From positions 434,001 to 498,000 of the forward strand of contig NZ_VFOU01000001.1 of NCBI RefSeq assembly GCF_006716305.1: a stretch of DNA of 64,000 nt, given 5' to 3'. The stretch is from Enteractinococcus coprophilus. GTDB taxonomy: Bacteria > Actinomycetota > Actinomycetes > Actinomycetales > Micrococcaceae. Shown one piece after another: positions 1 to 64,000 of the stretch. The notes under the pieces are model-generated. The model saw only the letters and a list, made by a program, of their open reading frames with translations, had not been told where the DNA came from and did no database searches. The position numbers and the translations under genes were made by a program. The stretch's first letter is position 1; the number at the start of each line of letters is the position of its first letter.

Positions 1-645
1 GTCAAAGCAGCAGCCGAGCAGGCCTTTGCCGTGCGCATGGAAAACATGGGTCAGGCCTGTAACTCGAATAAGCGCATGATTGTCATGGACGATATTTATG
101 ATGATTTCGTTTCCGAGATGGTCAACCTGGCGTCCGATCTCAAACCGGGTGACCCGAGCCAACCCGAGGACAATGCCTACTCACCGCTGTCGTCGGAAAA
201 AGCCGCCGAGGGTCTGGTTGATCAAATTCAGCGGGCCAAAGCAGCTGGCGCGACCGTTCATGTCGGTGGTGACCGTCCAGACCTGCCGGGATTCTATGTC
301 CAGCCCACCGTGGTGACGGATGTGCCGCAAGGTTCCGAAATTTACTATGAAGAATTCTTCGGACCGGTCATCAATATCTTCCGGGTGGAATCCGATGAAG
401 AAGCCCTGCAGCTGGCCAACGATTCCCAGTACGGCCTGGGTTCTGCAGTGTTTGCCACCGATGCCGATCGTGCCCGCAAATTCGCTGATCAACTCGATGC
501 CGGTATGGTCGGGGCCAACACCTCGCCGGAAGAATCCGCCGAAGTGCCCTTTGGTGGAGTCAAACGCTCAGGCTACGGACGCGAACTCGGCCCGGTTGGC
601 ATGGACGAATTCGTCAACAAACGCCTGTTCACGGTCAAAAAATAA
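1..645 (+). CDS. gabD: NAD(P)-dependent succinate-semialdehyde dehydrogenase, C-terminal part
   Basis: The reading frame is open from the first base, so this is the last 214 residues of an aldehyde dehydrogenase whose start lies outside the window. The family oxidises aldehydes to acids with NAD(P)+. The catalytic cysteine is visible in the motif GQACN, at residue 20 of the fragment. It is followed by the usual C-terminal region with the EEFFGPV block and the PFGGVKRSG block near the end. The overall pattern resembles GabD-type succinate-semialdehyde dehydrogenases, but the substrate cannot be fixed without the N-terminal half. A strong hairpin terminator begins about 15 bases after the stop. 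Confidence 0.8.
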   Translation, partial: VKAAAEQAFAVRMENMGQACNSNKRMIVMDDIYDDFVSEMVNLASDLKPGDPSQPEDNAYSPLSSEKAAEGLVDQIQRAKAAGATVHVGGDRPDLPGFYVQPTVVTDVPQGSEIYYEEFFGPVINIFRVESDEEALQLANDSQYGLGSAVFATDADRARKFADQLDAGMVGANTSPEESAEVPFGGVKRSGYGRELGPVGMDEFVNKRLFTVKK

Positions 646-659
646 CTGCACGAGATAAC

Positions 660-698
660 AAATGCGGGAGCCAGCCTAATGCTGACTCCCGCATTTTT
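660..698. terminator. Bidirectional terminator, first copy of a duplicated element
   Basis: The arms are AAATGCGGGAGCCAGC and GCTGACTCCCGCATTT, with one mismatch and a short loop, followed by a T run. It ends the aldehyde dehydrogenase gene. An almost identical hairpin sits at 1990-2027, on the other side of the toxin-antitoxin pair. Confidence 0.85.
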
Positions 699-709
699 CA
701 TTGAGCTAG

Positions 710-1342
710 TTACCATCGGACCCGAATACCCAACGGAAAGCAGATATCTGCCAGCCAGTTTCTGTCGGGCATCCTGCTGAAAATTCTAGCCACGGAGGGG
801 TCGGCGACGAGCGCATCTGATTCGACGCGGTCACCAAAGAGTACAACCGCTACGGTATCGTTACAGCGATTACTCATCCACGCCACCCCTTCGTATCCTG
901 CACGATGCGCAGCTTGCGCCCAGCGGACAGTCTTGGGATAAGTGTGCATGTCCGATGACGTGAGCGCCTGATGAGTGGTGCCAAGCGCCCGAAGCCCGGT
1001 GCCCATAAACTTTGCTAATTTCAGTGTTCTACGAGTACGAAACGCCGCCATAACTGTCCGCATATAGTCTGCTGGGATGAGGGCGCCACCAGCGGCTGGA
1101 ATATCCCTGAGCAGGGTCTCAGAGATTGCGGCTTCAGCCGAGTACGCTGCGTACAATACCGGAACAATATCTCCGGCATCATCAGTAAAAAATGCAAAAC
1201 GAGTCGGTGCTCCGTAGCCTGGGTTGAAGTCAGTGACTCGTCTCCCACCGTCATTGTTCAAAACCCGGTACAACAGTTGTTGGGTTTGAACAGTAAAGGT
1301 CTCTGCGACTCGTAGACCCGTAGGCCACTGAGTTTCTACCAC
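710..1342 (-). CDS. RES-domain toxin (NAD+-degrading family)
   Basis: This 210-residue protein carries the RES fold pattern. The three residues that name the family are visible: an arginine in LLYRV (R26), a glutamate in the AEAAISETLL helix (E75) and a serine in VAWMSNR (S157). RES toxins of Xre-RES modules deplete cellular NAD+. The start is the GTG at 1342, which overlaps the stop region of the upstream antitoxin gene by 7 bases, so the pair is translationally coupled with the antitoxin first. Assignment to the family is firm. Activity in this strain is inferred. Confidence 0.82.
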   Translation of the reverse strand: MVETQWPTGLRVAETFTVQTQQLLYRVLNNDGGRRVTDFNPGYGAPTRFAFFTDDAGDIVPVLYAAYSAEAAISETLLRDIPAAGGALIPADYMRTVMAAFRTRRTLKLAKFMGTGLRALGTTHQALTSSDMHTYPKTVRWAQAAHRAGYEGVAWMSNRCNDTVAVVLFGDRVESDALVADPSVARIFSRMPDRNWLADICFPLGIRVRW

Positions 1343-1866
1343 TGGGCTCCAAATCGGCCACGGAATACGGCCAGCACCTGTTCGGAGTTAGCAATCACAT
1401 CCACGGGTCGCTTACCACCCAGACTCGGGGACTCCAGGAGAAACCACTGTGCCACATCCTCATCAGTAACGTTAAGCTCCGTGGCTTCACGCAGTACTTG
1501 CAACACTGACTCGTAGATCTCGCCGGACTCGGTGAATTGGAAGCCCGGGTAGCGATAGGCATTGCGCCGAGAAATACCTAAGATTTTGTGAGCTTTCCGG
1601 CGGTCATTGGCGAACCCGCCGGTGGTCTGTTTTGAACCTGAGATCTGCGCTACCGTTCGGCCATCGAGGAAGCCAAACTCCGTTTCCATATCGCGCCAAG
1701 CATTTTCCGTTGCGACAACCCCTGCCGCCATCTGCGGTGAGATCGGTTGTTCCAACGCTTCCACAGCTTCACCCAATAACCGCATGGAATGTACCATCTG
1801 TTGGTATGCAACGGTCTCTTTGATCGCGAACCGCTCTGCTTGAGGGTCGGGCCTATGCGATACCAT
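1336..1866 (-). CDS. Xre/MbcA/ParS-type antitoxin
   Basis: This 176-residue protein lies directly upstream of the RES toxin gene and overlaps it by 7 bases. The middle part (around residues 75-115) contains an arginine- and lysine-rich segment with FANDRRKAHKILGISRRNAYRYP, compatible with a helix-turn-helix. The C-terminal part resembles the DUF2384 toxin-binding domain, including a VDVIANSEQVLAVF stretch near the end. Position, size and partner all fit the antitoxin of a RES module, which normally also represses the operon. The first 50 residues are less typical. A GGAGGG ribosome site lies just upstream of the ATG at 1866. Confidence 0.7.
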   Translation of the reverse strand: MVSHRPDPQAERFAIKETVAYQQMVHSMRLLGEAVEALEQPISPQMAAGVVATENAWRDMETEFGFLDGRTVAQISGSKQTTGGFANDRRKAHKILGISRRNAYRYPGFQFTESGEIYESVLQVLREATELNVTDEDVAQWFLLESPSLGGKRPVDVIANSEQVLAVFRGRFGAQW

Positions 1867-1989
1867 GTGACCCTCCTTTCCTTCGATTCAATCTTATATC
1901 CCTGATAGACGGAAATGAAGGGGCAGGTCATGTGGCCTGCTGAGCTATTTCTGGAATGACGCTGTGCATGTTCTGCCAACACAGATAAA

Positions 1990-2027
1990 AAATGCGGGAG
2001 CCAGCTGATGCTTGCTCCCGCATTTTT
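1990..2027. terminator. Bidirectional terminator, second copy of a duplicated element
   Basis: The left arm AAATGCGGGAGCCAGC is identical to that at 660-675, and the right arm differs at two or three positions. A runs on the left and T runs on the right let it act in both directions. It ends the TPP-enzyme gene transcribed leftward. Confidence 0.85.
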
Positions 2028-2060
2028 CTGAGGCGCTTCCAGCGCCGTCGTCGGTATGTT

Positions 2061-3716
2061 CTAGTAGGCCTGTTTGCGCTGTTCGACGATCAGGTGGATC
2101 AAGGCGAACTTGCCCTGCTCAATGGCCTGATAGGCCTGCTGAATCGCGGCTGGGATCTGCGAGTTCTCGGTGACTCGGATACCGCAGCCGCCGAATGCAT
2201 CGGCCATGGCGGCGAAGTCTGGGTTCTTCAGCTGGGTGCCGGAGACGCGGCCAGGGTAGTCGCGTTCCTGGTGGGTGCGGATGGTGCCGTATTCCTGGTT
2301 ATCCATGACGATGACCAACGGGGTGGCGCCGTATTGGGCGGCGGTGGCCAGTTCTTGACCATTCATCATGAACTCACCGTCACCGGCGACCGTGACGACA
2401 ATCTTTTCTGGGTTATCCAGCGACGCTGTCACAGCCGATGGAATGGAGTACCCCATGGAACCGTTGCGTGCCGAGATCAGCGAGCCATAGTGGTGGGTTG
2501 GGAAGTAGCGGTGTACCCAGTTGGTGTGCTCGCCGGCACCGAAAGTGACCATCGCGTCATACGGCAGGGTTGGCACCAAGTGGGCCATCATGGCATCCAT
2601 TGAGGCGGGGCCGTCGTCGATGCCTTCGGTGGGCAGGGCCGCGAATTCTTCTTGCTGGCGACGCATCTTGGCCGTCCAGTTTGCCCACTCGGGCTTATTG
2701 GGCAGGTCCATGCGCACCAGGTCGCGCACGAAGCTTTCCGGCTTGGCCACAATCTGGTGGGATACCGGACCCGAACGACCACGCAGAGCCGGGTCGATGG
2801 TGACCAGGAAGTTCTTTTTATCCCAGTTCTGTCGAATCGTGAAACCGTCGGTGACGGTGTCACCGGGCACGGTGCCCACGAACACGATGAGGTCGGTTTC
2901 TTCTAAGAGGTCATAGGTGGGTTTTGGCCGACCATAGCCCATCGGGCCAACGTAAGACGGTGAGTCAAACGGGATGGTTCCCTGGGTGCGCCACTCCACG
3001 GCTCCGGCGATCTGGTGGTCTTCTAACCAGCTGCTGAGCTGTTTGGATGCTTCTTCGGTCCAGTCGTTGCCACCGGTAATGAACAGTGGCTTATCGGATT
3101 CCAGCAGCGCGTCGTAGAGCTCTTTCCAGTCGTCAACGGTCATACCGCCGCCGGCCACTGGGATCTGCGGGTGCAGTCGGGCATCGATTTCTTCTTGAAT
3201 AATGTCTTCGGGCAGCCCCACGACGACGGGACCGGGGCGGCCGGAGGAGGCAGCGAACATCGCTTCGGCCACGATCTCGGATGCGCGGTCCGGGTGGTCT
3301 AAGACCATGACGCGTTTGGTACCGGTGCCAAACCAGGCGTGTGGGTCAAATTCTTGGAAGGCTTCCTTTTCGCGGTGTTCGAACGGGATCAGGCCCACGA
3401 ACAGCACCATCGCTGTGGAGTCCTGCCAGGCGGTATGCAGTGCGACGTGCGCGTTAGCTGCACCGGGACCACGGGTCACCATCGCAACACCGGGGGTTTT
3501 GTTGAGTTTGCCGTCGGCCTCAGCCATGTAGGTTGCCCCACCTTCGTGACGGCACACGATGTTTTGAATTGGGGAATCGGCCAGGCCGTCGAGAACATCC
3601 AAATAGGATTCGCCGGGAATCGTGTAGACGCGTTCTACGCCGTGCGCTACGAGTGTGTCGACGATGACGTGACCTGCGGATTTTCGTTGCCCGTTACTAT
3701 TAAGAGGGTATGCCAT
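2061..3716 (-). CDS. Acetolactate-synthase-like thiamine pyrophosphate enzyme
   Basis: This is a 551-residue TPP-dependent enzyme with the three-domain order of the acetolactate synthase/benzoylformate decarboxylase family. The cofactor-activating glutamate is in TIPGES (E36). The C-terminal TPP/Mg2+ motif begins at GDGEF (about 445) and runs to the DNQEYG block. The ATG at 3716 is chosen because AAGGAG lies ten bases upstream; a longer frame to 3779 has no ribosome site. It is a single gene without a small regulatory subunit, so a catabolic role is more likely than branched-chain amino acid synthesis. The butanediol dehydrogenase gene nearby hints at acetoin metabolism, but the substrate is not proven. 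Confidence 0.75.
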   Translation of the reverse strand: MAYPLNSNGQRKSAGHVIVDTLVAHGVERVYTIPGESYLDVLDGLADSPIQNIVCRHEGGATYMAEADGKLNKTPGVAMVTRGPGAANAHVALHTAWQDSTAMVLFVGLIPFEHREKEAFQEFDPHAWFGTGTKRVMVLDHPDRASEIVAEAMFAASSGRPGPVVVGLPEDIIQEEIDARLHPQIPVAGGGMTVDDWKELYDALLESDKPLFITGGNDWTEEASKQLSSWLEDHQIAGAVEWRTQGTIPFDSPSYVGPMGYGRPKPTYDLLEETDLIVFVGTVPGDTVTDGFTIRQNWDKKNFLVTIDPALRGRSGPVSHQIVAKPESFVRDLVRMDLPNKPEWANWTAKMRRQQEEFAALPTEGIDDGPASMDAMMAHLVPTLPYDAMVTFGAGEHTNWVHRYFPTHHYGSLISARNGSMGYSIPSAVTASLDNPEKIVVTVAGDGEFMMNGQELATAAQYGATPLVIVMDNQEYGTIRTHQERDYPGRVSGTQLKNPDFAAMADAFGGCGIRVTENSQIPAAIQQAYQAIEQGKFALIHLIVEQRKQAY

Positions 3717-3906
3717 GAATGGAAAGCTCCTTGACTGAAGTACTTTGCGTTCAGCCCAGTCGCCATTGACCATGGGCAAGCGCTAACCTCTACAAATTAC
3801 CAGCGATATAAGGGATAGTGGAATTTCAGACATTTATTTCCCATCACAAATACACCGCTACAAACATCCAGCACAATCGATCCGACAACCAGGAGAAGAT
3901 TCACGT

Positions 3907-4578
3907 ATGTCCAAGGTCATGATCATTGGCGGTCACGGAAAAGTCGCCCAGCTCGCAACACCTCTACTAGTGCAGGCCGGCCACACCGTAACCTCCATCA
4001 TTCGCAACCCTGACCAAGAAGACACCATCCACACGTTAGGTGCGGTTCCCCTCGTCCTCGACATCGAATCTGCGACCCGGGAAGATTTTGCCAAAGCATT
4101 CCGCGGCCAGGATGCAATCATTTGGGCGGCCGGTGCCGGTGGTGGAAACCCCGACCGCACCTACGCCATTGATCGGGACGCCGCAATCGCCTCCATTGAC
4201 GCCGCGCAGCAAGTTGGGGCCAAACGCTACATCATGGTCTCCTACCTTGGGTCGTCTCTAGAACACGACGTGCCAAACGACAGCCCGTTCTATCCGTACG
4301 CGCAATCCAAGGCCATCGCTGATGATCATCTGATGCAATCCGACCTGGACTGGACCATCCTTGGACCGGGCGCATTAACTCTGGAGGACCCGTCGGACAA
4401 GATCCGTCGAGTTGGACGCATGGCCTCTGACAACCTCGTTGAAGGTGAGAGCAGTGATACGTCGCGTGGCAACGTTGCTCAGGCGGTCCTGTCAGCGCTC
4501 ACCTCCGAGAGGAGCATTCGCACCGTTGTAGATTTTGTCGACGGCGACACCCCCATCAATCACGTCTTCGGGCTCTAA
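3907..4578 (+). CDS. NAD(P)-binding atypical SDR protein (YwnB/NmrA-like)
   Basis: This 223-residue protein begins with a Rossmann motif, MIIGGHGKVAQ, at residues 5-15. It contains the YPYAQSKAIADDHL segment typical of atypical short-chain dehydrogenases of the NAD(P)H-binding, NmrA-like group. These proteins act as small reductases or redox sensors; the reaction is unknown here. An AGGAGA sequence lies ten bases before the ATG. The gene diverges from the TPP-enzyme gene across a 190-base intergenic region and is followed by a hairpin, so it is probably transcribed alone. Confidence 0.65.
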   Translation: MSKVMIIGGHGKVAQLATPLLVQAGHTVTSIIRNPDQEDTIHTLGAVPLVLDIESATREDFAKAFRGQDAIIWAAGAGGGNPDRTYAIDRDAAIASIDAAQQVGAKRYIMVSYLGSSLEHDVPNDSPFYPYAQSKAIADDHLMQSDLDWTILGPGALTLEDPSDKIRRVGRMASDNLVEGESSDTSRGNVAQAVLSALTSERSIRTVVDFVDGDTPINHVFGL

Positions 4579-4591
4579 GACCTTCAACCAC

Positions 4592-4638
4592 AGCAACGCT
4601 CGGAAACCCGCCTTGCAGGTGGTTTCTGAGCGTTTGCT
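4592..4638 (+). terminator. Hairpin after the NAD(P)-binding gene
   Basis: An imperfect long inverted repeat is formed by AGCAACGCTCGGAAACC and GGTTTCTGAGCGTTTGCT, starting 14 bases after the stop. No strong T run follows, so its strength is uncertain. The rest of the 250-base gap to the next gene shows no open frame that I can support. Confidence 0.55.
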
Positions 4639-4829
4639 AGGAAGCCACCAGAATCCCGATTGTGGATCAGTCACAGGCGAAGAGATTCTGGTTCATTTGG
4701 GGGACCACAAGATGTGTGGACCATCCGAGGGTGAACGTCGATAATCCCCTGTTTTCTTTTGGATACAGAGTTGAGACGATGAAATAGCTAGGAAATCTAG
4801 TGTTGTCGACCAACCCAAGGAGGGTCTCT

Positions 4830-5909
4830 ATGACAATGCGAGCAGCTCGTTATTACGACCAAAAAGATATCCGAATCGAAGATATTGAACGCCCCACCCC
4901 TGGAGCCGATGATGTGCTGATCGATATCGCCTGGTGCGGTATCTGCGGCTCCGATCTGCATGAATATCTCGACGGCCCGATTTTCGTGCCAGGTAAAGGC
5001 AACCCGCATCCGATTTCCGGTGAAGAAGTTCCCATCACCCTGGGCCACGAATTCTCGGGCACCGTTGCTGAAGTAGGCGCTAATGTCAGTGACCTTGAAG
5101 TCGGGCAGCACGTCGTCGTTGAGCCCTACATTATCCATGAAGAGTACTGGGGCAAGGAGAACTACCACCTGACACCGGATCAGAACTTTATCGGGCTGGC
5201 CGGGATGGGCGGCGGGCTTGCCGAGCAGATTTCGGTGAACCGCCACTGGGTGCACCCGATCCCAGATAATATCGCACTCGACGAAGCCGCCCTGATCGAA
5301 CCTTTGGCCGTGGCCTATCACGCTTTTGAACGCTCAGGCGCTAAAGAAGGCGACGTCGCCCTGATTGGTGGCGCCGGACCGATCGGCCTTTTGACCGCAG
5401 CGGTCGCCAAAGCCCACGGGGTGACGACCATCATGTCCGAGTTGTCCAAGAAACGTATTGAGACAGCCAAAGACACCGGGGTCGCCGATCATGTGGTGAA
5501 TCCAGCCGAACAGGACGTTGTCCAAGAGGTTATGCGGATCACCGACAATAAGGGTGCCGATGTCGGCTTTGAGGCCACTTCTGTCGACGTCGTACTGAAC
5601 ACCCTATTTTCCGCGGTCAAGAAGGCCGGTGTGATCGTCAACGAATCAATCTGGGGTCATAAGCCGCAGGCAGACCTAGTACAACTGGTGACCAAGGAGC
5701 AGGATCTGCGTGGGACCATTGGGTATCACTTCAGTCACGAGCCGTCCATCAAACTGGTCAGCGAGGGCAAGGTGAACCTCAAGCCATTCATCACCCATAA
5801 GATCGGCCTGGATGATCTGATTGATAAAGGATTCGATACCCTGATCAATCACAACGACACGGCGGTGAAAATTCTTGTCTCGCCGACCGGTAAGGGACTC
5901 GAAGAATAA
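4830..5909 (+). CDS. bdhA: (R,R)-butanediol dehydrogenase, zinc-dependent
   Basis: This 359-residue medium-chain dehydrogenase closely follows the BdhA pattern. It has KDIRIEDIERP near the start, then the catalytic-zinc region WCGICGSDLHEYL and ITLGHEFSG, then the nucleotide-binding motif GGAGPIGLL. The four-cysteine structural zinc loop is missing, as in other BdhA proteins. The family interconverts acetoin and 2,3-butanediol with NAD(H). The ATG at 4830 is preferred because AAGGAGGG sits just upstream, although the frame extends to 4800. A strong hairpin follows. Confidence 0.85.
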   Translation: MTMRAARYYDQKDIRIEDIERPTPGADDVLIDIAWCGICGSDLHEYLDGPIFVPGKGNPHPISGEEVPITLGHEFSGTVAEVGANVSDLEVGQHVVVEPYIIHEEYWGKENYHLTPDQNFIGLAGMGGGLAEQISVNRHWVHPIPDNIALDEAALIEPLAVAYHAFERSGAKEGDVALIGGAGPIGLLTAAVAKAHGVTTIMSELSKKRIETAKDTGVADHVVNPAEQDVVQEVMRITDNKGADVGFEATSVDVVLNTLFSAVKKAGVIVNESIWGHKPQADLVQLVTKEQDLRGTIGYHFSHEPSIKLVSEGKVNLKPFITHKIGLDDLIDKGFDTLINHNDTAVKILVSPTGKGLEE

Positions 5910-5941
5910 CGTGCACGCACAGATAATATAAACAACTCTGT

Positions 5942-5980
5942 CGGGGCACTCAGCACTATTATCTGGTGCTGAGTGCCCCG
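5942..5980 (+). terminator. Hairpin terminator after bdhA
   Basis: A perfect 15-base stem is formed by CGGGGCACTCAGCAC and GTGCTGAGTGCCCCG around a nine-base loop. No long T run follows. Confidence 0.7.
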
Positions 5981-6061
5981 CCGCTATGCCACGCTCCTCG
6001 CGTGTATCCAACCGCGATTGAGCCATAGCCAGTTCACGACTAAAGTTCTTACACTTGTCGC

Positions 6062-7447
6062 ATGGACGAACAGAACAGCCTACCTTCGAAAGCTGCACTC
6101 GTTGCAGGACCGCCAAGCTCGCTGCCCACCGACTTCGGAACGTTCACGCTACGTTCTTATACATTCAACGGCATCACCCATGTAGCGATGACCCTGGGGG
6201 ATCTGGCCGCCGCAGATGCTCCGCTGGTGCGCATGCACAGCGAATGTTTAACCGGAGATGTGCTGGGCTCGCATCGGTGTGATTGCGGAGACCAACTGAC
6301 CGCCTCGCTGGAGGCGATCTCGACAGCAGGGACTGGCATCTTGCTGTATTTACGAGGCCAAGAAGGCCGCGGGATTGGGTTAGAGAATAAGCTGCGCGCC
6401 TATGCGCTGCAAGATACTGAGGGTTTGGATACCGTCGAGGCCAATCGAGCACTGAGTCTGCCCGATGATGCCCGCGATTATCAAGCCGCAGCGCAAATGC
6501 TCATTCATTTGGGATGTACGCGCATCCGGTTGCTGTCATCGAATCCTGCCAAATCCGATGCCTTGACCGCCCTTGGGATCGAAGTCGTTGGCCGGCTGAA
6601 TCTGCAGCTGCCAGACCGTCCAGAAAACAGTGCGTATCTGCAGTCCAAACGTCAGCGTATGAACCATGACGTGCCAACCGGACACCCGGATTTGGATCAC
6701 TCGTTGGAACTGGATGTCTACCGGACCATTGCGACCAATGACGAAGTATTGGCCCAGCTGGCACAAAGTGAAGATGGGTTTATCGCCACCCGCAGCGGCG
6801 ACGCGATGTTCGTCTCCGGCGCGCTGGATCGCCGCCATCTGCACTGCGTTCGTGCAGCCGTGGGGGCGGTTCTGGTGGGTGCCAGCACGGTTGTGGCCGA
6901 CAACCCGCAACTGACCGTCCGTGCGGTCGAAGGAGAAAACCCGACGCGGGTCGTCCTGGATCCGCAAGCGCGTATTCCACGCGACTCACGGGTACTACAG
7001 TCCGGCGATGCTCCCACCATTTGGCTCATCGGCGCAGATACTGAAGTTGAGGGACCACTAGCACCGCACGTCAAGATCGTGCGTCTACCGAGCACCTCGG
7101 CACAGCGCGTTGATCCGCACGCAGTCATTGCGGTGCTGCGTGAACACGTTGAGGGTTCGATTCTGGTGGAAGGTGGCGGACAGACAGTCTCGGAATTCCT
7201 TGCTGCAGGTGCCCTAGACCGATTGTTCCTCACCACCGCTCCGGTATTAATCGGTGACGGCGTCCCGGGCATTCGCTTCGAAGGGTCCGATGACATGGCC
7301 AAGGCGCTGCGCTACCCGTTCCGGCGGTACGTGTTCGGCCAGGATGTGTGCACCGAATATGTGCTGAGCTCTGCTGCACGAAAACACTCCGCCCAGACCC
7401 CGGCTCAGATGCGCGAGGTCGAGGAACAAGAACCGTCAATGGGCTGA
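6062..7447 (+). CDS. GTP cyclohydrolase II fused to a RibD-type reductase domain
   Basis: This 461-residue protein has two enzyme domains. Residues 25-200 are a RibA-type GTP cyclohydrolase II with the zinc ligands C62, C73 and C75 (C-x10-C-x-C) and the GQEGRGIGL motif at 99-107. Residues 235-440 are a RibD_C/dihydrofolate-reductase-like NADPH reductase with VLVGASTVVADNPQLTVR and VEGGGQTVSEFL. The deaminase domain of normal RibD and the RibB domain of normal RibBA are both absent. The pair could convert GTP to a reduced ribitylaminopyrimidine-type intermediate. No ribosome site is seen before the ATG at 6062. The 3' end overlaps the convergent glycosyltransferase gene by 12 bases. Confidence 0.85.
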   Translation: MDEQNSLPSKAALVAGPPSSLPTDFGTFTLRSYTFNGITHVAMTLGDLAAADAPLVRMHSECLTGDVLGSHRCDCGDQLTASLEAISTAGTGILLYLRGQEGRGIGLENKLRAYALQDTEGLDTVEANRALSLPDDARDYQAAAQMLIHLGCTRIRLLSSNPAKSDALTALGIEVVGRLNLQLPDRPENSAYLQSKRQRMNHDVPTGHPDLDHSLELDVYRTIATNDEVLAQLAQSEDGFIATRSGDAMFVSGALDRRHLHCVRAAVGAVLVGASTVVADNPQLTVRAVEGENPTRVVLDPQARIPRDSRVLQSGDAPTIWLIGADTEVEGPLAPHVKIVRLPSTSAQRVDPHAVIAVLREHVEGSILVEGGGQTVSEFLAAGALDRLFLTTAPVLIGDGVPGIRFEGSDDMAKALRYPFRRYVFGQDVCTEYVLSSAARKHSAQTPAQMREVEEQEPSMG

Positions 7448-8413
7448 GACTGAGCGCAGCACATCCACAATGATTTGGGCCGTGGCGTGCCAACCGAAAG
7501 ACAATCGCTGTCTGGCGGTGCGCGCCGCGGCTTTTATCTGGTTTCGATAGTGCGCGTCTTCAAGCCACTGGTGGAGTTTTTCGACCCAGACATTTTCATC
7601 TAGCGGTAGGGCTTCTCCCCCGCCGAGAGCTTCTTCTGCGCCGGTCCCCGCTGTCACAAACGCGGGAACGCCTGCTGCTAGTGCTTCGCGCACGACCAAG
7701 CCAAAAGTCTCAGCTTGCGAAGGTAACAGTAGCAAGTCTGCGCGATGATACAGGGCCGCGAGTTGCGTCGCATCCAGTTCTCCGGCAACAGTGGTCGTGC
7801 CTGCGGGCAGAGTAGCGAGAGTTTGTTGAAGTTGCTGCGCGTAGTCGGCATCGGTGAGTGGTCCGGCAAAGGTGCAGTGCCAACCGGTAACACCGCGCGC
7901 AGTCAACTGCTCTAGAACCTCGGCTAGGAACACTTGGTTCTTGTTGGGTTCCACCGCGCCGACACTGATCAGGCTCCCACCGGTGCCACCTACGGCCATT
8001 GGGCGCTCTTCCACCCCGGGCGTGGCCACAACCGCTTGGACTCCATGGCGCTTGCGCAACTCGTCTGCGGCAAATTGACTCGTGGCAATCACCGCATCTG
8101 CGGCCCGTAGATGCTGCCGCTCGCGTCGTGTGGCCTCCGGTGTCTCGGCCAGGGCATGCACTAGCTGAACTATCGGCCGGTCCTCCGCTAAAGGCGTGGG
8201 CAGCGAACAGCCAATCAGCCCGTCCAGTAACACCGGACCGTCAAGTGAGGCAATCAGCTCTGTGAGTGCCGCAATATCCTGCTCGCTGGGTTCTGGCCAC
8301 CCGCCGGTTATCGCGTGGCGTTGTAGCTGACCCTCTGCGGCGTCAACCACTGCCCAGTTATAGCGCAGTCCCCCGCTGATGCGACCCAGGGCGGGTTCGA
8401 ACAGATGAAACAT
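7436..8413 (-). CDS. Glycosyltransferase family 4 protein
   Basis: This 325-residue cytosolic glycosyltransferase has the GT-B pattern. SVGAVEPNKNQVFLAEVL marks the start of the second Rossmann domain (about residue 165). LLLPSQAETFGLVVREALAAGVPAFVT (about 225-252) is the nucleotide-sugar-binding block with the E-x7-E motif. The ATG shares one base with the stop of the preceding PTPS-like gene (TAATG), so both are translated as one unit. Its neighbours suggest it glycosylates a small pterin- or pyrimidine-like product rather than a cell-wall polymer. That is inference. Confidence 0.8.
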   Translation of the reverse strand: MFHLFEPALGRISGGLRYNWAVVDAAEGQLQRHAITGGWPEPSEQDIAALTELIASLDGPVLLDGLIGCSLPTPLAEDRPIVQLVHALAETPEATRRERQHLRAADAVIATSQFAADELRKRHGVQAVVATPGVEERPMAVGGTGGSLISVGAVEPNKNQVFLAEVLEQLTARGVTGWHCTFAGPLTDADYAQQLQQTLATLPAGTTTVAGELDATQLAALYHRADLLLLPSQAETFGLVVREALAAGVPAFVTAGTGAEEALGGGEALPLDENVWVEKLHQWLEDAHYRNQIKAAARTARQRLSFGWHATAQIIVDVLRSVSAH

Positions 8414-8796
8414 TAACCCCGGTCGGCAACCGTGTAGCTGACGCGAGCGCGGGGGTTTTCGTGAATCGTCACGCTGATGCCAATATCGGGTTGTTCAGCC
8501 AGGCTTGCCGCGAGCTTATCGCCGATGTACTGGGCGATCACCTCACTCGTAGACAGGCGCCCTTCAAAATCTGGGTGGGAGTCTAAGTCAGCGTAGCGCA
8601 ATGGCGCCAACGCGTCATCCAGCAGCTGGGTGGCGTGGCCAATGTCGAGTACCACCGAATGTTCGTCAAGTTCGGGTCGGGTGAAGGTCGCCTCAACGGT
8701 CAGGGTCGCGCCGTGGAGTTGTTGGGCGGGACCAAAGAACTCATTGGGCAGGCTGTGGGCGATCATCACGTAATCGTTGACGGTCAAACTAAACAT
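8413..8796 (-). CDS. Atypical 6-pyruvoyl-tetrahydropterin synthase/QueD-fold protein
   Basis: This 127-residue protein follows the PTPS/6-carboxytetrahydropterin synthase pattern: MIAHSL near the start, then LHGATLTVEATF, then VLDIGHATQLL and LSTSEVIAQYI. In canonical members three histidines bind zinc (H in AAH and both in HGH) and a cysteine just before HGH is catalytic. Here H14 and H28 remain, but the third ligand is Ala30 and the cysteine position is Gln. The chemistry is therefore probably changed. The gene overlaps the dehydrogenase gene upstream by 8 bases and the glycosyltransferase gene downstream by one. Confidence 0.75.
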   Translation of the reverse strand: MFSLTVNDYVMIAHSLPNEFFGPAQQLHGATLTVEATFTRPELDEHSVVLDIGHATQLLDDALAPLRYADLDSHPDFEGRLSTSEVIAQYIGDKLAASLAEQPDIGISVTIHENPRARVSYTVADRG

Positions 8797-9793
8797 TCGG
8801 TGATCCTTTCACGGGTTTGGGGTAGTCAAAGACGTGGCAAAGGGTTGCATCGGCGAATTCACCGGGGGTGGTCGCCTGATCCATGACCTGGGGCAAGTCG
8901 GTCCAATCGGATACCCCGGTGATCAGGTCATCGAAGCGGTCATCGGTCAGGGCGGCCAGTCCGGCTGCTTTGCGTTGGGCGGTCGTGCGACGATGACGAT
9001 GCCCGGGCGGCACCTGGCCGACCTGGCTTGCAATAATACTGAGCCGCCGGGCGTGAAAGTCAGCGCCCAGTGGGACAGCGGGCGCATTTTCGCCATACCA
9101 AGAGGCCTCAATGACCACGGCGTCGTCGCCAACAATTTCTAGTGCCCGGGCGAGCCCTGCTTGGCTGCCGGAGACGTGGATGACGATATCGCAGTCATCT
9201 GCGGCGTCCTCGGGAGCGACCGCGGTGATGCCCCAGTCGGTGAGCAGCTGGCGCCGGGCCGGGTTGAGATCCACGACTTCGAACCGCTCCAGTGGCATGC
9301 GGGAGCAGAGCAGGGCGGTGGCCGCTCCAATCATGCCGGCACCGATGATGGTCACTCGGTCACCGAAGCGGGGCGGGTGTTGCCACAGGATATTGATGCC
9401 GGTTTCGGCGGCTCCGGTGAGCAGTGCGCGATGATCCGAGATGCCCTCGGGAATGGGCAGGACGTCGTCGGGGGTGACGAGGTGGTGGCTGTGGTGTGGC
9501 AGCAGACCGAAGACGCGTTGGCCCAGCCAAGCTTCTGGCCCTTGGTCGACCACGCCCACGGCGAGATAACCGTAGGACACCGGGTAGGAGAAGTCGCCGA
9601 GTTGAGCGGGGCCACGCATGTGCTCGGCGATGCTGTCTGGCACCTGCCCGTTGTGCACCAGGGTTTCGGTGCCTTTGGAGATGGCAGTTGCCGTGGTCCG
9701 AATGCGCAACGGGTGCGCTGCATCGACGTTCGGGGTGGGCACTTCGCGCCAGCTACTTTTACGGGGAGCGGTGGTCCAGTACTGCCAAGCCAT
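8789..9793 (-). CDS. Zinc-binding-alcohol-dehydrogenase-like oxidoreductase lacking zinc ligands
   Basis: This 334-residue protein has the medium-chain dehydrogenase layout: a GroES-like N-terminal half with ISKGTETLV and YPVSYGYLAVGVV, then a Rossmann half starting at VTIIGAGMIGAATALL (about residue 147). The Cys-His-Glu catalytic zinc ligands of true alcohol dehydrogenases are not visible: the usual cysteine region reads ATAISKGTET and the GHE motif is absent. It is the first gene of a three-gene overlapping operon (oxidoreductase, PTPS-like, glycosyltransferase). A role in oxidising the side chain of a pathway intermediate is a guess from context. Confidence 0.75.
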   Translation of the reverse strand: MAWQYWTTAPRKSSWREVPTPNVDAAHPLRIRTTATAISKGTETLVHNGQVPDSIAEHMRGPAQLGDFSYPVSYGYLAVGVVDQGPEAWLGQRVFGLLPHHSHHLVTPDDVLPIPEGISDHRALLTGAAETGINILWQHPPRFGDRVTIIGAGMIGAATALLCSRMPLERFEVVDLNPARRQLLTDWGITAVAPEDAADDCDIVIHVSGSQAGLARALEIVGDDAVVIEASWYGENAPAVPLGADFHARRLSIIASQVGQVPPGHRHRRTTAQRKAAGLAALTDDRFDDLITGVSDWTDLPQVMDQATTPGEFADATLCHVFDYPKPVKGSPNV

Positions 9794-9862
9794 GAGTGCA
9801 GCCTATCGCCTGACCAGCAGTGACGCCATGGTTGAGTGCTGAGAGATCACTGAGGGGGATGG

Positions 9863-11551
9863 CTAGCTTGCGAACTGCTCGTAGGCGTAGGTGGACAGAC
9901 CCACGCTACCGAATTTTGCGGATACCTGCGGAGTCCCCGCCGGGGCGTGCGAGACCATACCAACTGGTCCCTTACCTCGTGGGCATTGCAAGATCAGTAC
10001 GGAAGTGCGTCCCTCATCTGGACGGAGATGCTCCAGGCCGGACCAATCCGATACCGTCCAGTGTTCGGCAGTATGGGGGCCGTAACCGGGCAGCGCCGTA
10101 GCTAAGCCTGCAGGTTCAAATGTCGTCGACATCCATTCCAGCACTGTCCCGTGAGCATCAATAATTTCACGCAATAACGCGCGCACGTCGGCCCCGGTCG
10201 TTGTCCCGATCAGGCCGTCACCGGCTGAACGGTCTTCGAGCCCGGTGATTGTGGTCGATTCCAAGTGCACGACGCTCTGACGAGCGCTTTCCAGGACGTC
10301 GATGCCTACTGTTTCGAGATAATCCAGGATGGCCCGGGTTGCGGCACCGTCCCCGCTGCCGATCATCAGGCGAACGGCGTCGTCAAGGCTGACCTGCACA
10401 TCGCCGGTGAGGTGGCGAAGCGTGCCGGTGTCGGCCAGTGCGCGATGCTGAGCCGTGATCTGCACCGTGTCCTGGAGCAGTTCGGGGCGGTGGCGCGCCA
10501 GCTCATTGAGGGTATAGGCGAGAAACAGTTTTCCGATGCCTGAGAACGTGAAGACCATGCTCTCATTGACGGCACGGCCATCCTCGACGTCGCAGAGGAG
10601 TTCGCCGCACTCTTGTTCCCAGAAATCCGGTGGGACTGCTTCGGGCCGTGCCACTGGCTCGAAGGATCCTCCGAGGTAGAAGGCTTCGAGAAGTTGACCG
10701 AAGTCCATGAACATTTCGCGGGCGGAGTTGCGACCGGGGGTGCCATCGAGCAGTTGCACCGGGATGGATTCGGCAAAGACCGCAACCGAAGCGACCGGGT
10801 TATCATCCTCGTCCAGCAACAGCCCCACCTGGGAGAGTCCCCGGATGCCGCGTCCGTTCTTTTCGACGAAGCGGCCTTTCGTCAGGTGTGCACCCAGTAG
10901 CGGCGTGAAAATATGTCCCATCATGTCGACGGCGACGCTGCAAAGTTCTTGGGTGAGGCCAAGTTCGATGGCGGCCTTCTCATCGCAGCAGCCGCGTGCA
11001 AGCCGCTCTAGTAACAGCGCCTGATCGTGGGCTGAAGTGACCGTCATGCCTTCTATGGAGTGGTGCCATGTCAGTTCACCAGAGCGGGGGAAAATTTCGC
11101 GGTGCAGGGTGTCAAACATTCCGACTTGCGCGCAGTAATCGTTGACCCACTGCAGGCTGTTGCCGGTGGCGTCTTCGATGGCCTGGAATACCAACTGAGT
11201 GCAGATGTTATCGGAGGTAATCATCATCTGTGCAAGATGGTCACGCAAACTCAGCGCAATACCGGCAGACAGGTTCCGCATAATCCCGGCCTGTACGCCG
11301 TCTTTAAGTTCCTCGGTGATGACGAAGGAATCCTCTAGGGATAGCTTGCCCTCACGCACCAACGCCAAACAGGCTAGCAGGACGCTGACCTTTCGAGTGC
11401 TAAAGGAACCCAGAACCTGCCGGGCTTCTTGGCCAATGTATTGGCCAGTGGCGATGTCTCGTACCTGCCAGTGCACAGCAAAAGGGCCCTGTTGCGTGAT
11501 TTGGCGTATACGCTGGTCAAGTTCGTTGAGATTCTGTGTCATACGCTCCAC
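9863..11551 (-). CDS. Tandem-duplicated serine beta-lactamase-like hydrolase
   Basis: This 562-residue protein contains two class-A-beta-lactamase-like units. The first (about residues 20-290) has the nucleophile motif STRK at 51-54, an SDN motif in MITSDNIC and a KGRF motif in the KTG position. The second (about 310-560) has the same spacing but degenerate motifs: SGIGK in place of SxxK and SGD in place of SDN. The second half is therefore probably structural or inactive. No signal peptide or lipobox is visible, which is unusual for a lactamase. The frame starts at a GTG at 11551, with an alternative ATG nine bases later; neither has an ideal ribosome site. Confidence 0.65.
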   Translation of the reverse strand: MERMTQNLNELDQRIRQITQQGPFAVHWQVRDIATGQYIGQEARQVLGSFSTRKVSVLLACLALVREGKLSLEDSFVITEELKDGVQAGIMRNLSAGIALSLRDHLAQMMITSDNICTQLVFQAIEDATGNSLQWVNDYCAQVGMFDTLHREIFPRSGELTWHHSIEGMTVTSAHDQALLLERLARGCCDEKAAIELGLTQELCSVAVDMMGHIFTPLLGAHLTKGRFVEKNGRGIRGLSQVGLLLDEDDNPVASVAVFAESIPVQLLDGTPGRNSAREMFMDFGQLLEAFYLGGSFEPVARPEAVPPDFWEQECGELLCDVEDGRAVNESMVFTFSGIGKLFLAYTLNELARHRPELLQDTVQITAQHRALADTGTLRHLTGDVQVSLDDAVRLMIGSGDGAATRAILDYLETVGIDVLESARQSVVHLESTTITGLEDRSAGDGLIGTTTGADVRALLREIIDAHGTVLEWMSTTFEPAGLATALPGYGPHTAEHWTVSDWSGLEHLRPDEGRTSVLILQCPRGKGPVGMVSHAPAGTPQVSAKFGSVGLSTYAYEQFAS

Positions 11552-11758
11552 GCAGGTCTTTGCAGGAATTAGATGATGATCGTACAGATTGATCGCTAAG
11601 CTCCAGAATAGTCAGTAGAGCCGACCGTTTTGTACATTAGCGACGCATTGTGTCACCAATAGTGCTCACCCCTGAAAGCGCAACGGCGTGAGGTCCACAT
11701 GGAACTTAATCTGTAATGAGTGCTTGAGATTCTACCTTGAGCACACGAGATTAAACCA

Positions 11759-11797
11759 CGAAGGACCGCGGCCACGTGCAGTGACTACGGTCCTTCG
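11759..11797 (-). terminator. Hairpin terminator after the orphan binding-protein gene
   Basis: A ten-base stem is formed by CGAAGGACCG and CGGTCCTTCG around a 19-base loop, just past the stop of the leftward substrate-binding gene. Confidence 0.6.
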
Positions 11798-11808
11798 ATT
11801 GGCGAATG

Positions 11809-12792
11809 TTACTTCAGGAACAGCTCTTCTTCAGTTGGAGCTTCGTCAATGAAGTTGTACTTGTCAGCAAGTTCGACCATGAACATCAGCTGTTCACGAT
11901 TGACCTCACCATCGAGACGTTCCATGACGAGTTCTTGTGCGGCTTCTTCAGGGATCTCTAGGAACTCGACCAGCAGTTCACGCGAGCCTTCCTGATCCTC
12001 TTGTGAAGCAGCCAGGGCTGCCTTCATGGCCTCCCCGAAGTCGGCGACCATTTCTGGGTCTTCTTCAGCAAGCTGCCCCGAGGTGAAGGTGACCATCGTT
12101 GCCATGCCTGGGTCGGTTTCTTGGAATGAGTATCCGACGAGTTTATTTTCTTCGTCATCGAGCATCTGGGACAGGAAAGGTTCTGGAATCCAGACGGCAT
12201 CGGCATTGCCGCGTTCCAGCTGAGCCGGCATGTCAGGGAAGCCCATCTCGGAGAAATTGACCTTAGCTGGGTCTGCGCCATCTTCTTCCGCGAGATAGGT
12301 GACGGTCAGGTCGCCCAGGGTGTTCAGTGCGTTGACCGCGGTGGTTTTGCCTTCGAGGTCGGCCCAGGTTTCAATACCCGAGTCGGCGCGCGTGACCACA
12401 CCGGCCACGTCATTCCCCTCTTCCAACGAGTTTGAGTAACCGGCCACGATCTTCATGTCCAGCCCCTGGTCAACCGCAGTGGTGACAGACAGTGGGTTGC
12501 CAACGCCAAAATCCAACTGGCCTGCAGAAACCGCAGGGAGCATGGCAGCGCCGGCACTGGAGATTTCATAGGTCACGTCAAAGCCGTGTTCTTCGAAGAT
12601 GCCGTTTTCAATACCGTAGGCTACGCCCACGCTCGGTGCGATACTCAGTACACCGACGGTGACTTCGCGGAGCTCTTCGGTCTCGCCGCCAGCTTCACTA
12701 CCGCCCTCGCCCCCATTGCCGCCACCGCATGCGGTGAGCATCAGGGCTGCTGCTGCAGCTGTTGCAAAACCAGATAGGAATTTCTTCTTCAT
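11809..12792 (-). CDS. ABC transporter substrate-binding lipoprotein (NMT1/SsuA-like), orphan
   Basis: This 327-residue lipoprotein has a charged start MKKK, a hydrophobic segment and the lipobox LTAC (Cys22), followed by a glycine- and glutamate-rich linker. The mature part follows the NMT1/THI5/SsuA pattern: VTVGVLSIAPSVGVAYGIENGIFEEHGFDV, then an AGQLDFGVGNPLS segment. No permease or ATPase gene is adjacent. It strongly resembles the binding proteins at 26944-27945 and 38066-39052, and only the former has transporter genes beside it. It may deliver a different ligand to that shared importer. The ligand is probably an aromatic or sulfonated acid, which is inferred from context only. Confidence 0.82.
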   Translation of the reverse strand: MKKKFLSGFATAAAAALMLTACGGGNGGEGGSEAGGETEELREVTVGVLSIAPSVGVAYGIENGIFEEHGFDVTYEISSAGAAMLPAVSAGQLDFGVGNPLSVTTAVDQGLDMKIVAGYSNSLEEGNDVAGVVTRADSGIETWADLEGKTTAVNALNTLGDLTVTYLAEEDGADPAKVNFSEMGFPDMPAQLERGNADAVWIPEPFLSQMLDDEENKLVGYSFQETDPGMATMVTFTSGQLAEEDPEMVADFGEAMKAALAASQEDQEGSRELLVEFLEIPEEAAQELVMERLDGEVNREQLMFMVELADKYNFIDEAPTEEELFLK

Positions 12793-13107
12793 ATATTCTC
12801 CCGGTGAGAGTGCCTCCAGCGCGCATCGGTGTGCCGCTAGAAGAAAGGAAATGAATAACTGATGGGTGATGGAAATAAAAGGTTCAGAAAGTATTAATCA
12901 ACTTGTTCATCAATTGAAGTTAACAATAGACGAACTCTCCCACGAATGGAAGAGTTCTTGGCGTCAATTTGTGACGCACATTACAGCAATGTGATGGTAC
13001 TACAAACGCAATCCTGAAGGGACCCTTGACGGTGATCTCTTCTGAAGACGCCACAGCCTGCGGAAGGGATTACCTTCCACAGGCTGCTTCACATCGGCGC
13101 GTAGGTC
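12793..13107. other. Intergenic stretch upstream of the orphan binding-protein gene
   Basis: No convincing coding frame is present. It contains the AT-rich leader of the binding-protein gene, a weak hairpin (GAACTCT at 12932 and AGAGTTC at 12951) and, at its right end, the terminator at 13054-13086. Confidence 0.5.
13054..13086 (-). terminator. Terminator of the side-chain-shortening operon
   Basis: The stem CAGCCTGCGGAAGG pairs with CCTTCCACAGGCTG with one mismatch, around a five-base loop. It follows the MaoC gene, the last gene of the leftward operon. Confidence 0.7.
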
Positions 13108-13578
13108 TTACGCGTAAAAGCGTGACAGGAATGTTGCCACGACAGCTGGACGTTCTTCGCCTTCGATTTCAATAACGCCGTTGGATACCAGGTGTAGACC
13201 GTTGCCTTTGACTTCCTGGACGTCGGTGATTTCGGCTTTCATGCGGATGCGAGCACCGGCTTTAACCGGGTTAGTGAAGCGCACCTTATCCAGTCCGTAG
13301 TTGACCTTGGTGGTGACACCGGTGACGTCAAACAGCTCTGACCAAAAGGGAATGATCAGGGACAAGGTCAGGAATCCGTGGGCGATCGGCGCACCGAATG
13401 GGCCTTCCTTGGCACGCTCCACGTCGGTATGGATCCATTGGTGGTCACTGGTTGCATCAGCGAAGGTATTGATCATGCCTTGGGTGATGGTCATCCATTC
13501 GGTGACACCCAGATCGGTGCCGACCATATTGGCAACTTCTTCAAACGGGACAACGGTGCGGGCAGTGGTTTCAGTCAT
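13108..13578 (-). CDS. MaoC-family hydratase/dehydratase
   Basis: This 156-residue single hot-dog protein has the hydratase 2 motif around DATSDHQWIHTDVERAKEGPFGAPIAHGFLTLSL (about residues 45-78). The conserved Asp and His of the D-x4-H type lie in that block. MaoC proteins add water to enoyl-CoA thioesters. The ATG at 13578 is preferred because AAGGA lies about 11 bases upstream; a TTG three codons earlier would sit on the ribosome site. It is the last gene of an operon with an acyl-CoA dehydrogenase, an amidohydrolase and an SDR. It probably takes the place of the enoyl-CoA hydratase in a hydroxycinnamoyl-CoA pathway. Confidence 0.82.
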   Translation of the reverse strand: MTETTARTVVPFEEVANMVGTDLGVTEWMTITQGMINTFADATSDHQWIHTDVERAKEGPFGAPIAHGFLTLSLIIPFWSELFDVTGVTTKVNYGLDKVRFTNPVKAGARIRMKAEITDVQEVKGNGLHLVSNGVIEIEGEERPAVVATFLSRFYA

Positions 13579-13615
13579 GGGGATCAAGTTCCTTTATAGG
13601 TAGGTAGAGGTCGAA

Positions 13616-14794
13616 TTAGACGAATGCGCTGATGCCGGTGATCGAGCGTCCGACGATCAGTGCGTTAATTTCGTGGGTGCCTTCATAGGAGTAGACGGCT
13701 TCGGCGTCGGCGTGGAAGCGTGCGACGTCGGTATCTAAAGTGATACCGTTGCCGCCGCATACTTCGCGTGCCAGGGCAACGGTTTCACGCAGTTTTTTTG
13801 CGGTGAACATTTTAGCCATCGCCGAGTTCTCGTCTTTATAGATGCCGGCTTCTTGCTGATCGATCAGCTGCAGTGCCATGGCCACCGAGGCGGTCACGTT
13901 GGACAGCATCGTGGCCAGTTTTTCCTGGATCAACTGGAACCCAGCAATCGGTTTGCCAAATTGCTCGCGCTGCGTCGTGTAGCGGACGGCCGCTTCGTAA
14001 GCACCGGCCATAGCACCGGTTGCAATAAACGATGCATCCGAACGCATCAAGCGCAGGCAAGCGGCCACATCTTTGAACGAGTTGATGTTCTTCAGACGGG
14101 CGTCGTCGTCCACCTGCACGTTCTCGTAGGTAATGTGGGCGTTTTGCATGATGCGCAGCGAGGCTTTGCGTTCGATCTTTTCCAACGTCACCCCGGCGGC
14201 TTCGCGTGGGACCAGGAATGCCTTGACTTGGTTATCTGCGGTGTCGCGGGCAAACGTGCAGATCACGTCGGCGCGGAAAGCACCACCGATCCAGCGCTTT
14301 TCGCCGCTGATCGTCCAGGTGCCATCGGCGTTTTGAGTTGCGCTGGTCTGCAGGCCGCGGGCGACATCCGAACCATTCTCTGGCTCGGTCAACGCGAACA
14401 CACCTAGCAGGTCGTAATTGGTGACTTTTGGATCGAGTTCGGCAACCTGATCAGGGTCGCCGCCTTGATTGATGACGGTGCGGAACAGGCCGGCCTGGGC
14501 ATTGAAGAACGTGACGATATTGATGTCGCAGCGGGCCAGTTCAAAGGTTCGCATGGCTTCAAAAATGCCACGGACGGGTTCACCGGCTGCTTTCAGTGCC
14601 GGTGGGTCCATCAGACGCAGCGATTCCAGCGGTTCGATGACTTCTTCGGGGAACCGGTCGTCGCTCCAGGCGTCGTTGAGATACGGGTGGACTTTTTCAT
14701 CCAGCGTGGTGCGCAATTCAGCGAGCACGGTTTTCTCAGTGTCGGTGAGCCGATCCGAAAAACCATAGACATCCCAGATGGGTTCGCGTGTCAT
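13616..14794 (-). CDS. Acyl-CoA dehydrogenase
   Basis: This 392-residue FAD enzyme has the standard acyl-CoA dehydrogenase layout. FALTEPENGSDVARG (about 135-150) and the GEKRWIGGA block contact flavin and substrate. The catalytic base is the glutamate in YEGTHEIN (E371). It introduces a 2,3-double bond into acyl-CoA thioesters, and the pattern is closest to glutaryl-CoA-type members. The gene overlaps the stop of the amidohydrolase gene by four bases, so it is translationally coupled. In the phd operon of Corynebacterium glutamicum a dehydrogenase of this kind lets dihydro (phenylpropanoid) acids enter the same route. I infer the same role here. Confidence 0.85.
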   Translation of the reverse strand: MTREPIWDVYGFSDRLTDTEKTVLAELRTTLDEKVHPYLNDAWSDDRFPEEVIEPLESLRLMDPPALKAAGEPVRGIFEAMRTFELARCDINIVTFFNAQAGLFRTVINQGGDPDQVAELDPKVTNYDLLGVFALTEPENGSDVARGLQTSATQNADGTWTISGEKRWIGGAFRADVICTFARDTADNQVKAFLVPREAAGVTLEKIERKASLRIMQNAHITYENVQVDDDARLKNINSFKDVAACLRLMRSDASFIATGAMAGAYEAAVRYTTQREQFGKPIAGFQLIQEKLATMLSNVTASVAMALQLIDQQEAGIYKDENSAMAKMFTAKKLRETVALAREVCGGNGITLDTDVARFHADAEAVYSYEGTHEINALIVGRSITGISAFV

Positions 14795-15702
14795 GCGGCA
14801 GCCTCCTGATCAAGTCCCAGCAGCTTGACCGCATTGTCTTTGAGAATCAACGGGCGGACCTCGTCTTTAATCGGCAGGTCTTCGAATGCGGCCATCCACT
14901 TGGTTGGTGGGATCAGCGGGTAGTCGGTACCAAATAGCACCTTGTGCTTCAGCACATTATTGGACTGACGCACCAGCGATTCTGGGAAGTACTTCGGCGA
15001 CCAGCCCGACAGGTCAATGTAAACGTTGGCCTTGTGGGTGGCAATCGAGTTCGCTTCGTCCTGCCACGGCACCGAAGGGTGAGCCATAATGATCGGCAGG
15101 TGGGGAAAATCAGCGGCGACCTCATCCAAGAGTAGCGGGTTCGAGTACCCCAGTTTGATGCCGGCACCGCCGGGCAGCCCTGCACCCATACCGTTCTGGC
15201 CGGTGTGCGATAGGATCGGCAGGCCGATGTCCTCGAGTGCTTCCCATAGCGGGTAGAACTGGCGGTCGGATGGGTCAAAGCCCTGCACCGACGGGTGGAA
15301 TTTGAACCCGCGCACACCGAGTTCATCGGCTTGGCGTTTGGCTTCTTCGATCGCGGCATCACCATTGCGGGGATCCACCGAGCCGAATGGCAACAGCACG
15401 TCGTTATTGCGTAGCGCACCGGCCACGAGATCATCAATCGAGTTTGGCAGGTGCCCGTCAAACTGGGTGCGGGCATCCAAGGTGAAGACGACGGCGGCCA
15501 TACCCAGCTCGCGATAGGTTTCAGCAATCTTGTCGATTGACGGGGTGCGATCCTCGGACTTAAAGTATTTGGCCGAGGCTTCGTAGAAGACCTCCGGCAT
15601 GGGCTTATGTCCTTCATCGTCCATTTCAATATGGACGTGCACGTCCACCGCGGAGATCGCGGAGACGTCAATCTTGGATTCGTATTTTGCCACAGATATC
15701 AC
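14791..15702 (-). CDS. Amidohydrolase-family hydrolase (CouO-like)
   Basis: This 303-residue metal-dependent TIM-barrel hydrolase has the N-terminal metal motif VDVHVH (H22 and H24). A histidine lies in PILSHTGQNG, another in PIIMAHPSVPW, and an aspartate in VLFGTDYPL. In Rhodococcus the amidohydrolase CouO cleaves the beta-ketoacyl-CoA formed from p-hydroxycinnamates, replacing a thiolase. The same partners here (SDR, CoA ligase, MarR) support that role. The start is the GTG at 15702, immediately after the stop of the SDR gene, so translation is coupled. Family membership is firm; the substrate is inferred. Confidence 0.75.
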   Translation of the reverse strand: MISVAKYESKIDVSAISAVDVHVHIEMDDEGHKPMPEVFYEASAKYFKSEDRTPSIDKIAETYRELGMAAVVFTLDARTQFDGHLPNSIDDLVAGALRNNDVLLPFGSVDPRNGDAAIEEAKRQADELGVRGFKFHPSVQGFDPSDRQFYPLWEALEDIGLPILSHTGQNGMGAGLPGGAGIKLGYSNPLLLDEVAADFPHLPIIMAHPSVPWQDEANSIATHKANVYIDLSGWSPKYFPESLVRQSNNVLKHKVLFGTDYPLIPPTKWMAAFEDLPIKDEVRPLILKDNAVKLLGLDQEAAA

Positions 15703-16626
15703 TTAGGCCTTTGGCTGCAGTTCGGCTGGCAGTTCTTGGAATTCTTCGCCAACGCTCTGCAAGTTGTTTTCGATCAGCTGGCGACCCTCGGACTGCATGG
15801 CTTCATAGGTCCAGCCGCCTTCGCGGTATTCGGTGGCGACGGGTTCTGGGTGGCCCCAAACCTGCAGGCGGTCCCCGCCTACACCGATGGCCTGGCCGGA
15901 GATGTTGGCAGCCTCATCGGATGCTAAGAAGGCGATCAGGCCGGCGACGTCGGCCGCGGTGCCGAAGCCCAGTTCTTTGCGGAAGAATGCCGGCATTGGC
16001 TCACCGGCTTTATCGGCCTCGATGGCAGCGGAGAAGTATGGAACGGTTTCGGTCATGGCAGTGGCGGCCACCGGGATGATCGCGTTGACGGTCACGCCAG
16101 CACGCTTCATTTCCAACGCCCAGGTGCGAACCATGCCAACGATGCCGGCTTTAGCTGCCGCATAGTTTGTCTGGCCGAAGTTACCGCGCTGTCCGGTTGG
16201 CGAACCGATGGTCACAATGCGGCCTTGGACGCCGTTTTCTTTGAAGTATCCGAACGCGGCACGAACACAGGTGAAGGTGCCGCGCAGGTGCACATTGATG
16301 ACGGCATCGAAATCGTCGTCGGTCATCTTCAGCAGCGAGCGGTCGCGCAGGATGCCAGCATTGTTCACCAAAATATCGAGTGTGCCGAACTCTTCGACGG
16401 CAGTGTTGACAAGTTTTTCGGCAGTTTCGGTGGAACCCACAGCAGCGGTGACGCCAATTGCGGTGCCACCTGCAGCAGTAATGGATTCCACAGCTTGCTT
16501 GGTAGTGTCTTCGTTGACATCATTGATAACAACTTTGGCGCCCTGGCGTGCCAGCTCCTGCGCGTAAGCTAGTCCGAGACCAGCGCCAGATCCGGTAACA
16601 ATTGCAACTTTGCCGTTCAGTGACAT
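15703..16626 (-). CDS. SDR-family 3-hydroxyacyl-CoA dehydrogenase (CouN-like)
   Basis: This 307-residue short-chain dehydrogenase has the nucleotide motif TGSGAGLG (11-18), NNAG at 88-91 and the catalytic set S142, Y155 and K159. A C-terminal tail of about 45 residues beyond the core matches the peroxisomal-multifunctional-enzyme/HSD17B4 type of hydroxyacyl-CoA dehydrogenases. It would oxidise a 3-hydroxyacyl-CoA to the ketoacyl-CoA, feeding the amidohydrolase encoded next. It is the first gene of the leftward operon, facing the MarR gene across about 100 bases that must hold both promoters. Confidence 0.82.
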   Translation of the reverse strand: MSLNGKVAIVTGSGAGLGLAYAQELARQGAKVVINDVNEDTTKQAVESITAAGGTAIGVTAAVGSTETAEKLVNTAVEEFGTLDILVNNAGILRDRSLLKMTDDDFDAVINVHLRGTFTCVRAAFGYFKENGVQGRIVTIGSPTGQRGNFGQTNYAAAKAGIVGMVRTWALEMKRAGVTVNAIIPVAATAMTETVPYFSAAIEADKAGEPMPAFFRKELGFGTAADVAGLIAFLASDEAANISGQAIGVGGDRLQVWGHPEPVATEYREGGWTYEAMQSEGRQLIENNLQSVGEEFQELPAELQPKA

Positions 16627-16727
16627 GACTTGTCCTCACTTCTGAGTTGGCTAGAACCAGCTTTTCATTGATTCTAGAAATAATTGTGAATAGCACCTAT
16701 TGTCTATCTCATCTGATATTCTTGTAG

Positions 16728-17222
16728 ATGTCAATAATCGATGGGAAAATGTTTCATATGAACGCCGAACTATTAGAAGCCAATGAACTCGATCCTTCGC
16801 CACTGCGCGACACTGAGATGGCTAAAGAAATCCAATTCCTCACGGCCCGGCTCGCAGCCAAGGGCAACGCGTATGCCAATAAGCTGCTCGAAGAGGTCGA
16901 CTTGAATGTTCGGCAGTTTTCCGTACTGGCACTCGCAGCTTCTGATCTGAAGCCCACCCAGCGCGAGCTGTCGTCATTTGTCGCACTCGATCCCTCGCAG
17001 ATCGTCGCTCTAGTCGACACCCTCGAGGACCGCAAACTGGTCAAACGCGAGACCGATCGTCGTGATCGGCGGTCCAAGAACATCGTGGCGACGCCGCAAG
17101 GCGAAAAGCTCTACCGGCAGGCTCGCTCAATCACCATGACCGCCGAAGATCACGTCCTGGGCAATCTCACGGCCTCAGAGCGAGACCAGCTTCGGGAGCT
17201 CTTAACCAAAGTGACCCTATAA
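16728..17222 (+). CDS. MarR-family regulator (CouR-like)
   Basis: This 164-residue winged-helix protein has the MarR DNA-binding core: TQRELSSFVALDPSQIVALVDTLEDRKLVKRETDRRDRRSKNI at about residues 85-125, including the wing with the D-x-R-D-x-R signature. It diverges from the SDR-amidohydrolase-dehydrogenase-MaoC operon and lies next to the CoA ligase gene. In the cou and phd systems the MarR repressor is released by hydroxycinnamoyl-CoA, and the same control is likely here. Several ATGs exist near the start (16728, 16749, 16758) and none has a clear ribosome site. Confidence 0.82.
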   Translation: MSIIDGKMFHMNAELLEANELDPSPLRDTEMAKEIQFLTARLAAKGNAYANKLLEEVDLNVRQFSVLALAASDLKPTQRELSSFVALDPSQIVALVDTLEDRKLVKRETDRRDRRSKNIVATPQGEKLYRQARSITMTAEDHVLGNLTASERDQLRELLTKVTL

Positions 17223-17246
17223 ACTGGACACTTTCCCTATCCTCCG

Positions 17247-17280
17247 GGGGCGCAGCATAAGCTGCGCCCCGATGTTTTTT
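17247..17280 (+). terminator. Terminator of the MarR gene
   Basis: A perfect ten-base stem GGGGCGCAGC/GCTGCGCCCC with an ATAA loop is followed by GATG and a run of six T. Confidence 0.9.
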
Positions 17281-17285
17281 AATAC

Positions 17286-18845
17286 TTAGTTGCCATACTT
17301 CTCGCGCAGCTGCGGCTTGCGGATCTTGCCAGATGCGGTGCGCGGCATGTCGTCGACAAAGACTACGGACTTCGGGATTTTATACCGGGCCAATCGGCCA
17401 TCGAGATACGACAGCACCTCTTGTTCTGTCAGCTCGTGGCCCTCGCGAACCACGATCGCAGCCCGACCAACTTCCCCCCACTTTTCGTCGGCCACACCGA
17501 AGACAGCTACCGCGGCGATGGAATCCAGCTGTGCGAGTTCTTGTTCGACCTGTGCCGGGTAAATATTCTCACCACCCGAGATGATCATGTCTTTGAGGCG
17601 ATCCGAGATGAACAAAAAACCCTCGTCGTCCAAATACCCCATGTCGCCGGAGCGGAACCAGGTGCCGGAGTCATCCGTGATGAACGAATTCTTATTGGCT
17701 TCTTCTCGATTCCAATAGCCTTGAATAACATTGGGTCCTTGGATCTGAACTTCGCCGACCTCATTGGGCGGCAACACGCTGCCATCGAAGTCTGCGACCC
17801 GAACATGAGTATGGAAATGCGCCAAACCTGCAGATCCCATCTTTTCGCGAGAGTACCGAGCTGGCAGCGTAGTGGCCCCTGGAGCTGTTTCGGTCATACC
17901 GTAGCCCATGGTGAAGCTCAGGCCGCGATCCTCGTAGGCTTCCAGGATGCGCAGCGGCACTGCGGACCCGCCGCAGGTAAGGCTCTGCAACGAAGAAATG
18001 TCAGTTTTCTCCCAGTCAGGATGCTCGGCAATCATCTGATAGGTGGTCGGAACCCCCGAAATAAAGGTGACCTTATGGCGCTCGACCAGCTCGAGTGCAC
18101 GACCCGGGTCGAACCGGGGCTCAAGAATGACATGCCCGCCCTTGAGGAAGGTCGGCAGCACGCCCATGCCCAGGGCTGCAACATGGAACATGGGTGAGAT
18201 CATCAGCGAGATCTCGTCATTGGTCAGCGCTAAATCCGTGATGACGTTGATTGCGTTCCAGGTCAGGTTGCTATGGCTGAGCATCGCACCCTTGGGACTA
18301 CCGGTGGTCCCCGAGGTGTACAGAATGATGGCCAGGTCTTCCAGCTCAACGTTGACGCGCGGACGATCGGCGCTTGCGCTGGCCAGCACGTCGTCGTACT
18401 GCTCGGATGGCAACTGCAGTCGGCCCTGTTCTGCCGGCACTCGGTCGCCGTCATTGACAAAAATGACGCGCTCAACATCGGTGTTTTCAACTCCTGCCAC
18501 CGCCAGCGGTTCCATCGTATGGGAAGCAATGAGCATTTTGGAGCCCGAGTCCTCCAAATGGAAGATGACTTCCGGTCCGGCTAAGCGGGTGTTGAGCGGC
18601 ACAAAAACAGCACCGATACTGCCCAGCGCGAAGAGCGTTTCGAGGAATTCCACGGAGTTTTCGCCAAGGTAGGCGACTCGCTCGCCCCGCTGAACGCCGC
18701 GGTCGGTTAACGCATTAGCCAGACGGTTAATGCGATCGCCAAACTGCTCATAGCTAAGCTCTACGTTCCCTGCGGTAACTGCAGGGCGACCTGCTGATTT
18801 GATCTGGCGACGCTCAATCCAATCGCCAATGCCGTGGTTCGTCAT
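17286..18845 (-). CDS. Acyl-CoA synthetase (hydroxycinnamate/fatty-acid CoA ligase family)
   Basis: This 519-residue AMP-forming CoA ligase has the P-loop ILYTSGTTGSPKGA, the adenine-binding GYGMTETAP, the hinge WFRSGDMGYLDDEGFLFISDR and the C-terminal lysine motif PRTASGKIRK. It activates a carboxylic acid to its CoA thioester through an acyl-adenylate. The ATG at 18845 is chosen because AAGGAG sits four bases upstream; the frame continues to 19016 but that part has no coding character. Its position beside the MarR regulator and the side-chain operon suggests a hydroxycinnamate ligase such as CouL or PhdA. The substrate is not readable from the motifs. Confidence 0.83.
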   Translation of the reverse strand: MTNHGIGDWIERRQIKSAGRPAVTAGNVELSYEQFGDRINRLANALTDRGVQRGERVAYLGENSVEFLETLFALGSIGAVFVPLNTRLAGPEVIFHLEDSGSKMLIASHTMEPLAVAGVENTDVERVIFVNDGDRVPAEQGRLQLPSEQYDDVLASASADRPRVNVELEDLAIILYTSGTTGSPKGAMLSHSNLTWNAINVITDLALTNDEISLMISPMFHVAALGMGVLPTFLKGGHVILEPRFDPGRALELVERHKVTFISGVPTTYQMIAEHPDWEKTDISSLQSLTCGGSAVPLRILEAYEDRGLSFTMGYGMTETAPGATTLPARYSREKMGSAGLAHFHTHVRVADFDGSVLPPNEVGEVQIQGPNVIQGYWNREEANKNSFITDDSGTWFRSGDMGYLDDEGFLFISDRLKDMIISGGENIYPAQVEQELAQLDSIAAVAVFGVADEKWGEVGRAAIVVREGHELTEQEVLSYLDGRLARYKIPKSVVFVDDMPRTASGKIRKPQLREKYGN

Positions 18846-18967
18846 CTGACTCCTTACGTGAATCCCAATGTGAGCGCAATCATACTGAGTACATTCTGCC
18901 TGAAACCGTTGTGATTCGCAACGATTGTAAAAGCGCAGGATTCCAAGGGTGCTATGACCGTAAGCAA

Positions 18968-19008
18968 CGCCGGGTGGGCCCGCTGAGATATCGCGAGCCC
19001 ACCCGGCG
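18968..19008 (-). terminator. Terminator of the ring-cleavage operon
   Basis: A twelve-base perfect stem is formed by CGCCGGGTGGGC and GCCCACCCGGCG around a 17-base loop. It separates the dioxygenase gene from the CoA ligase gene. Confidence 0.7.
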
Positions 19009-19034
19009 CATGGCAACGTATCCGTCAGTGGCCG

Positions 19035-20033
19035 TTAGAGACGTCGGCCTTCTAGAGCGGCCCGGTCGATTTCCTCCTGGTTTTCTACGTAGGGGGTGCC
19101 GTGGGTGTGGAAGGTTGGCACGGTCTTCATACCCCAGGCCTGACCCTTGGCGCGTTCGGTTTCAGACCAGTTGACTACCGGCTGGTCTGGATTCAGGATC
19201 AACCGCGCACCGGCGTTAGCGAACTCAATTCGGTTGCCGCCTGGCTCCCAGACGTAGAGGAAAAAGGTCTGGTTGATCGCGTGTTTATACGGCCCGTATT
19301 CGATGTAGACGCCTTCTTCTAGGAAGAAGTCAGCGGCTTTGAGGATGTCTTCACGAGTATCGGTTGCGAAAGCCAGGTGGTGGAATCGTCCGCGTTCCCC
19401 GGTCCAGTCATCCGAGTAGACGACGTCGTAAGATTTCTGCGCGAATCGGAACCAGCGGGCCGCATAGCCCCCGGCGTCAAGCTCGACCTGCTCGGTTTCC
19501 CGCGCTTTCATCACTTGGTCCCAGAAATCACCGGTCACGTTTACATCTGAGGCCAAGTAGTTAATATGATCCAGTCGGCGAGCATTCACCCCGCGGCCCG
19601 GATAGCGTGCTGCCTGATTTTTCAGGGCAGGACGGTCTTGTTCATCGGCCTGATACAGTTCGGTGTCGTAATAGATGCCAAAGAGGTGCTCATCGGGGTC
19701 TTCGAATTCGTAGTATTCGCCGATGCCAACCTCAGGATCTTTCCAGCCTTTACCTAGTCCGGTGTCTTGGATGGCTGCGACCCGGCGTTTGAGGGCTTCA
19801 GGGCTCGTGGCACGCAGCATGGTGCGGCCAACGCCGTTGGTATCTGAGGCTGTCAGCTTGATCGAGTAGGTTTCATATTCATCCCAACAGCGCAGATATG
19901 CCGAATCACCGATCCGCGCGACTTCGCGCATCGCCAGCAGGTCCTTGAAGAACCATAGGCTCTCCTCAAATTTTGGGGTCAGGATTTCTACGGCACTGAT
20001 GTGTGCCAGGTCAAAGTTTTCACGTTCCGCCAT
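19035..20033 (-). CDS. XylE-type extradiol ring-cleavage dioxygenase (VOC family)
   Basis: This 332-residue type I extradiol dioxygenase is built of two VOC modules. The iron ligands are visible in the C-terminal module: H156 in LDHINY, His in GRFHHLAF (218/219) and E270 in GGNRIEF. H251 in PYKHAINQ and Y260 in FFLYVWEPGG correspond to active-site residues of catechol 2,3-dioxygenase XylE. It opens an aromatic diol next to one hydroxyl using Fe(II) and O2. It is the last gene of the operon with the OMA tautomerase, OMA hydratase and CHA aldolase genes, with a 9-base gap to the aldolase gene. The context predicts gallate or a gallate-like substrate, whose known dioxygenases belong to the unrelated LigB family. 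Confidence 0.82.
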   Translation of the reverse strand: MAERENFDLAHISAVEILTPKFEESLWFFKDLLAMREVARIGDSAYLRCWDEYETYSIKLTASDTNGVGRTMLRATSPEALKRRVAAIQDTGLGKGWKDPEVGIGEYYEFEDPDEHLFGIYYDTELYQADEQDRPALKNQAARYPGRGVNARRLDHINYLASDVNVTGDFWDQVMKARETEQVELDAGGYAARWFRFAQKSYDVVYSDDWTGERGRFHHLAFATDTREDILKAADFFLEEGVYIEYGPYKHAINQTFFLYVWEPGGNRIEFANAGARLILNPDQPVVNWSETERAKGQAWGMKTVPTFHTHGTPYVENQEEIDRAALEGRRL

Positions 20034-20041
20034 GATTCTTC

Positions 20042-20722
20042 CTATCGGTATTGCAGTCCCTTGGCCGCAAGTTTTTCTCGCATGCCATATACGTCTAATC
20101 CCAGCTCGCCGGCGGCTAACCGCTCGCGAACCCCGGCTTCTTTGGCTTCACGAGCCTTTGATGCCTCAACCACTTCAGCGACCGTGTCGCGCGGAACGAC
20201 GACGACGCCGTCGGCATCGCCCACCACCACATCTCCGGGAATGACCACCGCACCGGCACAAGTCACCGGGATATTGACCGAGCCCAGGGTTTCTTTCACG
20301 GCGCCGCGGGCGTGAATGGCCTTGGCGAACACCGGGAAATCCATGTCTGCTAAGTCTGCCGTATCCCGGACCCCGCCGTCGATGACCAGGCCGACGCCCC
20401 CGCGAGCACGGAAGGAGGTGGCCAACAGGTCACCGAAGAATCCAGCGTCCGAGTTGGTAGTACAGGCCGCGACCACGACGTCGCCGTCGGTCAGTTGTTC
20501 TGCGACCACGTGCATCATCCAGTTGTCGCCTGGTTGCAGCAGTGCGGTGACGGCTGGGCCGCAGAGTTTTGCGCCGTCATAGGCCGGACGCATATAGGGC
20601 TGCATCAATCCGATGCGACCCATGGCCTCGTGGATGGTGGCCGAGCCGTAGTGGCTCAGCGCCGCAACGTCGTCGGCATCTGGACGTTGTATGTCTGTGT
20701 ACACCACACCAAGTTCAGTCAT
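20042..20722 (-). CDS. 4-carboxy-4-hydroxy-2-oxoadipate aldolase (RraA/HMG-aldolase family)
   Basis: This 226-residue RraA-fold protein has the aldolase motif DGGVRD, with R119 and D120 at the pyruvate and metal site, and the GDVVVGDADGVVVVP block near the C-terminus. Such class II aldolases (LigK, GalC, ProA) split 4-carboxy-4-hydroxy-2-oxoadipate into pyruvate and oxaloacetate and can also decarboxylate oxaloacetate. The ATG at 20722 follows AGGAGG; the longer frame to 20980 overlaps the hydratase gene and is not real. It lies eight bases after the hydratase gene, consistent with its place as the last step. Confidence 0.85.
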   Translation of the reverse strand: MTELGVVYTDIQRPDADDVAALSHYGSATIHEAMGRIGLMQPYMRPAYDGAKLCGPAVTALLQPGDNWMMHVVAEQLTDGDVVVAACTTNSDAGFFGDLLATSFRARGGVGLVIDGGVRDTADLADMDFPVFAKAIHARGAVKETLGSVNIPVTCAGAVVIPGDVVVGDADGVVVVPRDTVAEVVEASKAREAKEAGVRERLAAGELGLDVYGMREKLAAKGLQYR

Positions 20723-20730
20723 ATTTCCTC

Positions 20731-21753
20731 CTAGCGGCCCTGGGCTTTGAGTCGGGCATCGAGGCGCGGGTGGACGGCTCGCGCGGTATCTTCGAAGATG
20801 GCTTGTTTGGATTCGTCTGACAGGTCGGCGGCTTGTACGTAGCGGACGGTGTCGTCGAAGTAGTGTCCGGTATTGGGATCTTCGGTGCGCACCGCCCCGA
20901 TCATTTCGGAGGCGAACATAATGTTTTTGTGCGGAATGACTTCCAGCAGGGTGTCGATACCGGGCTGGTGATAGACGCACGTATCGAAGTAGATATTGTT
21001 CAGCAGATGCTCTTCGATCGGTGGTTTGTCCATCATCATGCCCAAGCCGCGGAAGCGGCCCCAGTGATATGGTGCCGCCCCGCCGCCGTGCGGGATGATC
21101 ATCTTCAATTCGGGGAAGGTGGCGAACAGGTCGCCTTGGAGCAGCTGCATGACGGCGGTGGTATCGGCGTTGAGATAGTGTGCGCCGGTGGTGTGGAAGG
21201 CCGGGTTGATCGAGGTGGACACGTGCACCATGACGGGCAGTTCGTGTTCGATGAGTTTTTCATACACCGGGAACCAATGTTCATCGGTCAGCGGTGGAGA
21301 GGTCCAGTGTCCTCCCGATGGGTCGGGGTTCAGGTTCACGGCCACGATGTCGTGTTCGTTCACGCAGCGTTCCAGTTCGTCAATCACCGTTGTCGGGTCG
21401 ACGCCCGGGGATTGCGGCAGCATGGCTGATGGCACGAACCGATCCGGGTAAAGCTCGGAGACCCGACCGATCAGATCATTGCAGTGACGTGACCAGGCGG
21501 CCGAGGTGTCAAAATCTCCGGCGTGGTGCGCCATAAAAGACGCTCGCGGAGAGAAGACCTGCACGTCAATGCCGCGTTCATTCATCAATCGCAGCTGGTT
21601 AGTCTCAATGGATTCGCGGATCTGATCATCCGAAATGACGGGGCCTTCCGCGGCCGGCGGTTGCCCACCGTCGAGGGCGGCCAGTTGGGCATCGCGCCAC
21701 TGCCCCAGCGGCTCGGGAGCCGTGGTGTAGTGCCCATGAATATCAATGATCAA
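20731..21753 (-). CDS. ligJ: 4-oxalomesaconate hydratase (LigJ/GalB role, amidohydrolase family)
   Basis: This 340-residue amidohydrolase-superfamily protein begins MIIDIHGHYTTAPEPL, with metal-binding H6 and H8. It also has HVSTSINPAFH, IIPHGGGAAPYHWGRFRG and FASEMIGAVR, all typical of LigJ. The enzyme adds water to 4-oxalomesaconate to give 4-carboxy-4-hydroxy-2-oxoadipate. It sits between the tautomerase and aldolase genes in pathway order. The unrelated PIG-L-type GalB does the same reaction in Pseudomonas, so the LigJ symbol describes the fold better. Confidence in the family is high. Confidence 0.87.
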   Translation of the reverse strand: MIIDIHGHYTTAPEPLGQWRDAQLAALDGGQPPAAEGPVISDDQIRESIETNQLRLMNERGIDVQVFSPRASFMAHHAGDFDTSAAWSRHCNDLIGRVSELYPDRFVPSAMLPQSPGVDPTTVIDELERCVNEHDIVAVNLNPDPSGGHWTSPPLTDEHWFPVYEKLIEHELPVMVHVSTSINPAFHTTGAHYLNADTTAVMQLLQGDLFATFPELKMIIPHGGGAAPYHWGRFRGLGMMMDKPPIEEHLLNNIYFDTCVYHQPGIDTLLEVIPHKNIMFASEMIGAVRTEDPNTGHYFDDTVRYVQAADLSDESKQAIFEDTARAVHPRLDARLKAQGR

Positions 21754-21792
21754 CGTTAGTGTCCTTCCACTATTGCCTGCGTAGCTGCTTGG

Positions 21793-22941
21793 CTAAAACT
21801 TTTCGGTCCCGCTGGGGTCCCAAATACTTGCTGGGACATAGACCTCACCGCGGCTGATCAGCCGGGCGGTTCGTGTATTGCCCGAGGCCACGACCTCGCC
21901 GTCGTCGTTGACATCCACCAGCGCTTCGAAAATGCCCGTGGGGTGTTCTATTCCGATGGTCTGGCGTTGGCCAGTGCCCGGCACACCCACACGCGCAGCC
22001 ACCGTGCCGTCCATGAGCAGCGCGGTGGCCACGGTCACCGCAGCCAGTACGCCGATCGATTCGTGAACCCGGTGCGGGATAAAACTTCGGGTGCTAATCG
22101 CACCACCGCTTTTCGGTGCAGCGACCAGGGTCATCTTGGGATACGACTCCTCGGTGACATCGCCTAAGCCCATGACTTTGGCCGCAGCAAGGCGTAGGGC
22201 CTCGACCCGTGTTTTGAGTTGCGTATTCTCGGTCAGTTCTGCCACGGTTTCATAGCCGGTGACCCCGAGATCTTCCGCATCGATGATGACCAACGGCTGG
22301 CCGTTATCAATGAAGGTGACCGTGTAGTCTTGGCCCTCAACCTCGACTGCATCGGACACGTTGCCGGTCGGCAGCAGCGCGCTGGCGATCGAGCCGGCGG
22401 TGTTGAGAAACCGGATGTTCACCGGAGAGGCAGTGCCGTTGACCCCGGCGATCTCGGCGTCGCCGGAGTATCGCACGTAGCGTTGGCCGTTGAGCTGAGG
22501 GGTGCTGATCCCAATCCGCGAGATGAGCCCGGTATTGGTGGTCCGCACGACGACGTCGGTGGCATCTTCAGTGGGGTGGATCAGCCCGGCCTCGACGGCG
22601 AAGGGCACCACAGCGGCCAACATGTTGCCGCAATTCTGTGTGGTCTGCACCGTGGTGGCTTCCGGCTGTAACTGCACGAAGGTGAAATCCAGATCCACGT
22701 CGGCCTGATCGGAACGCTCAATAATGCCTGCTTTTGAGGTCAGGGAGTGCGCGCCACCGAGACCATCAACCTGCAGCGGGTGGGGACTACCCATGACTGC
22801 CAGGAGCACCTGATCGCGGACCTGCGGATCGTCTGGTAGATCTGCGGCCAAGAACATCGGGCCACGAGAAGTTCCGCCTCGCATGAGGCACATGGGAATG
22901 GCCGTTTGATCGCCGAGGCGGCGGGCAGCGGTAGTGGTCAT
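21793..22941 (-). CDS. galD: 4-oxalomesaconate tautomerase (PrpF family)
   Basis: This 382-residue PrpF/GalD-type isomerase starts with IPMCLMRGGTSRGPMFLA and continues with VDGLGGAHSLTSKAGII and TQNCGNMLAAVVPFA. The cysteine in NCGN is at the position of the catalytic residue of the DAP-epimerase-like fold. It converts the keto form of 4-oxalomesaconate to the enol form used by the hydratase. The ATG at 22941 has AAGGA five bases upstream. It is the first gene of the leftward operon and faces the GntR gene, with a perfect palindrome between them. Confidence 0.85.
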   Translation of the reverse strand: MTTTAARRLGDQTAIPMCLMRGGTSRGPMFLAADLPDDPQVRDQVLLAVMGSPHPLQVDGLGGAHSLTSKAGIIERSDQADVDLDFTFVQLQPEATTVQTTQNCGNMLAAVVPFAVEAGLIHPTEDATDVVVRTTNTGLISRIGISTPQLNGQRYVRYSGDAEIAGVNGTASPVNIRFLNTAGSIASALLPTGNVSDAVEVEGQDYTVTFIDNGQPLVIIDAEDLGVTGYETVAELTENTQLKTRVEALRLAAAKVMGLGDVTEESYPKMTLVAAPKSGGAISTRSFIPHRVHESIGVLAAVTVATALLMDGTVAARVGVPGTGQRQTIGIEHPTGIFEALVDVNDDGEVVASGNTRTARLISRGEVYVPASIWDPSGTEKF

Positions 22942-22986
22942 GATCATCCTTGAGGGTGGGAGTCCTCACACCACAATAGCTGCTAA

Positions 22987-23006
22987 CAAGATTGTTTACA
23001 ATCTTG
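22987..23006. promoter_or_regulatory. Perfect palindromic operator of GntR/FCD type
   Basis: CAAGATTGTTTACAATCTTG has nine-base arms around TT. Its core TTGTTTACAA fits the T-N-GT-N3-AC-N-A type sites of FCD-subfamily GntR regulators. It lies between galD and the divergent GntR gene, 45 bases before the galD start. Confidence 0.8.
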
Positions 23007-23090
23007 TTCACGTTCGATGACAGGCGGCGCTTCCCTGACTACGATGAGTACGAGTATCGAGAAGAAGAAACATTTTGGAGACCGATCATC

Positions 23091-23753
23091 ATGACCAGCC
23101 CGTCGACCCCTGCACCGGAAGCCACTCAGGAATTGTCCCTGACGGACCGGTTGCGTCAGGATATTGTGGCGGGCAATCTCGTCCCCCATCAGCGGTTGAT
23201 CGAGGCCGATGTTGCCGAAGCCCACGGTGCATCCCGCGGCGAGGTGCGGTTAGCACTCAATGAATTGATTACCGAGGGGTTCGTTGAGCGGATTCCTAAC
23301 CGTGGTGCACGGGTTCGCAAGGTCTCATTAGAAGAAGCCATTGAGATCACGGAGGTCCGCGGCGCGGTGGAGTCCCTGTGTGCACGCAAGGCCGCGGAAA
23401 AAGTTACGGATGAGCAGGCGGGTGAGTTGCGCCGGATCGGTGCTGCGATGCAGGAGGCTGTGGAGCGTGGGGCCCGCGATGAGTATTCGAATCTGAATCG
23501 AAAACTGCACACGTTAATTCTTGAGATCGCTGATCAGCAGACTGCGGCCCAAACCATTGCCCGGCTGCGCGGTCAGGCCATTCGGTATCACTTTCAGTTA
23601 TCGATCCGGCCGGATCGTCCGCAGGTTTCACTGCCGCAACACCAAGCAATTATTGAAGCGATTTGTGCTCGCGATCCACAGGCAGCGGGCGCGGCGATGC
23701 AAGCGCATTTGGATTCGGTGACCGAAGCGATTGCCTCATCACGCCAAGGGTGA
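23091..23753 (+). CDS. GntR-family regulator (FadR/FCD subfamily)
   Basis: This 220-residue regulator has an N-terminal winged helix (SLTDRLRQDIVAGNLVPHQRLIEADVAEAHGASRGEVRLALNELITEGFVERIPNRGARV, about residues 12-70). An FCD effector domain follows, with the EVRGAVESLCARKAA helix and a LHTLILEIAD segment; its histidines typically bind metal and an acid ligand. The ATG at 23091 is preferred over an upstream frame start that would run through the operator. It diverges from the ring-cleavage operon and is the obvious candidate to bind the palindrome at 22987-23006. The 3' end overlaps the PadR gene by 15 bases. Confidence 0.85.
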   Translation: MTSPSTPAPEATQELSLTDRLRQDIVAGNLVPHQRLIEADVAEAHGASRGEVRLALNELITEGFVERIPNRGARVRKVSLEEAIEITEVRGAVESLCARKAAEKVTDEQAGELRRIGAAMQEAVERGARDEYSNLNRKLHTLILEIADQQTAAQTIARLRGQAIRYHFQLSIRPDRPQVSLPQHQAIIEAICARDPQAAGAAMQAHLDSVTEAIASSRQG

Positions 23754-24344
23754 CGACTCAGCGGTTTGAGGTTCGTCTAGGATGGCTAGCCCATCTTGGG
23801 CCCAGGCGATTTCTGCTTCGGCCTGTCGTAGTACGCCTTCGTAGGCGAAGATTTTGAACCGGGTGATTTTGGCATGCTCGGTCTCTTGATAACGGGCCAG
23901 ACGTCGTTGATGAATATCCGATGCGTGTTCTTCGAGTTCGTGAATTTGGCGTCTGACGTCTTCAACGACCTGTCGGTAGTGAGCCAGGTGGCCTTCAAGA
24001 CATGAGCGGGCGTCACCGTCGCCGGCAAATTCGAAATACGCGGCTCGGAGGCGCACTTCACTGCGTTCGGGACGATACGTGACCGCCTGGCCCTGCCAGG
24101 TATTGAGGTATTCCACACCGGCGTCGGTGATCGCGTATTCGGTCTTGGTCGCGCCTTTAGACCCCCATGGCACCGGATAGCCTTCGATGAGCTGCTCGAC
24201 CTGCATTTTCTTGAGTTCCGGATAGATCTGAGAATCCGGGGCGTGCCACAAAAAGCCCACAGAGGAGTGGAAGTTCTTGGCGAGGTCATAACCGGTGTGC
24301 GGTCCGGCGGACAGCAACGTGAGGAGGGCAGAACGTAAACTCAT
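23739..24344 (-). CDS. PadR-family regulator
   Basis: This 201-residue protein starts MSLRSALLTLLSAGPHTGYDLAKNFHSSVGFLWHAPDSQIYPELKKM, the N-terminal winged helix of PadR proteins. A C-terminal helical dimerisation domain follows, with YRQVVEDVRRQIHELEEHA. PadR regulators often repress genes for phenolic acid breakdown and respond to the acid itself. The start at 24344 is chosen from the family pattern; no ribosome site precedes it, so the message may be leaderless. It lies just downstream of the metF-ligM operon on the same strand and may control it through the palindrome at 26818-26839. Confidence 0.82.
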   Translation of the reverse strand: MSLRSALLTLLSAGPHTGYDLAKNFHSSVGFLWHAPDSQIYPELKKMQVEQLIEGYPVPWGSKGATKTEYAITDAGVEYLNTWQGQAVTYRPERSEVRLRAAYFEFAGDGDARSCLEGHLAHYRQVVEDVRRQIHELEEHASDIHQRRLARYQETEHAKITRFKIFAYEGVLRQAEAEIAWAQDGLAILDEPQTAESSPLA

Positions 24345-24446
24345 GGCAACCGTAGTGTACTCAAATTCGTATTCGGAACGTGCTGATGCGACAACGCGGC
24401 CGCACCCTGGTTCATCAGGATACGACCGCGTGGTCAATGGGTCGGT

Positions 24447-26760
<2,314 letters not shown>

Positions 26761-26817
26761 GTATCATCCTCACTTTTGGCCCGGAACAACCGAGCAAATC
26801 GATGTCGCACATCACAT

Positions 26818-26839
26818 ACTATCTATGTCCATAGGTAGT
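26818..26839. promoter_or_regulatory. Palindromic operator upstream of metF-ligM
   Basis: ACTATCTATG and CATAGGTAGT form ten-base arms around TC with one mismatch, 58 bases before the metF start. It is a candidate PadR or other dimeric repressor site. Confidence 0.65.
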
Positions 26840-26875
26840 TTGCAATGCCTTTCGCAATAATTCTTTTTGTCAACG

Positions 26876-26915
26876 AAAAGACCACCTGCGATAAATGCAT
26901 CGCAGGTGGTCTTTT
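26876..26915 (-). terminator. Strong terminator after the binding-protein gene
   Basis: A perfect 17-base stem from AAAAGACCACCTGCGAT to its complement surrounds a six-base loop. A/T runs on both sides allow two-way use. Confidence 0.9.
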
Positions 26916-26943
26916 GCCATGTGCAGCCGGGGATGGCTATGAG

Positions 26944-27945
26944 TTAGTTGCTTTCGTAGATCAGGTCATTAATGTCGACGGTTTCGTTAATGAGTCCGGT
27001 TTCGTCCGACAATTCGATGATGCGTTCCGTGGATTCACGATTGACCTCTTGCGGGAAGCGTGGCATGTGGAGTTGCTCTACGACTTCGGGTTCGATCTCG
27101 GTGTATTCCGAAAGGATCTCTTTGGCGGCGTCAGGATTATCCTCTGCGTACTGCTGGGATTCCTTCACGGCTGCAACAAAAGAATCGACCAACTCTGGAT
27201 CGCTCTCGATCTTGTCAGTGTTCGTGAAGTAGCCGGCGATCATCAGATCTTCAATCGGCTCGGCGTAGGGGGAGTAGATTTCCTTAGCGCCAGCATTCTT
27301 TGCCAGGGTCGCAAACGGCTCAACGGCCATGATCGCATCAACGTTGCCGGACTCCAGCTGAGCACCCATATCCGGGAAGGCTACTTCCACCAGATCCATG
27401 GAGTCGCGGTCCCCACCGGCTTGACGCATGCCTTCTTTCAGCACGGTGTCATTGATGTTGTTCAGCGTATTGACGGCGACGCGTTTGCCTTCAAGATCTG
27501 CGATCGACTCAACATCTGAGTCTTCCGGTACTAACAGCGAGGAGAAGTCATTGCCAGCTTCACCGGTGGTCTGTGGTCCAGGTGCGACCAATTGCAGTGG
27601 CAGCCCTTGGGATTTACCGATAACCAACGAGGTGATGTTGGAGAAACCGAAATCGAAGTCGCCCGACTGGATGGCCGGAATAATCGCGGCGCCACCCTGG
27701 GCAAGGGTCAGTTCAACGTCGAGGCCGTGTTCTTCGAAGATGCCTTCTTGAACACCTAAGTAGATTGGCGCAACATCGACGATCGGGATAACGCCAACTG
27801 AGATCTCAGTGAGCTCGCCGCCTGACTGGGTCGCTTCTTGATCGGTTTCAGTAGGGGCATCGTCTCCCCCACCGCAGGAGGTCAGCGCCAGCAGTGACGC
27901 CGTCGCAGCGGCGATAAGGCTCCCGCGGATTCCACGTTTTTTCAT
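26944..27945 (-). CDS. ABC transporter substrate-binding lipoprotein (NMT1/SsuA-like)
   Basis: This 333-residue lipoprotein has the lipobox LTSC (Cys24) and a mature part starting with EISVGVIPIVDVAPIYLGVQEGIFEEHGLDV. An AIQSGDFDFGFSN segment and a FPDMGAQLESGNVDAIMAVEPF segment follow, as in aromatic-acid and sulfonate binding proteins. The ATG at 27945 follows GAGGAG. It is encoded downstream of the matching ATPase and two permeases, separated from them by a hairpin that may raise its relative expression. Two paralogues elsewhere in the window lack transporter genes. Confidence 0.85.
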   Translation of the reverse strand: MKKRGIRGSLIAAATASLLALTSCGGGDDAPTETDQEATQSGGELTEISVGVIPIVDVAPIYLGVQEGIFEEHGLDVELTLAQGGAAIIPAIQSGDFDFGFSNITSLVIGKSQGLPLQLVAPGPQTTGEAGNDFSSLLVPEDSDVESIADLEGKRVAVNTLNNINDTVLKEGMRQAGGDRDSMDLVEVAFPDMGAQLESGNVDAIMAVEPFATLAKNAGAKEIYSPYAEPIEDLMIAGYFTNTDKIESDPELVDSFVAAVKESQQYAEDNPDAAKEILSEYTEIEPEVVEQLHMPRFPQEVNRESTERIIELSDETGLINETVDINDLIYESN

Positions 27946-28066
27946 TCTGTACTCCTCATTGGAAAGTGTGAACCTCACGCAAAAGGTGAGGTAGGTCATA
28001 AGGTTATGCGGATTTACATGGTGACGTCAATGATTTCGCGAACCAACTTTCCACCGATACGGCGAA

Positions 28067-28105
28067 CGCACCGCGATGACCCTGTTGCGGAGTCCTCGCG
28101 GTGCG
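28067..28105 (-). terminator. Intra-operon hairpin between ATPase and binding-protein genes
   Basis: CGCACCGCG pairs with CGCGGTGCG across a long loop, between the ATPase stop and the binding-protein gene. It could be an attenuator or an RNA-stabilising stem. Confidence 0.4.
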
Positions 28106-28121
28106 TGCGGCTGGTGGAGTT

Positions 28122-29027
28122 TTAGACTTGGGCTTTGGCGGCGTCGGGGCGGAAGCCTTGTTTGGCTAATTGGATTTGTTCGTAGACGTGGTGGCGGAGC
28201 TCGGCAAAGCGCGCCGAGGAGCGGGTTTCGAGTTGGTCGCGTTCGTCGGGCAGATCAATCTTGATGTCCTGTTGGACGATCGTGGGTGACGAGGACAAGA
28301 TGACTACCCGGGAGCCCAGGTAGACGGATTCGTCAATATCGTGGGTGACGAACAGGACGGTGACGCCGAGTTGCTTCCACACGCGGCGCACCAGGTCTTC
28401 GAGGTCAGCGCGGGTCTGGGCGTCGACGGCCGCGAAGGGTTCGTCCATGAGTAAGACTTCGGGTTGGTAGGCCACAGCGCGGGCGATGGCCACGCGCTGT
28501 TGCATACCGCCGGAGAGCTGCCACGGGTAGGACCGTGGCACGTGATCCAACCCGACAGCCTCCAGGGCGTCATCGACGAGCTGGCTGCGCTTGGCCTTGT
28601 CCATACCCGCGACCTTCAGTGGCAGTTCCACATTTTCGCGCACCCGCATCCACGGATACAGCGACCGACCGTATTCCTGGAACACCACGGCCATGTTTTT
28701 GGGTGGCCCGGTGACGAGGTTGCCGGCCAGCTTCACTTCACCAGCGGTGGGTTCTAAGAGTCCGGAGATGGCTTTGAGCAACGTGGTTTTCCCCGACCCT
28801 GAGGGCCCGACCAGGCAGGTTAGTTCGCCTTTGGGTAGGTCAAAGGTCAGGTTGCGTACGGCTTCAATGTCACCGCCGTCGGTGTGATAGATCTTTTTCA
28901 GATTCCGCACTGAGAGCAGGGCTTCACCCTCGGGCAGGGTATGACCCACCGGGATGTGCCCATCGGGGGTATCGGCCATGGTGCCCTGGTTGATGACCGG
29001 GGTGTGTTCTTCAGGTGAGGTTGTCAT
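28122..29027 (-). CDS. ABC transporter ATP-binding protein (SsuB/TauB-like)
   Basis: This 301-residue ATPase has Walker A GPSGSGKTT, a Q-loop in VVFQEYGRSLYPW, the signature LSGGMQQRVAIARA, Walker B VLLMDEPFAAVD and the switch histidine in FVTHDIDES. The layout is that of nitrate/sulfonate/taurine-type importers. An extra 40 residues precede the domain. The ATG at 29027 has AAAGGA upstream. It follows the two permease genes and energises uptake of the ligand caught by the binding protein encoded next. Confidence 0.9.
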   Translation of the reverse strand: MTTSPEEHTPVINQGTMADTPDGHIPVGHTLPEGEALLSVRNLKKIYHTDGGDIEAVRNLTFDLPKGELTCLVGPSGSGKTTLLKAISGLLEPTAGEVKLAGNLVTGPPKNMAVVFQEYGRSLYPWMRVRENVELPLKVAGMDKAKRSQLVDDALEAVGLDHVPRSYPWQLSGGMQQRVAIARAVAYQPEVLLMDEPFAAVDAQTRADLEDLVRRVWKQLGVTVLFVTHDIDESVYLGSRVVILSSSPTIVQQDIKIDLPDERDQLETRSSARFAELRHHVYEQIQLAKQGFRPDAAKAQV

Positions 29028-29068
29028 GGTTGGTGTTTCCTTTACAAAAACTTCAGTATGCACGGGAC

Positions 29069-29842
29069 TTAGCCGGCGTTTTCCATTTCTCGTTGGCCGT
29101 GGTACCAGGCCAGGACTTTGCGTTCGACGATTTGGAAGATAAACGACATGATCACACCGATCAGCCCCAGCACTACAATGCCCGACCACATCTCTGGGAT
29201 GGCAAAAGAGCGCTGGAATTGGATAATGGTGTAGCCCAGCCCGGCCGAGGAGGCGAACATTTCGGAAATAACCATCAGAATCAGCGCAATCGACAGTGAC
29301 TGGCGGATCCCGGCCATAATTTGCGGCATGGCGGAAGGCAAGATGAGGTAGCGAATTCGAGCCACCCCAGAGATGCGGTAGGTGTGAGAGGTATCCGAGA
29401 GCACCTCGTCCATCGAGCGAACACCTTCGACCGTGTTGAGCAGAATCGGCCAGACTGCACCCAGTACGATGACGGCGATTTTCATGTCGTCACCAATGCC
29501 GATGAGCAGCATGAACACCGGAATCAACACGACCGGTGGCACGGCCCGGAAGAACTCCATGGTGGGTTCCATCAACTGGCGCAACCACCTAAACGACCCG
29601 ACCAGCAATCCCACCACGATGCCTAGGATGATCGATACGATAATGCCGGCGATCAACCGTCCCACGGAGGGGAAGACGTCGGTGGTCATGCGCGACCAGG
29701 TCCAGGTGGTGGAAAATGCGTTGGTCATTTGTTCCCAGGTGGGGACAAAGAAGCTGGTGGATTGGGCGGACCAGAGCACCCAGCCGATCAGTAACAGCGC
29801 GGGCAGGCCAACAATGTAGAGAAAGTTCTTTGCATACCGCAT
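29069..29842 (-). CDS. ABC transporter permease (SsuC/TauC-like)
   Basis: This 257-residue membrane protein has about six predicted transmembrane segments and the BPD_transp_1 EAA-type loop around VEGVRSMDEVLSDTSHTYRISGVARIRYLILPSAMPQIMAGIRQSLS. The ATG at 29842 follows GGAGG and overlaps the stop of the other permease by one base (TAATG). The two permeases form the membrane channel, probably as a heterodimer. The cytoplasmic coupling loop is well preserved. Confidence 0.88.
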   Translation of the reverse strand: MRYAKNFLYIVGLPALLLIGWVLWSAQSTSFFVPTWEQMTNAFSTTWTWSRMTTDVFPSVGRLIAGIIVSIILGIVVGLLVGSFRWLRQLMEPTMEFFRAVPPVVLIPVFMLLIGIGDDMKIAVIVLGAVWPILLNTVEGVRSMDEVLSDTSHTYRISGVARIRYLILPSAMPQIMAGIRQSLSIALILMVISEMFASSAGLGYTIIQFQRSFAIPEMWSGIVVLGLIGVIMSFIFQIVERKVLAWYHGQREMENAG

Positions 29843-30867
29843 TATTTGACCTCCGAGCGGATCGAGGTGTGCCACGACAAAATCTGACGCTCAATAGCAC
29901 GGAAGATGATGTTAATAATCACGCCTAACAGGCCGGTTGCTAACACCAGCGAATACATCGACACATAGGCGCCACCCGATTGGGCGCGAGCAATTTCAGC
30001 ACCCAACCCGGGGGTCCCAATAATCAACTGAGCAGTAATGGCCAGAATCAACGCCACCGCTGCGGCCAGGCGGATCCCGGTCATCAAATACGGCAACGCG
30101 GTCGGAAAGACCACATACCGGATCCGCGCGAAAGTGCCCATGCCATAGGACTTGGCAGTATCCATCGCCACGACATCCACATCGGCCACCCCATAGAGGA
30201 CCTGGATGAGCACCTGCCAGAAGCAGGCATAGACAATGAGCAACAGGGCGGATTCAATGCCCACACCAAAGACCAACACGGCCAACGGAATCAACGCGAC
30301 CGAGGGCACCGGGCGTAAGAATTCAATCGTGGAGTTCGTAAATTTGCGCAAAAACGGCGACGAGCCAATCAAAAACCCTAACACTGCAGCTGAGACCACC
30401 GCGATGACCATGCCCAGGAACCAGGCGCGCAGCGTATCCCACACCGCAATCCAGAATACTGAATCCCCAAACTTGGCGAACAGGTCCGTCAGCGCCGCCG
30501 AGGCCGGTGGCATAAACCGGCCATCGACAATACCCAGCAGGGGCAACAGCTCCCAGGCCACCAGGAATAAGACAATCCCGGCCAGGCCTAACAGCCGGTT
30601 CGCCCAGGTCCGACGTCGTTGCCGGACCGCGCGGGCCCGCCCGGTGCTCGTGCGCCGACCGGTCGCACCGCGTTGCGCCACCGACACCGCCGGCGCGCCA
30701 GGATCCGGTCGCGTTGAGGTGTCTAAGCTAGCGACTCGATACCCCGCTGGGAAATTATCGTCTGAGCCACCCGTTTCCAGCCGGTGCAGGTCGCGAACCT
30801 GTCGCTCCCGTCCCACCGCCTCGTCATCGTGCGGCGCAGGCCCCTTTGAAGGGTCGCGTTCTGTCAT
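29842..30867 (-). CDS. ABC transporter permease with a long N-terminal extension
   Basis: This 341-residue permease is homologous to its neighbour but has about 85 extra N-terminal residues. They are polar and arginine-rich, ending in a cluster before the first membrane segment (LLGLAGIVLFLVAWELLP). The coupling loop reads DVVAMDTAKSYGMGTFARIRYVVFPTALPYLMTGIRLA. It is the first gene of the importer operon, with GGAG before the ATG at 30867. The function of the extension is unknown and may be regulatory or disordered. Confidence 0.86.
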   Translation of the reverse strand: MTERDPSKGPAPHDDEAVGRERQVRDLHRLETGGSDDNFPAGYRVASLDTSTRPDPGAPAVSVAQRGATGRRTSTGRARAVRQRRRTWANRLLGLAGIVLFLVAWELLPLLGIVDGRFMPPASAALTDLFAKFGDSVFWIAVWDTLRAWFLGMVIAVVSAAVLGFLIGSSPFLRKFTNSTIEFLRPVPSVALIPLAVLVFGVGIESALLLIVYACFWQVLIQVLYGVADVDVVAMDTAKSYGMGTFARIRYVVFPTALPYLMTGIRLAAAVALILAITAQLIIGTPGLGAEIARAQSGGAYVSMYSLVLATGLLGVIINIIFRAIERQILSWHTSIRSEVK

Positions 30868-31218
30868 GTGTTGTCTCCACTACGTGTGCAAGTTGAGGTT
30901 TAGGTGTGCCGTCGCTTCATCAAGGTGAGGATGTGTGAAGTGCGCCACGTTGAACAAGAATAACCCGCAGCCAGAAATGATTCAAGTACTCAATTATTCT
31001 AGAGATCAAGGGTTACTGGCATAGAGATAGGCAGGCGAAATGAACCTACAGATCTCAGCATATAACTCAGACAAGAAACGGGCTAGAAAACTTTGCACGA
31101 CCTGAGGTCTACTCCACACCGACCCTTGGAATGTCGCCTCAAGACGACCCATGACCCAGACGAGCGTGCTACTTCTTTGGCCTGCAGCACGCTCGCTTAC
31201 TAGGGCCGCACCATGCGC
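30868..31218. other. Intergenic stretch before the importer operon
   Basis: No coding frame is supported. It should contain the importer promoter near its left end, and it holds the acetyltransferase terminator at 31161-31195 at its right end. I see no other repeated or palindromic element of note. Confidence 0.5.
31161..31195 (-). terminator. Terminator of the acetyltransferase gene
   Basis: CGAGCGTGCT pairs perfectly with AGCACGCTCG around a 15-base loop, 24 bases past the stop. Confidence 0.6.
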
Positions 31219-31770
31219 CTATATTCCATAGGCGGACGGCAACTGAACTTTTCCTGTCGGCAGGGTGGCATGATTATCTAGGATCAGCACTTGCAGGGCG
31301 GGGGTTTCTGCTGCCCAGTCCGCTGTGATACCAACTTCCGACGCGGCACGGAATCCGAACCGTGGATAGAAACGCGGGTAGCCGTAGACAAGAATGAAGG
31401 GCTCCCCATCTTCTCGCGCTAACTCAATGGCTGCTTCGATGACGGCTGACCCGGCGCCCTCGCCTTGATGCTGAGGTAATACACCGGTAGGGGCGAGCAT
31501 GAGACCGGGCTGACCATCGATCATGCATCGGTGGAGCAATGCGTGAGCAGCAGCGGTGGTCTCGAATTCTGAATCCGGAATCGCGGCGGTAAAGCCGAGC
31601 ACCGAATATCGCGGGATCCAGTGTTCCTTGTCCTGGCGCAGGTCGTCGACCAGGTTAGCTTCTGCGTCCGTCCCGAAGGCGGCTTCTAACACTCTTCGAA
31701 TGGACGCCTGATCTTCCTGTGAACCGTCTCGCTCGCTTCGTGTTCGCCAAAGATGACCAGTGCGCCGCAT
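31219..31770 (-). CDS. GNAT-family N-acetyltransferase (YhbS-like)
   Basis: This 183-residue protein has the GNAT acetyl-CoA-binding region GVLPQHQGEGAGSAVIEAAIELARE (motif A, Q-x-x-G-x-G/A type). It is followed by FILVYGYPRFYPRFGFRAASEVGI, typical of YhbS-like acetyltransferases. The substrate is unknown. The ATG at 31770 follows AAGGAG; the frame upstream of it is not coding. It stands alone between the importer operon and the first MHS transporter gene, transcribed away from the latter. Confidence 0.8.
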   Translation of the reverse strand: MRRTGHLWRTRSERDGSQEDQASIRRVLEAAFGTDAEANLVDDLRQDKEHWIPRYSVLGFTAAIPDSEFETTAAAHALLHRCMIDGQPGLMLAPTGVLPQHQGEGAGSAVIEAAIELAREDGEPFILVYGYPRFYPRFGFRAASEVGITADWAAETPALQVLILDNHATLPTGKVQLPSAYGI

Positions 31771-31937
31771 GGCTGACTCCTTAGAGCATTGTCGGATACA
31801 TTGCCTTGCAGCATACACGTGCACGTCAGGCAGGGGCTAGCCTCGGCAACGAACAGTTCTATCTTGCCAAATGTCTGGACCCTTGGCACGAGGCGGCGTA
31901 TATTGTGAAGCACGGCATAGCATATGTCGATGTCGTG

Positions 31938-31959
31938 CCATGCCGATCGTTCAGTTCAC
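31938..31959. promoter_or_regulatory. PaaR-like operator upstream of the first MHS transporter gene
   Basis: The core GCCGATCGTTCAGT fits the actinobacterial PaaR pattern ACCG-N2-CG-N2-CGGT with two mismatches, 90 bases before the transporter start. The same core occurs at 54185, before the paralogous transporter gene. Confidence 0.5.
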
Positions 31960-32048
31960 AAGTTGTCGCATCGGGTATATAACGTAAGAGTTCTCATAAC
32001 ACGCGCTGAGCGGTCGGTAGTTCATCCGTCACATCCTTGGAGAACCCC

Positions 32049-33416
32049 ATGAGCGCATCAACTTCTGACTCGAGGAAACGCGCCGAGGAGCGTCGTGTTT
32101 TAGCCGGCACGCTCGTTGGCACCACCATCGAATGGTATGACTTTTTCATCTATGCTCAAGCGGCAGCTTTCGTTCTAGCACCGCTCTTTTTCGAACCCTT
32201 AGCGACCGATAATGCCGCACTTGCCCAGATCGTCTCGTGGGCATCGGTTGGTATTTCATTCCTCTTCCGTCCGCTAGGCGCCATCGTGATCGGGCATCTT
32301 GGCGATAAATACGGACGCAAGCTGATGCTTGTGCTCACGCTAGTTGGCATGGGTGCGGCGACCACAATCATTGGGTTGTTGCCGACCTATGCTTCAATCG
32401 GTGTAGCCGCACCGATTCTGTTGGTCGTGATGCGCATCATGCAGGGCTTCTCAGCGGGTGGTGAGTGGGGTGGCGCGGCTCTCATGTCCGTCGAGCATGC
32501 CCCTCGTGACCGACGGTCGTTGTTCGGTTCGGCACCACAGATCGGTGTCCCGATCGGCATGCTGCTTGCCACGGGATTTATGTTCCTGATTACTACCAGT
32601 CTGACCGAAGAACAGTTCATGGCTTGGGGATGGCGGATTCCGTTTCTATCGTCGGTCGTGCTGATCCTCATTGGGTATCTGATCCGCCGCGCAGTTGCCG
32701 AGTCACCGGTCTTTACAGAGCTGCAAGAACGCAAGAAGAGATCAGCGGCTCCGCTGCGACAACTGATGCGCAGCCACAAGCGTCCGGTCATCCTAGCCGC
32801 ACTGATTTTCGCGGGCAATAACGCTGCCGGTTACCTGGTGATCGCATTCTTCGCGGCCTACGGCGCCAACGTATTAGGCATGGAACGTTCCGCAACGCTC
32901 ATCGCCTCCCTGGTGGGCGGGGTCGGCTGGTTCATCTTCACGCTGTTGGGTGGCTGGATGGGTGACAAGATCGGAAAACGCACCACGTTCACGATCGGTT
33001 ACGGATGGATCGTCATCTGGTCTATCCCCATGTGGTTCCTGCTCGATACGGCCTCGCTTGCCCTCTTCACACTGGCGATCTTTCTACTCACCGTTGGGCT
33101 TGGCCCGTCATACGGACCACAGTCAGCACTATATGCCGAGATGTTCCCGGCGTCTGTTCGGTACTCGGGTGCTTCTATTGGGTACGCATTCGGTTCGATC
33201 ATTGGCGGGGCGTTTGCACCGATGATCTCCGAGGTGATTCTGACGGCAACCGGAAAATCCTGGATGATCGGTCTATATATTGCCGCGATATCGCTCGTAT
33301 CGCTGATCGCAGTCCGCCTCGTTCCCAAAACCATCGAAGGCCGTGATCTCCACGATGAAGACCACGGGGACCTCACGTCCGATGAGGCTCCGGAAACAGA
33401 TCTGGCCACAAGTTAA
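32049..33416 (+). CDS. MHS-family MFS transporter (aromatic/organic acid:H+ symporter)
   Basis: This 455-residue permease has twelve predicted membrane spans. It shows the MHS (metabolite:H+ symporter) signatures GTTIEWYDFFIYAQAAAFVLAPLFF at the start, RPLGAIVIGHLGDKYGRK after span 2 and GFSAGGEWGGAALM in span 4. The ATG at 32049 follows GGAG; a TTG in frame at 32037 is less likely. It lies 44 bases before paaK and probably shares its transcript, suggesting uptake of the acid that PaaK activates. It closely resembles the transporter at 54284-55648. Confidence 0.87.
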   Translation: MSASTSDSRKRAEERRVLAGTLVGTTIEWYDFFIYAQAAAFVLAPLFFEPLATDNAALAQIVSWASVGISFLFRPLGAIVIGHLGDKYGRKLMLVLTLVGMGAATTIIGLLPTYASIGVAAPILLVVMRIMQGFSAGGEWGGAALMSVEHAPRDRRSLFGSAPQIGVPIGMLLATGFMFLITTSLTEEQFMAWGWRIPFLSSVVLILIGYLIRRAVAESPVFTELQERKKRSAAPLRQLMRSHKRPVILAALIFAGNNAAGYLVIAFFAAYGANVLGMERSATLIASLVGGVGWFIFTLLGGWMGDKIGKRTTFTIGYGWIVIWSIPMWFLLDTASLALFTLAIFLLTVGLGPSYGPQSALYAEMFPASVRYSGASIGYAFGSIIGGAFAPMISEVILTATGKSWMIGLYIAAISLVSLIAVRLVPKTIEGRDLHDEDHGDLTSDEAPETDLATS

Positions 33417-33460
33417 GTTCATGTCATGTTCTCATCACGACCGCACCGCGAAGGATCCAG

Positions 33461-34801
33461 ATGACCCCTCTCAACCTTTCACACCCGTGGGCTGTTCCCA
33501 CACCGCCTGAAGACCCCAGCATGTGGGACCCAGAGGAGCACTACAGCCGCCAACAAATCCAAGATTTGCAATATGAGCGGCTTCGCTGGACCCTCCACCA
33601 CGCATACAACAACGTCCCGGCGTATCGGCAGCTCTACGATGACCACGGCGTGCACCCAAACGATTTCACCTCGCTAAACGATATAACGCTGTTCCCCTAC
33701 ATTGACAAAGCGTTCTTACGAGCCAGCTACCCTCTCAAAGCACTGGCTGTGCCTATGAAGGACATTCGCCGCATTCACGCCTCGTCAGGAACCACCGGCC
33801 AACCGACGGTGGTGGCCTATACCGCCAATGACCTAAAAATGTGGGCCTCGTTAGTGGCCCGATCATTCCGGGCTTCAGGTGTGCAACCCGGTCACGTCAT
33901 CCACAACGCATATGGATACGGACTCTTCACCGGTGGACTGGGCGCTCACAACGGCGCTGAATGGCTCGGCTGCCCCATCATTCCGATGTCGGGAGGTCAG
34001 ACGGAGAAACAAATCCGGATGATCACCGATCTGAAGCCCGACGTCATTTTGTGCACTCCCACCTACCTGCTAGCCCTTGCCGATGGTTTCGTAAAAGCGG
34101 GCATTGATCCGAAAGATACCTCGCTGAAGTATGGCGTGCTGGGTGCTGAACCATGGACGGAGGGGATGCGCGAAGAAATCGAGTCCCTATTCGATATGAA
34201 AGCCTGCGACATCTACGGGCTGTCCGAGCTTCTGGGCCCCGGCATGGGTGGTGAAGCTGTCGAAACCCAAGACGGCTGCCACCTCTGGGAAGACCACTTC
34301 TATCCGGAAATCATCGACCCCATCTCGACTGAGGTGCTGCCGGACGGCCAATCCGGGGAACTGGTGTTTTCAAGCCTCACCCGCGAAGCCTTACCGATTC
34401 TCCGGTTCCGCACTCATGACCTGACCACGCTGCGACCTGGCACGGCTCGTGCAGGTCACCGTCGCATGGATCGCATTCTTGGGCGCTCGGACGACATGAT
34501 CATTCTGCGCGGTGTCAACTTGTTCCCCAGCCAGATCGAAGAACTCGCCTTGGAGATTGATGCGTTGTCTCCACATTTTCTGTTGGAAATCACGCGGCCG
34601 AACCGGATGGATGAACTCACGATCAAAATCGAGCGTCGCGCTACGGCTTCGCTGGCCGAAGCGGAAGCCGGCGGGCAAGTACTCAGGGCCCGCATCAAAG
34701 ATCGGATTGGATGTTCGTGCAATATCGACGTCGTCGAGCCAGATACCCTGGCGCGCTCGTCCGGAAAACTGCGGCGGATCTATGATCTGCGAGCGCTCTA
34801 A
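33461..34801 (+). CDS. paaK: Phenylacetate-CoA ligase
   Basis: This 446-residue AMP-forming ligase has the PaaK pattern: YERLRWTLHHAYNNVPAYRQLYDDHG at the start, the P-loop SSGTTGQPTVVAYT, AEPWTEGMREEIE, YGLSELLGPGMGGE and DDMIILRGVNLFPSQIEE. It converts phenylacetate to phenylacetyl-CoA with ATP. It follows the MHS transporter gene with a 44-base gap, and an upstream PaaR-like site supports phenylacetate as the substrate. Its stop overlaps the convergent IclR gene by four bases. Other aryl acids are possible substrates for this family. Confidence 0.85.
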   Translation: MTPLNLSHPWAVPTPPEDPSMWDPEEHYSRQQIQDLQYERLRWTLHHAYNNVPAYRQLYDDHGVHPNDFTSLNDITLFPYIDKAFLRASYPLKALAVPMKDIRRIHASSGTTGQPTVVAYTANDLKMWASLVARSFRASGVQPGHVIHNAYGYGLFTGGLGAHNGAEWLGCPIIPMSGGQTEKQIRMITDLKPDVILCTPTYLLALADGFVKAGIDPKDTSLKYGVLGAEPWTEGMREEIESLFDMKACDIYGLSELLGPGMGGEAVETQDGCHLWEDHFYPEIIDPISTEVLPDGQSGELVFSSLTREALPILRFRTHDLTTLRPGTARAGHRRMDRILGRSDDMIILRGVNLFPSQIEELALEIDALSPHFLLEITRPNRMDELTIKIERRATASLAEAEAGGQVLRARIKDRIGCSCNIDVVEPDTLARSSGKLRRIYDLRAL

Positions 34802-35658
34802 GAGCCGTCCTCGTCGAAATACTCCATGGAGCTTTTCGACGAATTGATCAGCACCCGGAATTTCGCACCCGGTAAGGCATTTGGGTGGTTCGGGTCGATA
34901 TAAGCGGCTCGCATCTGCTGACTGACACCGCGCGCCGCCCTGCGGAGCAGCTCCACAATGCGCATATCCACCGGCCCGCCCGAGGGAACAACCACACCTA
35001 GCCCGGCCAGTACCTGGCCGTCGGCACCATAAATAGGCGCCGCCATGCCACGTGCTGCAGGATGAATAAACCCCTCGGCGATCGAGTAGCCCACCTCGCG
35101 CGCTCGTTCGACGAGCTCCAGCAGCTCGGCAAATGTTTGCGGGGTCTTATCGGTATAGCGCCGAATGCCTGATTCCACGACCTCCGCGAGAAATTCTTTG
35201 GGGCGATCGGACAACAAAACATGTCCGATCGCCGAAGCACCAAGACTGATCCGCCCACCGACGATCGTCGCATTCACTACAGCATCCGACCGAGACATCC
35301 GTTCTAGATAGACAACGTCATAGCCACCTTCGACGCCAAGCTGTGTATGTTGGCGTACTTGGTTCTGCACTAGCTGCACCATCGGGTAGGCGATTTCGCG
35401 CAAGCCCATGGCTCGTGGCGTACGGGCTGCCAGCTCCCACAAACGTAACCCGAGTTGATATGAACGGTCTGGCAACCGCTCTAACATGCGTTCTTCCACT
35501 AACTCGCCGACAAGTCGATGGGTGGTTGTCATGGGCAAACCGCTGCGCTCGGCGATTTCGGACAACGTGAGAAACGCTGTTCCGGCATCGAAAGCATCCA
35601 GGATCGTAAGCTGACGTGCCAACATCGACACCGGTGTTCCCTGACGCTGCTTCGGCAT
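34798..35658 (-). CDS. IclR-family regulator
   Basis: This 286-residue regulator has an N-terminal winged helix (MLARQLTILDAFDAGTAFLTLSEIAERSGLPMTTTHRLVGELVEERMLERLPDRSYQLG, about residues 12-70). The IclR effector domain follows, with RISLGASAIGHVLLS and the GFIHPAARGMAAPIY block. It diverges from the reductase-P450-binding-protein operon across about 100 bases and converges with paaK. It most likely controls the P450 operon. IclR proteins in aromatic pathways (PcaR, PobR types) often act as activators with the acid as ligand. Confidence 0.87.
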   Translation of the reverse strand: MPKQRQGTPVSMLARQLTILDAFDAGTAFLTLSEIAERSGLPMTTTHRLVGELVEERMLERLPDRSYQLGLRLWELAARTPRAMGLREIAYPMVQLVQNQVRQHTQLGVEGGYDVVYLERMSRSDAVVNATIVGGRISLGASAIGHVLLSDRPKEFLAEVVESGIRRYTDKTPQTFAELLELVERAREVGYSIAEGFIHPAARGMAAPIYGADGQVLAGLGVVVPSGGPVDMRIVELLRRAARGVSQQMRAAYIDPNHPNALPGAKFRVLINSSKSSMEYFDEDGS

Positions 35659-35667
35659 GCTCCCTCA

Positions 35668-35684
35668 TTTCCGATGATTGGAAA
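35668..35684. promoter_or_regulatory. Short palindrome in the IclR/P450 divergent promoter region
   Basis: TTTCC-GATGATT-GGAAA lies ten bases before the IclR start. IclR-type sites often have TTTCC/GGAAA half sites, so this is a candidate autoregulatory operator. Confidence 0.45.
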
Positions 35685-35759
35685 ACTCACTCCACATTCT
35701 AGGTGAGCGGTGTCACAATTGCTCCCATTCGTTGAATATTCCCACCTTGGAGGGAACCC

Positions 35760-36719
35760 ATGGCGATGCAGACTGCGACGCGGACCGACCAACTCGTGAT
35801 CGTCGACCGGATTCAGCGTTCCACAAGCGTCACTGAGTTCGTGCTGGAGCGAGCCGATGGCAGCCGCCTACCCGACTGGGCACCGGGTGCCCATATCGAC
35901 GTGGTTTTGCCCAGCGGTAAGATCCGTCAGTACTCGTTGTGCGGGGATCGCTGGACGCCACATCAGTACCGCATCGCGGTGCAACGCGAGCACGACGGCA
36001 CCGGTGGATCAGTGGAGATCCACGAAGACGTCCAACTCGGAGATGTCGTCAGCTTTGGCGGCCCCCGCAACAACTTTCGCCTAGCACCGGCTCAGCATTA
36101 CCGGTTTATCGCCGGCGGGATCGGGATCACCGCAGTCTTACCGATGATCGAACAAGCCGAAAAACTCAACCTCGAATGGCAGCTGCTGTACTTGGGCAAA
36201 ACCGCAGACCGGATGGCGTATCGCCATCTTGCAGACCACTATCCCGGACGCGTGACCATGCACACCAGTACTGACAACGGGCGGGCTTCCATCCGCCAGT
36301 GGCTGGGCGACCTGCCCGAAGACACCATGGTCTATGCATGCGGCCCCGAGACCATGCTGGAAGCTCTTCCCGAGGAATGCCCTGACCTGCCCAAGCACTT
36401 CTTGCGCACCGAGCGGTTTACCAACACCCTTGCCGATGCCACAGTCAGCTCCGAACCCTACGAAATCGAGCTCTACCGGAGCGGCAAAGTCATCAACGCG
36501 CTGGGAACCACCCCGGTCATCGACGCACTATCTCAAGCCGGAGTCAGTGTCATCACCTCGTGTTCAAAAGGCGTGTGCGGCACCTGCGAAGTTGATGTCG
36601 TCTCCGGCGAAATCGATCACCGCGACGCGATCCTCGACGACGACGAACGCGCCGCCAATACTTGCATGTTCCCGTGTGTTTCCCGCGCCCTGTCCAAACG
36701 CCTGGTTCTCGATCTCTAA
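35760..36719 (+). CDS. Phthalate-dioxygenase-reductase-type oxidoreductase (FMN, 2Fe-2S)
   Basis: This 319-residue electron-transfer protein has an N-terminal flavin domain with RQYSLCGD (57-64), a nucleotide domain with FIAGGIGITAVLPMI and YACGPETML, and a C-terminal plant-type ferredoxin. The cluster cysteines are C268, C273, C276 and C306. The order is that of the PDR family, which passes electrons from NADH to oxygenases. GGAGGG precedes the ATG. The P450 gene starts 12 bases after its stop, so it is the natural redox partner. This differs from the separate ferredoxin and reductase used by characterised CYP199 enzymes. Confidence 0.87.
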   Translation: MAMQTATRTDQLVIVDRIQRSTSVTEFVLERADGSRLPDWAPGAHIDVVLPSGKIRQYSLCGDRWTPHQYRIAVQREHDGTGGSVEIHEDVQLGDVVSFGGPRNNFRLAPAQHYRFIAGGIGITAVLPMIEQAEKLNLEWQLLYLGKTADRMAYRHLADHYPGRVTMHTSTDNGRASIRQWLGDLPEDTMVYACGPETMLEALPEECPDLPKHFLRTERFTNTLADATVSSEPYEIELYRSGKVINALGTTPVIDALSQAGVSVITSCSKGVCGTCEVDVVSGEIDHRDAILDDDERAANTCMFPCVSRALSKRLVLDL

Positions 36720-36731
36720 GGAGCTACCCCG

Positions 36732-38021
36732 ATGACCATCAACTCAACCGCTCGCTGCCCATTTTCCGGCATGCCAGCCGCCATCGACGAGCCAGCTGAA
36801 CAGCGCATTGAAGCACCCGTTATGGACGTGGACCCATTCGATGAAGCCACCTTGGCCAGCCCCTATGCCATGCATGAACGCTTGCGCGAAGCCGACGGCG
36901 ACGTCGTCTACATTCCCGCCTACGACATTTATGCCGTCGCACGCTACGATGCGGTGCGCGAGACCTTAGAAAACTGGCAGCATTTTTCCAGTGCTGCCGG
37001 TGTCGGCCTGGCAAACTTTAACTCCGAGAAGCCCTGGCGAGCGCCGTCGTTGTTGTTAGAAGCCGATCCGCCACAACATGATGCGCCCCGGGCCGCGTTG
37101 GAGAAGATTTTGGGTGCTCGAAAGCTGCGGCGCTACCATGATGAATGGCGTCAAACAGCACACGAGCTGCTTGGCGGGCTCTTGAACGACGGCACTACCG
37201 TGAGTAACGACGGCGCCGTTGAACTGGATGCGGTAACCGAAATCTCTGAAGTGTATCCGCTGAGCGTCTTTCCCGATGCGGTCGGTTTGCAACAGGAGGG
37301 GCGGGCAAACCTGCTACCCTACGGCAACTTCGCATTCAATGCTTTTGGTCCCCGCAACCGCCTTGTCACCGATGATCTCGAGACCATCGGTCCGGTCTTC
37401 GAGTGGATTGGCAACCAATGCCCACGTGAAGCCCTCAACGAGGATGGTTTTGGTGATGACATCTGGCGCGCTGCCGATCAACGACACATCACCGAGGAAC
37501 AAGCGCCATTGATCGTCAGGTCACTGCTGACAGCAGGCGTCGACACCACCGTGTACGGTATTTCCGCGGTGCTGTACCACCTGGCGTCGAATCCAGATCA
37601 GTACGCTCGCCTGCGAGAGAATCCGCAACTGGTGCGTCGAGTGTTCGAAGAAGCTTTGCGACTCGAGTCCCCGGTCCAGACGTTCTTCCGGACCACAACA
37701 ACCGAGGTGACCATCGGTGGAACCACGCTGCCTGAGAACCAGAAAGTCTTGATGTTTTTGGGTGCAGCTAATCGCGATCCGCGACGGTGGGAGAACCCCG
37801 ATGCGTTCGATCTGACGCGGGATCCGTCGGGTCACCTTGCTTTTGGCAGTGGAGTCCACCAGTGCGTGGGCCAACACGTGGCCAGACTCGAAGCATCCTG
37901 CGTTATGGAGGCCCTCATCGAACGCGTCGAGCGCATCGAATTCATCGCACCGCCACAACGCCACATCAACAACACGCTCATTGGCTGGGACTCCCTGCCG
38001 ATCCGTTTCGTTCCCGCCTAG
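36732..38021 (+). CDS. Cytochrome P450, CYP199-like para-substituted benzoate O-demethylase
   Basis: This 429-residue soluble P450 has the oxygen-binding AGVDTT (268-273), E307-x-x-R310 and the heme loop FGSGVHQCVG with Cys378. Many segments match CYP199A4 as I recall it: GVGLANF with EKPWR shortly after, LLLEADPPQH, YPLSVFPDAVGL, FNAFGPRN and ESPVQTFFRTTT. CYP199A enzymes demethylate 4-methoxybenzoate and veratrate. A similar role here would yield hydroxybenzoates or vanillate, feeding the LigM route. AAGGAG precedes the ATG. The substrate is inferred from remembered similarity. Confidence 0.85.
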   Translation: MTINSTARCPFSGMPAAIDEPAEQRIEAPVMDVDPFDEATLASPYAMHERLREADGDVVYIPAYDIYAVARYDAVRETLENWQHFSSAAGVGLANFNSEKPWRAPSLLLEADPPQHDAPRAALEKILGARKLRRYHDEWRQTAHELLGGLLNDGTTVSNDGAVELDAVTEISEVYPLSVFPDAVGLQQEGRANLLPYGNFAFNAFGPRNRLVTDDLETIGPVFEWIGNQCPREALNEDGFGDDIWRAADQRHITEEQAPLIVRSLLTAGVDTTVYGISAVLYHLASNPDQYARLRENPQLVRRVFEEALRLESPVQTFFRTTTTEVTIGGTTLPENQKVLMFLGAANRDPRRWENPDAFDLTRDPSGHLAFGSGVHQCVGQHVARLEASCVMEALIERVERIEFIAPPQRHINNTLIGWDSLPIRFVPA

Positions 38022-38065
38022 ATCACCGAGCACAATCGCTCTCATTACCAAATACGGAGTCTGCT

Positions 38066-39052
38066 ATGACCATCTCACCATCCCGTCCTGCCCAAAAACG
38101 CTCGATGTTCCTCGGTGCCGCAGCCGTCAGTGCGCTAGTGCTATCCGCTTGTGGGACCTCCAGTGCTTCCGATGACACCGACCAAAGCGCTGGGTCAAGT
38201 GGCCTAGACACCATCAACGTTGGCTATTTCCCGCTCGTACACACCTCAACAATCGTCCACGCGGACCAGGCCGGCTACCTGGAAGATGCCGGAATCGATG
38301 CGGAATTGATGCAGACAGAAGGCGGGGCTGCTGCGATCCCGTCGCTGATCTCTGGAGATGTGGATATTCTCTATAGCAACTACACCTCAATCCTGCTGGC
38401 AGCTGAGCAGGGTCTGCCGGTCGCTTTAGTCTCGGGTAATGACGTGGCTAAAGATGATCACGGCATTTTCGTCGCCGAAGACTCTGATATTGAAGAGTTC
38501 GCCGATATTGAAGGCAAGAGCTTTGCCGTCAATAACCTGCAAAATATCGGCACCGTCTCCGTATACGCTCAGCTGGAGGATCTCGGTCTCAGCCCGGACA
38601 GTGTGGATCTGGTGGAAATGCCCAACCCGGATATGGCGCCTGCCGTGGCGAACGGAAGCGTCGATGTGATTTGGCAGGTGGAGCCCTTCCAGACTATTTC
38701 ACAACAGTCCGGTCTGAAGCGGATCGGGGATATGTTCGCTGGACCCGCGGCAGATATGCCGGTGGGTGGATGGGTTACCACTCGAGAATTTGCCGAACAA
38801 AACCCTGATGTTCTCGCGGCCTTCCAAGACGCACTTGCAAAGTCGTCAGAAGACCTGCAAGGCAACCACGAGCTGCACTTAGAGCTCGTGCCGCAATACA
38901 CCGAAATTGATGAAAGCGTGGCTCAAGAACTCACGCTGCCGCACTACGACACCGAGCTGAATGTGGATGCACTCCAATACGGCGCAGATTTGATGGAGAA
39001 ATACGGCATCACGTCTGGTCCTTTGAAAGTTTCCGACTTGGTCGTCGAGTAA
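38066..39052 (+). CDS. ABC transporter substrate-binding lipoprotein (NMT1/SsuA-like), third paralogue
   Basis: This 328-residue lipoprotein has a lipobox LSAC (Cys29) after a hydrophobic segment. Its mature part follows the same NMT1/SsuA pattern as the two other copies in the window: INVGYFPLVHTSTIVHADQAGYLEDAGIDAELM, SGDVDILYSNYTS and MPNPDMAPAVANGSVDVIWQVEPF. The ATG at 38066 follows ACGGAG; an in-frame extension through the P450 gene is spurious. It is the third gene of the reductase-P450 operon, so its ligand is probably the P450 substrate. No permease is encoded here. Confidence 0.83.
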   Translation: MTISPSRPAQKRSMFLGAAAVSALVLSACGTSSASDDTDQSAGSSGLDTINVGYFPLVHTSTIVHADQAGYLEDAGIDAELMQTEGGAAAIPSLISGDVDILYSNYTSILLAAEQGLPVALVSGNDVAKDDHGIFVAEDSDIEEFADIEGKSFAVNNLQNIGTVSVYAQLEDLGLSPDSVDLVEMPNPDMAPAVANGSVDVIWQVEPFQTISQQSGLKRIGDMFAGPAADMPVGGWVTTREFAEQNPDVLAAFQDALAKSSEDLQGNHELHLELVPQYTEIDESVAQELTLPHYDTELNVDALQYGADLMEKYGITSGPLKVSDLVVE

Positions 39053-39082
39053 CTGCCTAGACCACGGGGTAGCGCATGTGAC

Positions 39083-39114
39083 GGGAAGCGACCGCCGCAC
39101 TGCGGTCGCTTCCC
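39083..39114. terminator. Bidirectional terminator between the P450 operon and the Rieske operon
   Basis: A perfect thirteen-base stem GGGAAGCGACCGC/GCGGTCGCTTCCC surrounds a six-base loop. It lies between two convergent genes. Confidence 0.75.
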
Positions 39115-39126
39115 CTCGGATTTAGC

Positions 39127-40332
39127 TCACTGCTCGGCTATGACGGCGTCCGCAGAAGCTTTCACTGGGCTGTCAGTAGCGGCAGGCTGTTGCCTGTATC
39201 CCATCGTCTCGTGCCACCACTGATGGAATTCTTCGATATGGTGCTCACTGGGAACAAGGGCCCCACCCCGGGTGTAGGCCTTGGACGACATGGACGGCTG
39301 GGTCAATTCGCACGCCTCAAAGTCTTGCTGATTGACGCGGTGGAATAATTCCACCGACTTCGAGATATCCATATCCTGTTCCACGACCTCGGGTAAGAAT
39401 AACCAGTCACAGACCACGATGGTCTTAGATTCCGACTGTGGGAACATCCGGTGGATAATGACATGATCCGGGACCGTATTGATAAACATCTGGGGTTTGA
39501 CGGTGATTGCGTAGTATTTGCGTTCCTGGCCGGGCGCAATCGCAGGTAGCTCCGCAACGCCACTGGAACCGTCGACCGTGAATCCTTCGATATCACTACC
39601 AAAGCTTGCTCCGTGAATCTCACCGTTCTTGCGTTGAGATGCCAGCCCGTCTGCGAATTCCGGGATGACCTCGGTCAGTTCCGGGTGAATCGTCGCGCAG
39701 TGGTAGCACTCCATGAAGTTTTCGATGATCAACTTCCAGTTCGCTTCGACCTCATAGGTTTTGGATTCGCCAAGTTTGAGGTTTTCGATACCGTAGTTAT
39801 CAATCGACTGCACCTCACCAAACCGCGTGCGCACCTCCCCGAGCACGGTTTCTTCAAATGACGGTGGTTCATCAGCTAGACAGACCCAAACATAGCCCAA
39901 CCATTCGCGCACGTGCACTGGCTTGAGGCCGTATTCTTGACGGTCCACGTCCGGCATCGAGGTCAGATTCGGTGCCGCAACAAGCTCGCCTTCAAGTGCA
40001 TAGGTCCAGGCATGGTAGCCACACTTTAGAGTTCTGCTTTTGCCTTCGTCGGTGGTGCAGACCCGCATGCCGCGGTGTCGGCACACGTTGTAGTACGCCT
40101 GAATCCCGGCTTTGCGTGTACGGACCACAATGAGCTCTTCGCGTCCGACGGTCACCCTCTTCCATTGCCCTGCACTGGCCAGGGAGTCAACACGAAGGAC
40201 GCAGTTCCACATGGTTTCAAAAATATTCTGTTGTTCAAGACGGAAGGTTTCAGGATCGGTGTACACGTCTCCGCCTGGGGTAGGTAACAAGGAGGATCCA
40301 GGAAGTGGAGCATCCAGGGAGTCAATGATCAT
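39127..40332 (-). CDS. Rieske non-heme iron oxygenase, large subunit (quaternary-amine demethylase-like)
   Basis: This 401-residue oxygenase has the Rieske ligands C84, H86, C104 and H107, and the mononuclear iron histidines H211 and H216 in ENFMECYHCATIH. The residue bridging the two centres is Glu208, where most ring-hydroxylating oxygenases have Asp. Glu at this place is a feature of carnitine monooxygenase CntA and related betaine demethylases. The ATG at 40332 follows AAAGG; an ATG ten codons earlier lacks a ribosome site. It is encoded after the ferredoxin and ferredoxin reductase. The substrate could be a betaine or an aromatic acid, and the sequence does not decide. Confidence 0.8.
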   Translation of the reverse strand: MIIDSLDAPLPGSSLLPTPGGDVYTDPETFRLEQQNIFETMWNCVLRVDSLASAGQWKRVTVGREELIVVRTRKAGIQAYYNVCRHRGMRVCTTDEGKSRTLKCGYHAWTYALEGELVAAPNLTSMPDVDRQEYGLKPVHVREWLGYVWVCLADEPPSFEETVLGEVRTRFGEVQSIDNYGIENLKLGESKTYEVEANWKLIIENFMECYHCATIHPELTEVIPEFADGLASQRKNGEIHGASFGSDIEGFTVDGSSGVAELPAIAPGQERKYYAITVKPQMFINTVPDHVIIHRMFPQSESKTIVVCDWLFLPEVVEQDMDISKSVELFHRVNQQDFEACELTQPSMSSKAYTRGGALVPSEHHIEEFHQWWHETMGYRQQPAATDSPVKASADAVIAEQ

Positions 40333-40428
40333 CGGTAAGCCTTTCTGGGGTATTCCGGGCATGACGAATAAGCACCAACAGGTGCAAAAAATAAAACCAG
40401 TGAAAGCAGAATGTGGGTATCGGGGCGG

Positions 40429-41625
40429 TTAAGCAGAAGCCAGAACGCGCGCCGTGCGCATCTTCCGCCAGCGTTTGATCTCGCGCATCCGGTTCATCCC
40501 CAGAATGCCGATCTCTTCGCCGTCGAGGCGATAACTGACTAACAGGTCGCCACCTTCGATGGAGCCATCGAGAATGTGCACCTCATTGGATTGTGCGATG
40601 CGGCCAGCACCTTGGATCATCACATCGTATTGTTCCGACCAGAAATATGGTTCTTGAAACGGCACCGGCGGCGCACCCATAATTGCTGCTGCAACGATCC
40701 GGGCCTGTTCTACGGCTTCTTGCCATTGACCAATCGGCCGGATGCCGGCGGCTTGCGAGGTCCATTGCGCACAGTCACCGGCAGCCCAGACCCCTGGGAT
40801 GCCGGTAAACCCAAAGTCGTCGCACAAAATTGCACCACTTGGGCCCAAAGTCAGCTCGCCGTCACGCAGCCAACGTGTTGCCGGAGTGGCTCCAATGGCA
40901 CAGACGATGACGTCGGCTTGGACGGCGTCTCCATTGGTCAGATTTAGCACTTGGCTGCCGTCTTCGGTGTCGGTCACAGAATGTGCGTAGACCGGTGGCC
41001 CGAATTTCACGCCACGCTGTTCATGTAAGTGCCGGATGGCTTGGCCCACGGCGGCACCCAGTCGCGCTTCGCCAGGAAATTGTTCGTCAGCGATGACCGT
41101 AATCTCTGCCGCTCCACGATCCAAAAAGGTGCTGACGGCTTCCAAACCCAGGAAGCCACCACCCACCACGGCGATGCGCTGGCCCTCGATCATCCGCTCG
41201 CGTAGGGCCAACCCATCTTCGACGTTGCGCAGAACAAATGCCCCACCGCTTCGCCCAAATGACGGCAAGCGTTGGGCTTCTGCCCCGGTAACGATCACAA
41301 CGTTGTCACCCGCGTGGAAGGTGCCATCTGCGGTCCGGACGCCCAATGGCTCCGTTGACAGTTCCACAGCACCGGAGCCACTGTGCCAGGTAACTTCTAA
41401 AGGGTTTGAAGGATCATCGAGGTGTAGGTCTTCGAAATTCACGGTGCCATTGAGAAATGCTTTACTCAAAGCCGGACGATCGTAGGCGGGACGGTTCTCA
41501 TCACCAATGATGCTGATGGGCCCGGTGTGCCCGTGCTGTCGAGCTTGCCGCGCGACGTGATAACCGGCTAACCCGGCACCGACAATCAGCACGGTGCTCT
41601 CTGAGGAATGTATTGGGGCATTCAT
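40429..41625 (-). CDS. FAD-dependent ferredoxin reductase
   Basis: This 398-residue protein of the pyridine-nucleotide-disulfide type has the FAD motif VLIVGAGLAGYHVA near the start and the NADH motif IAVVGGGFLGLEAV in the middle. PGVWAAGDCAQW (about 290) is the second FAD contact. The C-terminal domain is the reductase C-terminal domain of oxygenase-coupled ferredoxin reductases. Its start overlaps the stop of the Rieske ferredoxin gene by four bases (ATGA). It would move electrons from NADH to that ferredoxin for the neighbouring Rieske oxygenase. Confidence 0.88.
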   Translation of the reverse strand: MNAPIHSSESTVLIVGAGLAGYHVARQARQHGHTGPISIIGDENRPAYDRPALSKAFLNGTVNFEDLHLDDPSNPLEVTWHSGSGAVELSTEPLGVRTADGTFHAGDNVVIVTGAEAQRLPSFGRSGGAFVLRNVEDGLALRERMIEGQRIAVVGGGFLGLEAVSTFLDRGAAEITVIADEQFPGEARLGAAVGQAIRHLHEQRGVKFGPPVYAHSVTDTEDGSQVLNLTNGDAVQADVIVCAIGATPATRWLRDGELTLGPSGAILCDDFGFTGIPGVWAAGDCAQWTSQAAGIRPIGQWQEAVEQARIVAAAIMGAPPVPFQEPYFWSEQYDVMIQGAGRIAQSNEVHILDGSIEGGDLLVSYRLDGEEIGILGMNRMREIKRWRKMRTARVLASA

Positions 41626-41969
41626 GAGACCGATACTCCTGGAGGCAGATTGGGGGCTTCTTGGGACAGCTCGACCAGGACGTCGTCACCACGGACTTCC
41701 ACCGTGTGGACGCGCACTTTCTGTTTCGCCGGAGGTTGGTCGACCTCTCCGGTGAGTAAACAGAATGAACTCTCGTGTAGCGGGCATTCGACTTTGCAGT
41801 CCTCGACCCAGCCCGCTGCCAGCGAAGCATCCTGATGCGTGCAGGTGTCATCAATTGCATGGACTGTGCCCTCTTCCGTGAGAAACACGGCAATGGGCGG
41901 GCTCACCGACTCAATCCGCAGCCCTTCTCCCGGGGTCAGCTCACTGAGATGACAGACTTTCAGACTCAT
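41622..41969 (-). CDS. Rieske-type 2Fe-2S ferredoxin
   Basis: This 115-residue protein has the Rieske ligands C43 and H45 in CTHQDASL and C62 and H65 in CPLHESSF. Size and motif match the ferredoxin components of three-component oxygenases. It is the first gene of the ferredoxin-reductase-oxygenase operon. The promoter region in front of it carries repeats of GCGCAACAT at 42007 and 42026. The protein probably feeds the Rieske oxygenase at 39127-40332; a role with the P450 cannot be excluded. Confidence 0.87.
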   Translation of the reverse strand: MSLKVCHLSELTPGEGLRIESVSPPIAVFLTEEGTVHAIDDTCTHQDASLAAGWVEDCKVECPLHESSFCLLTGEVDQPPAKQKVRVHTVEVRGDDVLVELSQEAPNLPPGVSVS

Positions 41970-41995
41970 GGATTACCCCCACCGACAATCGAAAT

Positions 41996-42034
41996 TGTTG
42001 CCTAATGCGCAACATGAAGATTACTGCGCAACAT
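41996..42034. promoter_or_regulatory. Repeated operator-like motif before the Rieske operon
   Basis: TGCGCAACAT occurs at 42006-42015 and 42025-42034, 19 bases apart (about two helical turns). An inverted TGTTGC occurs at 41996-42001. The set lies 27-65 bases before the ferredoxin start and looks like a multi-site operator for an unidentified regulator. Confidence 0.55.
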
Positions 42035-42117
42035 TACGTGTGACGATCATCTCACGAAGTCGTCTCGCACTGTCAAGAGGGTCCCGCTTTTCGTCCAACA
42101 AATTCAACAAACACGTG

Positions 42118-42151
42118 GAGACGCCGGGAACATGAGGGTCGTCGGCGTCTC
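42118..42151 (-). terminator. Terminator of the metallo-beta-lactamase-fold gene
   Basis: GAGACGCCG pairs perfectly with CGGCGTCTC around a 16-base loop, just past the stop. Confidence 0.6.
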
Positions 42152-42162
42152 TCGTAGATGTC

Positions 42163-43170
42163 CTAATTGAAGGGAATAACCTCAAGGTCATTCGGCACGA
42201 GGAACTCTCCGTGGAAATCCGGGGTAAAGCCCCTCCAACGTTCCGGTGAAGTCATGCCTGGAACCAAGTGATGTAGTGCCAGTCGCTTGGCTCCTGCTTC
42301 ACGACCGACACGAACCGCATCTTCGACCGAAGTATGTGATTTATAGTGGTGCTCGCGAGAAGCCTTCGAAATTTCATCGGTCTTTCCAGCGTAGAGCTCG
42401 TCGATGAAATCAAAATCAATAGCCTCGTGCAAAACGAGCCCTGCATTCTGTGAAATTGTGATCATGTTTGGTGTGAATGTAGTGTCACCAGAAATCACGA
42501 CTGAACCCTGGGACGTGTCGAATCGAAACGCAAAAGCCGGGGCAATTGGTGGGTGCTCGACCAATATTGCGCTCACCCGGACGTACTCGTCTTCAAAAAC
42601 TGTGAAGGGCGTCATATCAGGCGTTGGACAAGTATTTGGGTGGTAACCAATATCGCTTGGAATCTCAATGTCTCGAGCGTCAAAAAGATCTAGAGGCGAT
42701 GGGCGCAGCGAGTCAATGATGCGGTCATTGAGGTCTGTGGCATGTGCTTCCATGAGCTTTTCAAACATGGCACGGGTACCAGGCGTTGGATCATGCGGCG
42801 CTAGCGGCTGGGGATCGCGCGTTGCTTGTGGCGATACTGGCGGTAGAGCGCCGCGGTTGCCAGGGCCGTAAATCGGTACGGGGTTCCCGAGTCGTGATTC
42901 CAGTTCGTAGAGCCCGAAGAGCCCAATAGTATTGAGGTCTACGGTATGGTCCGAGTGTAGGTGAGTGATAAAGACACCTTTGAGGTCCTTCATCAACAGA
43001 CCTGCCCGTTCGATTTGGCGACCAACACCGTGACCGCAATCAACTAAGTAGAAACCGTCCTCAACGACGATCGCTGTTGAAATACCGTATCGTTCCGAGT
43101 CCTTCCAGAATCTTGGACCGCCGGCCGTGCCGAGGGTTATGACGTGGTGGGTAGCAGACTGAGTAGACAC
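42163..43170 (-). CDS. MBL-fold metallo-hydrolase (RNase Z/arylsulfatase-like)
   Basis: This 335-residue hydrolase has the metal-binding motif THLHSDHTVDLN (about residues 70-81). An Asp lies in VVISGDTTFTPN and a late histidine in LALHHLVPGM, as in the RNase Z/arylsulfatase-like subgroup. The start is a GTG at 43170 with GAGGAA about nine bases upstream. It diverges from the LysR gene and lies beside the Tct transporter operon, so a role in opening an ester or lactone of the transported acid is possible. No specific substrate can be named. Confidence 0.75.
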   Translation of the reverse strand: MSTQSATHHVITLGTAGGPRFWKDSERYGISTAIVVEDGFYLVDCGHGVGRQIERAGLLMKDLKGVFITHLHSDHTVDLNTIGLFGLYELESRLGNPVPIYGPGNRGALPPVSPQATRDPQPLAPHDPTPGTRAMFEKLMEAHATDLNDRIIDSLRPSPLDLFDARDIEIPSDIGYHPNTCPTPDMTPFTVFEDEYVRVSAILVEHPPIAPAFAFRFDTSQGSVVISGDTTFTPNMITISQNAGLVLHEAIDFDFIDELYAGKTDEISKASREHHYKSHTSVEDAVRVGREAGAKRLALHHLVPGMTSPERWRGFTPDFHGEFLVPNDLEVIPFN

Positions 43171-43307
43171 TGTGTATCGTTCCTCGATTTGATGTAGTCA
43201 TTGGATATAAAACCTAAGTGTGTCAAGTACGCCACATAGAGTAAATTGAAGAGTTTTTATGTGTAACCTCAATCTTTTTGATAACACCGGCTGCGAAGGG
43301 CGGGGGA

Positions 43308-44204
43308 ATGTCTGAAGTTACTATTCGACAATTGGACTATTTCCTAGCCGTTGTTGACCATGGTTCGATCAGCGCCGCCTCTCGGCATATCCACATCAGC
43401 CAAGCAGCGGTTTCGATGGCCATTCAGCAATTAGAGAGGACGCTGAATGCTTCGCTGCTGATCCGAGGGCCATCCCAACGAGCGGCTCCCACTCCGGCGG
43501 GTGAGGCGTTAATCCCCCACGCCAGAAACGTGGTCCATGCTTTGCGAGACGCCCGCGATGCCGTATTAAATGATCTGTCCGAAATGCGGGGCACCCTACG
43601 AATAGCAATCGCGCCTACCATTTCTCCTTACGCGATTCCCCCATTGATCCATCACTTTCAGCAAGAACATCCGCAAGTCACCATCCACGTCGAGGAATTC
43701 CAACCGTTCGAAATCCACGATGCCGTGCGTAAGGACAAAGTCGATCTTGGAATTATTTATCACCTGAGTTTGCAGGAAGGTTTTCCTTTCAAAGTCATTA
43801 CTGAGGTGCAACAACACGTAGCATTATCGGCTCAACATCCGCTATCCGAGCGACAGTCGATTCATCTAGCTGAAATCATCGACGAGCCACTCATTCCGAT
43901 TCGAATGCCCCCATCAATCGAACGCATTACTGATGCGATCAAAGCCCTTGGTTTACAGCCACACATTCAGTGGCCATCACAGAACTATGAGACGGTCAGA
44001 TCTATGGTGGCATACGGTCTAGGCTGGTCTTACCTCAATCTGGTTCCGGAAACCAAAGTGACATACGACGGCGGAGAAATTCGATACATCCCCATCGCCG
44101 ATCCGATGCCGTATAACGCAGTCATAGGAATCACCCATCCCGAACTCAAACCAGATGCTCGAGTTACAGCGGCACTTGAGTATCTGAGTCTCCAGGACCG
44201 GTAA
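43308..44204 (+). CDS. LysR-family regulator
   Basis: This 298-residue regulator has an N-terminal helix-turn-helix (IRQLDYFLAVVDHGSISAASRHIHISQAAVSMAIQQLERTL) and a LysR effector domain. In that domain ISPYAIPPLIHHFQQEHPQVTIHVEEF begins the ligand-binding part. The ATG at 43308 follows AAGGGCGGGGG. It diverges from the MBL-fold hydrolase gene and converges with tctA, 15 bases from its stop. It probably controls the hydrolase gene, and perhaps the tctCBA operon, in response to the transported acid. Confidence 0.87.
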   Translation: MSEVTIRQLDYFLAVVDHGSISAASRHIHISQAAVSMAIQQLERTLNASLLIRGPSQRAAPTPAGEALIPHARNVVHALRDARDAVLNDLSEMRGTLRIAIAPTISPYAIPPLIHHFQQEHPQVTIHVEEFQPFEIHDAVRKDKVDLGIIYHLSLQEGFPFKVITEVQQHVALSAQHPLSERQSIHLAEIIDEPLIPIRMPPSIERITDAIKALGLQPHIQWPSQNYETVRSMVAYGLGWSYLNLVPETKVTYDGGEIRYIPIADPMPYNAVIGITHPELKPDARVTAALEYLSLQDR

Positions 44205-44219
44205 CCCAGCTACTTACTG

Positions 44220-45911
44220 TCACCGGTTCGGTGGGTTCGATTCCTCACCGTGTTCACCAGCGCTAGTCGCTGGATCGGTGTCCTGATGGCCTGGTCCGCC
44301 TGCGGTGGCACTGCCAGCGGAGCTGATTTCACCTGTATCGACATTCGCCAAGCTGGCTGCAAGATCCTGCTGTGGCCCCTCGGCAACACGTTCTGCTTCA
44401 GCAAATTGGTCCATAGTCACTCGGGTTTTGTTCTTACGACGACGGGAATCGTATGCAAACCAAATGGTGACTAGAACCACCAGGATCATGATGGTCAATG
44501 GGACTGGTCGTTCAAAGAAGATGCCGAAGGAACCATTGGACATGACCATGGTTTGACGGAAGTTCTCTTCTAGGATTGGTCCGAGAATGAATCCAAGAAC
44601 AAACGGTCCCAGGTCAAAGTTGAACGTTCGAAGAACGTAACCGGCGATACCGAACAGAATACAGGTCAGTACGTCGAACATCGAGTTTCGCACCGAGTAC
44701 ACTCCGGCAATAGCAACAATCAAGATAATCGGAGCCATGATGTTGCCAGGAATCTTCAGTAGCCGTACAAAAACCCCAATCAACGGCAAGTTGAGGATTA
44801 GCAGAATGATATTTCCGACGTACATCGAGGCGATTACACCCCAGAACACGTCGGGGTGTTCTTGGACCAGTGCTGGGCCGGGCGTGATGTTCTGTAACAG
44901 CAACGCACCGAAGATGAGCGCCAGCACGGGATTTGGTGGAACTCCGAGGGTCAACAAGGGCAAGAATGCTGAGTTTGACGAAGCATTATCGGCGGTTTCA
45001 GTTGCCGCCAACCCATCCATGGCACCTTTTCCGAATTTCTGCGGTTGTTTTGAGAACCGACGCTCGGCACCGTATGCAATGACCGAGGAAATCGTTCCGC
45101 CACCGCCGGGAATAATTCCGATAAAGAACCCAATAATGGAAGAACGTAGGATTGCCATGCGTGTCAGCAACCAGTCAGCTTTAGACGGCAAGATGCGGCC
45201 CAGTGGTTTTTTCCCGGCCCCTTTATAGAAGCCTTCTTGGGCGTTGTGCATTATCTCACCGATGCCAAACAGTCCCACAGCTACCGCAACCACGTGGATG
45301 CCGGCGGTCATCTCAAAGTTTCCAAAAGTTAAACGTTCAGTGCCAGTGGCAGGGTCTAGTCCCACTATCGCAGCAAGAATCCCCATCGCTGCCGCAGCAA
45401 GCGCTTTCGGCTTGGATCCAGAACCAATGAATGTCACCATCAACAAGCCTAATGCCGCCAGGATAAACATATCCGGCGCAGAAATCTGACCGGCAAACGA
45501 AGCCATGCTTGGTGCAAGGAACGTAAGCCCGAGGATAGCCACAGTACCACCGAGGAAGGACCCGATGGCGGTGATACCTAGCGCTGGGCCGGCCTTGCCC
45601 TGCTGGGTGAGTGGATAACCATCGAAAGTCGTAACTACCGCCGACGCATCACCCGGTAAGCGAAGCAAGATGGCCGGTATTCGACCACCGTACATCGAGC
45701 CATAGTAGATTCCAGCCAGCATCACGATGGCGCTAGCAGGTTCCAGACTGAACGTTAACGGAAGTAACAGTGCGATCGTGGCAACCGGCCCTAGACCCGG
45801 AATGAGCCCGATCAAGGTTCCTACCGTGACACCGATGAAGACGAATAAGAGATTTTCGGGCTGGAACGCCACGGAAAAACCGTGGCCTAGCCCCTCGAGA
45901 ATTTCATTCAT
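44220..45911 (-). CDS. tctA: Tripartite tricarboxylate transporter, large membrane subunit TctA
   Basis: This 563-residue membrane protein follows the TctA family: VTVGTLIGLIPGLGPVATIALLLPLTF in the first repeat, YYGSMYGGRIPAILLRLPGDASAVVTTFDGYPL, and GIIPGGGGTISSVIAYGAERRFSK in the second half. A polar C-terminal tail of about 60 residues is longer than usual. It forms the ion-driven channel for a carboxylate captured by TctC. It is the last gene of the tctC-tctB-tctA operon, 30 bases after tctB. Confidence 0.9.
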   Translation of the reverse strand: MNEILEGLGHGFSVAFQPENLLFVFIGVTVGTLIGLIPGLGPVATIALLLPLTFSLEPASAIVMLAGIYYGSMYGGRIPAILLRLPGDASAVVTTFDGYPLTQQGKAGPALGITAIGSFLGGTVAILGLTFLAPSMASFAGQISAPDMFILAALGLLMVTFIGSGSKPKALAAAAMGILAAIVGLDPATGTERLTFGNFEMTAGIHVVAVAVGLFGIGEIMHNAQEGFYKGAGKKPLGRILPSKADWLLTRMAILRSSIIGFFIGIIPGGGGTISSVIAYGAERRFSKQPQKFGKGAMDGLAATETADNASSNSAFLPLLTLGVPPNPVLALIFGALLLQNITPGPALVQEHPDVFWGVIASMYVGNIILLILNLPLIGVFVRLLKIPGNIMAPIILIVAIAGVYSVRNSMFDVLTCILFGIAGYVLRTFNFDLGPFVLGFILGPILEENFRQTMVMSNGSFGIFFERPVPLTIMILVVLVTIWFAYDSRRRKNKTRVTMDQFAEAERVAEGPQQDLAASLANVDTGEISSAGSATAGGPGHQDTDPATSAGEHGEESNPPNR

Positions 45912-45941
45912 GAGTATTCCTACGTTGCGTCACCGCGAGCT

Positions 45942-46445
45942 TTAGAAGCCCCGCAAGGTGACTCCCAATAACACGGAGAAGATGATATAGACCGAGACAG
46001 GAATTAAGATTGTGCACAAGATCGTCGCGATCCAGCCCAATTTTCCGACGAATCTGCCAATGATAAACACCGCAAACGCGCCGGCACCGATGAGTCCCAT
46101 ATAGTCGTAGAGCGGTACAAAGATCAGCAGCGGTACCGCGATTCCAATCACGCGCAGCAGACCTTGATATGTCGGTGGCTCGAATTTGTGCCGTGCGATC
46201 AGAATCGCAGGTGCCATGAGCAACAAGATTCCAGCGTTAATGGCTGGCCACATGCCCGGCCCCGGTCGTGTCAGATCTCCTAATCCTAGCTGGATCGAAG
46301 GAATGAGCAGGACTACGCCCACGATCAGCACGATGAATGGAGAGTACCAATCGGTCCGTCCGGGCTCAGTGTATGGCGGCCGACCCTCATAGACGTCGAG
46401 ATCATAAATCTCATCGCCAGTCGTATATTCTTCTTTGGACGTCAT
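45942..46445 (-). CDS. tctB: Tripartite tricarboxylate transporter, small membrane subunit TctB
   Basis: This 167-residue protein has about four hydrophobic segments (SPFIVLIVGVVLLIPSIQLG, PAINAGILLLMAPAIL and two near the C-terminus). It has the GPGMWPAINAG motif typical of TctB. The ATG at 46445 follows GAGGA; the frame can also be read from a TTG four codons earlier. It lies between tctC and tctA, as expected. The subunit supports the large channel protein, and its exact role is poorly known. Confidence 0.85.
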   Translation of the reverse strand: MTSKEEYTTGDEIYDLDVYEGRPPYTEPGRTDWYSPFIVLIVGVVLLIPSIQLGLGDLTRPGPGMWPAINAGILLLMAPAILIARHKFEPPTYQGLLRVIGIAVPLLIFVPLYDYMGLIGAGAFAVFIIGRFVGKLGWIATILCTILIPVSVYIIFSVLLGVTLRGF

Positions 46446-46485
46446 GGAAGTCCTCAAGCTTCAGGTAAAGAGTGGTGGCAAGTAA

Positions 46486-47493
46486 TTAGTCAACCGTAGG
46501 AATGCCAAGATCTTCATAGAGATCGCGGAAGCGTTGTAATTCACGTGGCATATAGTCCGTGAACCATGCTTCGCCTTGGTCATGGTCAGGTACCACGCTG
46601 CCGGACTCTGCCAGGAAGCTGATGAATTCTTCAGAGGATGTAACGTTTTCGGAGGCTTCACGAAGCTTGTTGACAAGTTCGTCGCTGGCTTCGGATTGAA
46701 TGGCCAGAGCTTGCGATCCCGCGAATAGAGCGTTTTCCAAGTCATAGTCGGCGATCGAAGGAAGATCTGGGGCAATCTCTTCCAGTTTTTCTGGCACATA
46801 CTCGGTTGTCACGGCCAATGGGCGCACTTCTCCCGATGCAATACGAGGTAAAGCGGAAGTGACATCTTGAACACCAAAATCGACGTCACCGTTGACGATG
46901 GCCTGCAGGGCAGGAGGACTACCGGGAAAGGCCACGACCTCAGCATCCAGATCATATTTATCAACGATGGATTCACCGATGAGGTGCGTATTGTGTCCCT
47001 CACCAAAAGCGGAGAAGGTCAACCGGTCTGTGGCATCTGCAAGATCTTCGAACTCTTGAATCGGTGAGTCTTCCGGCACCGCGATGACGAAGGTGTTTTC
47101 GGCTACCGGTGCAATCGAGCGGAAGTCCTCGATTTCATAAGACACATCTTGCTGCAACATGGTCGAAGTAAAGGCCCCTGTTGGTGCAAAGAGCAGAGTG
47201 TAACCGTCCGCTGCGGCGTTGGCCGCTTCGGTCGTGCCAATCGAACCGCCACCGCCTTCGCGGTTGACGACTAGAACGCGACTACCGAGTTCTTCCCCAA
47301 GACCTTCGGCAAATTTTCGTGCAACGGAGTCGTTGTGCCCACCGGCGGCAAAACCCACGATCATTTCAATATTGCCCTGTGGATAGTCCTCTGCAGAGGC
47401 ATCGCCATTGCTACCTTGTGGCCCACATGCGGCCATGGTTAACGCCAAGACAGCAGCAGTAGCTCCAGCAAAAATCGTGCGACGAAAGTTCAT
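46486..47493 (-). CDS. tctC: Tripartite tricarboxylate transporter, substrate-binding lipoprotein TctC
   Basis: This 335-residue Bug-type binding protein has a lipobox at MAAC (Cys23). The family motifs are NIEMIVGFAAGGHNDSVARKFAEGL, VVNREGGGGSIGTTEAANAAADGYTLLFAPTGA and DFGVQDVTSALPRIASGEVRPLAVTT. Bug proteins bind carboxylates such as citrate, tartrate or aromatic acids. Two adjacent ATGs exist at 47496 and 47493; the second has the better spacing from AAGGAG. It is the first gene of the operon. The ligand is unknown. Confidence 0.88.
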   Translation of the reverse strand: MNFRRTIFAGATAAVLALTMAACGPQGSNGDASAEDYPQGNIEMIVGFAAGGHNDSVARKFAEGLGEELGSRVLVVNREGGGGSIGTTEAANAAADGYTLLFAPTGAFTSTMLQQDVSYEIEDFRSIAPVAENTFVIAVPEDSPIQEFEDLADATDRLTFSAFGEGHNTHLIGESIVDKYDLDAEVVAFPGSPPALQAIVNGDVDFGVQDVTSALPRIASGEVRPLAVTTEYVPEKLEEIAPDLPSIADYDLENALFAGSQALAIQSEASDELVNKLREASENVTSSEEFISFLAESGSVVPDHDQGEAWFTDYMPRELQRFRDLYEDLGIPTVD

Positions 47494-47711
47494 CATGTCT
47501 CCTTGTAAAGAGTGTGAGTCCTGAGGGCACAACTATGACACGCCTCACACACATAAGGCAATTAGAACTATTTTATAAGGTCCATCAACTCTACTTATGG
47601 CCTGGGGCATTACGACCTGAGGCGTATCCGCTGGTGGCCTGCCCCCAGCTAGAACGTACATAACCGTAATTTATCTGCAACATCGGCACCCATCGGAAGC
47701 GCATCCGGAGC

Positions 47712-47756
47712 AAAAAACGCTCCAGGGCGGGCCTACCATCAGAGCCGTCCTGGAGC
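47712..47756 (-). terminator. Terminator of the catC transcript
   Basis: GCTCCAGGGCGG at 47719 pairs with CCGTCCTGGAGC at 47745 with one mismatch. On the minus strand a T run follows it (A run at 47712-47717), as expected for a rho-independent terminator. Confidence 0.85.
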
Positions 47757-47775
47757 GCTTCATTCACGTTTTGGT

Positions 47776-48072
47776 TTAGCCCGCGAAAAAGTCATCCGAG
47801 GTTGCATTAGGATGCTTTGCTAGTGGGGTGACCTTGACATCCATGTACGGGAACATTGGGAAGCCCGACAGGATCTCATGAAGCTCATCGTGACCATCAA
47901 CATCGAAAATCGAGTAGTTCGCGTATTCGCCGACCACGCGCCAGATACCTTTCATGATCCCCTGCCGCTGCAGGTTACCGGAGTATTCTTTCTCCCGGAC
48001 TTGGAAATCCGCCTTGGTTGCGGAGTCCATAGATTCTGGGAAGATGACGTCCATGCGTGCAAGAAACAGCAT
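47776..48072 (-). CDS. catC: Muconolactone delta-isomerase
   Basis: This 98-residue protein has the CatC pattern: MLFLARMDVIFPESMD at the start, then EKEYSGNLQRQGIMKGIWRVVGEYANYSIFDVDGHDELHEIL and FPYMDVKVTPLAKHP. Its length is typical of the family. It moves the double bond of muconolactone to give 3-oxoadipate enol-lactone in the catechol ortho pathway. AAAGGA precedes the ATG. The transporter pseudogene ends 34 bases upstream in the same direction, so both were one transcript before the insertion sequence arrived. The catB gene lies 4 kb to the right. Confidence 0.9.
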   Translation of the reverse strand: MLFLARMDVIFPESMDSATKADFQVREKEYSGNLQRQGIMKGIWRVVGEYANYSIFDVDGHDELHEILSGFPMFPYMDVKVTPLAKHPNATSDDFFAG

Positions 48073-48626
48073 GCGGTGTCCTTTCGTAGACGGAAATGTG
48101 GATCGGTTACATGCTAATGCCGAAGACCACCGGCACGAGGGTGTACATGACCAGCATGATCATGCCCAGGGAAATAATGTTCAGGACCAACCCTGCGCGC
48201 GCCATCTGTTTGATGGTGATTTCGCCAGAACCAAAGGCTACTGCGTTCGACGGGGTTGCAACCGGCAACATGAATGCGGAGCAGACGGCCAGGGTGACGG
48301 CGACGGTCATGAACAGTGGGTCTAATCCAATACCGACGGCCACCGCACCGAAGATCGGTAGGAATGCCGCGGCGGTTGCGGTGTTTGACGTCAGCTCGGT
48401 GAGGATGAGACAGACGAGGATGACCGCGAAAATAATGAGCGCAGATGACATCCAGCTCAGCCCGGAGACTTGTTCGCCGACCCATTCGCTAAAGCCGGTC
48501 TGAGTGAACATGGCCGATAGCGACAGGCCGCCACCGAAGAGCAAGAGCAGTCCCCAGGGGATTTCTTTGGCTGCAGACCACCGCAGGAGTGGCGCCCCAG
48601 AGCGATCATCGCGGACACGTTCTGCT

Positions 48627-48641
48627 GGGACGATGAAACAC
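48627..48641. repeat. Target-site duplication, left copy
   Basis: GGGACGATGAAACAC abuts the left end of the element and is identical to 50082-50096. Confidence 0.95.
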
Positions 48642-48654
48642 TGTCTAGTGTCAC

Positions 48655-48772
48655 GACATCGTTGACAGGTTTTGACTGGACTGAACCCAAGAGACCGTTG
48701 ACCGATGTGTCGGGACATCGTTGACATTTTGGGACAGTGATCGTTGACCGGTGAGTCGCGACATCGTTGACA
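48655..48772 (+). repeat. Sub-terminal repeats of the IS left end
   Basis: GACATCGTTGACA occurs at 48655, 48714 and 48760, and once in inverse orientation at the right end (50056-50068). These are probable transposase binding sites. The innermost left copy, with its GAGTCGC flank, matches the right terminus better than the true left end does. Confidence 0.8.
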
Positions 48773-48794
48773 GTGCTGCCGGCAATGATGAGCT

Positions 48795-49976
48795 ATGTCT
48801 AGCTCACAAAAGAATCTGGTTATTGCTCGCTCGGTGGTAGATCAAGGCTTGAGTATTGCTCAGGCTGCAGCGAAGTTTGGAGTGTCCCGGCAATGGGTCC
48901 ATCAGCTCGTGCAACGGTATCGATCCGGTGGGGTTGCGGCGGTCTTGCCGCAATCTAAGGCACCCAAATCCCGGCCGCAAACGACGACCGAGACGGTGCG
49001 GGCCCGGGTTATTGGCTTGCGTCAAACCCTAGTGGCTAACGGGGCCGATGCTGGCCCAGAGACCATTGCCTGGCATCTGGCCCGAGAGGGCTTCCACGTG
49101 CCATCGACCTCCACCATCCAACGCATCCTGCGCGCCGCCGGACTGGTGGTGGCCCAGCCGAAGAAGCGTCCGAAATCCTCGTATATCCGATTCCAAGCCG
49201 AACTACCCAATGGGTGCTGGCAAGCCGATATCACCTACTGGTTCTTAGTCGATGGCACCCGGGTGGAGATCCTAGATTTCTTAGATGATCATTCCAGGTT
49301 GCTATTGACCATCCAGGCCAAAGCCCTGTGGACCAGCGCCGATGTCGTGGCCGTGATGGACCAGCTGATCACCACCTATGGGCCGCCAGCTGCCACGTTG
49401 ACGGATAACGGGATGGTGTTCACTGCTCGATTCACCAGCCGGCCCGGGGCCAAAAACGGGTTCGAAAAACTGCTAGCCGCCCATCACATCCAACAACGCA
49501 ACGGGGCACCATCACATCCGCAAACCCAAGGCAAAATCGAACGCTTCCACCAAACCCTCAAACGCTGGCTGGGCGCCCGCTCATTGCCGGCCTCCCTAGA
49601 ACAACTGCAAATGCTCTTGGATACCTTTGCTACCTGGTATAACACCGAACGACCCCACCGAGCGATCAACCGGCGCACCCCAGCCCAGGCCTACACGGCC
49701 TTACCCAAAGCCACCCCGAACACCACCCATGACACCGAATACCGCACCCGCACCGACCGGGTGGACAACAACGGGAAAGTCACACTGCGCTACGCCAGCA
49801 AAATCCGCCATCTGGGCATCGGCTCCGCGCACCGCGGCAAGCAAGTGCTGATGCTCATCCACAACGACCACGTCACTATCTCAGATGCGGCCACCGGCGA
49901 GATCCTCACCGAATATATCTTGGACGCCACCAAGGATTATCAGAAACCGACCTGGCGCAAACCCCTCAGTGAATGA
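48795..49976 (+). CDS. IS481-family transposase
   Basis: This 393-residue protein has an N-terminal helix-turn-helix (IAQAAAKFGVSRQWVHQLVQRY, about 21-42) and an rve integrase core. The catalytic triad is visible: D145 in WQADIT, D204 in LTDNG and E249 in GKIERFH. It has no frameshift or stop and is probably active. The insertion into the symporter gene, with an exact 15-base duplication, is consistent with this. The start at 48795 has only a weak ribosome site, as is common for transposases. Confidence 0.93.
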   Translation: MSSSQKNLVIARSVVDQGLSIAQAAAKFGVSRQWVHQLVQRYRSGGVAAVLPQSKAPKSRPQTTTETVRARVIGLRQTLVANGADAGPETIAWHLAREGFHVPSTSTIQRILRAAGLVVAQPKKRPKSSYIRFQAELPNGCWQADITYWFLVDGTRVEILDFLDDHSRLLLTIQAKALWTSADVVAVMDQLITTYGPPAATLTDNGMVFTARFTSRPGAKNGFEKLLAAHHIQQRNGAPSHPQTQGKIERFHQTLKRWLGARSLPASLEQLQMLLDTFATWYNTERPHRAINRRTPAQAYTALPKATPNTTHDTEYRTRTDRVDNNGKVTLRYASKIRHLGIGSAHRGKQVLMLIHNDHVTISDAATGEILTEYILDATKDYQKPTWRKPLSE

Positions 49977-50001
49977 ACCCATGAACAACCCCGGGAACGA
50001 C

Positions 50002-50033
50002 AAAAGCCGCAGAAAATACATTCTGCGGCTTTT
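50002..50033 (+). terminator. Terminator of the transposase gene
   Basis: AAAAGCCGCAGAA pairs with TTCTGCGGCTTTT around a short loop. It can work in both directions, so it may also block symporter transcription entering the element. Confidence 0.85.
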
Positions 50034-50081
50034 GTCATCCATGTCGCGACTCATCTGTCAACGATGTCGCGACTCAGGACA

Positions 50082-50096
50082 GGGACGATGAAACAC
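50082..50096. repeat. Target-site duplication, right copy
   Basis: This is identical to 48627-48641. It belongs to the coding sequence of the interrupted symporter gene. Confidence 0.95.
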
Positions 50097-51254
50097 GCGA
50101 TTGCAGCCGCCATCGCAACCTGGGCGTCATTGATGGTGCTCAGGAAAGGGATGTTTTCGGCAACCCAGCCGATTTGGGCAATGAACGGCACGAAGATCCA
50201 GAAGAAGATCGCTGCAGCAAAAATGTAGCCAACGCGGCGTTCTGCGGTCGACATTTTGCCGAGTTTGGCGTGTTCGTCGCGGATGAGTTCTTTTCCGCCG
50301 GGCAGCGAGTCAATCTCGGGGCGGTAGACAATTTTCGTCAACACAATCCAAGCAATGAACAACATGACAGCAGCCCACGGAACACCCACGAGCATCCAAG
50401 TGCCGAACGTCAGGTCAAAACCGTAAGACTCCATGAGGTAGCCCTTCATCAGGGCCATCGGTGGTTGCCCAATGACGGTCGCCGTGGAGCCGATGCTTAC
50501 GCCATAGGCGACGCCCAAGAGCATCGAGGCGGCAAATTTCTTGCCGACGGCATCCGGATCAATCGAGCGGACAAGACTCAGGATCGACACGGCAATCGGC
50601 ACCATAATGACGGCCGTCGCGGTGTTGGAAACCCACATCGAAATAAAGGCCGAAGCCATCATCAAGCCCAGCACGATTTGAGAGGGCTTGGTCCCGACCA
50701 GTCGAATGGTCAGGAGCGCAACGCGCATGTGTAGCTGAGACTTCTCCGCTGCCAAACCAAGGATCACACCGCCCATGACCAGGAAGATCACGGTATCGGC
50801 GTACGGTGAGGCAACTTCGGCCATGGTGCCCATACCGAATAACGGGAAGAGCACCAGTGGCAACAGTGAGGTCACCGGGATCGGGGCGGCTTCGGTAATC
50901 CACCAGATGGCCATCCACAGGGCGGCACCTGCGACGGCGCGACCTTCGAACGACAACGAGTCGGGCAAGATGAGCCCCAGCGCTAGCCCAGCAAGGGGAC
51001 CCAGTGCGACTAACCACCAGTTGCGTTTCGATACGCTATCTAGCGCGTCCTGGGGGCCAGCTTGCGAACCGATGGCTGGCTTGTCCACCGCTGCCTGGTC
51101 CTGATTTGTGACAGTCACGGTTCCTCCTCGATGAAGTCAGTGATGTTTGGACCCCTAGACGAGGCCACAGTGCTTAATGGTCACGGTCACCCGCTGGGAT
51201 GACCTGACTCACCATAGACCAACTAATCTAGATACAAAAGTATGAAAATGGACG

Positions 51255-51281
51255 CAATTGATATGCTAGGCATATGAATTG
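51255..51281. promoter_or_regulatory. Inverted repeat in the LysR/symporter divergent promoter region
   Basis: CAATTGATATG and CATATGAATTG form eleven-base arms around five bases with one mismatch. It lies 92 bases before the LysR start and 137 before the symporter start. It is a likely LysR (CatR/CatM-type) binding site. Confidence 0.7.
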
Positions 51282-51372
51282 CCCTGTAAGAAGTCTTTCA
51301 CTTGTACCGGATCCCCGGCGTAGCCTGTTGTCGATGCTGTGCACCTGCCCGGCTGGATCATAAAGGAGGACC

Positions 51373-52281
51373 ATGGTTAAACTACGTCACCTGCGGTATT
51401 TCCTTGCCGTCGCCGAAGAAAAGCACTTTGGTCGAGCAGCCGATCGGCTGCATATGGCCCAGCCGCCCCTGTCGAGCCAGATCAAACAGCTAGAAGCTGA
51501 ACTGGATACGCTCCTTTTAGAACGCACGACCCGAAAAGTCGAACTAACTGAGGCCGGGGCCCTCTTGATGCAGCGTGCTCGACAGATTCTGGCCGACGTC
51601 GAGGCCACAAAACACGACGTCGCCGAAATTGGCCGCGGGGCCGCCGGAATTTTACGCGTGGGCTTCGCCGGCACCGCGACCTACCGCCTCATGCCCGAAA
51701 TCGTACGGCTGGCCCGAGCTCGCATGCCGCTGGTGCGGTTACAAGTTGCGGGAGAAAAGTTGACGCCGCAAATGGAAGAGGCGCTCCTAGAAAACCGGTT
51801 GGACGTCGCCATCCTGCGCCCACCGGTGCAATCAGGCGAGATCAGTATCGACGAGATCCAACAAACCCGTTTGGTCGCCGTCCTGCCCCAACACCACGAA
51901 CTCGCCCAGGAAACCGGGCCGGTGAGCATTCGAGCGTTCGCCAAGGAGGACATCGTCGGGTACCCGCGCAGCTCCTCGGTCTTCTCGGTCATGGCCGAAA
52001 TGGCGCGACAGGCCGGATTCCGCCCGCGTATCGTCCAGGAAGCCACCGAAACATCCACACTGATCGCCCTGGTCGGCGCTGGTTTGGGCGTGACATTTGT
52101 CCCCGGCTCGCAATCCCTGCCCTTGTCCGCATCCATCGTCGTCCGACCCCTTGAAGAAGAAGTCTCGGTGGGGCTGGGGACCGCATGGAAAACCGGAAAC
52201 ACCAGCCCGTTATTGTCCTCGTTTATCGAATTGGCACGCGAAGCCACCAAAAATTTAGAAAACCAAAATAACCAATCGTAA
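51373..52281 (+). CDS. LysR-family regulator, CatR/CatM-like
   Basis: This 302-residue LysR regulator starts MVKLRHLRYFLAVAEEKHFGRAADRLHMAQPPLSSQIKQLEAEL, the pattern of the BenM/CatM/CatR group. The effector domain includes GFAGTATYRLMPEIVRLARARMP and DIVGYPRSSSVFSVMAEMARQAGF. CatR-type proteins respond to cis,cis-muconate. AAAGGAGG precedes the ATG. It is followed by catB after 20 bases and diverges from the interrupted symporter gene, so it probably controls both transcripts through the repeat at 51255. Confidence 0.85.
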   Translation: MVKLRHLRYFLAVAEEKHFGRAADRLHMAQPPLSSQIKQLEAELDTLLLERTTRKVELTEAGALLMQRARQILADVEATKHDVAEIGRGAAGILRVGFAGTATYRLMPEIVRLARARMPLVRLQVAGEKLTPQMEEALLENRLDVAILRPPVQSGEISIDEIQQTRLVAVLPQHHELAQETGPVSIRAFAKEDIVGYPRSSSVFSVMAEMARQAGFRPRIVQEATETSTLIALVGAGLGVTFVPGSQSLPLSASIVVRPLEEEVSVGLGTAWKTGNTSPLLSSFIELAREATKNLENQNNQS

Positions 52282-52301
52282 AGAAGTTCCTTGGAGCAAA
52301 C

Positions 52302-53405
52302 ATGAAGATCACTGCCGTCGAAGCAATCCCGTATGCGATTCCCTATACGCATCCGCTGAAATTTGCCTCCGGTGAAGTCACCACCGCCGACCACATTGTG
52401 GTGCGTATTCACACCGATGCTGGGATCACCGGGACCGCGGATGCGCCGCCGCGGCCCTACACCTACGGTGAGACGCAGACGTCGATCAAAGTGATCGTTG
52501 AAGATATTTTTGGCCCGGAAATCGTCGGGCTGGATCCTTTTGACCGCGAAAAAGTCCACGCCGTGATGCACCGGACAATCAACAACCAGGTGGCCAAAGG
52601 TGCCGTCGATATCGCCCTGTGGGACCTCATGGGTAAAGCCCTAGACACCCCGGTCCATAAACTATTGGGCGGCTACACCGACTCGATGCGCGTCAGCCAC
52701 ATGTTGGGATTCAAACCGGCTCAGGAACTGCTGGAAGAAGCTCAACGCTTCGGCGAAGATTATGGCATCACCACGTTCAAACTCAAAGTCGGACGTCGGC
52801 CCCTCTCCTTGGACATTGAAGCCTGCCATGTCTTGCGTGAAGGACTGGGCGACGACGTCGAAATTTACCTGGACGCCAACCGCGGCTGGACCGCCAATGA
52901 GGCCATGGAAGTGCTACGCCAGACCGCTGATCTGGGGCTGACCATGCTGGAAGAACCATGCGATGCCAAAGAGGCCATGAGTCGCCGCCGTCTGGTCGAC
53001 CACTCCCCGATCCCGATCGTTGCCGATGAATCGGTGCCAACCGCCGGCGACGCTTCGCGCGAGCTCCTATCCGGCGGGGCGAATGCGATATGTATCAAGA
53101 CCGCACGCTCCGGGTTCACCGAGGCCACCGAGATCCTGGGCCTGTGCACCGGGCTCGGTGTAGATGTCACGATGGGCAACCAGATCGACACGCAAGTTGG
53201 CTCAATGGCAACCGTGACCTTCGGTGCCGCGCACCGAGCAACTTCTGCCCGCGCGGGTGAACTGTCGAACTTCTTGGATATGTCGGATGACCTGCTGGCC
53301 GATCCAATCAAGATCGTCGACGGCCGGATCTCCGTTCGTGACCTGCCAGGTGTGGGCGCCGAGATTGACGCAGACAAATTGGAACACTACCGCACCGACA
53401 AATAA
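52302..53405 (+). CDS. catB: Muconate cycloisomerase (enolase superfamily)
   Basis: This 367-residue barrel enzyme has the muconate-lactonising subgroup residues: K160 and K162 in FKLKVG, metal ligands D191, E217 and D242 (YLDANRGW, EEPC, VADES) and K266 in CIKTARSG. It would convert cis,cis-muconate to muconolactone, the substrate of CatC. The LysR gene lies 20 bases upstream in the same direction. Other members of the subgroup act on dipeptides or succinylbenzoate, but the nearby catC supports CatB. The catechol dioxygenase gene catA is not in the window. Confidence 0.83.
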   Translation: MKITAVEAIPYAIPYTHPLKFASGEVTTADHIVVRIHTDAGITGTADAPPRPYTYGETQTSIKVIVEDIFGPEIVGLDPFDREKVHAVMHRTINNQVAKGAVDIALWDLMGKALDTPVHKLLGGYTDSMRVSHMLGFKPAQELLEEAQRFGEDYGITTFKLKVGRRPLSLDIEACHVLREGLGDDVEIYLDANRGWTANEAMEVLRQTADLGLTMLEEPCDAKEAMSRRRLVDHSPIPIVADESVPTAGDASRELLSGGANAICIKTARSGFTEATEILGLCTGLGVDVTMGNQIDTQVGSMATVTFGAAHRATSARAGELSNFLDMSDDLLADPIKIVDGRISVRDLPGVGAEIDADKLEHYRTDK

Positions 53406-53435
53406 CCATCCCAGGCTGTCAGCCACCGAACAGCG

Positions 53436-53480
53436 CCACTGGCCTATGTTCTCACACCACGTGAGGGCATAGGCCAGTGG
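53436..53480 (+). terminator. Terminator of the catR-catB transcript
   Basis: A perfect 13-base outer stem CCACTGGCCTATG/CATAGGCCAGTGG encloses a second small stem CTCAC/GTGAG. Confidence 0.75.
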
Positions 53481-53558
53481 CATCTCATAGACGGGTCGAT
53501 CCGGAATTGCCCCCTGTGCATCGCACAGCGTCGATAAAACACGACTACGATATCCCTC

Positions 53559-54029
53559 ATGACGAATAACGCGCACTCCGCTTCGAATGATCAGACCGTC
53601 AAACGCGGCACCTTTGGGCCCCATGATCACCCAATACTCGGTGTGGATAAAGCCGCCGACTGGCTGGGCATCACCATCTCCGAGTACGCCGAGGGTTACG
53701 CCAAAGGGCACATGACTATTCGTCCCGAAATGCTCAATGGTTTCGACATCGCCCACGGTGGGATGCTCTTTGCGTTTGCCGACACGCTATTCGCCTGGGC
53801 GTGCAATAACCCCGACGGCGACGGCACCACCATCTCGGTCACCCAGGGCTCAGACATTCACTTCATCGCCTCTGCCCCAGTCAACACCCCACTAACGGCG
53901 GTGGGGCGACGGCACACGACCACCGGACGCTCGGGCCTGTGCGACGTTACCATCACCGATGACAACGACACGATCATCGCCGAATTCCGGGGGCGTTTCA
54001 GAACTATTCCACGGACGCCACGCGCATAG
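53559..54029 (+). CDS. paaI: Hydroxyphenylacetyl-CoA thioesterase PaaI
   Basis: This 156-residue hot-dog thioesterase has the PaaI motif MLNGFDIAHGGMLFAFADTLFAWACN (about 50-75), with the HGG segment and the catalytic Asp of FAFAD. PaaI releases CoA from stalled phenylacetate intermediates as a safety valve. The gene stands alone between catB and the second MHS transporter gene, and the nearby phenylacetate genes support the name. It could also act on other aryl-CoA esters in this island. Confidence 0.82.
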   Translation: MTNNAHSASNDQTVKRGTFGPHDHPILGVDKAADWLGITISEYAEGYAKGHMTIRPEMLNGFDIAHGGMLFAFADTLFAWACNNPDGDGTTISVTQGSDIHFIASAPVNTPLTAVGRRHTTTGRSGLCDVTITDDNDTIIAEFRGRFRTIPRTPRA

Positions 54030-54180
54030 CTCAGCAGAACCTTAATCGAAGTGGCATCCGGGCGTTGACGAGGCACTCTGACCCCAGCGGACTGGGCCCC
54101 AGACACGGATGTATCGACCAGAAAACCGCAGAATCACGCGTTAGTTGTGACTATGCTCACATGTGTGGCATAATACTTTT

Positions 54181-54202
54181 CCAGACCGATCGTTCAGTGA
54201 GT
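54181..54202. promoter_or_regulatory. PaaR-like operator upstream of the second MHS transporter gene
   Basis: ACCGATCGTTCAGTGAGT fits ACCG-N2-CG-N2-CGGT-N-AGT with one mismatch, about 80 bases before the start. An overlapping inverted repeat, CCGATCGTT and AACGGTCGG, extends to 54213. Confidence 0.6.
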
Positions 54203-54283
54203 TAACGGTCGGCAAGAGCGCCCCGATCATCTGGGCCATCACTCACACACCAATGCATCATTCCTATTGTCACTGGAGAGAAC

Positions 54284-55648
54284 ATGTCCACGACTACGCC
54301 TCGCGTGCGCACTCGAGCTGAGCAGCGCCGCGTCCTTGCAGGAACACTCGTCGGCACCACCATCGAATGGTACGACTTCTTCATTTACGCTCAGGCCGCA
54401 GCGTTCGTCCTGGCACCGCTCTTCTTCGAACCATTAGCCGCCGAGAGTCCTGGCCTGGCACAGATTGTGTCGTGGGCTTCCGTCGGTATTTCCTTCCTCT
54501 TCCGTCCACTGGGTGCCATCGTTGCCGGCCACCTCGGCGATAAATACGGGCGCAAACTCATGCTTGTCATCACCCTGATGGGTATGGGTGTCGCCACTGC
54601 GGCGATCGGCCTGTTGCCAACCTATGCGACCATCGGGGTAGCCGCCCCGATCCTGTTGATCCTGATGCGTATTCTGCAGGGCTTCTCTGCAGGTGGCGAA
54701 TGGGGTGGTGCTGCGCTGATGTCGGTAGAGCACGCCCCAACCAATAAGCGCTCCTTCTTCGGGTCATACCCGCAGATTGGCGTCCCACTGGGCATGATCC
54801 TAGCCACCCTGTTCATGTTCGGACTGACCAGCTTCCTCACCGAAGAGCAATTCTTGGCATGGGGCTGGCGCGTGCCATTCCTGTCGTCGGTCGTTCTGAT
54901 CTTGGTCGGCTACCTCATTCGTCGCGCCGTGGCCGAATCACCCGTCTTTACCGAAATGCAGGAACGCCGCAAAGAATCCTCAGCACCCCTGGGCGAACTG
55001 CTACGCAACCATAAGCGCCCCGTCATTCTGGCCGCACTGATCTTCGCCGCCAACAACGCCGCAGGCTATCTCGTCATCGCTTTCTTCGCCTCTTACGGTG
55101 CCAACGTGTTGGGCATGCCGCGCTCGGCCACCCTGGTGGCCTCGATCATCGGTGGTCTGGGTTGGTTGGCCTTCACCATGTTCGGCGGTTGGATCGGTGA
55201 CAAGATCGGCAAACGCAAGACCTTCATCATCGGATATGCCTGGATTATTGTCTGGGCCATCCCAATGTGGTTCCTGATCGATACCGCCTCCCTGGTGTGG
55301 TTCACCCTGGCGATCTTCATGCTGACCGTCGGACTCGGTCCCTCTTACGGACCACAATCGGCCTTGTATGCTGAGATGTTCCCAGCAGCTGTTCGCTACT
55401 CAGGCGTGTCGATCGGCTATGCATTTGGCTCGATTATCGGTGGCGCGTTTGCCCCGATGATCTCCGAAATGATCCTCAACGCCACCGGCCAATCGTGGAT
55501 GATCGGCGTGTACATCGCCGCCTTGGCGACAGTCTCACTTATTGCCGTCATCCTCGTACCGAAATCCGTCGAAGGCCGCGACCTCAGTGACGACGACGCC
55601 GCGCTGAGCGCAGAGCAGGCTACAGCAGCTGCCGTCACCAAGGCCTAA
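54284..55648 (+). CDS. MHS-family MFS transporter, second copy
   Basis: This 454-residue twelve-span permease is so similar to the transporter at 32049-33416 that long stretches are identical, including the GTTIEWYDFFIYAQAAAF start and the GPSYGPQSALYAEMFPA loop. GGAGAG precedes the ATG. It lies upstream of the enoyl-CoA hydratase and paaZ genes and behind a PaaR-like site, so phenylacetate or a related acid is the likely cargo. The two copies probably arose by duplication within this lineage. Confidence 0.87.
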   Translation: MSTTTPRVRTRAEQRRVLAGTLVGTTIEWYDFFIYAQAAAFVLAPLFFEPLAAESPGLAQIVSWASVGISFLFRPLGAIVAGHLGDKYGRKLMLVITLMGMGVATAAIGLLPTYATIGVAAPILLILMRILQGFSAGGEWGGAALMSVEHAPTNKRSFFGSYPQIGVPLGMILATLFMFGLTSFLTEEQFLAWGWRVPFLSSVVLILVGYLIRRAVAESPVFTEMQERRKESSAPLGELLRNHKRPVILAALIFAANNAAGYLVIAFFASYGANVLGMPRSATLVASIIGGLGWLAFTMFGGWIGDKIGKRKTFIIGYAWIIVWAIPMWFLIDTASLVWFTLAIFMLTVGLGPSYGPQSALYAEMFPAAVRYSGVSIGYAFGSIIGGAFAPMISEMILNATGQSWMIGVYIAALATVSLIAVILVPKSVEGRDLSDDDAALSAEQATAAAVTKA

Positions 55649-55677
55649 CCTAGGTATAACCACAAAGCACCTCGCTT

Positions 55678-55715
55678 CGGCGCCGGATACCGTTTCATCA
55701 CGGTTTCCGGCGCCG
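55678..55715 (+). terminator. Hairpin after the second MHS transporter gene
   Basis: CGGCGCCGGATACCG pairs with CGGTTTCCGGCGCCG with internal mismatches around an eight-base loop. No T run follows. Confidence 0.5.
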
Positions 55716-55752
55716 TCGGCCGTTGAACTACACCACACGAAAGGAAACACTC

Positions 55753-56571
55753 ATGTCGACACTGTTTGACGAACTGAAAACTCTGACCGCGGATTTCCAG
55801 GCACTTGAAGTGCGGCTCGATCACGAGAAACCAGACCGGGTGGTCGCCGCAATGAATCGCCCCGAAGTGCTCAACGCGATCGATCAGACCATGGTCAATG
55901 AATTTCATGCCCTGTGCCAGTGGCTGGAAGATCACCCCCACACCCTGATCATTACCGGCACCGAAGCCCCGCACCCGAAAGACCCGACCCGCACCCGCGG
56001 AATCTTTGCTTCGGGCGCTGACATCGCCCAGCTCCGCGAGCGCCGTCGGCATGACGCCTTGCGGGGCGTGAACTCGAAAATCTTCAACCGTATCAACGAA
56101 CTCCCCATGCCGGTCATCGCAGCGATCGACGGTTTTGCACTGGGCGGTGGCGCCGAACTGGCCTGGGCAGCCGATTTCCGCATTGCCTCCACCAAGGTGC
56201 GCTTCAGCCAGCCCGAAACTAACCTGGGCATTTCCCCCGCCGCCGGCGCGATGTGGCGCATCAAAGAACTCGCTGGCGAGACCATCGCCCTGGAATTACT
56301 ACTGACCGGGCGCATGCTCAACGCCGAAGAGGCACTGCAATACCGCCTGATCAACTCCATCCATGAACCCGAAGACCTCATGGATGCAGCCCACGAACTG
56401 GCCGATAAGATCGCCGAACAAGACCAGCTGGCAGTCCAAGTCACCAAGCGCGTTTTCAAGCTGCCGCGAGAGGCCCACCCATGGGCCGATGACCTCGGAC
56501 AGGCGATCCTGTTTGAATCCGAAGCCAAGTTCGATCGCATGCAAACCTTCCTGGATCGACGCAAGAAATAA
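55753..56571 (+). CDS. Enoyl-CoA hydratase/isomerase
   Basis: This 272-residue crotonase-fold protein has the oxyanion-hole segments FASGADIAQLRERR and FALGGGAELAWAADFRIAS. A glutamate lies in the QPETNLGISPAAGAMWRI block. In the phenylacetate pathway PaaF and PaaG belong to this family, and either role is possible. AAAGGAA precedes the ATG at 55753; the frame upstream is not coding. It lies between the MHS transporter and paaZ genes, all in one direction. Confidence 0.82.
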   Translation: MSTLFDELKTLTADFQALEVRLDHEKPDRVVAAMNRPEVLNAIDQTMVNEFHALCQWLEDHPHTLIITGTEAPHPKDPTRTRGIFASGADIAQLRERRRHDALRGVNSKIFNRINELPMPVIAAIDGFALGGGAELAWAADFRIASTKVRFSQPETNLGISPAAGAMWRIKELAGETIALELLLTGRMLNAEEALQYRLINSIHEPEDLMDAAHELADKIAEQDQLAVQVTKRVFKLPREAHPWADDLGQAILFESEAKFDRMQTFLDRRKK

Positions 56572-56640
56572 CCACCATACAGGTGACGTAGATCGCAATA
56601 CTGGGTGGCCGGGCAATGTTATCTACGCTATACTGGCCGC

Positions 56641-56662
56641 AATAACCGAACGAACGTTCAGA
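56641..56662. promoter_or_regulatory. PaaR-like operator upstream of paaZ
   Basis: ACCGAACGAACGTTCAG fits ACCG-N2-CG-N2-CGGT-N-AG with one mismatch and is preceded by AATA. It lies 25-46 bases before the paaZ start, overlapping the expected promoter. Confidence 0.6.
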
Positions 56663-56686
56663 CTGTAATAAGGAGTCTTTACCCTC

Positions 56687-58789
56687 ATGACAATCAACGC
56701 ACCCGCGCAAACTGTCCTGTCGTCGTATGCACAGGGAAAGTGGCAAGCTCCTGACGCTCCAGAAAACATCGCGCAAGTTCTTGATGCAAACACCGGTGAA
56801 CTGGTCACCCAGGTTTCTTCAGATGGCATCGATATCGCCGGCATGGTGGACTACGCTCGCACCGTTGGTCAGGGCTCGCTCGGTGAGCTGACCACCCACG
56901 AGCGCGCACTGAAAATCAAAGAGCTGGCACAGTATCTGAACGAGCGCAAAGAGGACCTCTACAAAGTCTCTTTCCGCACCGGTGCCACCCAGCGCGACCA
57001 TTACATTGACACCGACGGCGGGATCTCCACGCTGTTTGTGTTCTCTTCCAAGGGTCGCCGCGAAATGCCCAACAGCAACGTCATTATCGATGGCAAGACC
57101 GAAGTCCTCTCCCGCGATGGCTCGTTCTTGGGTACCCACATCTACCAGCGCATTCCCGGTGTGGCCGTCCAGATCAACGCGTTCAACTTCCCGATCTGGG
57201 GTTTTTTAGAGAAATTCGCACCGTCGTTTATTGCCGGTGTCCCAACCATCGTTAAACCCGCGACGTCGACCGGTTATGTCACCGAAGCCGTCGTACGCAT
57301 GATGCTGGAATCCAGCATTCTGCCCGAAGGTTCGCTGCAGCTGCTCTCCGGCTCGGCCCGTGACCTGTTGGATCACCTGGACTACCGCGATCACGTTGCC
57401 TTCACCGGTTCCCTATCCACCGCCAATACGCTGCGCAGCCACGACAGCGTACTCAATGGTGGCGTCCGCTTCACCGCCGAAGCCGACTCGCTCAACGCCG
57501 CGATCCTAGGCCCGGACGCGACCGAAGGCACCGAAGAATTCGACGCGTTCGTCAAGGCCGTATTCGTCGAGATGACGGCTAAGGCCGGCCAGAAATGTAC
57601 CGCGATCCGTCGGGTCATTGTCCCAGAGGCGATCAAGGAACCATTCATTACGGCCCTGGCAAACCGTCTGACCGAAAAGATCACTGTCGGTATTTCAGAT
57701 GCCGAGGGCACCACCATGGGTCCGCTGGCTTCCAAGGATCAGCAGCACGACGTTGCCAAGGCCACCCAGCAGCTGATCGATGCCGGTGGCAAGGTCCGCC
57801 TGGGCGGTCCCGATCAAGTTGACCAGTACGATGAGACCGGCGCGTTCTTCCCGCCCACCATCCTAGAATTCGACGACGCGAATACTCACGCCGTCCACAA
57901 TGTTGAAGCCTTTGGTCCGGTCACCTCGGTTATCGGCTACGATGGCACCCCGGCCGAAGCCGTGCGCCTGGCCGCACTTGGTGGCGGCTCACTGGTCGCA
58001 ACCGTTACCTCGAATGACGAAGCCTACGTTGCCGAAACCACCCTCGGCATCTCCGCCCACCACGGTCGTCTCCACGTCCTGAACCGTGACACCGCCAAGA
58101 CCTCAACCGGTCACGGCTCGCCAGTCGCCCATCTGGTCCACGGTGGTCCGGGTCGCGCAGGCGGCGGCGAAGAACTCGGTGGCGTGCGTGCCGTCCAGCA
58201 CTACATGCAGCGCTCCGCGGTTCAGGGTTCGCCCGATATGCTCACCGCCATCACCGGCGTGTGGCACCAGGGCGCCAAAGCCAATACCGTCACCCGCCAG
58301 ATGGTCGACGAGGGCACAGGCGTTCATCCATTCCGTAAGCCACTGGATACCCTGCGCATCGGTGATCAGTTCGCCTCCGAACTGCGCCACGTGAGCCTGC
58401 AGGAGATTCTGGACTTCGCCGAAGAAACCGGTGACAAGTTCTACGCGCACACCGACGAAGAAGCCGCGATGGCCAACCCGTTCTTCCCGCGTCGTGTGGC
58501 CCACGGTTACCTGCTGGTTTCCTGGGCTGCAGGGTTGTTCGTCGACGCCGCACCAGGGCCCGTCCTAGCGAACTACGGCTTGGAGAATCTAACGTTCATC
58601 ACCCCGGTCACTTACGATGACTCAATCCGCGTCACCCTGACCGCCAAGCAGATCACCCCGCGCGTCACCGATGAATACGGTGAAGTCCGCTGGGATGCCG
58701 TGCTACACAACCAAAACGACGAGATCGTCGCAACCTACGACGTCCTGACCCTGGTCACCAAAACCTGGCCGGAACAGTACGCCAAGTAA
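56687..58789 (+). CDS. paaZ: Bifunctional oxepin-CoA hydrolase/semialdehyde dehydrogenase PaaZ
   Basis: This 700-residue fusion has an N-terminal aldehyde dehydrogenase (residues 1-530) with E265 and C304 (GQKCTAIRR), spaced exactly as the catalytic pair of E. coli PaaZ. A C-terminal MaoC hydratase (about 560-690) carries DFAEETGDKFYAHTDEEAA and FFPRRVAHGYLLVSW. PaaZ opens the oxepin-CoA ring and oxidises the resulting semialdehyde. The paaABCDE epoxidase and paaG genes that make its substrate are not in the window, so they must lie elsewhere or the protein serves another ring-opening route. Confidence 0.92.
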   Translation: MTINAPAQTVLSSYAQGKWQAPDAPENIAQVLDANTGELVTQVSSDGIDIAGMVDYARTVGQGSLGELTTHERALKIKELAQYLNERKEDLYKVSFRTGATQRDHYIDTDGGISTLFVFSSKGRREMPNSNVIIDGKTEVLSRDGSFLGTHIYQRIPGVAVQINAFNFPIWGFLEKFAPSFIAGVPTIVKPATSTGYVTEAVVRMMLESSILPEGSLQLLSGSARDLLDHLDYRDHVAFTGSLSTANTLRSHDSVLNGGVRFTAEADSLNAAILGPDATEGTEEFDAFVKAVFVEMTAKAGQKCTAIRRVIVPEAIKEPFITALANRLTEKITVGISDAEGTTMGPLASKDQQHDVAKATQQLIDAGGKVRLGGPDQVDQYDETGAFFPPTILEFDDANTHAVHNVEAFGPVTSVIGYDGTPAEAVRLAALGGGSLVATVTSNDEAYVAETTLGISAHHGRLHVLNRDTAKTSTGHGSPVAHLVHGGPGRAGGGEELGGVRAVQHYMQRSAVQGSPDMLTAITGVWHQGAKANTVTRQMVDEGTGVHPFRKPLDTLRIGDQFASELRHVSLQEILDFAEETGDKFYAHTDEEAAMANPFFPRRVAHGYLLVSWAAGLFVDAAPGPVLANYGLENLTFITPVTYDDSIRVTLTAKQITPRVTDEYGEVRWDAVLHNQNDEIVATYDVLTLVTKTWPEQYAK

Positions 58790-58810
58790 CACGCTTCCAC
58801 CTCACACCTT

Positions 58811-58860
58811 CCACAACAGGGGCGGGCCATTCAGCACCGAATGGCCCGCCCCTGTTGTGG
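58811..58860 (+). terminator. Terminator of paaZ
   Basis: A perfect 22-base stem from CCACAACAGGGGCGGGCC to its complement surrounds a six-base loop. It is the longest perfect hairpin in the window. Confidence 0.85.
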
Positions 58861-58961
58861 TTGCACAGGTTCAGTGCGACCGACCAATCTTCCGTCGTTG
58901 CGCATCGTAGTGATATTCGTGCCCTGCCAAAGTACAATCCGTGCTATGACATGGATTATTG

Positions 58962-60047
58962 ATGGTCCATGCGACGGTATTGCCAACTCGTTACGTCAAG
59001 GCAGTGACTTCGGTCGATAGGAGGCTTGTCATCAGCGATCCACAGCTAGGATGGAGCACCGCGGTGCTCGCGGCCGATTGGATTGCCGCCCAGTTAGCCC
59101 CATTCGACGAGGGCACAGTACGGTCCGTTATTCCGGAGGGCTTTGAATCCCATACTCGACTGCTCCACCCCGTCCAGAAAGGCGAAGAACTCGTCAGATG
59201 GTCACATGTCGCCGCGTGGAGCCAGATGCCCGTGACCAACGACGTACAGTTCCATGACATCGCGCTGCCACGCCAGCGACCAGCGGGTCCGGCTCCATGG
59301 GATAGTGCTGGGCCAACCGAAGGCGCACTGGATGCCTCGGACGCTGCGCACCTGGTGTCAACCCTCCGGGAACACACCACGAGTCCCGAACATTGTTGGT
59401 TCGCTCTGTGGGATGGGTACGGCTGGGACGACGCCGCCCGCTTCGAGCTCATCGGCGAAGGGGCACCAGCACATCAGTCGGCGCCACCTATCGATCCGGT
59501 GCCCATCGAAGTACGCGATGGACCCCGGGTTGAGCTGCCGGAGCGTACCTACCTGCTCTACACCGGCCCAGTCGAGGCTGCGCTGTTATTCCTTGAGGAG
59601 TATCAGCAAACGCCCAATCTGTGGTGGCCTGCAGACCACAGCTGGTGCGTAGCTTCCGAAATAGACCTTGCCTGGACTTATCTGGCGGGGCCGGTCTCAC
59701 TGGTAGATCAGGTGCTCGCCGATCATACGCTTGAAGCGCTGCCAGCTGCGCCCCAGGATCGGGTGACCCTGCGTCTCACTGGTTGGCTCGATGACGCCGT
59801 GACAGTAGCGGCCACCGAGCTTTTAGAACACGGCCACACTCAGATTCGCGCAGCGCATCGGGGCCTGCGGGCATCCTTACAGCGTCCGACACGATGGCGA
59901 AACGGCCAACTTGGTATCACCTCACACACCGACGGGGGCAGCAGTGCCGAGAGTAGTCTGGTCCTATTCCGGAAGTCGGGCATGGTGACTCATCAGGATC
60001 TCTGCCAATATCTCTCGCTGGCCGTTGCAGAACTTGCGACTCTCTGA
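58962..60047 (+). CDS. Hypothetical protein
   Basis: I do not recognise this 361-residue protein. It is acidic, soluble and tryptophan-rich, with a WFALWDGYGW segment near residue 145 and a WWPADHSWCVASEIDLAWTYLAGP segment near 225. The latter recalls a pattern seen in uncharacterised actinobacterial proteins. No signal peptide, membrane span or known catalytic motif is visible. The ATG at 58962 is a weak choice; a TTG precedes it by one codon and a GTG is possible about 15 codons later. It stands alone between paaZ and a decayed SDR gene. Confidence 0.6.
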   Translation: MVHATVLPTRYVKAVTSVDRRLVISDPQLGWSTAVLAADWIAAQLAPFDEGTVRSVIPEGFESHTRLLHPVQKGEELVRWSHVAAWSQMPVTNDVQFHDIALPRQRPAGPAPWDSAGPTEGALDASDAAHLVSTLREHTTSPEHCWFALWDGYGWDDAARFELIGEGAPAHQSAPPIDPVPIEVRDGPRVELPERTYLLYTGPVEAALLFLEEYQQTPNLWWPADHSWCVASEIDLAWTYLAGPVSLVDQVLADHTLEALPAAPQDRVTLRLTGWLDDAVTVAATELLEHGHTQIRAAHRGLRASLQRPTRWRNGQLGITSHTDGGSSAESSLVLFRKSGMVTHQDLCQYLSLAVAELATL

Positions 60048-60070
60048 ACGCGCACATGCGCCGGTGCGGG

Positions 60071-60480
60071 TTAACGCACGGTCTGACCGCCGTCGACGGT
60101 ATACACGCCACCGGTAGCGAATCCGGCCAGATCCCTAGCCAGGAACAGCACCATGCCAGCAATCTCTTCCGGGGATGCGGCCTTGCTCAAGAAGCTGTTG
60201 GAGGTGACGCGGATGCCGTCTTTGCCATGGTCATAAGCAGCCGAACGGGTCAGCCCAACGGCGCCGCGCTTCGCGACTACGTAGAGGGCCATATCAGGGG
60301 TCAGCAATGAGGCCCGCAACGGAAGCGGCATTGATAATGGCACCGCCGCCAGTTTTGAACATGGCCTCAATCTCATACTCCAGGCAAAAGAACACGCCCT
60401 TGAGGTCAATGTCGAGAGTGCTGTCGAAGTCCTCTTCGGCCTGGTTCGCGCCCGTTGCGACGCTCGAGCAAATGTCTCGA
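60071..60480 (-). pseudogene. Short-chain dehydrogenase remnant
   Basis: Two frames together give a broken SDR: LDIDLKGVFFCLEYEIEAMFKTGGGAIINAASVAGLIADP in one, then DMALYVVAKRGAVGLTRSAAYDHGKDGIRV and ASPEEIAGMVLFLARD with YTVDGGQTVR in another. A single extra base near 60300 causes the frame change. About 25 residues are missing after GIRV, and the N-terminal nucleotide-binding third is gone. The Tyr-x-x-x-Lys pair survives as YVVAK. It is a non-functional remnant. Confidence 0.8.
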
Positions 60481-60558
60481 TCTCTTAGCCCTAGGCCCTG
60501 GAATTGTGCGGTGTTAGTATTGCCCCACTGACGTGAAATTCTGACGAAAGGGCATGCC

Positions 60559-62064
60559 ATGAGCCCCGTAAAAGCCGGAAACTCGTACTGGATGGAGTCG
60601 GTACCGCCCACCTCCTACCCCACACTGCAGGACGACATAACCGTCGATGTCTGTATTATCGGCGGAGGTATCACGGGTCTGTTGACCGCGTTCGAACTTT
60701 CCGAAGCAGGTCAACGCGTGGCAATCCTTGAGGCTGAGCGCCTAGCTTCAGTTGTCACTGGCCATACGACGGCGAAACTCACCTCACAGCACGGAGCCCG
60801 CTATGCTCGCCTATCTCAGGAGCTCGGCGCCGATGTCGCCCGTAGCTACGCTCAGGCGAACCAGGATGCACTGCAGCGCATCCGCGATATCGCCGCGGAG
60901 CTGCAAATCGAAGAAGCCATCCAGACAACCGACGCCTATGTCTACGGCACGGCTCCTAGTAGTGTCGAGGCGCTGCGCGCCGAAGCTCAAGCGGCGCAGG
61001 ACGCTGGACTTCCGGCATCGTTCACCACGGACGTCCCCGTCCCGTTCGAGACGGTCGGTGCCGTGCGGTTTACCGACCAGGCTCAGCTGCATCCACGGCG
61101 GCTGCTCATCCGGCTCGCGGAAGTGCTCGCCGAGCGCGGGGTGCAGATCTTTGAGTCCACCAGTGCGAACGAGATGAGCTTTGATGATCAGTGGACGGTC
61201 AGCTCCGAAGAAGGGCAAGTGCGCGCAGACAACGTCATCGTGGCAGCCCTGACCCCTACGGCCGGCGTCGGCAGCAATCTGTTCGAGCAGATGTATTGCC
61301 ATCAAGGATTCGTGGTCGCTATGCCGCTAGGCAACGGACAGACCATTCCCGAGGGCGTGCTGATCTCTTACGATCGCCCGATGCGCTCGGTGCGCGTTAT
61401 CGAACGTCCCGAAGGTCCGCTGCTGCAAGTTACTGGCGGTGCATATGTTGAGAACCCAAACATCGGGGATGAACCATACGACGACCTTGAGGGGTGGGCG
61501 CGCGAACATTTCGACGTCGGCGAGGCCGAATATCGGTGGACAACACAGGACTACTCCACCGCCGACGGCCTCCCGCTCATCGGATCGCTGGCCGACGACG
61601 GACTCTATATCGCCACGGGTTTCGGAGGCTGGGGACTCACGACTGCCGGTGTGGCTGCGGCCATCATCCGCGACGCCATCACCCAAGAGCAGGTGACCAG
61701 CCAATACCGTGACATCTTCGACCCGGCCCGCGAACTTTCCGGTGTCGACAGCGCATTAATCTCTGCACGCACCAGCAGCGGCACCGATCGCGACGCGAAC
61801 GAGATCATCGGTCAGCTGACCCCGGGCGACGCGGCCGTCGTATGCAGCGGTGGAGAGCAACTGGCCGTGCACCGAGACAACCACGGGGAGCTCAATGTCG
61901 TCTCGGCGGTGTGCACCCACCTAGGCGGCATCGTGCTCTGGAACAAATCGAACTCCCAGTGGGGCTGTCCCTGTCACGGCTCAAAGTTCTTGCCGGATGG
62001 TTCCGTGGTCAATGGTCCAGCGGAAACGCCCCTGGCGGATAAGAAGGACTTGCTCAACGAGTGA
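60559..62064 (+). CDS. FAD-dependent oxidoreductase with C-terminal Rieske domain
   Basis: This 501-residue protein combines a DAO-type flavoprotein (residues 1-390) with a short Rieske domain. The flavoprotein part has VDVCIIGGGITGLLTAFELSEAG at the start and GLYIATGFGGWGLTTAG before the linker. The Rieske ligands lie in VCTHLGGIV and CPCHGSKFLPDG. AAAGGG precedes the ATG. Members of this group are encoded in many actinobacteria and bacilli, but the substrate is unknown. It converges with the MatB-like gene, with a hairpin between them. Confidence 0.85.
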   Translation: MSPVKAGNSYWMESVPPTSYPTLQDDITVDVCIIGGGITGLLTAFELSEAGQRVAILEAERLASVVTGHTTAKLTSQHGARYARLSQELGADVARSYAQANQDALQRIRDIAAELQIEEAIQTTDAYVYGTAPSSVEALRAEAQAAQDAGLPASFTTDVPVPFETVGAVRFTDQAQLHPRRLLIRLAEVLAERGVQIFESTSANEMSFDDQWTVSSEEGQVRADNVIVAALTPTAGVGSNLFEQMYCHQGFVVAMPLGNGQTIPEGVLISYDRPMRSVRVIERPEGPLLQVTGGAYVENPNIGDEPYDDLEGWAREHFDVGEAEYRWTTQDYSTADGLPLIGSLADDGLYIATGFGGWGLTTAGVAAAIIRDAITQEQVTSQYRDIFDPARELSGVDSALISARTSSGTDRDANEIIGQLTPGDAAVVCSGGEQLAVHRDNHGELNVVSAVCTHLGGIVLWNKSNSQWGCPCHGSKFLPDGSVVNGPAETPLADKKDLLNE

Positions 62065-62069
62065 GGACG

Positions 62070-62089
62070 CCGTCTCGTTCAGGAGACGG
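62070..62089. terminator. Hairpin between two convergent genes
   Basis: CCGTCTC pairs with GAGACGG around a six-base loop, just past the stop of the Rieske-FAD gene. Confidence 0.55.
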
Positions 62090-62113
62090 TCTCTAGCTGC
62101 TGGTCCTAACCTT

Positions 62114-63631
62114 TTATAACGCGAAGACCTCGGCAAACTGTTCGCGCAACTGGGCTTTTTGTACTTTACCCATCACATTGCGCGGCAGCTGCTCGACCAC
62201 TCGGTAGGCACGCGGTTGTTTATAACGGGCGAGCTGATCGCTCAGCATGCCGGTCAATTCCGTTGCATCGGGGGCTTGTCCATTGCGTGCTACCACGACC
62301 GCGAGCACACCCTCCCCCAAATCAGCATCCGGGACGCCGATCACAGCCGACTCAGCGATCAGTGGGTGTTCATCCAGCAGCTGTTCAACTTCTTTGGGAT
62401 AGACGTTGTACCCGCCGGAGATAATCATGTCCTTTGACCGGCCCGAGATGTGTAAATAACCTTCGGTATCATAGAAGCCCTGGTCGCCGGTGATAAAGAA
62501 CCCGTTGTCACGCTTTTCTTCGCGAGTCTTTTCTGGATTGCGCCAGTACCGGTCAAACACATTCGGCCCGCGCACTTCAATCGAACCGACCTGCCCGTCA
62601 GACAGCGGTTCCCCGGTCGTGGCGTCGACCACGGCGACTTCGATGCCCCGTAAGGGCTGACCAACGCTGCCCGGCCGACGTTCACCCCGACACGGATTGG
62701 TCGTGTTGATCCCGGTCTCTGTCATGCCATAGCGCTCTAAAATATGGTGACCGGTGCGCTCGTAGAACGCCTCAAAATCAGCACTGAGTAGCGGTGCCGA
62801 CCCAGAAACGAATAACCGCATATTGGCTACCGCCTTCGGGGTCAGTCGGTTGGAAGCCAGAAGCCGGGTATAGAACGTTGGCACACCCATCAACACGGTT
62901 GCGTTAGCAAAACGATCTATGATGCCATCAACGTCCAACTCGTTCATCCACAGCATCGTGGCCCCAGCCGTCAGACTCATATTGATTGCCACGAACAGCC
63001 CGTGGATGTGGAAGATTGGCAGCGCGTGGATAAGCCGATCGTCGCCGGTAAATTCCCATGCCTCGAGTAACGCTTGACAGTTGCTGGCCAAGTTGCCGTG
63101 CGTGAGCACCGCACCTTTCGATCGGCCGGTGGTTCCTGAGGTGTAGAGAATCGCGGCCGGGTCTGCAGCAGTCACGGCTACGTGGGCCGTGAGTTTGGTT
63201 TCGCAGGCACTCAAAGTGCCGTTCCCTACGCCATCGAGCGTGAAGATTGCCGCCGACGGGATCATATCGCGCACTCCAGCTGTATCAGCGGGGTCAACCA
63301 CCACGGCGGCAGGTTCGGCGTCGTCGAGAAAATATTGCAGTTCGACACCAGTGTAGGCGGTATTCAGTGGCACGTAGATGCCACCTATTTGCAACACTGC
63401 AAGATATGCGGCTACCGCGCGAACGGACTTTTTGACCTGGCAGACCACTCGATCGCCCGGTTTCACCCCGGCCTGGGTCAGCAGGTGCGCGATGCGCTGG
63501 GCATCGGTCAGCACATCGTGGTAGGTGATGTAGCCGCCATGGGGAAGCTCAACGGCCGGCTTATCGGGATGGTGTTCGACGCGGTCAAGAAAGGCAGCAT
63601 AAATGCTGTCGAATGATGCTGGGGCCAACAC
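62114..63631 (-). CDS. matB: Malonyl-CoA synthetase-like acyl-CoA ligase
   Basis: This 505-residue AMP-forming ligase follows the MatB pattern closely: YVPLNTAYTGVELQYFLDDAEP, ILYTSGTTGRSKGAVLTHGNL, DDRLIHALPIFHIHGLFVA, ATVLMGVPTFYTRLLAS, ILERYGMTETGINTTNP and PRNVMGKVQKAQLRE. MatB makes malonyl-CoA from malonate, CoA and ATP. No malonate decarboxylase or transporter gene lies beside it. No strong ribosome site is seen before the ATG at 63631. Methylmalonate and other short dicarboxylates are possible substrates. Confidence 0.78.
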   Translation of the reverse strand: MLAPASFDSIYAAFLDRVEHHPDKPAVELPHGGYITYHDVLTDAQRIAHLLTQAGVKPGDRVVCQVKKSVRAVAAYLAVLQIGGIYVPLNTAYTGVELQYFLDDAEPAAVVVDPADTAGVRDMIPSAAIFTLDGVGNGTLSACETKLTAHVAVTAADPAAILYTSGTTGRSKGAVLTHGNLASNCQALLEAWEFTGDDRLIHALPIFHIHGLFVAINMSLTAGATMLWMNELDVDGIIDRFANATVLMGVPTFYTRLLASNRLTPKAVANMRLFVSGSAPLLSADFEAFYERTGHHILERYGMTETGINTTNPCRGERRPGSVGQPLRGIEVAVVDATTGEPLSDGQVGSIEVRGPNVFDRYWRNPEKTREEKRDNGFFITGDQGFYDTEGYLHISGRSKDMIISGGYNVYPKEVEQLLDEHPLIAESAVIGVPDADLGEGVLAVVVARNGQAPDATELTGMLSDQLARYKQPRAYRVVEQLPRNVMGKVQKAQLREQFAEVFAL

Positions 63632-63969
63632 GTATCCGTCCGTTCAGTTATGAATGTACTGCTTGGTAGCTTACAAATCACCACGAGCAGACACAATGCG
63701 TGGAGTGCCACCCCAAGGGCACAGATCGAGTGTGGGACGCCCCCGGGGATTTCCTCAAAATCGATCGTAGTTAGCCGAGGGGCCGGGTTTCCGGAAGCAA
63801 TTCACTTCATGATTTCCGCAATATCTTCTTTGGAAACCACCCATTGATCCGTACAGCTGCACTTTCACCTAAGATCACCGAATAGGTTTCGATCGTGGCT
63901 TCCACGCATGCCCGTGCCGATCTGGCCGAGTCCACCGAGAGCGCGCCGCGTCAACTGTGCTTAACCACA
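63632..63969. other. Intergenic stretch before the right edge
   Basis: No coding frame is convincing on either strand. It contains the promoter side of the MatB-like gene. A short open stretch on the minus strand around 63800-63890 could be a gene remnant, but nothing in it is recognisable. Confidence 0.4.
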
Positions 63970-63999
63970 CCGGGCACGAACCCTGTGGTCCGTGCCCGG
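63970..63999. terminator. Hairpin at the right edge
   Basis: CCGGGCACG pairs with CGTGCCCGG around a 12-base loop. It probably ends a gene that lies beyond the window. Confidence 0.55.
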
Positions 64000-64000
64000 C

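Follow-up and report, generated by a model that had tools for sequence, protein, structure and literature searches.

A compact PTPS-IV-type gene cassette in Enteractinococcus coprophilus with a probable role in turning a vitamin B2 precursor into a glycosylated pterin-like compound

A GTP cyclohydrolase II (GCHII)–RibD fusion, a protein of the PTPS fold, a dehydrogenase and a glycosyltransferase are encoded side by side at positions 6062–9793 of the window, the whole 64,000-nucleotide stretch of Enteractinococcus coprophilus DNA analysed here, and they raise the question of what such a set of genes makes. An ORF check of the window found the four ORFs as the first-pass annotation had described them, and coordinates and Pfam (E ≤ 0.001 for the window proteins) confirm that they are adjacent and overlapping, by 12 bases between the fusion and GT4 genes, 1 base between the GT4 and PTPS genes and 8 bases between the PTPS and MDR genes. 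The features are as follows:

6062..7447, + strand: GTP cyclohydrolase II–RibD_C reductase fusion, 461 aa (Pfam/NCBIfam)
6119..6598, + strand: GCHII domain (PF00925, 1.7e-60, aa 20–179)
6746..7267, + strand: RibD C-terminal reductase domain, no deaminase (PF01872, 1.2e-35, aa 229–402)
7436..8413, − strand: GT4 glycosyltransferase, 325 aa (Pfam)
8413..8796, − strand: PTPS-IV T-fold protein, 127 aa (Pfam and its relative SCO6650, 3d7j)
8789..9793, − strand: MDR dehydrogenase lacking the customary zinc ligands, distantly BchC-like, 334 aa

No Rfam riboswitch was matched at the gathering score in positions 1–16000, and a promoter and terminator scan of positions 5800–10000 gave signals not above chance.

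The PTPS protein matches PF01242 (3.5e-21) and carries the motif MIAHS...FGPAQQLHGAT, in which FGPAQ occupies residues 21–25. The accessible part of PMC5445326 defines the PTPS-IV subfamily of COG0720 by the signature FGPAQ and a neighbourhood with PF00925 (GCHII) and PF01872 (RibD_C), and the window protein belongs to this subfamily, having the signature and both domains nearby, fused at 6062–7447. The CxxxHGH, CxxxxxHGH and ExxHGH motifs of the queuosine, BH4 and folate types (PTPS-I/II/III: QueD, PTPS and folate PTPS) are absent; the window site, GPAQQLHGAT, lacks Cys or Glu at the required places and has HGA instead of HGH. Because the set of 80 loci described below was selected on query peptides, the conservation of residues was counted anew in a survey of the order, on 30 of its 32 hits, the window's own among them. 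The catalytic Cys is replaced by Gly and the catalytic His by Tyr in all 30 sequences, and in place of the third zinc His there is Ala in 28 sequences and Val in the other 2; FGPAQ, His14, His28 and Thr31 are invariant, and Glu85 and Glu113 are kept throughout. The PTPS fold named at first stands, but with the triad and a zinc ligand lost, ordinary PTPS chemistry cannot be taken for granted. Its closest solved relative is SCO6650 of Streptomyces coelicolor (PDB 3d7j; 3.4e-29 by sequence alone and 2.3e-60 by profile), which has the same FGPAQ...HGAT site and is listed as uncharacterised. The structural study of SCO6650 reportedly found neither zinc nor the triad, nor any PTPS activity; a GCHII paralogue, SCO6655, lies close to SCO6650.

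The dehydrogenase has no Pfam match at E ≤ 0.001 and only weak NCBIfam matches (HpnZ, 33.3 bits; BchC, 32.2; threonine dehydrogenase, 20.3), and its AlphaFold2 model (pLDDT 94.3) has the MDR fold. The zinc ligands of MDR alcohol dehydrogenases are a Cys and the His of GHE; at the positions of the catalytic ligands the window protein has SKGTE and GYL. In an alignment of 10 of 78 MDR proteins with three BchC proteins, SxGTE and GYxxVG are common to both. BchC, which acts in bacteriochlorophyll synthesis, thus belongs to the same MDR family with the same replacement of the zinc ligands, but the window protein differs from it in scoring far below the BchC cut-off (TIGR01202; 32.2 versus 291.25 bits). 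In two annotated cassettes that were inspected, this dehydrogenase is labelled zinc-binding and the central PTPS-IV protein queuosine-type; the residues support neither label. The GT4 protein matches PF00534 (1.3e-22), and Glu235 and Glu243, which have the spacing of the GT4 motif EX7E, reach a conservation of 90% or more across 29 relatives.

Among 198 genomes of the order, PTPS is found in 32 and MDR in 34, the latter from 11 candidate places scored per genome, so that a few MDRs may be missed. All 32 PTPS genomes have MDR, and MDR without PTPS occurs in two (G038 and G082). In 30 of the 32 loci, one of them the window's own, MDR adjoins PTPS in 30 and GT4 in 29, the MDR–PTPS pair of G173 standing without GT4. 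In addition, 81 loci were compared, the first 80 being those kept of 112 relatives that had been selected with peptide patterns taken from the query. The counts are MDR 78, GT4 70, RibD_C 57, methyltransferase 52, CDP-alcohol phosphotransferase 44, GCHII 36, LPG_TM 31 and sulfatase 25; many of these loci stop at contig ends, so that the figures for RibD_C and GCHII are lower bounds, and the Fisher values computed on the loci take no account of kinship. MDR and PTPS stand alone in 7 of the 81, and MDR is missing at the score used in 3 (L042, L051 and L024, the last containing fragments only). The cassette is present in at least five phyla, and GT4, methyltransferase, CDP-alcohol phosphotransferase, flippase-like and membrane sulfatase-domain proteins recur with PTPS-IV across phyla; a Streptomyces plasmid encodes a protein matching the PTPS-IV profile without FGPAQ, MDR or GT4. 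The adjacency of PTPS, MDR and GT4 is therefore not due to chance, and the expectation that the genes would recur together in distant genomes is borne out by the order and by several phyla. The fusion had headed the set as first described; the unit holds, but its conserved heart is the MDR–PTPS pair and not the fusion. MDR is the closest partner of PTPS-IV and is added here to the published neighbourhood.

That MDR and PTPS are almost inseparable, together with the loss of the triad and one zinc ligand while substrate-anchoring residues stay, would also agree with PTPS-IV being a non-enzymatic carrier or scaffold that presents a pterin-like intermediate to MDR as the true catalyst; the invariance of FGPAQ, His14, His28 and Thr31 suggests instead a retained active-site function, and we regard the carrier role as distinctly unlikely.

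Within the genus of the window strain, the full-length fusion is found in exactly the four PTPS-carrying genomes of nine. In two genomes the block is bounded by two genes that directly adjoin each other in three genomes lacking it (a comparison that leaves out G005 and G007); at this one site the block is thus either wholly there or wholly missing, Enteractinococcus helveticum being one of its carriers. Related cassettes are located on plasmids, as in Methylosinus trichosporium OB3b, and their distribution is patchy. Such a distribution might be expected of a soluble compound with bioactivity, an azapteridine or a pyrimidine, made as in the toxoflavin and pseudoiodinine operons, which according to the accessible part of PMC9911603 also begin with GCHII and RibD-type enzymes and differ in their downstream enzymes. 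However, the genes listed in the part of that source seen include none for PTPS, a dehydrogenase or a glycosyltransferase, the WD-40 and sulphatase-modifying-factor proteins that it does list are absent from the nine window ORFs scanned, and the CDP-alcohol, flippase and sulfatase module of the larger loci points to the envelope, leaving this route distinctly unlikely.

The fusion contains PF00925 and PF01872 only, no deaminase or DHBP synthase domain being found by Pfam at E ≤ 0.001, in line with its first description as GCHII plus the RibD reductase without deaminase or RibB. C62, C73, C75 and R138 are conserved in all 30 aligned sequences, and Y114 is present in the window protein and in 27 of the 30. 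The roles of the zinc and catalytic residues of GCHII are known from E. coli RibA; we take C62, C73 and C75 to be the three zinc cysteines and Y114 to be the equivalent of RibA Y105, so that the fusion has the zinc cysteines and catalytic residues of a GCHII. The top solved match of the RibD_C domain is a 2,5-diamino-6-ribosylamino-4(3H)-pyrimidinone 5'-phosphate reductase (6p8c, 1.1e-25), followed by the RibD entry 7lrh (4.5e-23). The fusion thus shares the first enzyme and the reductase domain with riboflavin biosynthesis, whereas RibBA and RibD carry DHBP synthase and deaminase domains. A second, canonical GCHII and RibD are encoded elsewhere in the genome, in a complete riboflavin operon in which RibD, riboflavin synthase, RibBA and lumazine synthase lie together; therefore the fusion is extra, and the statement that it is not a normal riboflavin gene is upheld in a strain that has a full set of others. 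Although both of its domains belong to the riboflavin pathway, the reading of the fusion as a duplicate riboflavin gene that boosts the supply of flavin, beside three unrelated neighbours, is rejected as very improbable, given the missing domains, the separate operon, the restriction of the fusion to PTPS genomes in the genus and the joint recurrence of MDR, PTPS and GT4 in several phyla. A service in coenzyme F420 synthesis, prompted by an unpublished remark on PTPS-IV (archaeal cofactor) quoted in the accessible part of PMC5041015 and by CofH above cut-off being somewhat commoner with PTPS (8/32 versus 17/166 other genomes), is scarcely credible as what the cassette generally does in this order, since 17 of the 32 PTPS-positive genomes have no CofH match, 7 more have sub-threshold matches only, and the window's genome has none at E ≤ 1e-20.

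We therefore favour, as on balance the likelier account, a compact mobile PTPS-IV-type cassette that forms a side branch of riboflavin synthesis leading to a 2-amino-4-oxo-pyrimidine or pterin that carries a sugar and, in larger loci, is completed at the membrane; a vitamin B2 precursor is probably diverted into a sugar-bearing pterin-like compound. The GCHII domain, judged from its kept residues, would convert GTP to 2,5-diamino-6-ribosylamino-4(3H)-pyrimidinone 5'-phosphate, and the fused RibD_C would reduce ribosyl to ribityl without deamination. Archaeal and fungal reductases carry out this reduction without prior deamination. The invariant Glu113 and Thr-Ser-Glu 83–85 of PTPS-IV may grip the 2-amino-4-oxo edge, and the protein, with its Cys-Asp-His triad and a zinc His gone, may perform a metal-free step on the pyrimidine or a derived pterin-like ring. 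MDR, by its fold and its kinship with BchC in lacking catalytic zinc ligands, would oxidise or reduce a side-chain hydroxyl with NAD(P)(H), and GT4 would add the sugar. Because of the counts given above for GCHII, RibD_C and the loci with MDR and PTPS alone, the two fusion steps and the sugar transfer rest on a subset of loci and on Nesterenkonia, where six genomes have the MDR–PTPS pair without the fusion and only a GCHII of the riboflavin-operon type (L022, L024 and L027 being left out of this comparison). In Nesterenkonia the pathway would have to draw on the ordinary precursors of riboflavin, and the distribution fits a single origin of the fusion and a single loss in Nesterenkonia. The parts and the fold agree with a putative product of the glycosylated pterin or pyrimidine type, as proposed at first.

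In larger loci, methyltransferases, CDP-alcohol phosphotransferase and flippase-like and membrane sulfatase-domain proteins may complete the product at the membrane. No useful solved relative of the sulfatase-domain protein was found, its single match being the transmembrane part of a receptor, which was disregarded; two such proteins have no NCBIfam match, so that the resemblance to LtaS/OpgB is one of layout only. With one relative's protein as query each, no close homologue of the methyltransferase or the CDP-alcohol enzyme was found in the window's genome, and therefore the product of this strain is probably a simple core glycoside; the CDP-alcohol query had zero matches in eight genus genomes and thus detects close homologues only. 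It is possible, though unlikely, that the product of the full pathway is a membrane lipid of a new class, in which a glycosylated, methylated ribityl-pterin or diaminopyrimidine would be placed on a phosphatidyl or phospho-polyol by the CDP-alcohol phosphotransferase, flipped by the LPG-synthase TM protein and decorated outside by the sulfatase protein, giving a redox- or light-active headgroup across phyla, of which the window would encode a reduced, soluble-glycoside version.

The grouping was first called uncharacterised, which holds in part: it is partly published as the PTPS-IV neighbourhood in the accessible text of PMC5445326, and no assigned product for this cluster was found in the open-licence literature, most subscription papers lying outside that search. 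The accessible parts of the PTPS-IV papers (PMC5445326; PMC5041015) mention neither an MDR nor a GT4, a methyltransferase, a CDP-alcohol or a sulfatase partner, and these partners, the block-wise presence and absence and the fused GCHII–RibD_C go beyond published PTPS-IV. A pterin gene cluster has been linked to colony colour in bacterial structural colour (PMC11260094, as far as accessible), and none of the enzyme names searched for occurs in the main text seen. The cassette represents a conserved, chemically orphan pathway, which 32 of the 198 genomes surveyed in the order carry and which reaches at least five phyla. Its product can be sought directly by comparative metabolomics and lipidomics, given the list of partners, a minimal version of four genes and a genus in which the block is naturally there or missing at a single site. 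If the membrane reading is true, the product would represent a novel type of cofactor-like lipid.

Re-reading of the block gave the same positions as the first-pass annotation for its four open reading frames and their overlaps of 12, 1 and 8 bases.

6062-7447, plus strand: fusion of GTP cyclohydrolase II (GCHII) and RibD_C
7436-8413, minus strand: GT4 glycosyltransferase (GT4)
8413-8796, minus strand: PTPS-IV T-fold protein (PTPS)
8789-9793, minus strand: dehydrogenase (MDR)

A Pfam scan places GCHII at residues 20-179 and RibD_C at residues 229-402 of the fusion and finds no further domain, in agreement with the earlier view that the fusion, having neither deaminase nor RibB, is not a normal riboflavin gene. 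The strain has other riboflavin genes, a point which that annotation had left to be checked: a separate operon in the 2.88-Mb genome (completeness rating 100%) encodes RibD with its deaminase, riboflavin synthase, RibBA and lumazine synthase. Three RibD_C-like genes lie elsewhere within 2 kb (G000:C1:294257-296194). The block is richer in GC (61.0%) than the window (57.2%) and ranks in the upper 4% of pieces of equal length. Among named relatives, the nearest found was Enteractinococcus helveticum (Micrococcaceae), whose PTPS is 94% identical.

The proposal that the four genes form a pathway is supported by their recurrence: such loci are found in distant hosts, including Actinomycetota, Pseudomonadota, Acidobacteriota, Bacteroidota and Myxococcota. 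The window and 80 loci kept of 112 PTPS relatives in a collection of species genomes were searched with profiles built from these 81 loci.

Partner genes in the 81 loci
MDR: 78
GT4: 70
RibD_C: 57
Class I methyltransferase, no Pfam match: 52
CDP-alcohol phosphotransferase (PF01066): 44
GCHII: 36
LPG-synthase-TM/flippase-like protein (PF03706): 31
Sulfatase-domain protein (PF00884), several transmembrane segments predicted at the N-terminus: 25
FkbM methyltransferase: 10
MdoH-like glucosyltransferase: 8

Of the 78 loci with both MDR and PTPS, 77 encode the two on the same strand and 73 have them at most 179 bp apart, and GT4 shares the strand in 69 of its 70 loci with a gap of at most 115 bp in 68; seven of the 81 loci have MDR and PTPS without other partners. 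The CDP-alcohol enzyme, the flippase-like protein and the sulfatase-domain protein travel together, the first being present in 30/31 flippase-like and 24/25 sulfatase loci but in 0/8 MdoH loci (counts not corrected for kinship), as if the MdoH-like and CDP-alcohol enzymes replaced one another. The cassette CDP-alcohol enzymes keep DG-xx-AR-x8-G-x3-D-x3-D, the motif of their family. The MdoH-like glucan glucosyltransferase stands by the cassette in several proteobacterial lineages (loci L044, L047, L059, L075, L080, L084, L089 and L094, and plasmid locus L169). In L034, L044, L047, L066, L087 and L091 the cassette GCHII occupies the C-terminal portion of an approximately 400-residue protein; the N-terminal half, with no Pfam match in L044, the one scanned, is perhaps a worn RibB.

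Since the 81-locus set had been chosen by peptides of the query, 198 genomes of the order were surveyed with profiles. PTPS is present in 32 and MDR (E<=1e-60) in 34, all PTPS-positive genomes among them; G038 and G082 have MDR without PTPS. MDR adjoins PTPS in all 30 loci read of the 32, and GT4 adjoins in 29, being absent from the MDR-PTPS locus of G173.

Within the genus, PTPS occurs in four of nine genomes and the full-length fusion in exactly the same four. Another GCHII is present in all nine, the copy of relative G002 having a stop inside the open frame. In both the window and G006, a butanediol-dehydrogenase-like gene stands on one side of the block and a beta-lactamase-fold gene on the other, the beta-lactamase-fold gene being some 3 kb more distant in G006; these two genes are adjacent without the block in G001, G008 and G003, with 127, 127 and 40 bp between aligned ends. 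In G004 the block adjoins the same beta-lactamase-fold gene and the dehydrogenase is absent, and in G002 the contig begins at MDR. Flanking the block are a threonine/butanediol-type zinc dehydrogenase (4800-5909) and an acetolactate-synthase-like TPP enzyme of the NF006052 subfamily (2061-3779). Three block-less relatives likewise have the two close together, and they seem to belong to a route of their own. On the other side, a 562-residue protein (9863-11551) matches Beta-lactamase2 (PF13354) in two stretches and is perhaps a tandem serine hydrolase; its scores, far under the class A beta-lactamase cut-offs, speak against a resistance gene.

PTPS matches were found in 20 of 72,556 plasmid records. 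In two of the three opened, from Ca. Thiodictyon syntrophicum and Methylosinus trichosporium, MDR, PTPS, GT4, methyltransferase and RibD-type genes lie together, and in the former they are flanked on either side by transposase genes in the stretch displayed. The third, from Streptomyces anthocyanicus (L167), has a lone PTPS-IV-profile protein lacking FGPAQ beside a MEKHLA-domain protein, with neither MDR nor GT4 match in its 18-kb stretch.

In a tree of 78 MDRs, all 11 fusion-bearing loci fall in one clade of 19 (support 100/99), the remaining eight being Nesterenkonia nested inside, where some inner forks are not firmly supported. Fusion presence requires two changes on this tree, a value as low in 0 of 500 shuffles, which would fit one origin and one loss; two origins may have occurred instead. 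Six Nesterenkonia genomes lack the fusion, and their sole GCHII match lies some 2 kb away from an ordinary RibD match. Because of this arrangement and the nesting, the dedicated GCHII-RibD was probably lost in Nesterenkonia with MDR and PTPS retained, as would suit a branch that draws on riboflavin precursors. The Halochromatium genome G214 has a RibD_C with 45% identity to that of the window, on a different contig from the MDR-PTPS pair.

Compared with solved PTPS, the window PTPS keeps zinc histidines H14 and H28, and the third is Ala30 (Ala in 28 and Val in 2 of 30 survey sequences); the catalytic Cys and His are Gly22 and Tyr68, and the catalytic Asp position, which is variable, is Arg67. 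Thr83, Ser84 (mostly Thr in others), Glu85 and Glu113 are kept; their counterparts in rat PTPS hold the pterin. FGPAQ, H14, H28, T31, Y68, E85 and E113 are invariant in the 30 sequences. Tyr114 of GCHII is present in the window protein and retained by 27 of 30 others, with Leu, Met or His in the remaining three. The best PDB matches of RibD_C are 2,5-diamino-6-ribosylamino-pyrimidinone phosphate reductase (6p8c) and a RibD entry. Riboflavin RibD has Lys after SxDG; the window has Phe, and relatives have Phe, Tyr, Arg, Lys, His or other residues, hinting at altered substrate use. In an alignment of 10 of the 78 MDRs, SxGTE has Arg, Lys or Pro where zinc enzymes carry Cys, and GY replaces GH of GHE; at these positions three BchC sequences taken from Halochromatium genomes read STGTE and GYESVG. 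The best 15 Foldseek matches of MDR are alcohol and polyol dehydrogenases (TM 0.70-0.77, 12-17% identity). BchC, which oxidises a hydroxyethyl group carried by a tetrapyrrole as a side chain, is a fair model for an MDR that would do likewise to a pterin side chain.

The order of the pathway steps is predicted from the enzyme families. A role in F420 synthesis, suggested by an unpublished link of PTPS-IV to the archaeal cofactor cited in PMC5041015, is not supported here: CofH has no match in the window's genome (E<=1e-20) and is above cut-off in only 8 of the 32 PTPS-positive genomes. The envelope reading is drawn from larger loci than that of the window and would hold here only given their extra genes elsewhere in the genome. 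Close homologues of the methyltransferase and the CDP-alcohol enzyme, each sought with one relative's protein, occur in one of the nine genus genomes (G002) and not in that of the window. This kind of locus is already known, since PMC5445326 describes PTPS family cluster 62 (561 sequences, FGPAQ signature preferred) as PTPS-IV and lists PF00925 and PF01872 among its neighbours; an open-licence literature search found no product assigned to it. New here are the partner set, the recognition of a minimal and an extended form of the locus, and an MDR that lacks zinc ligands.
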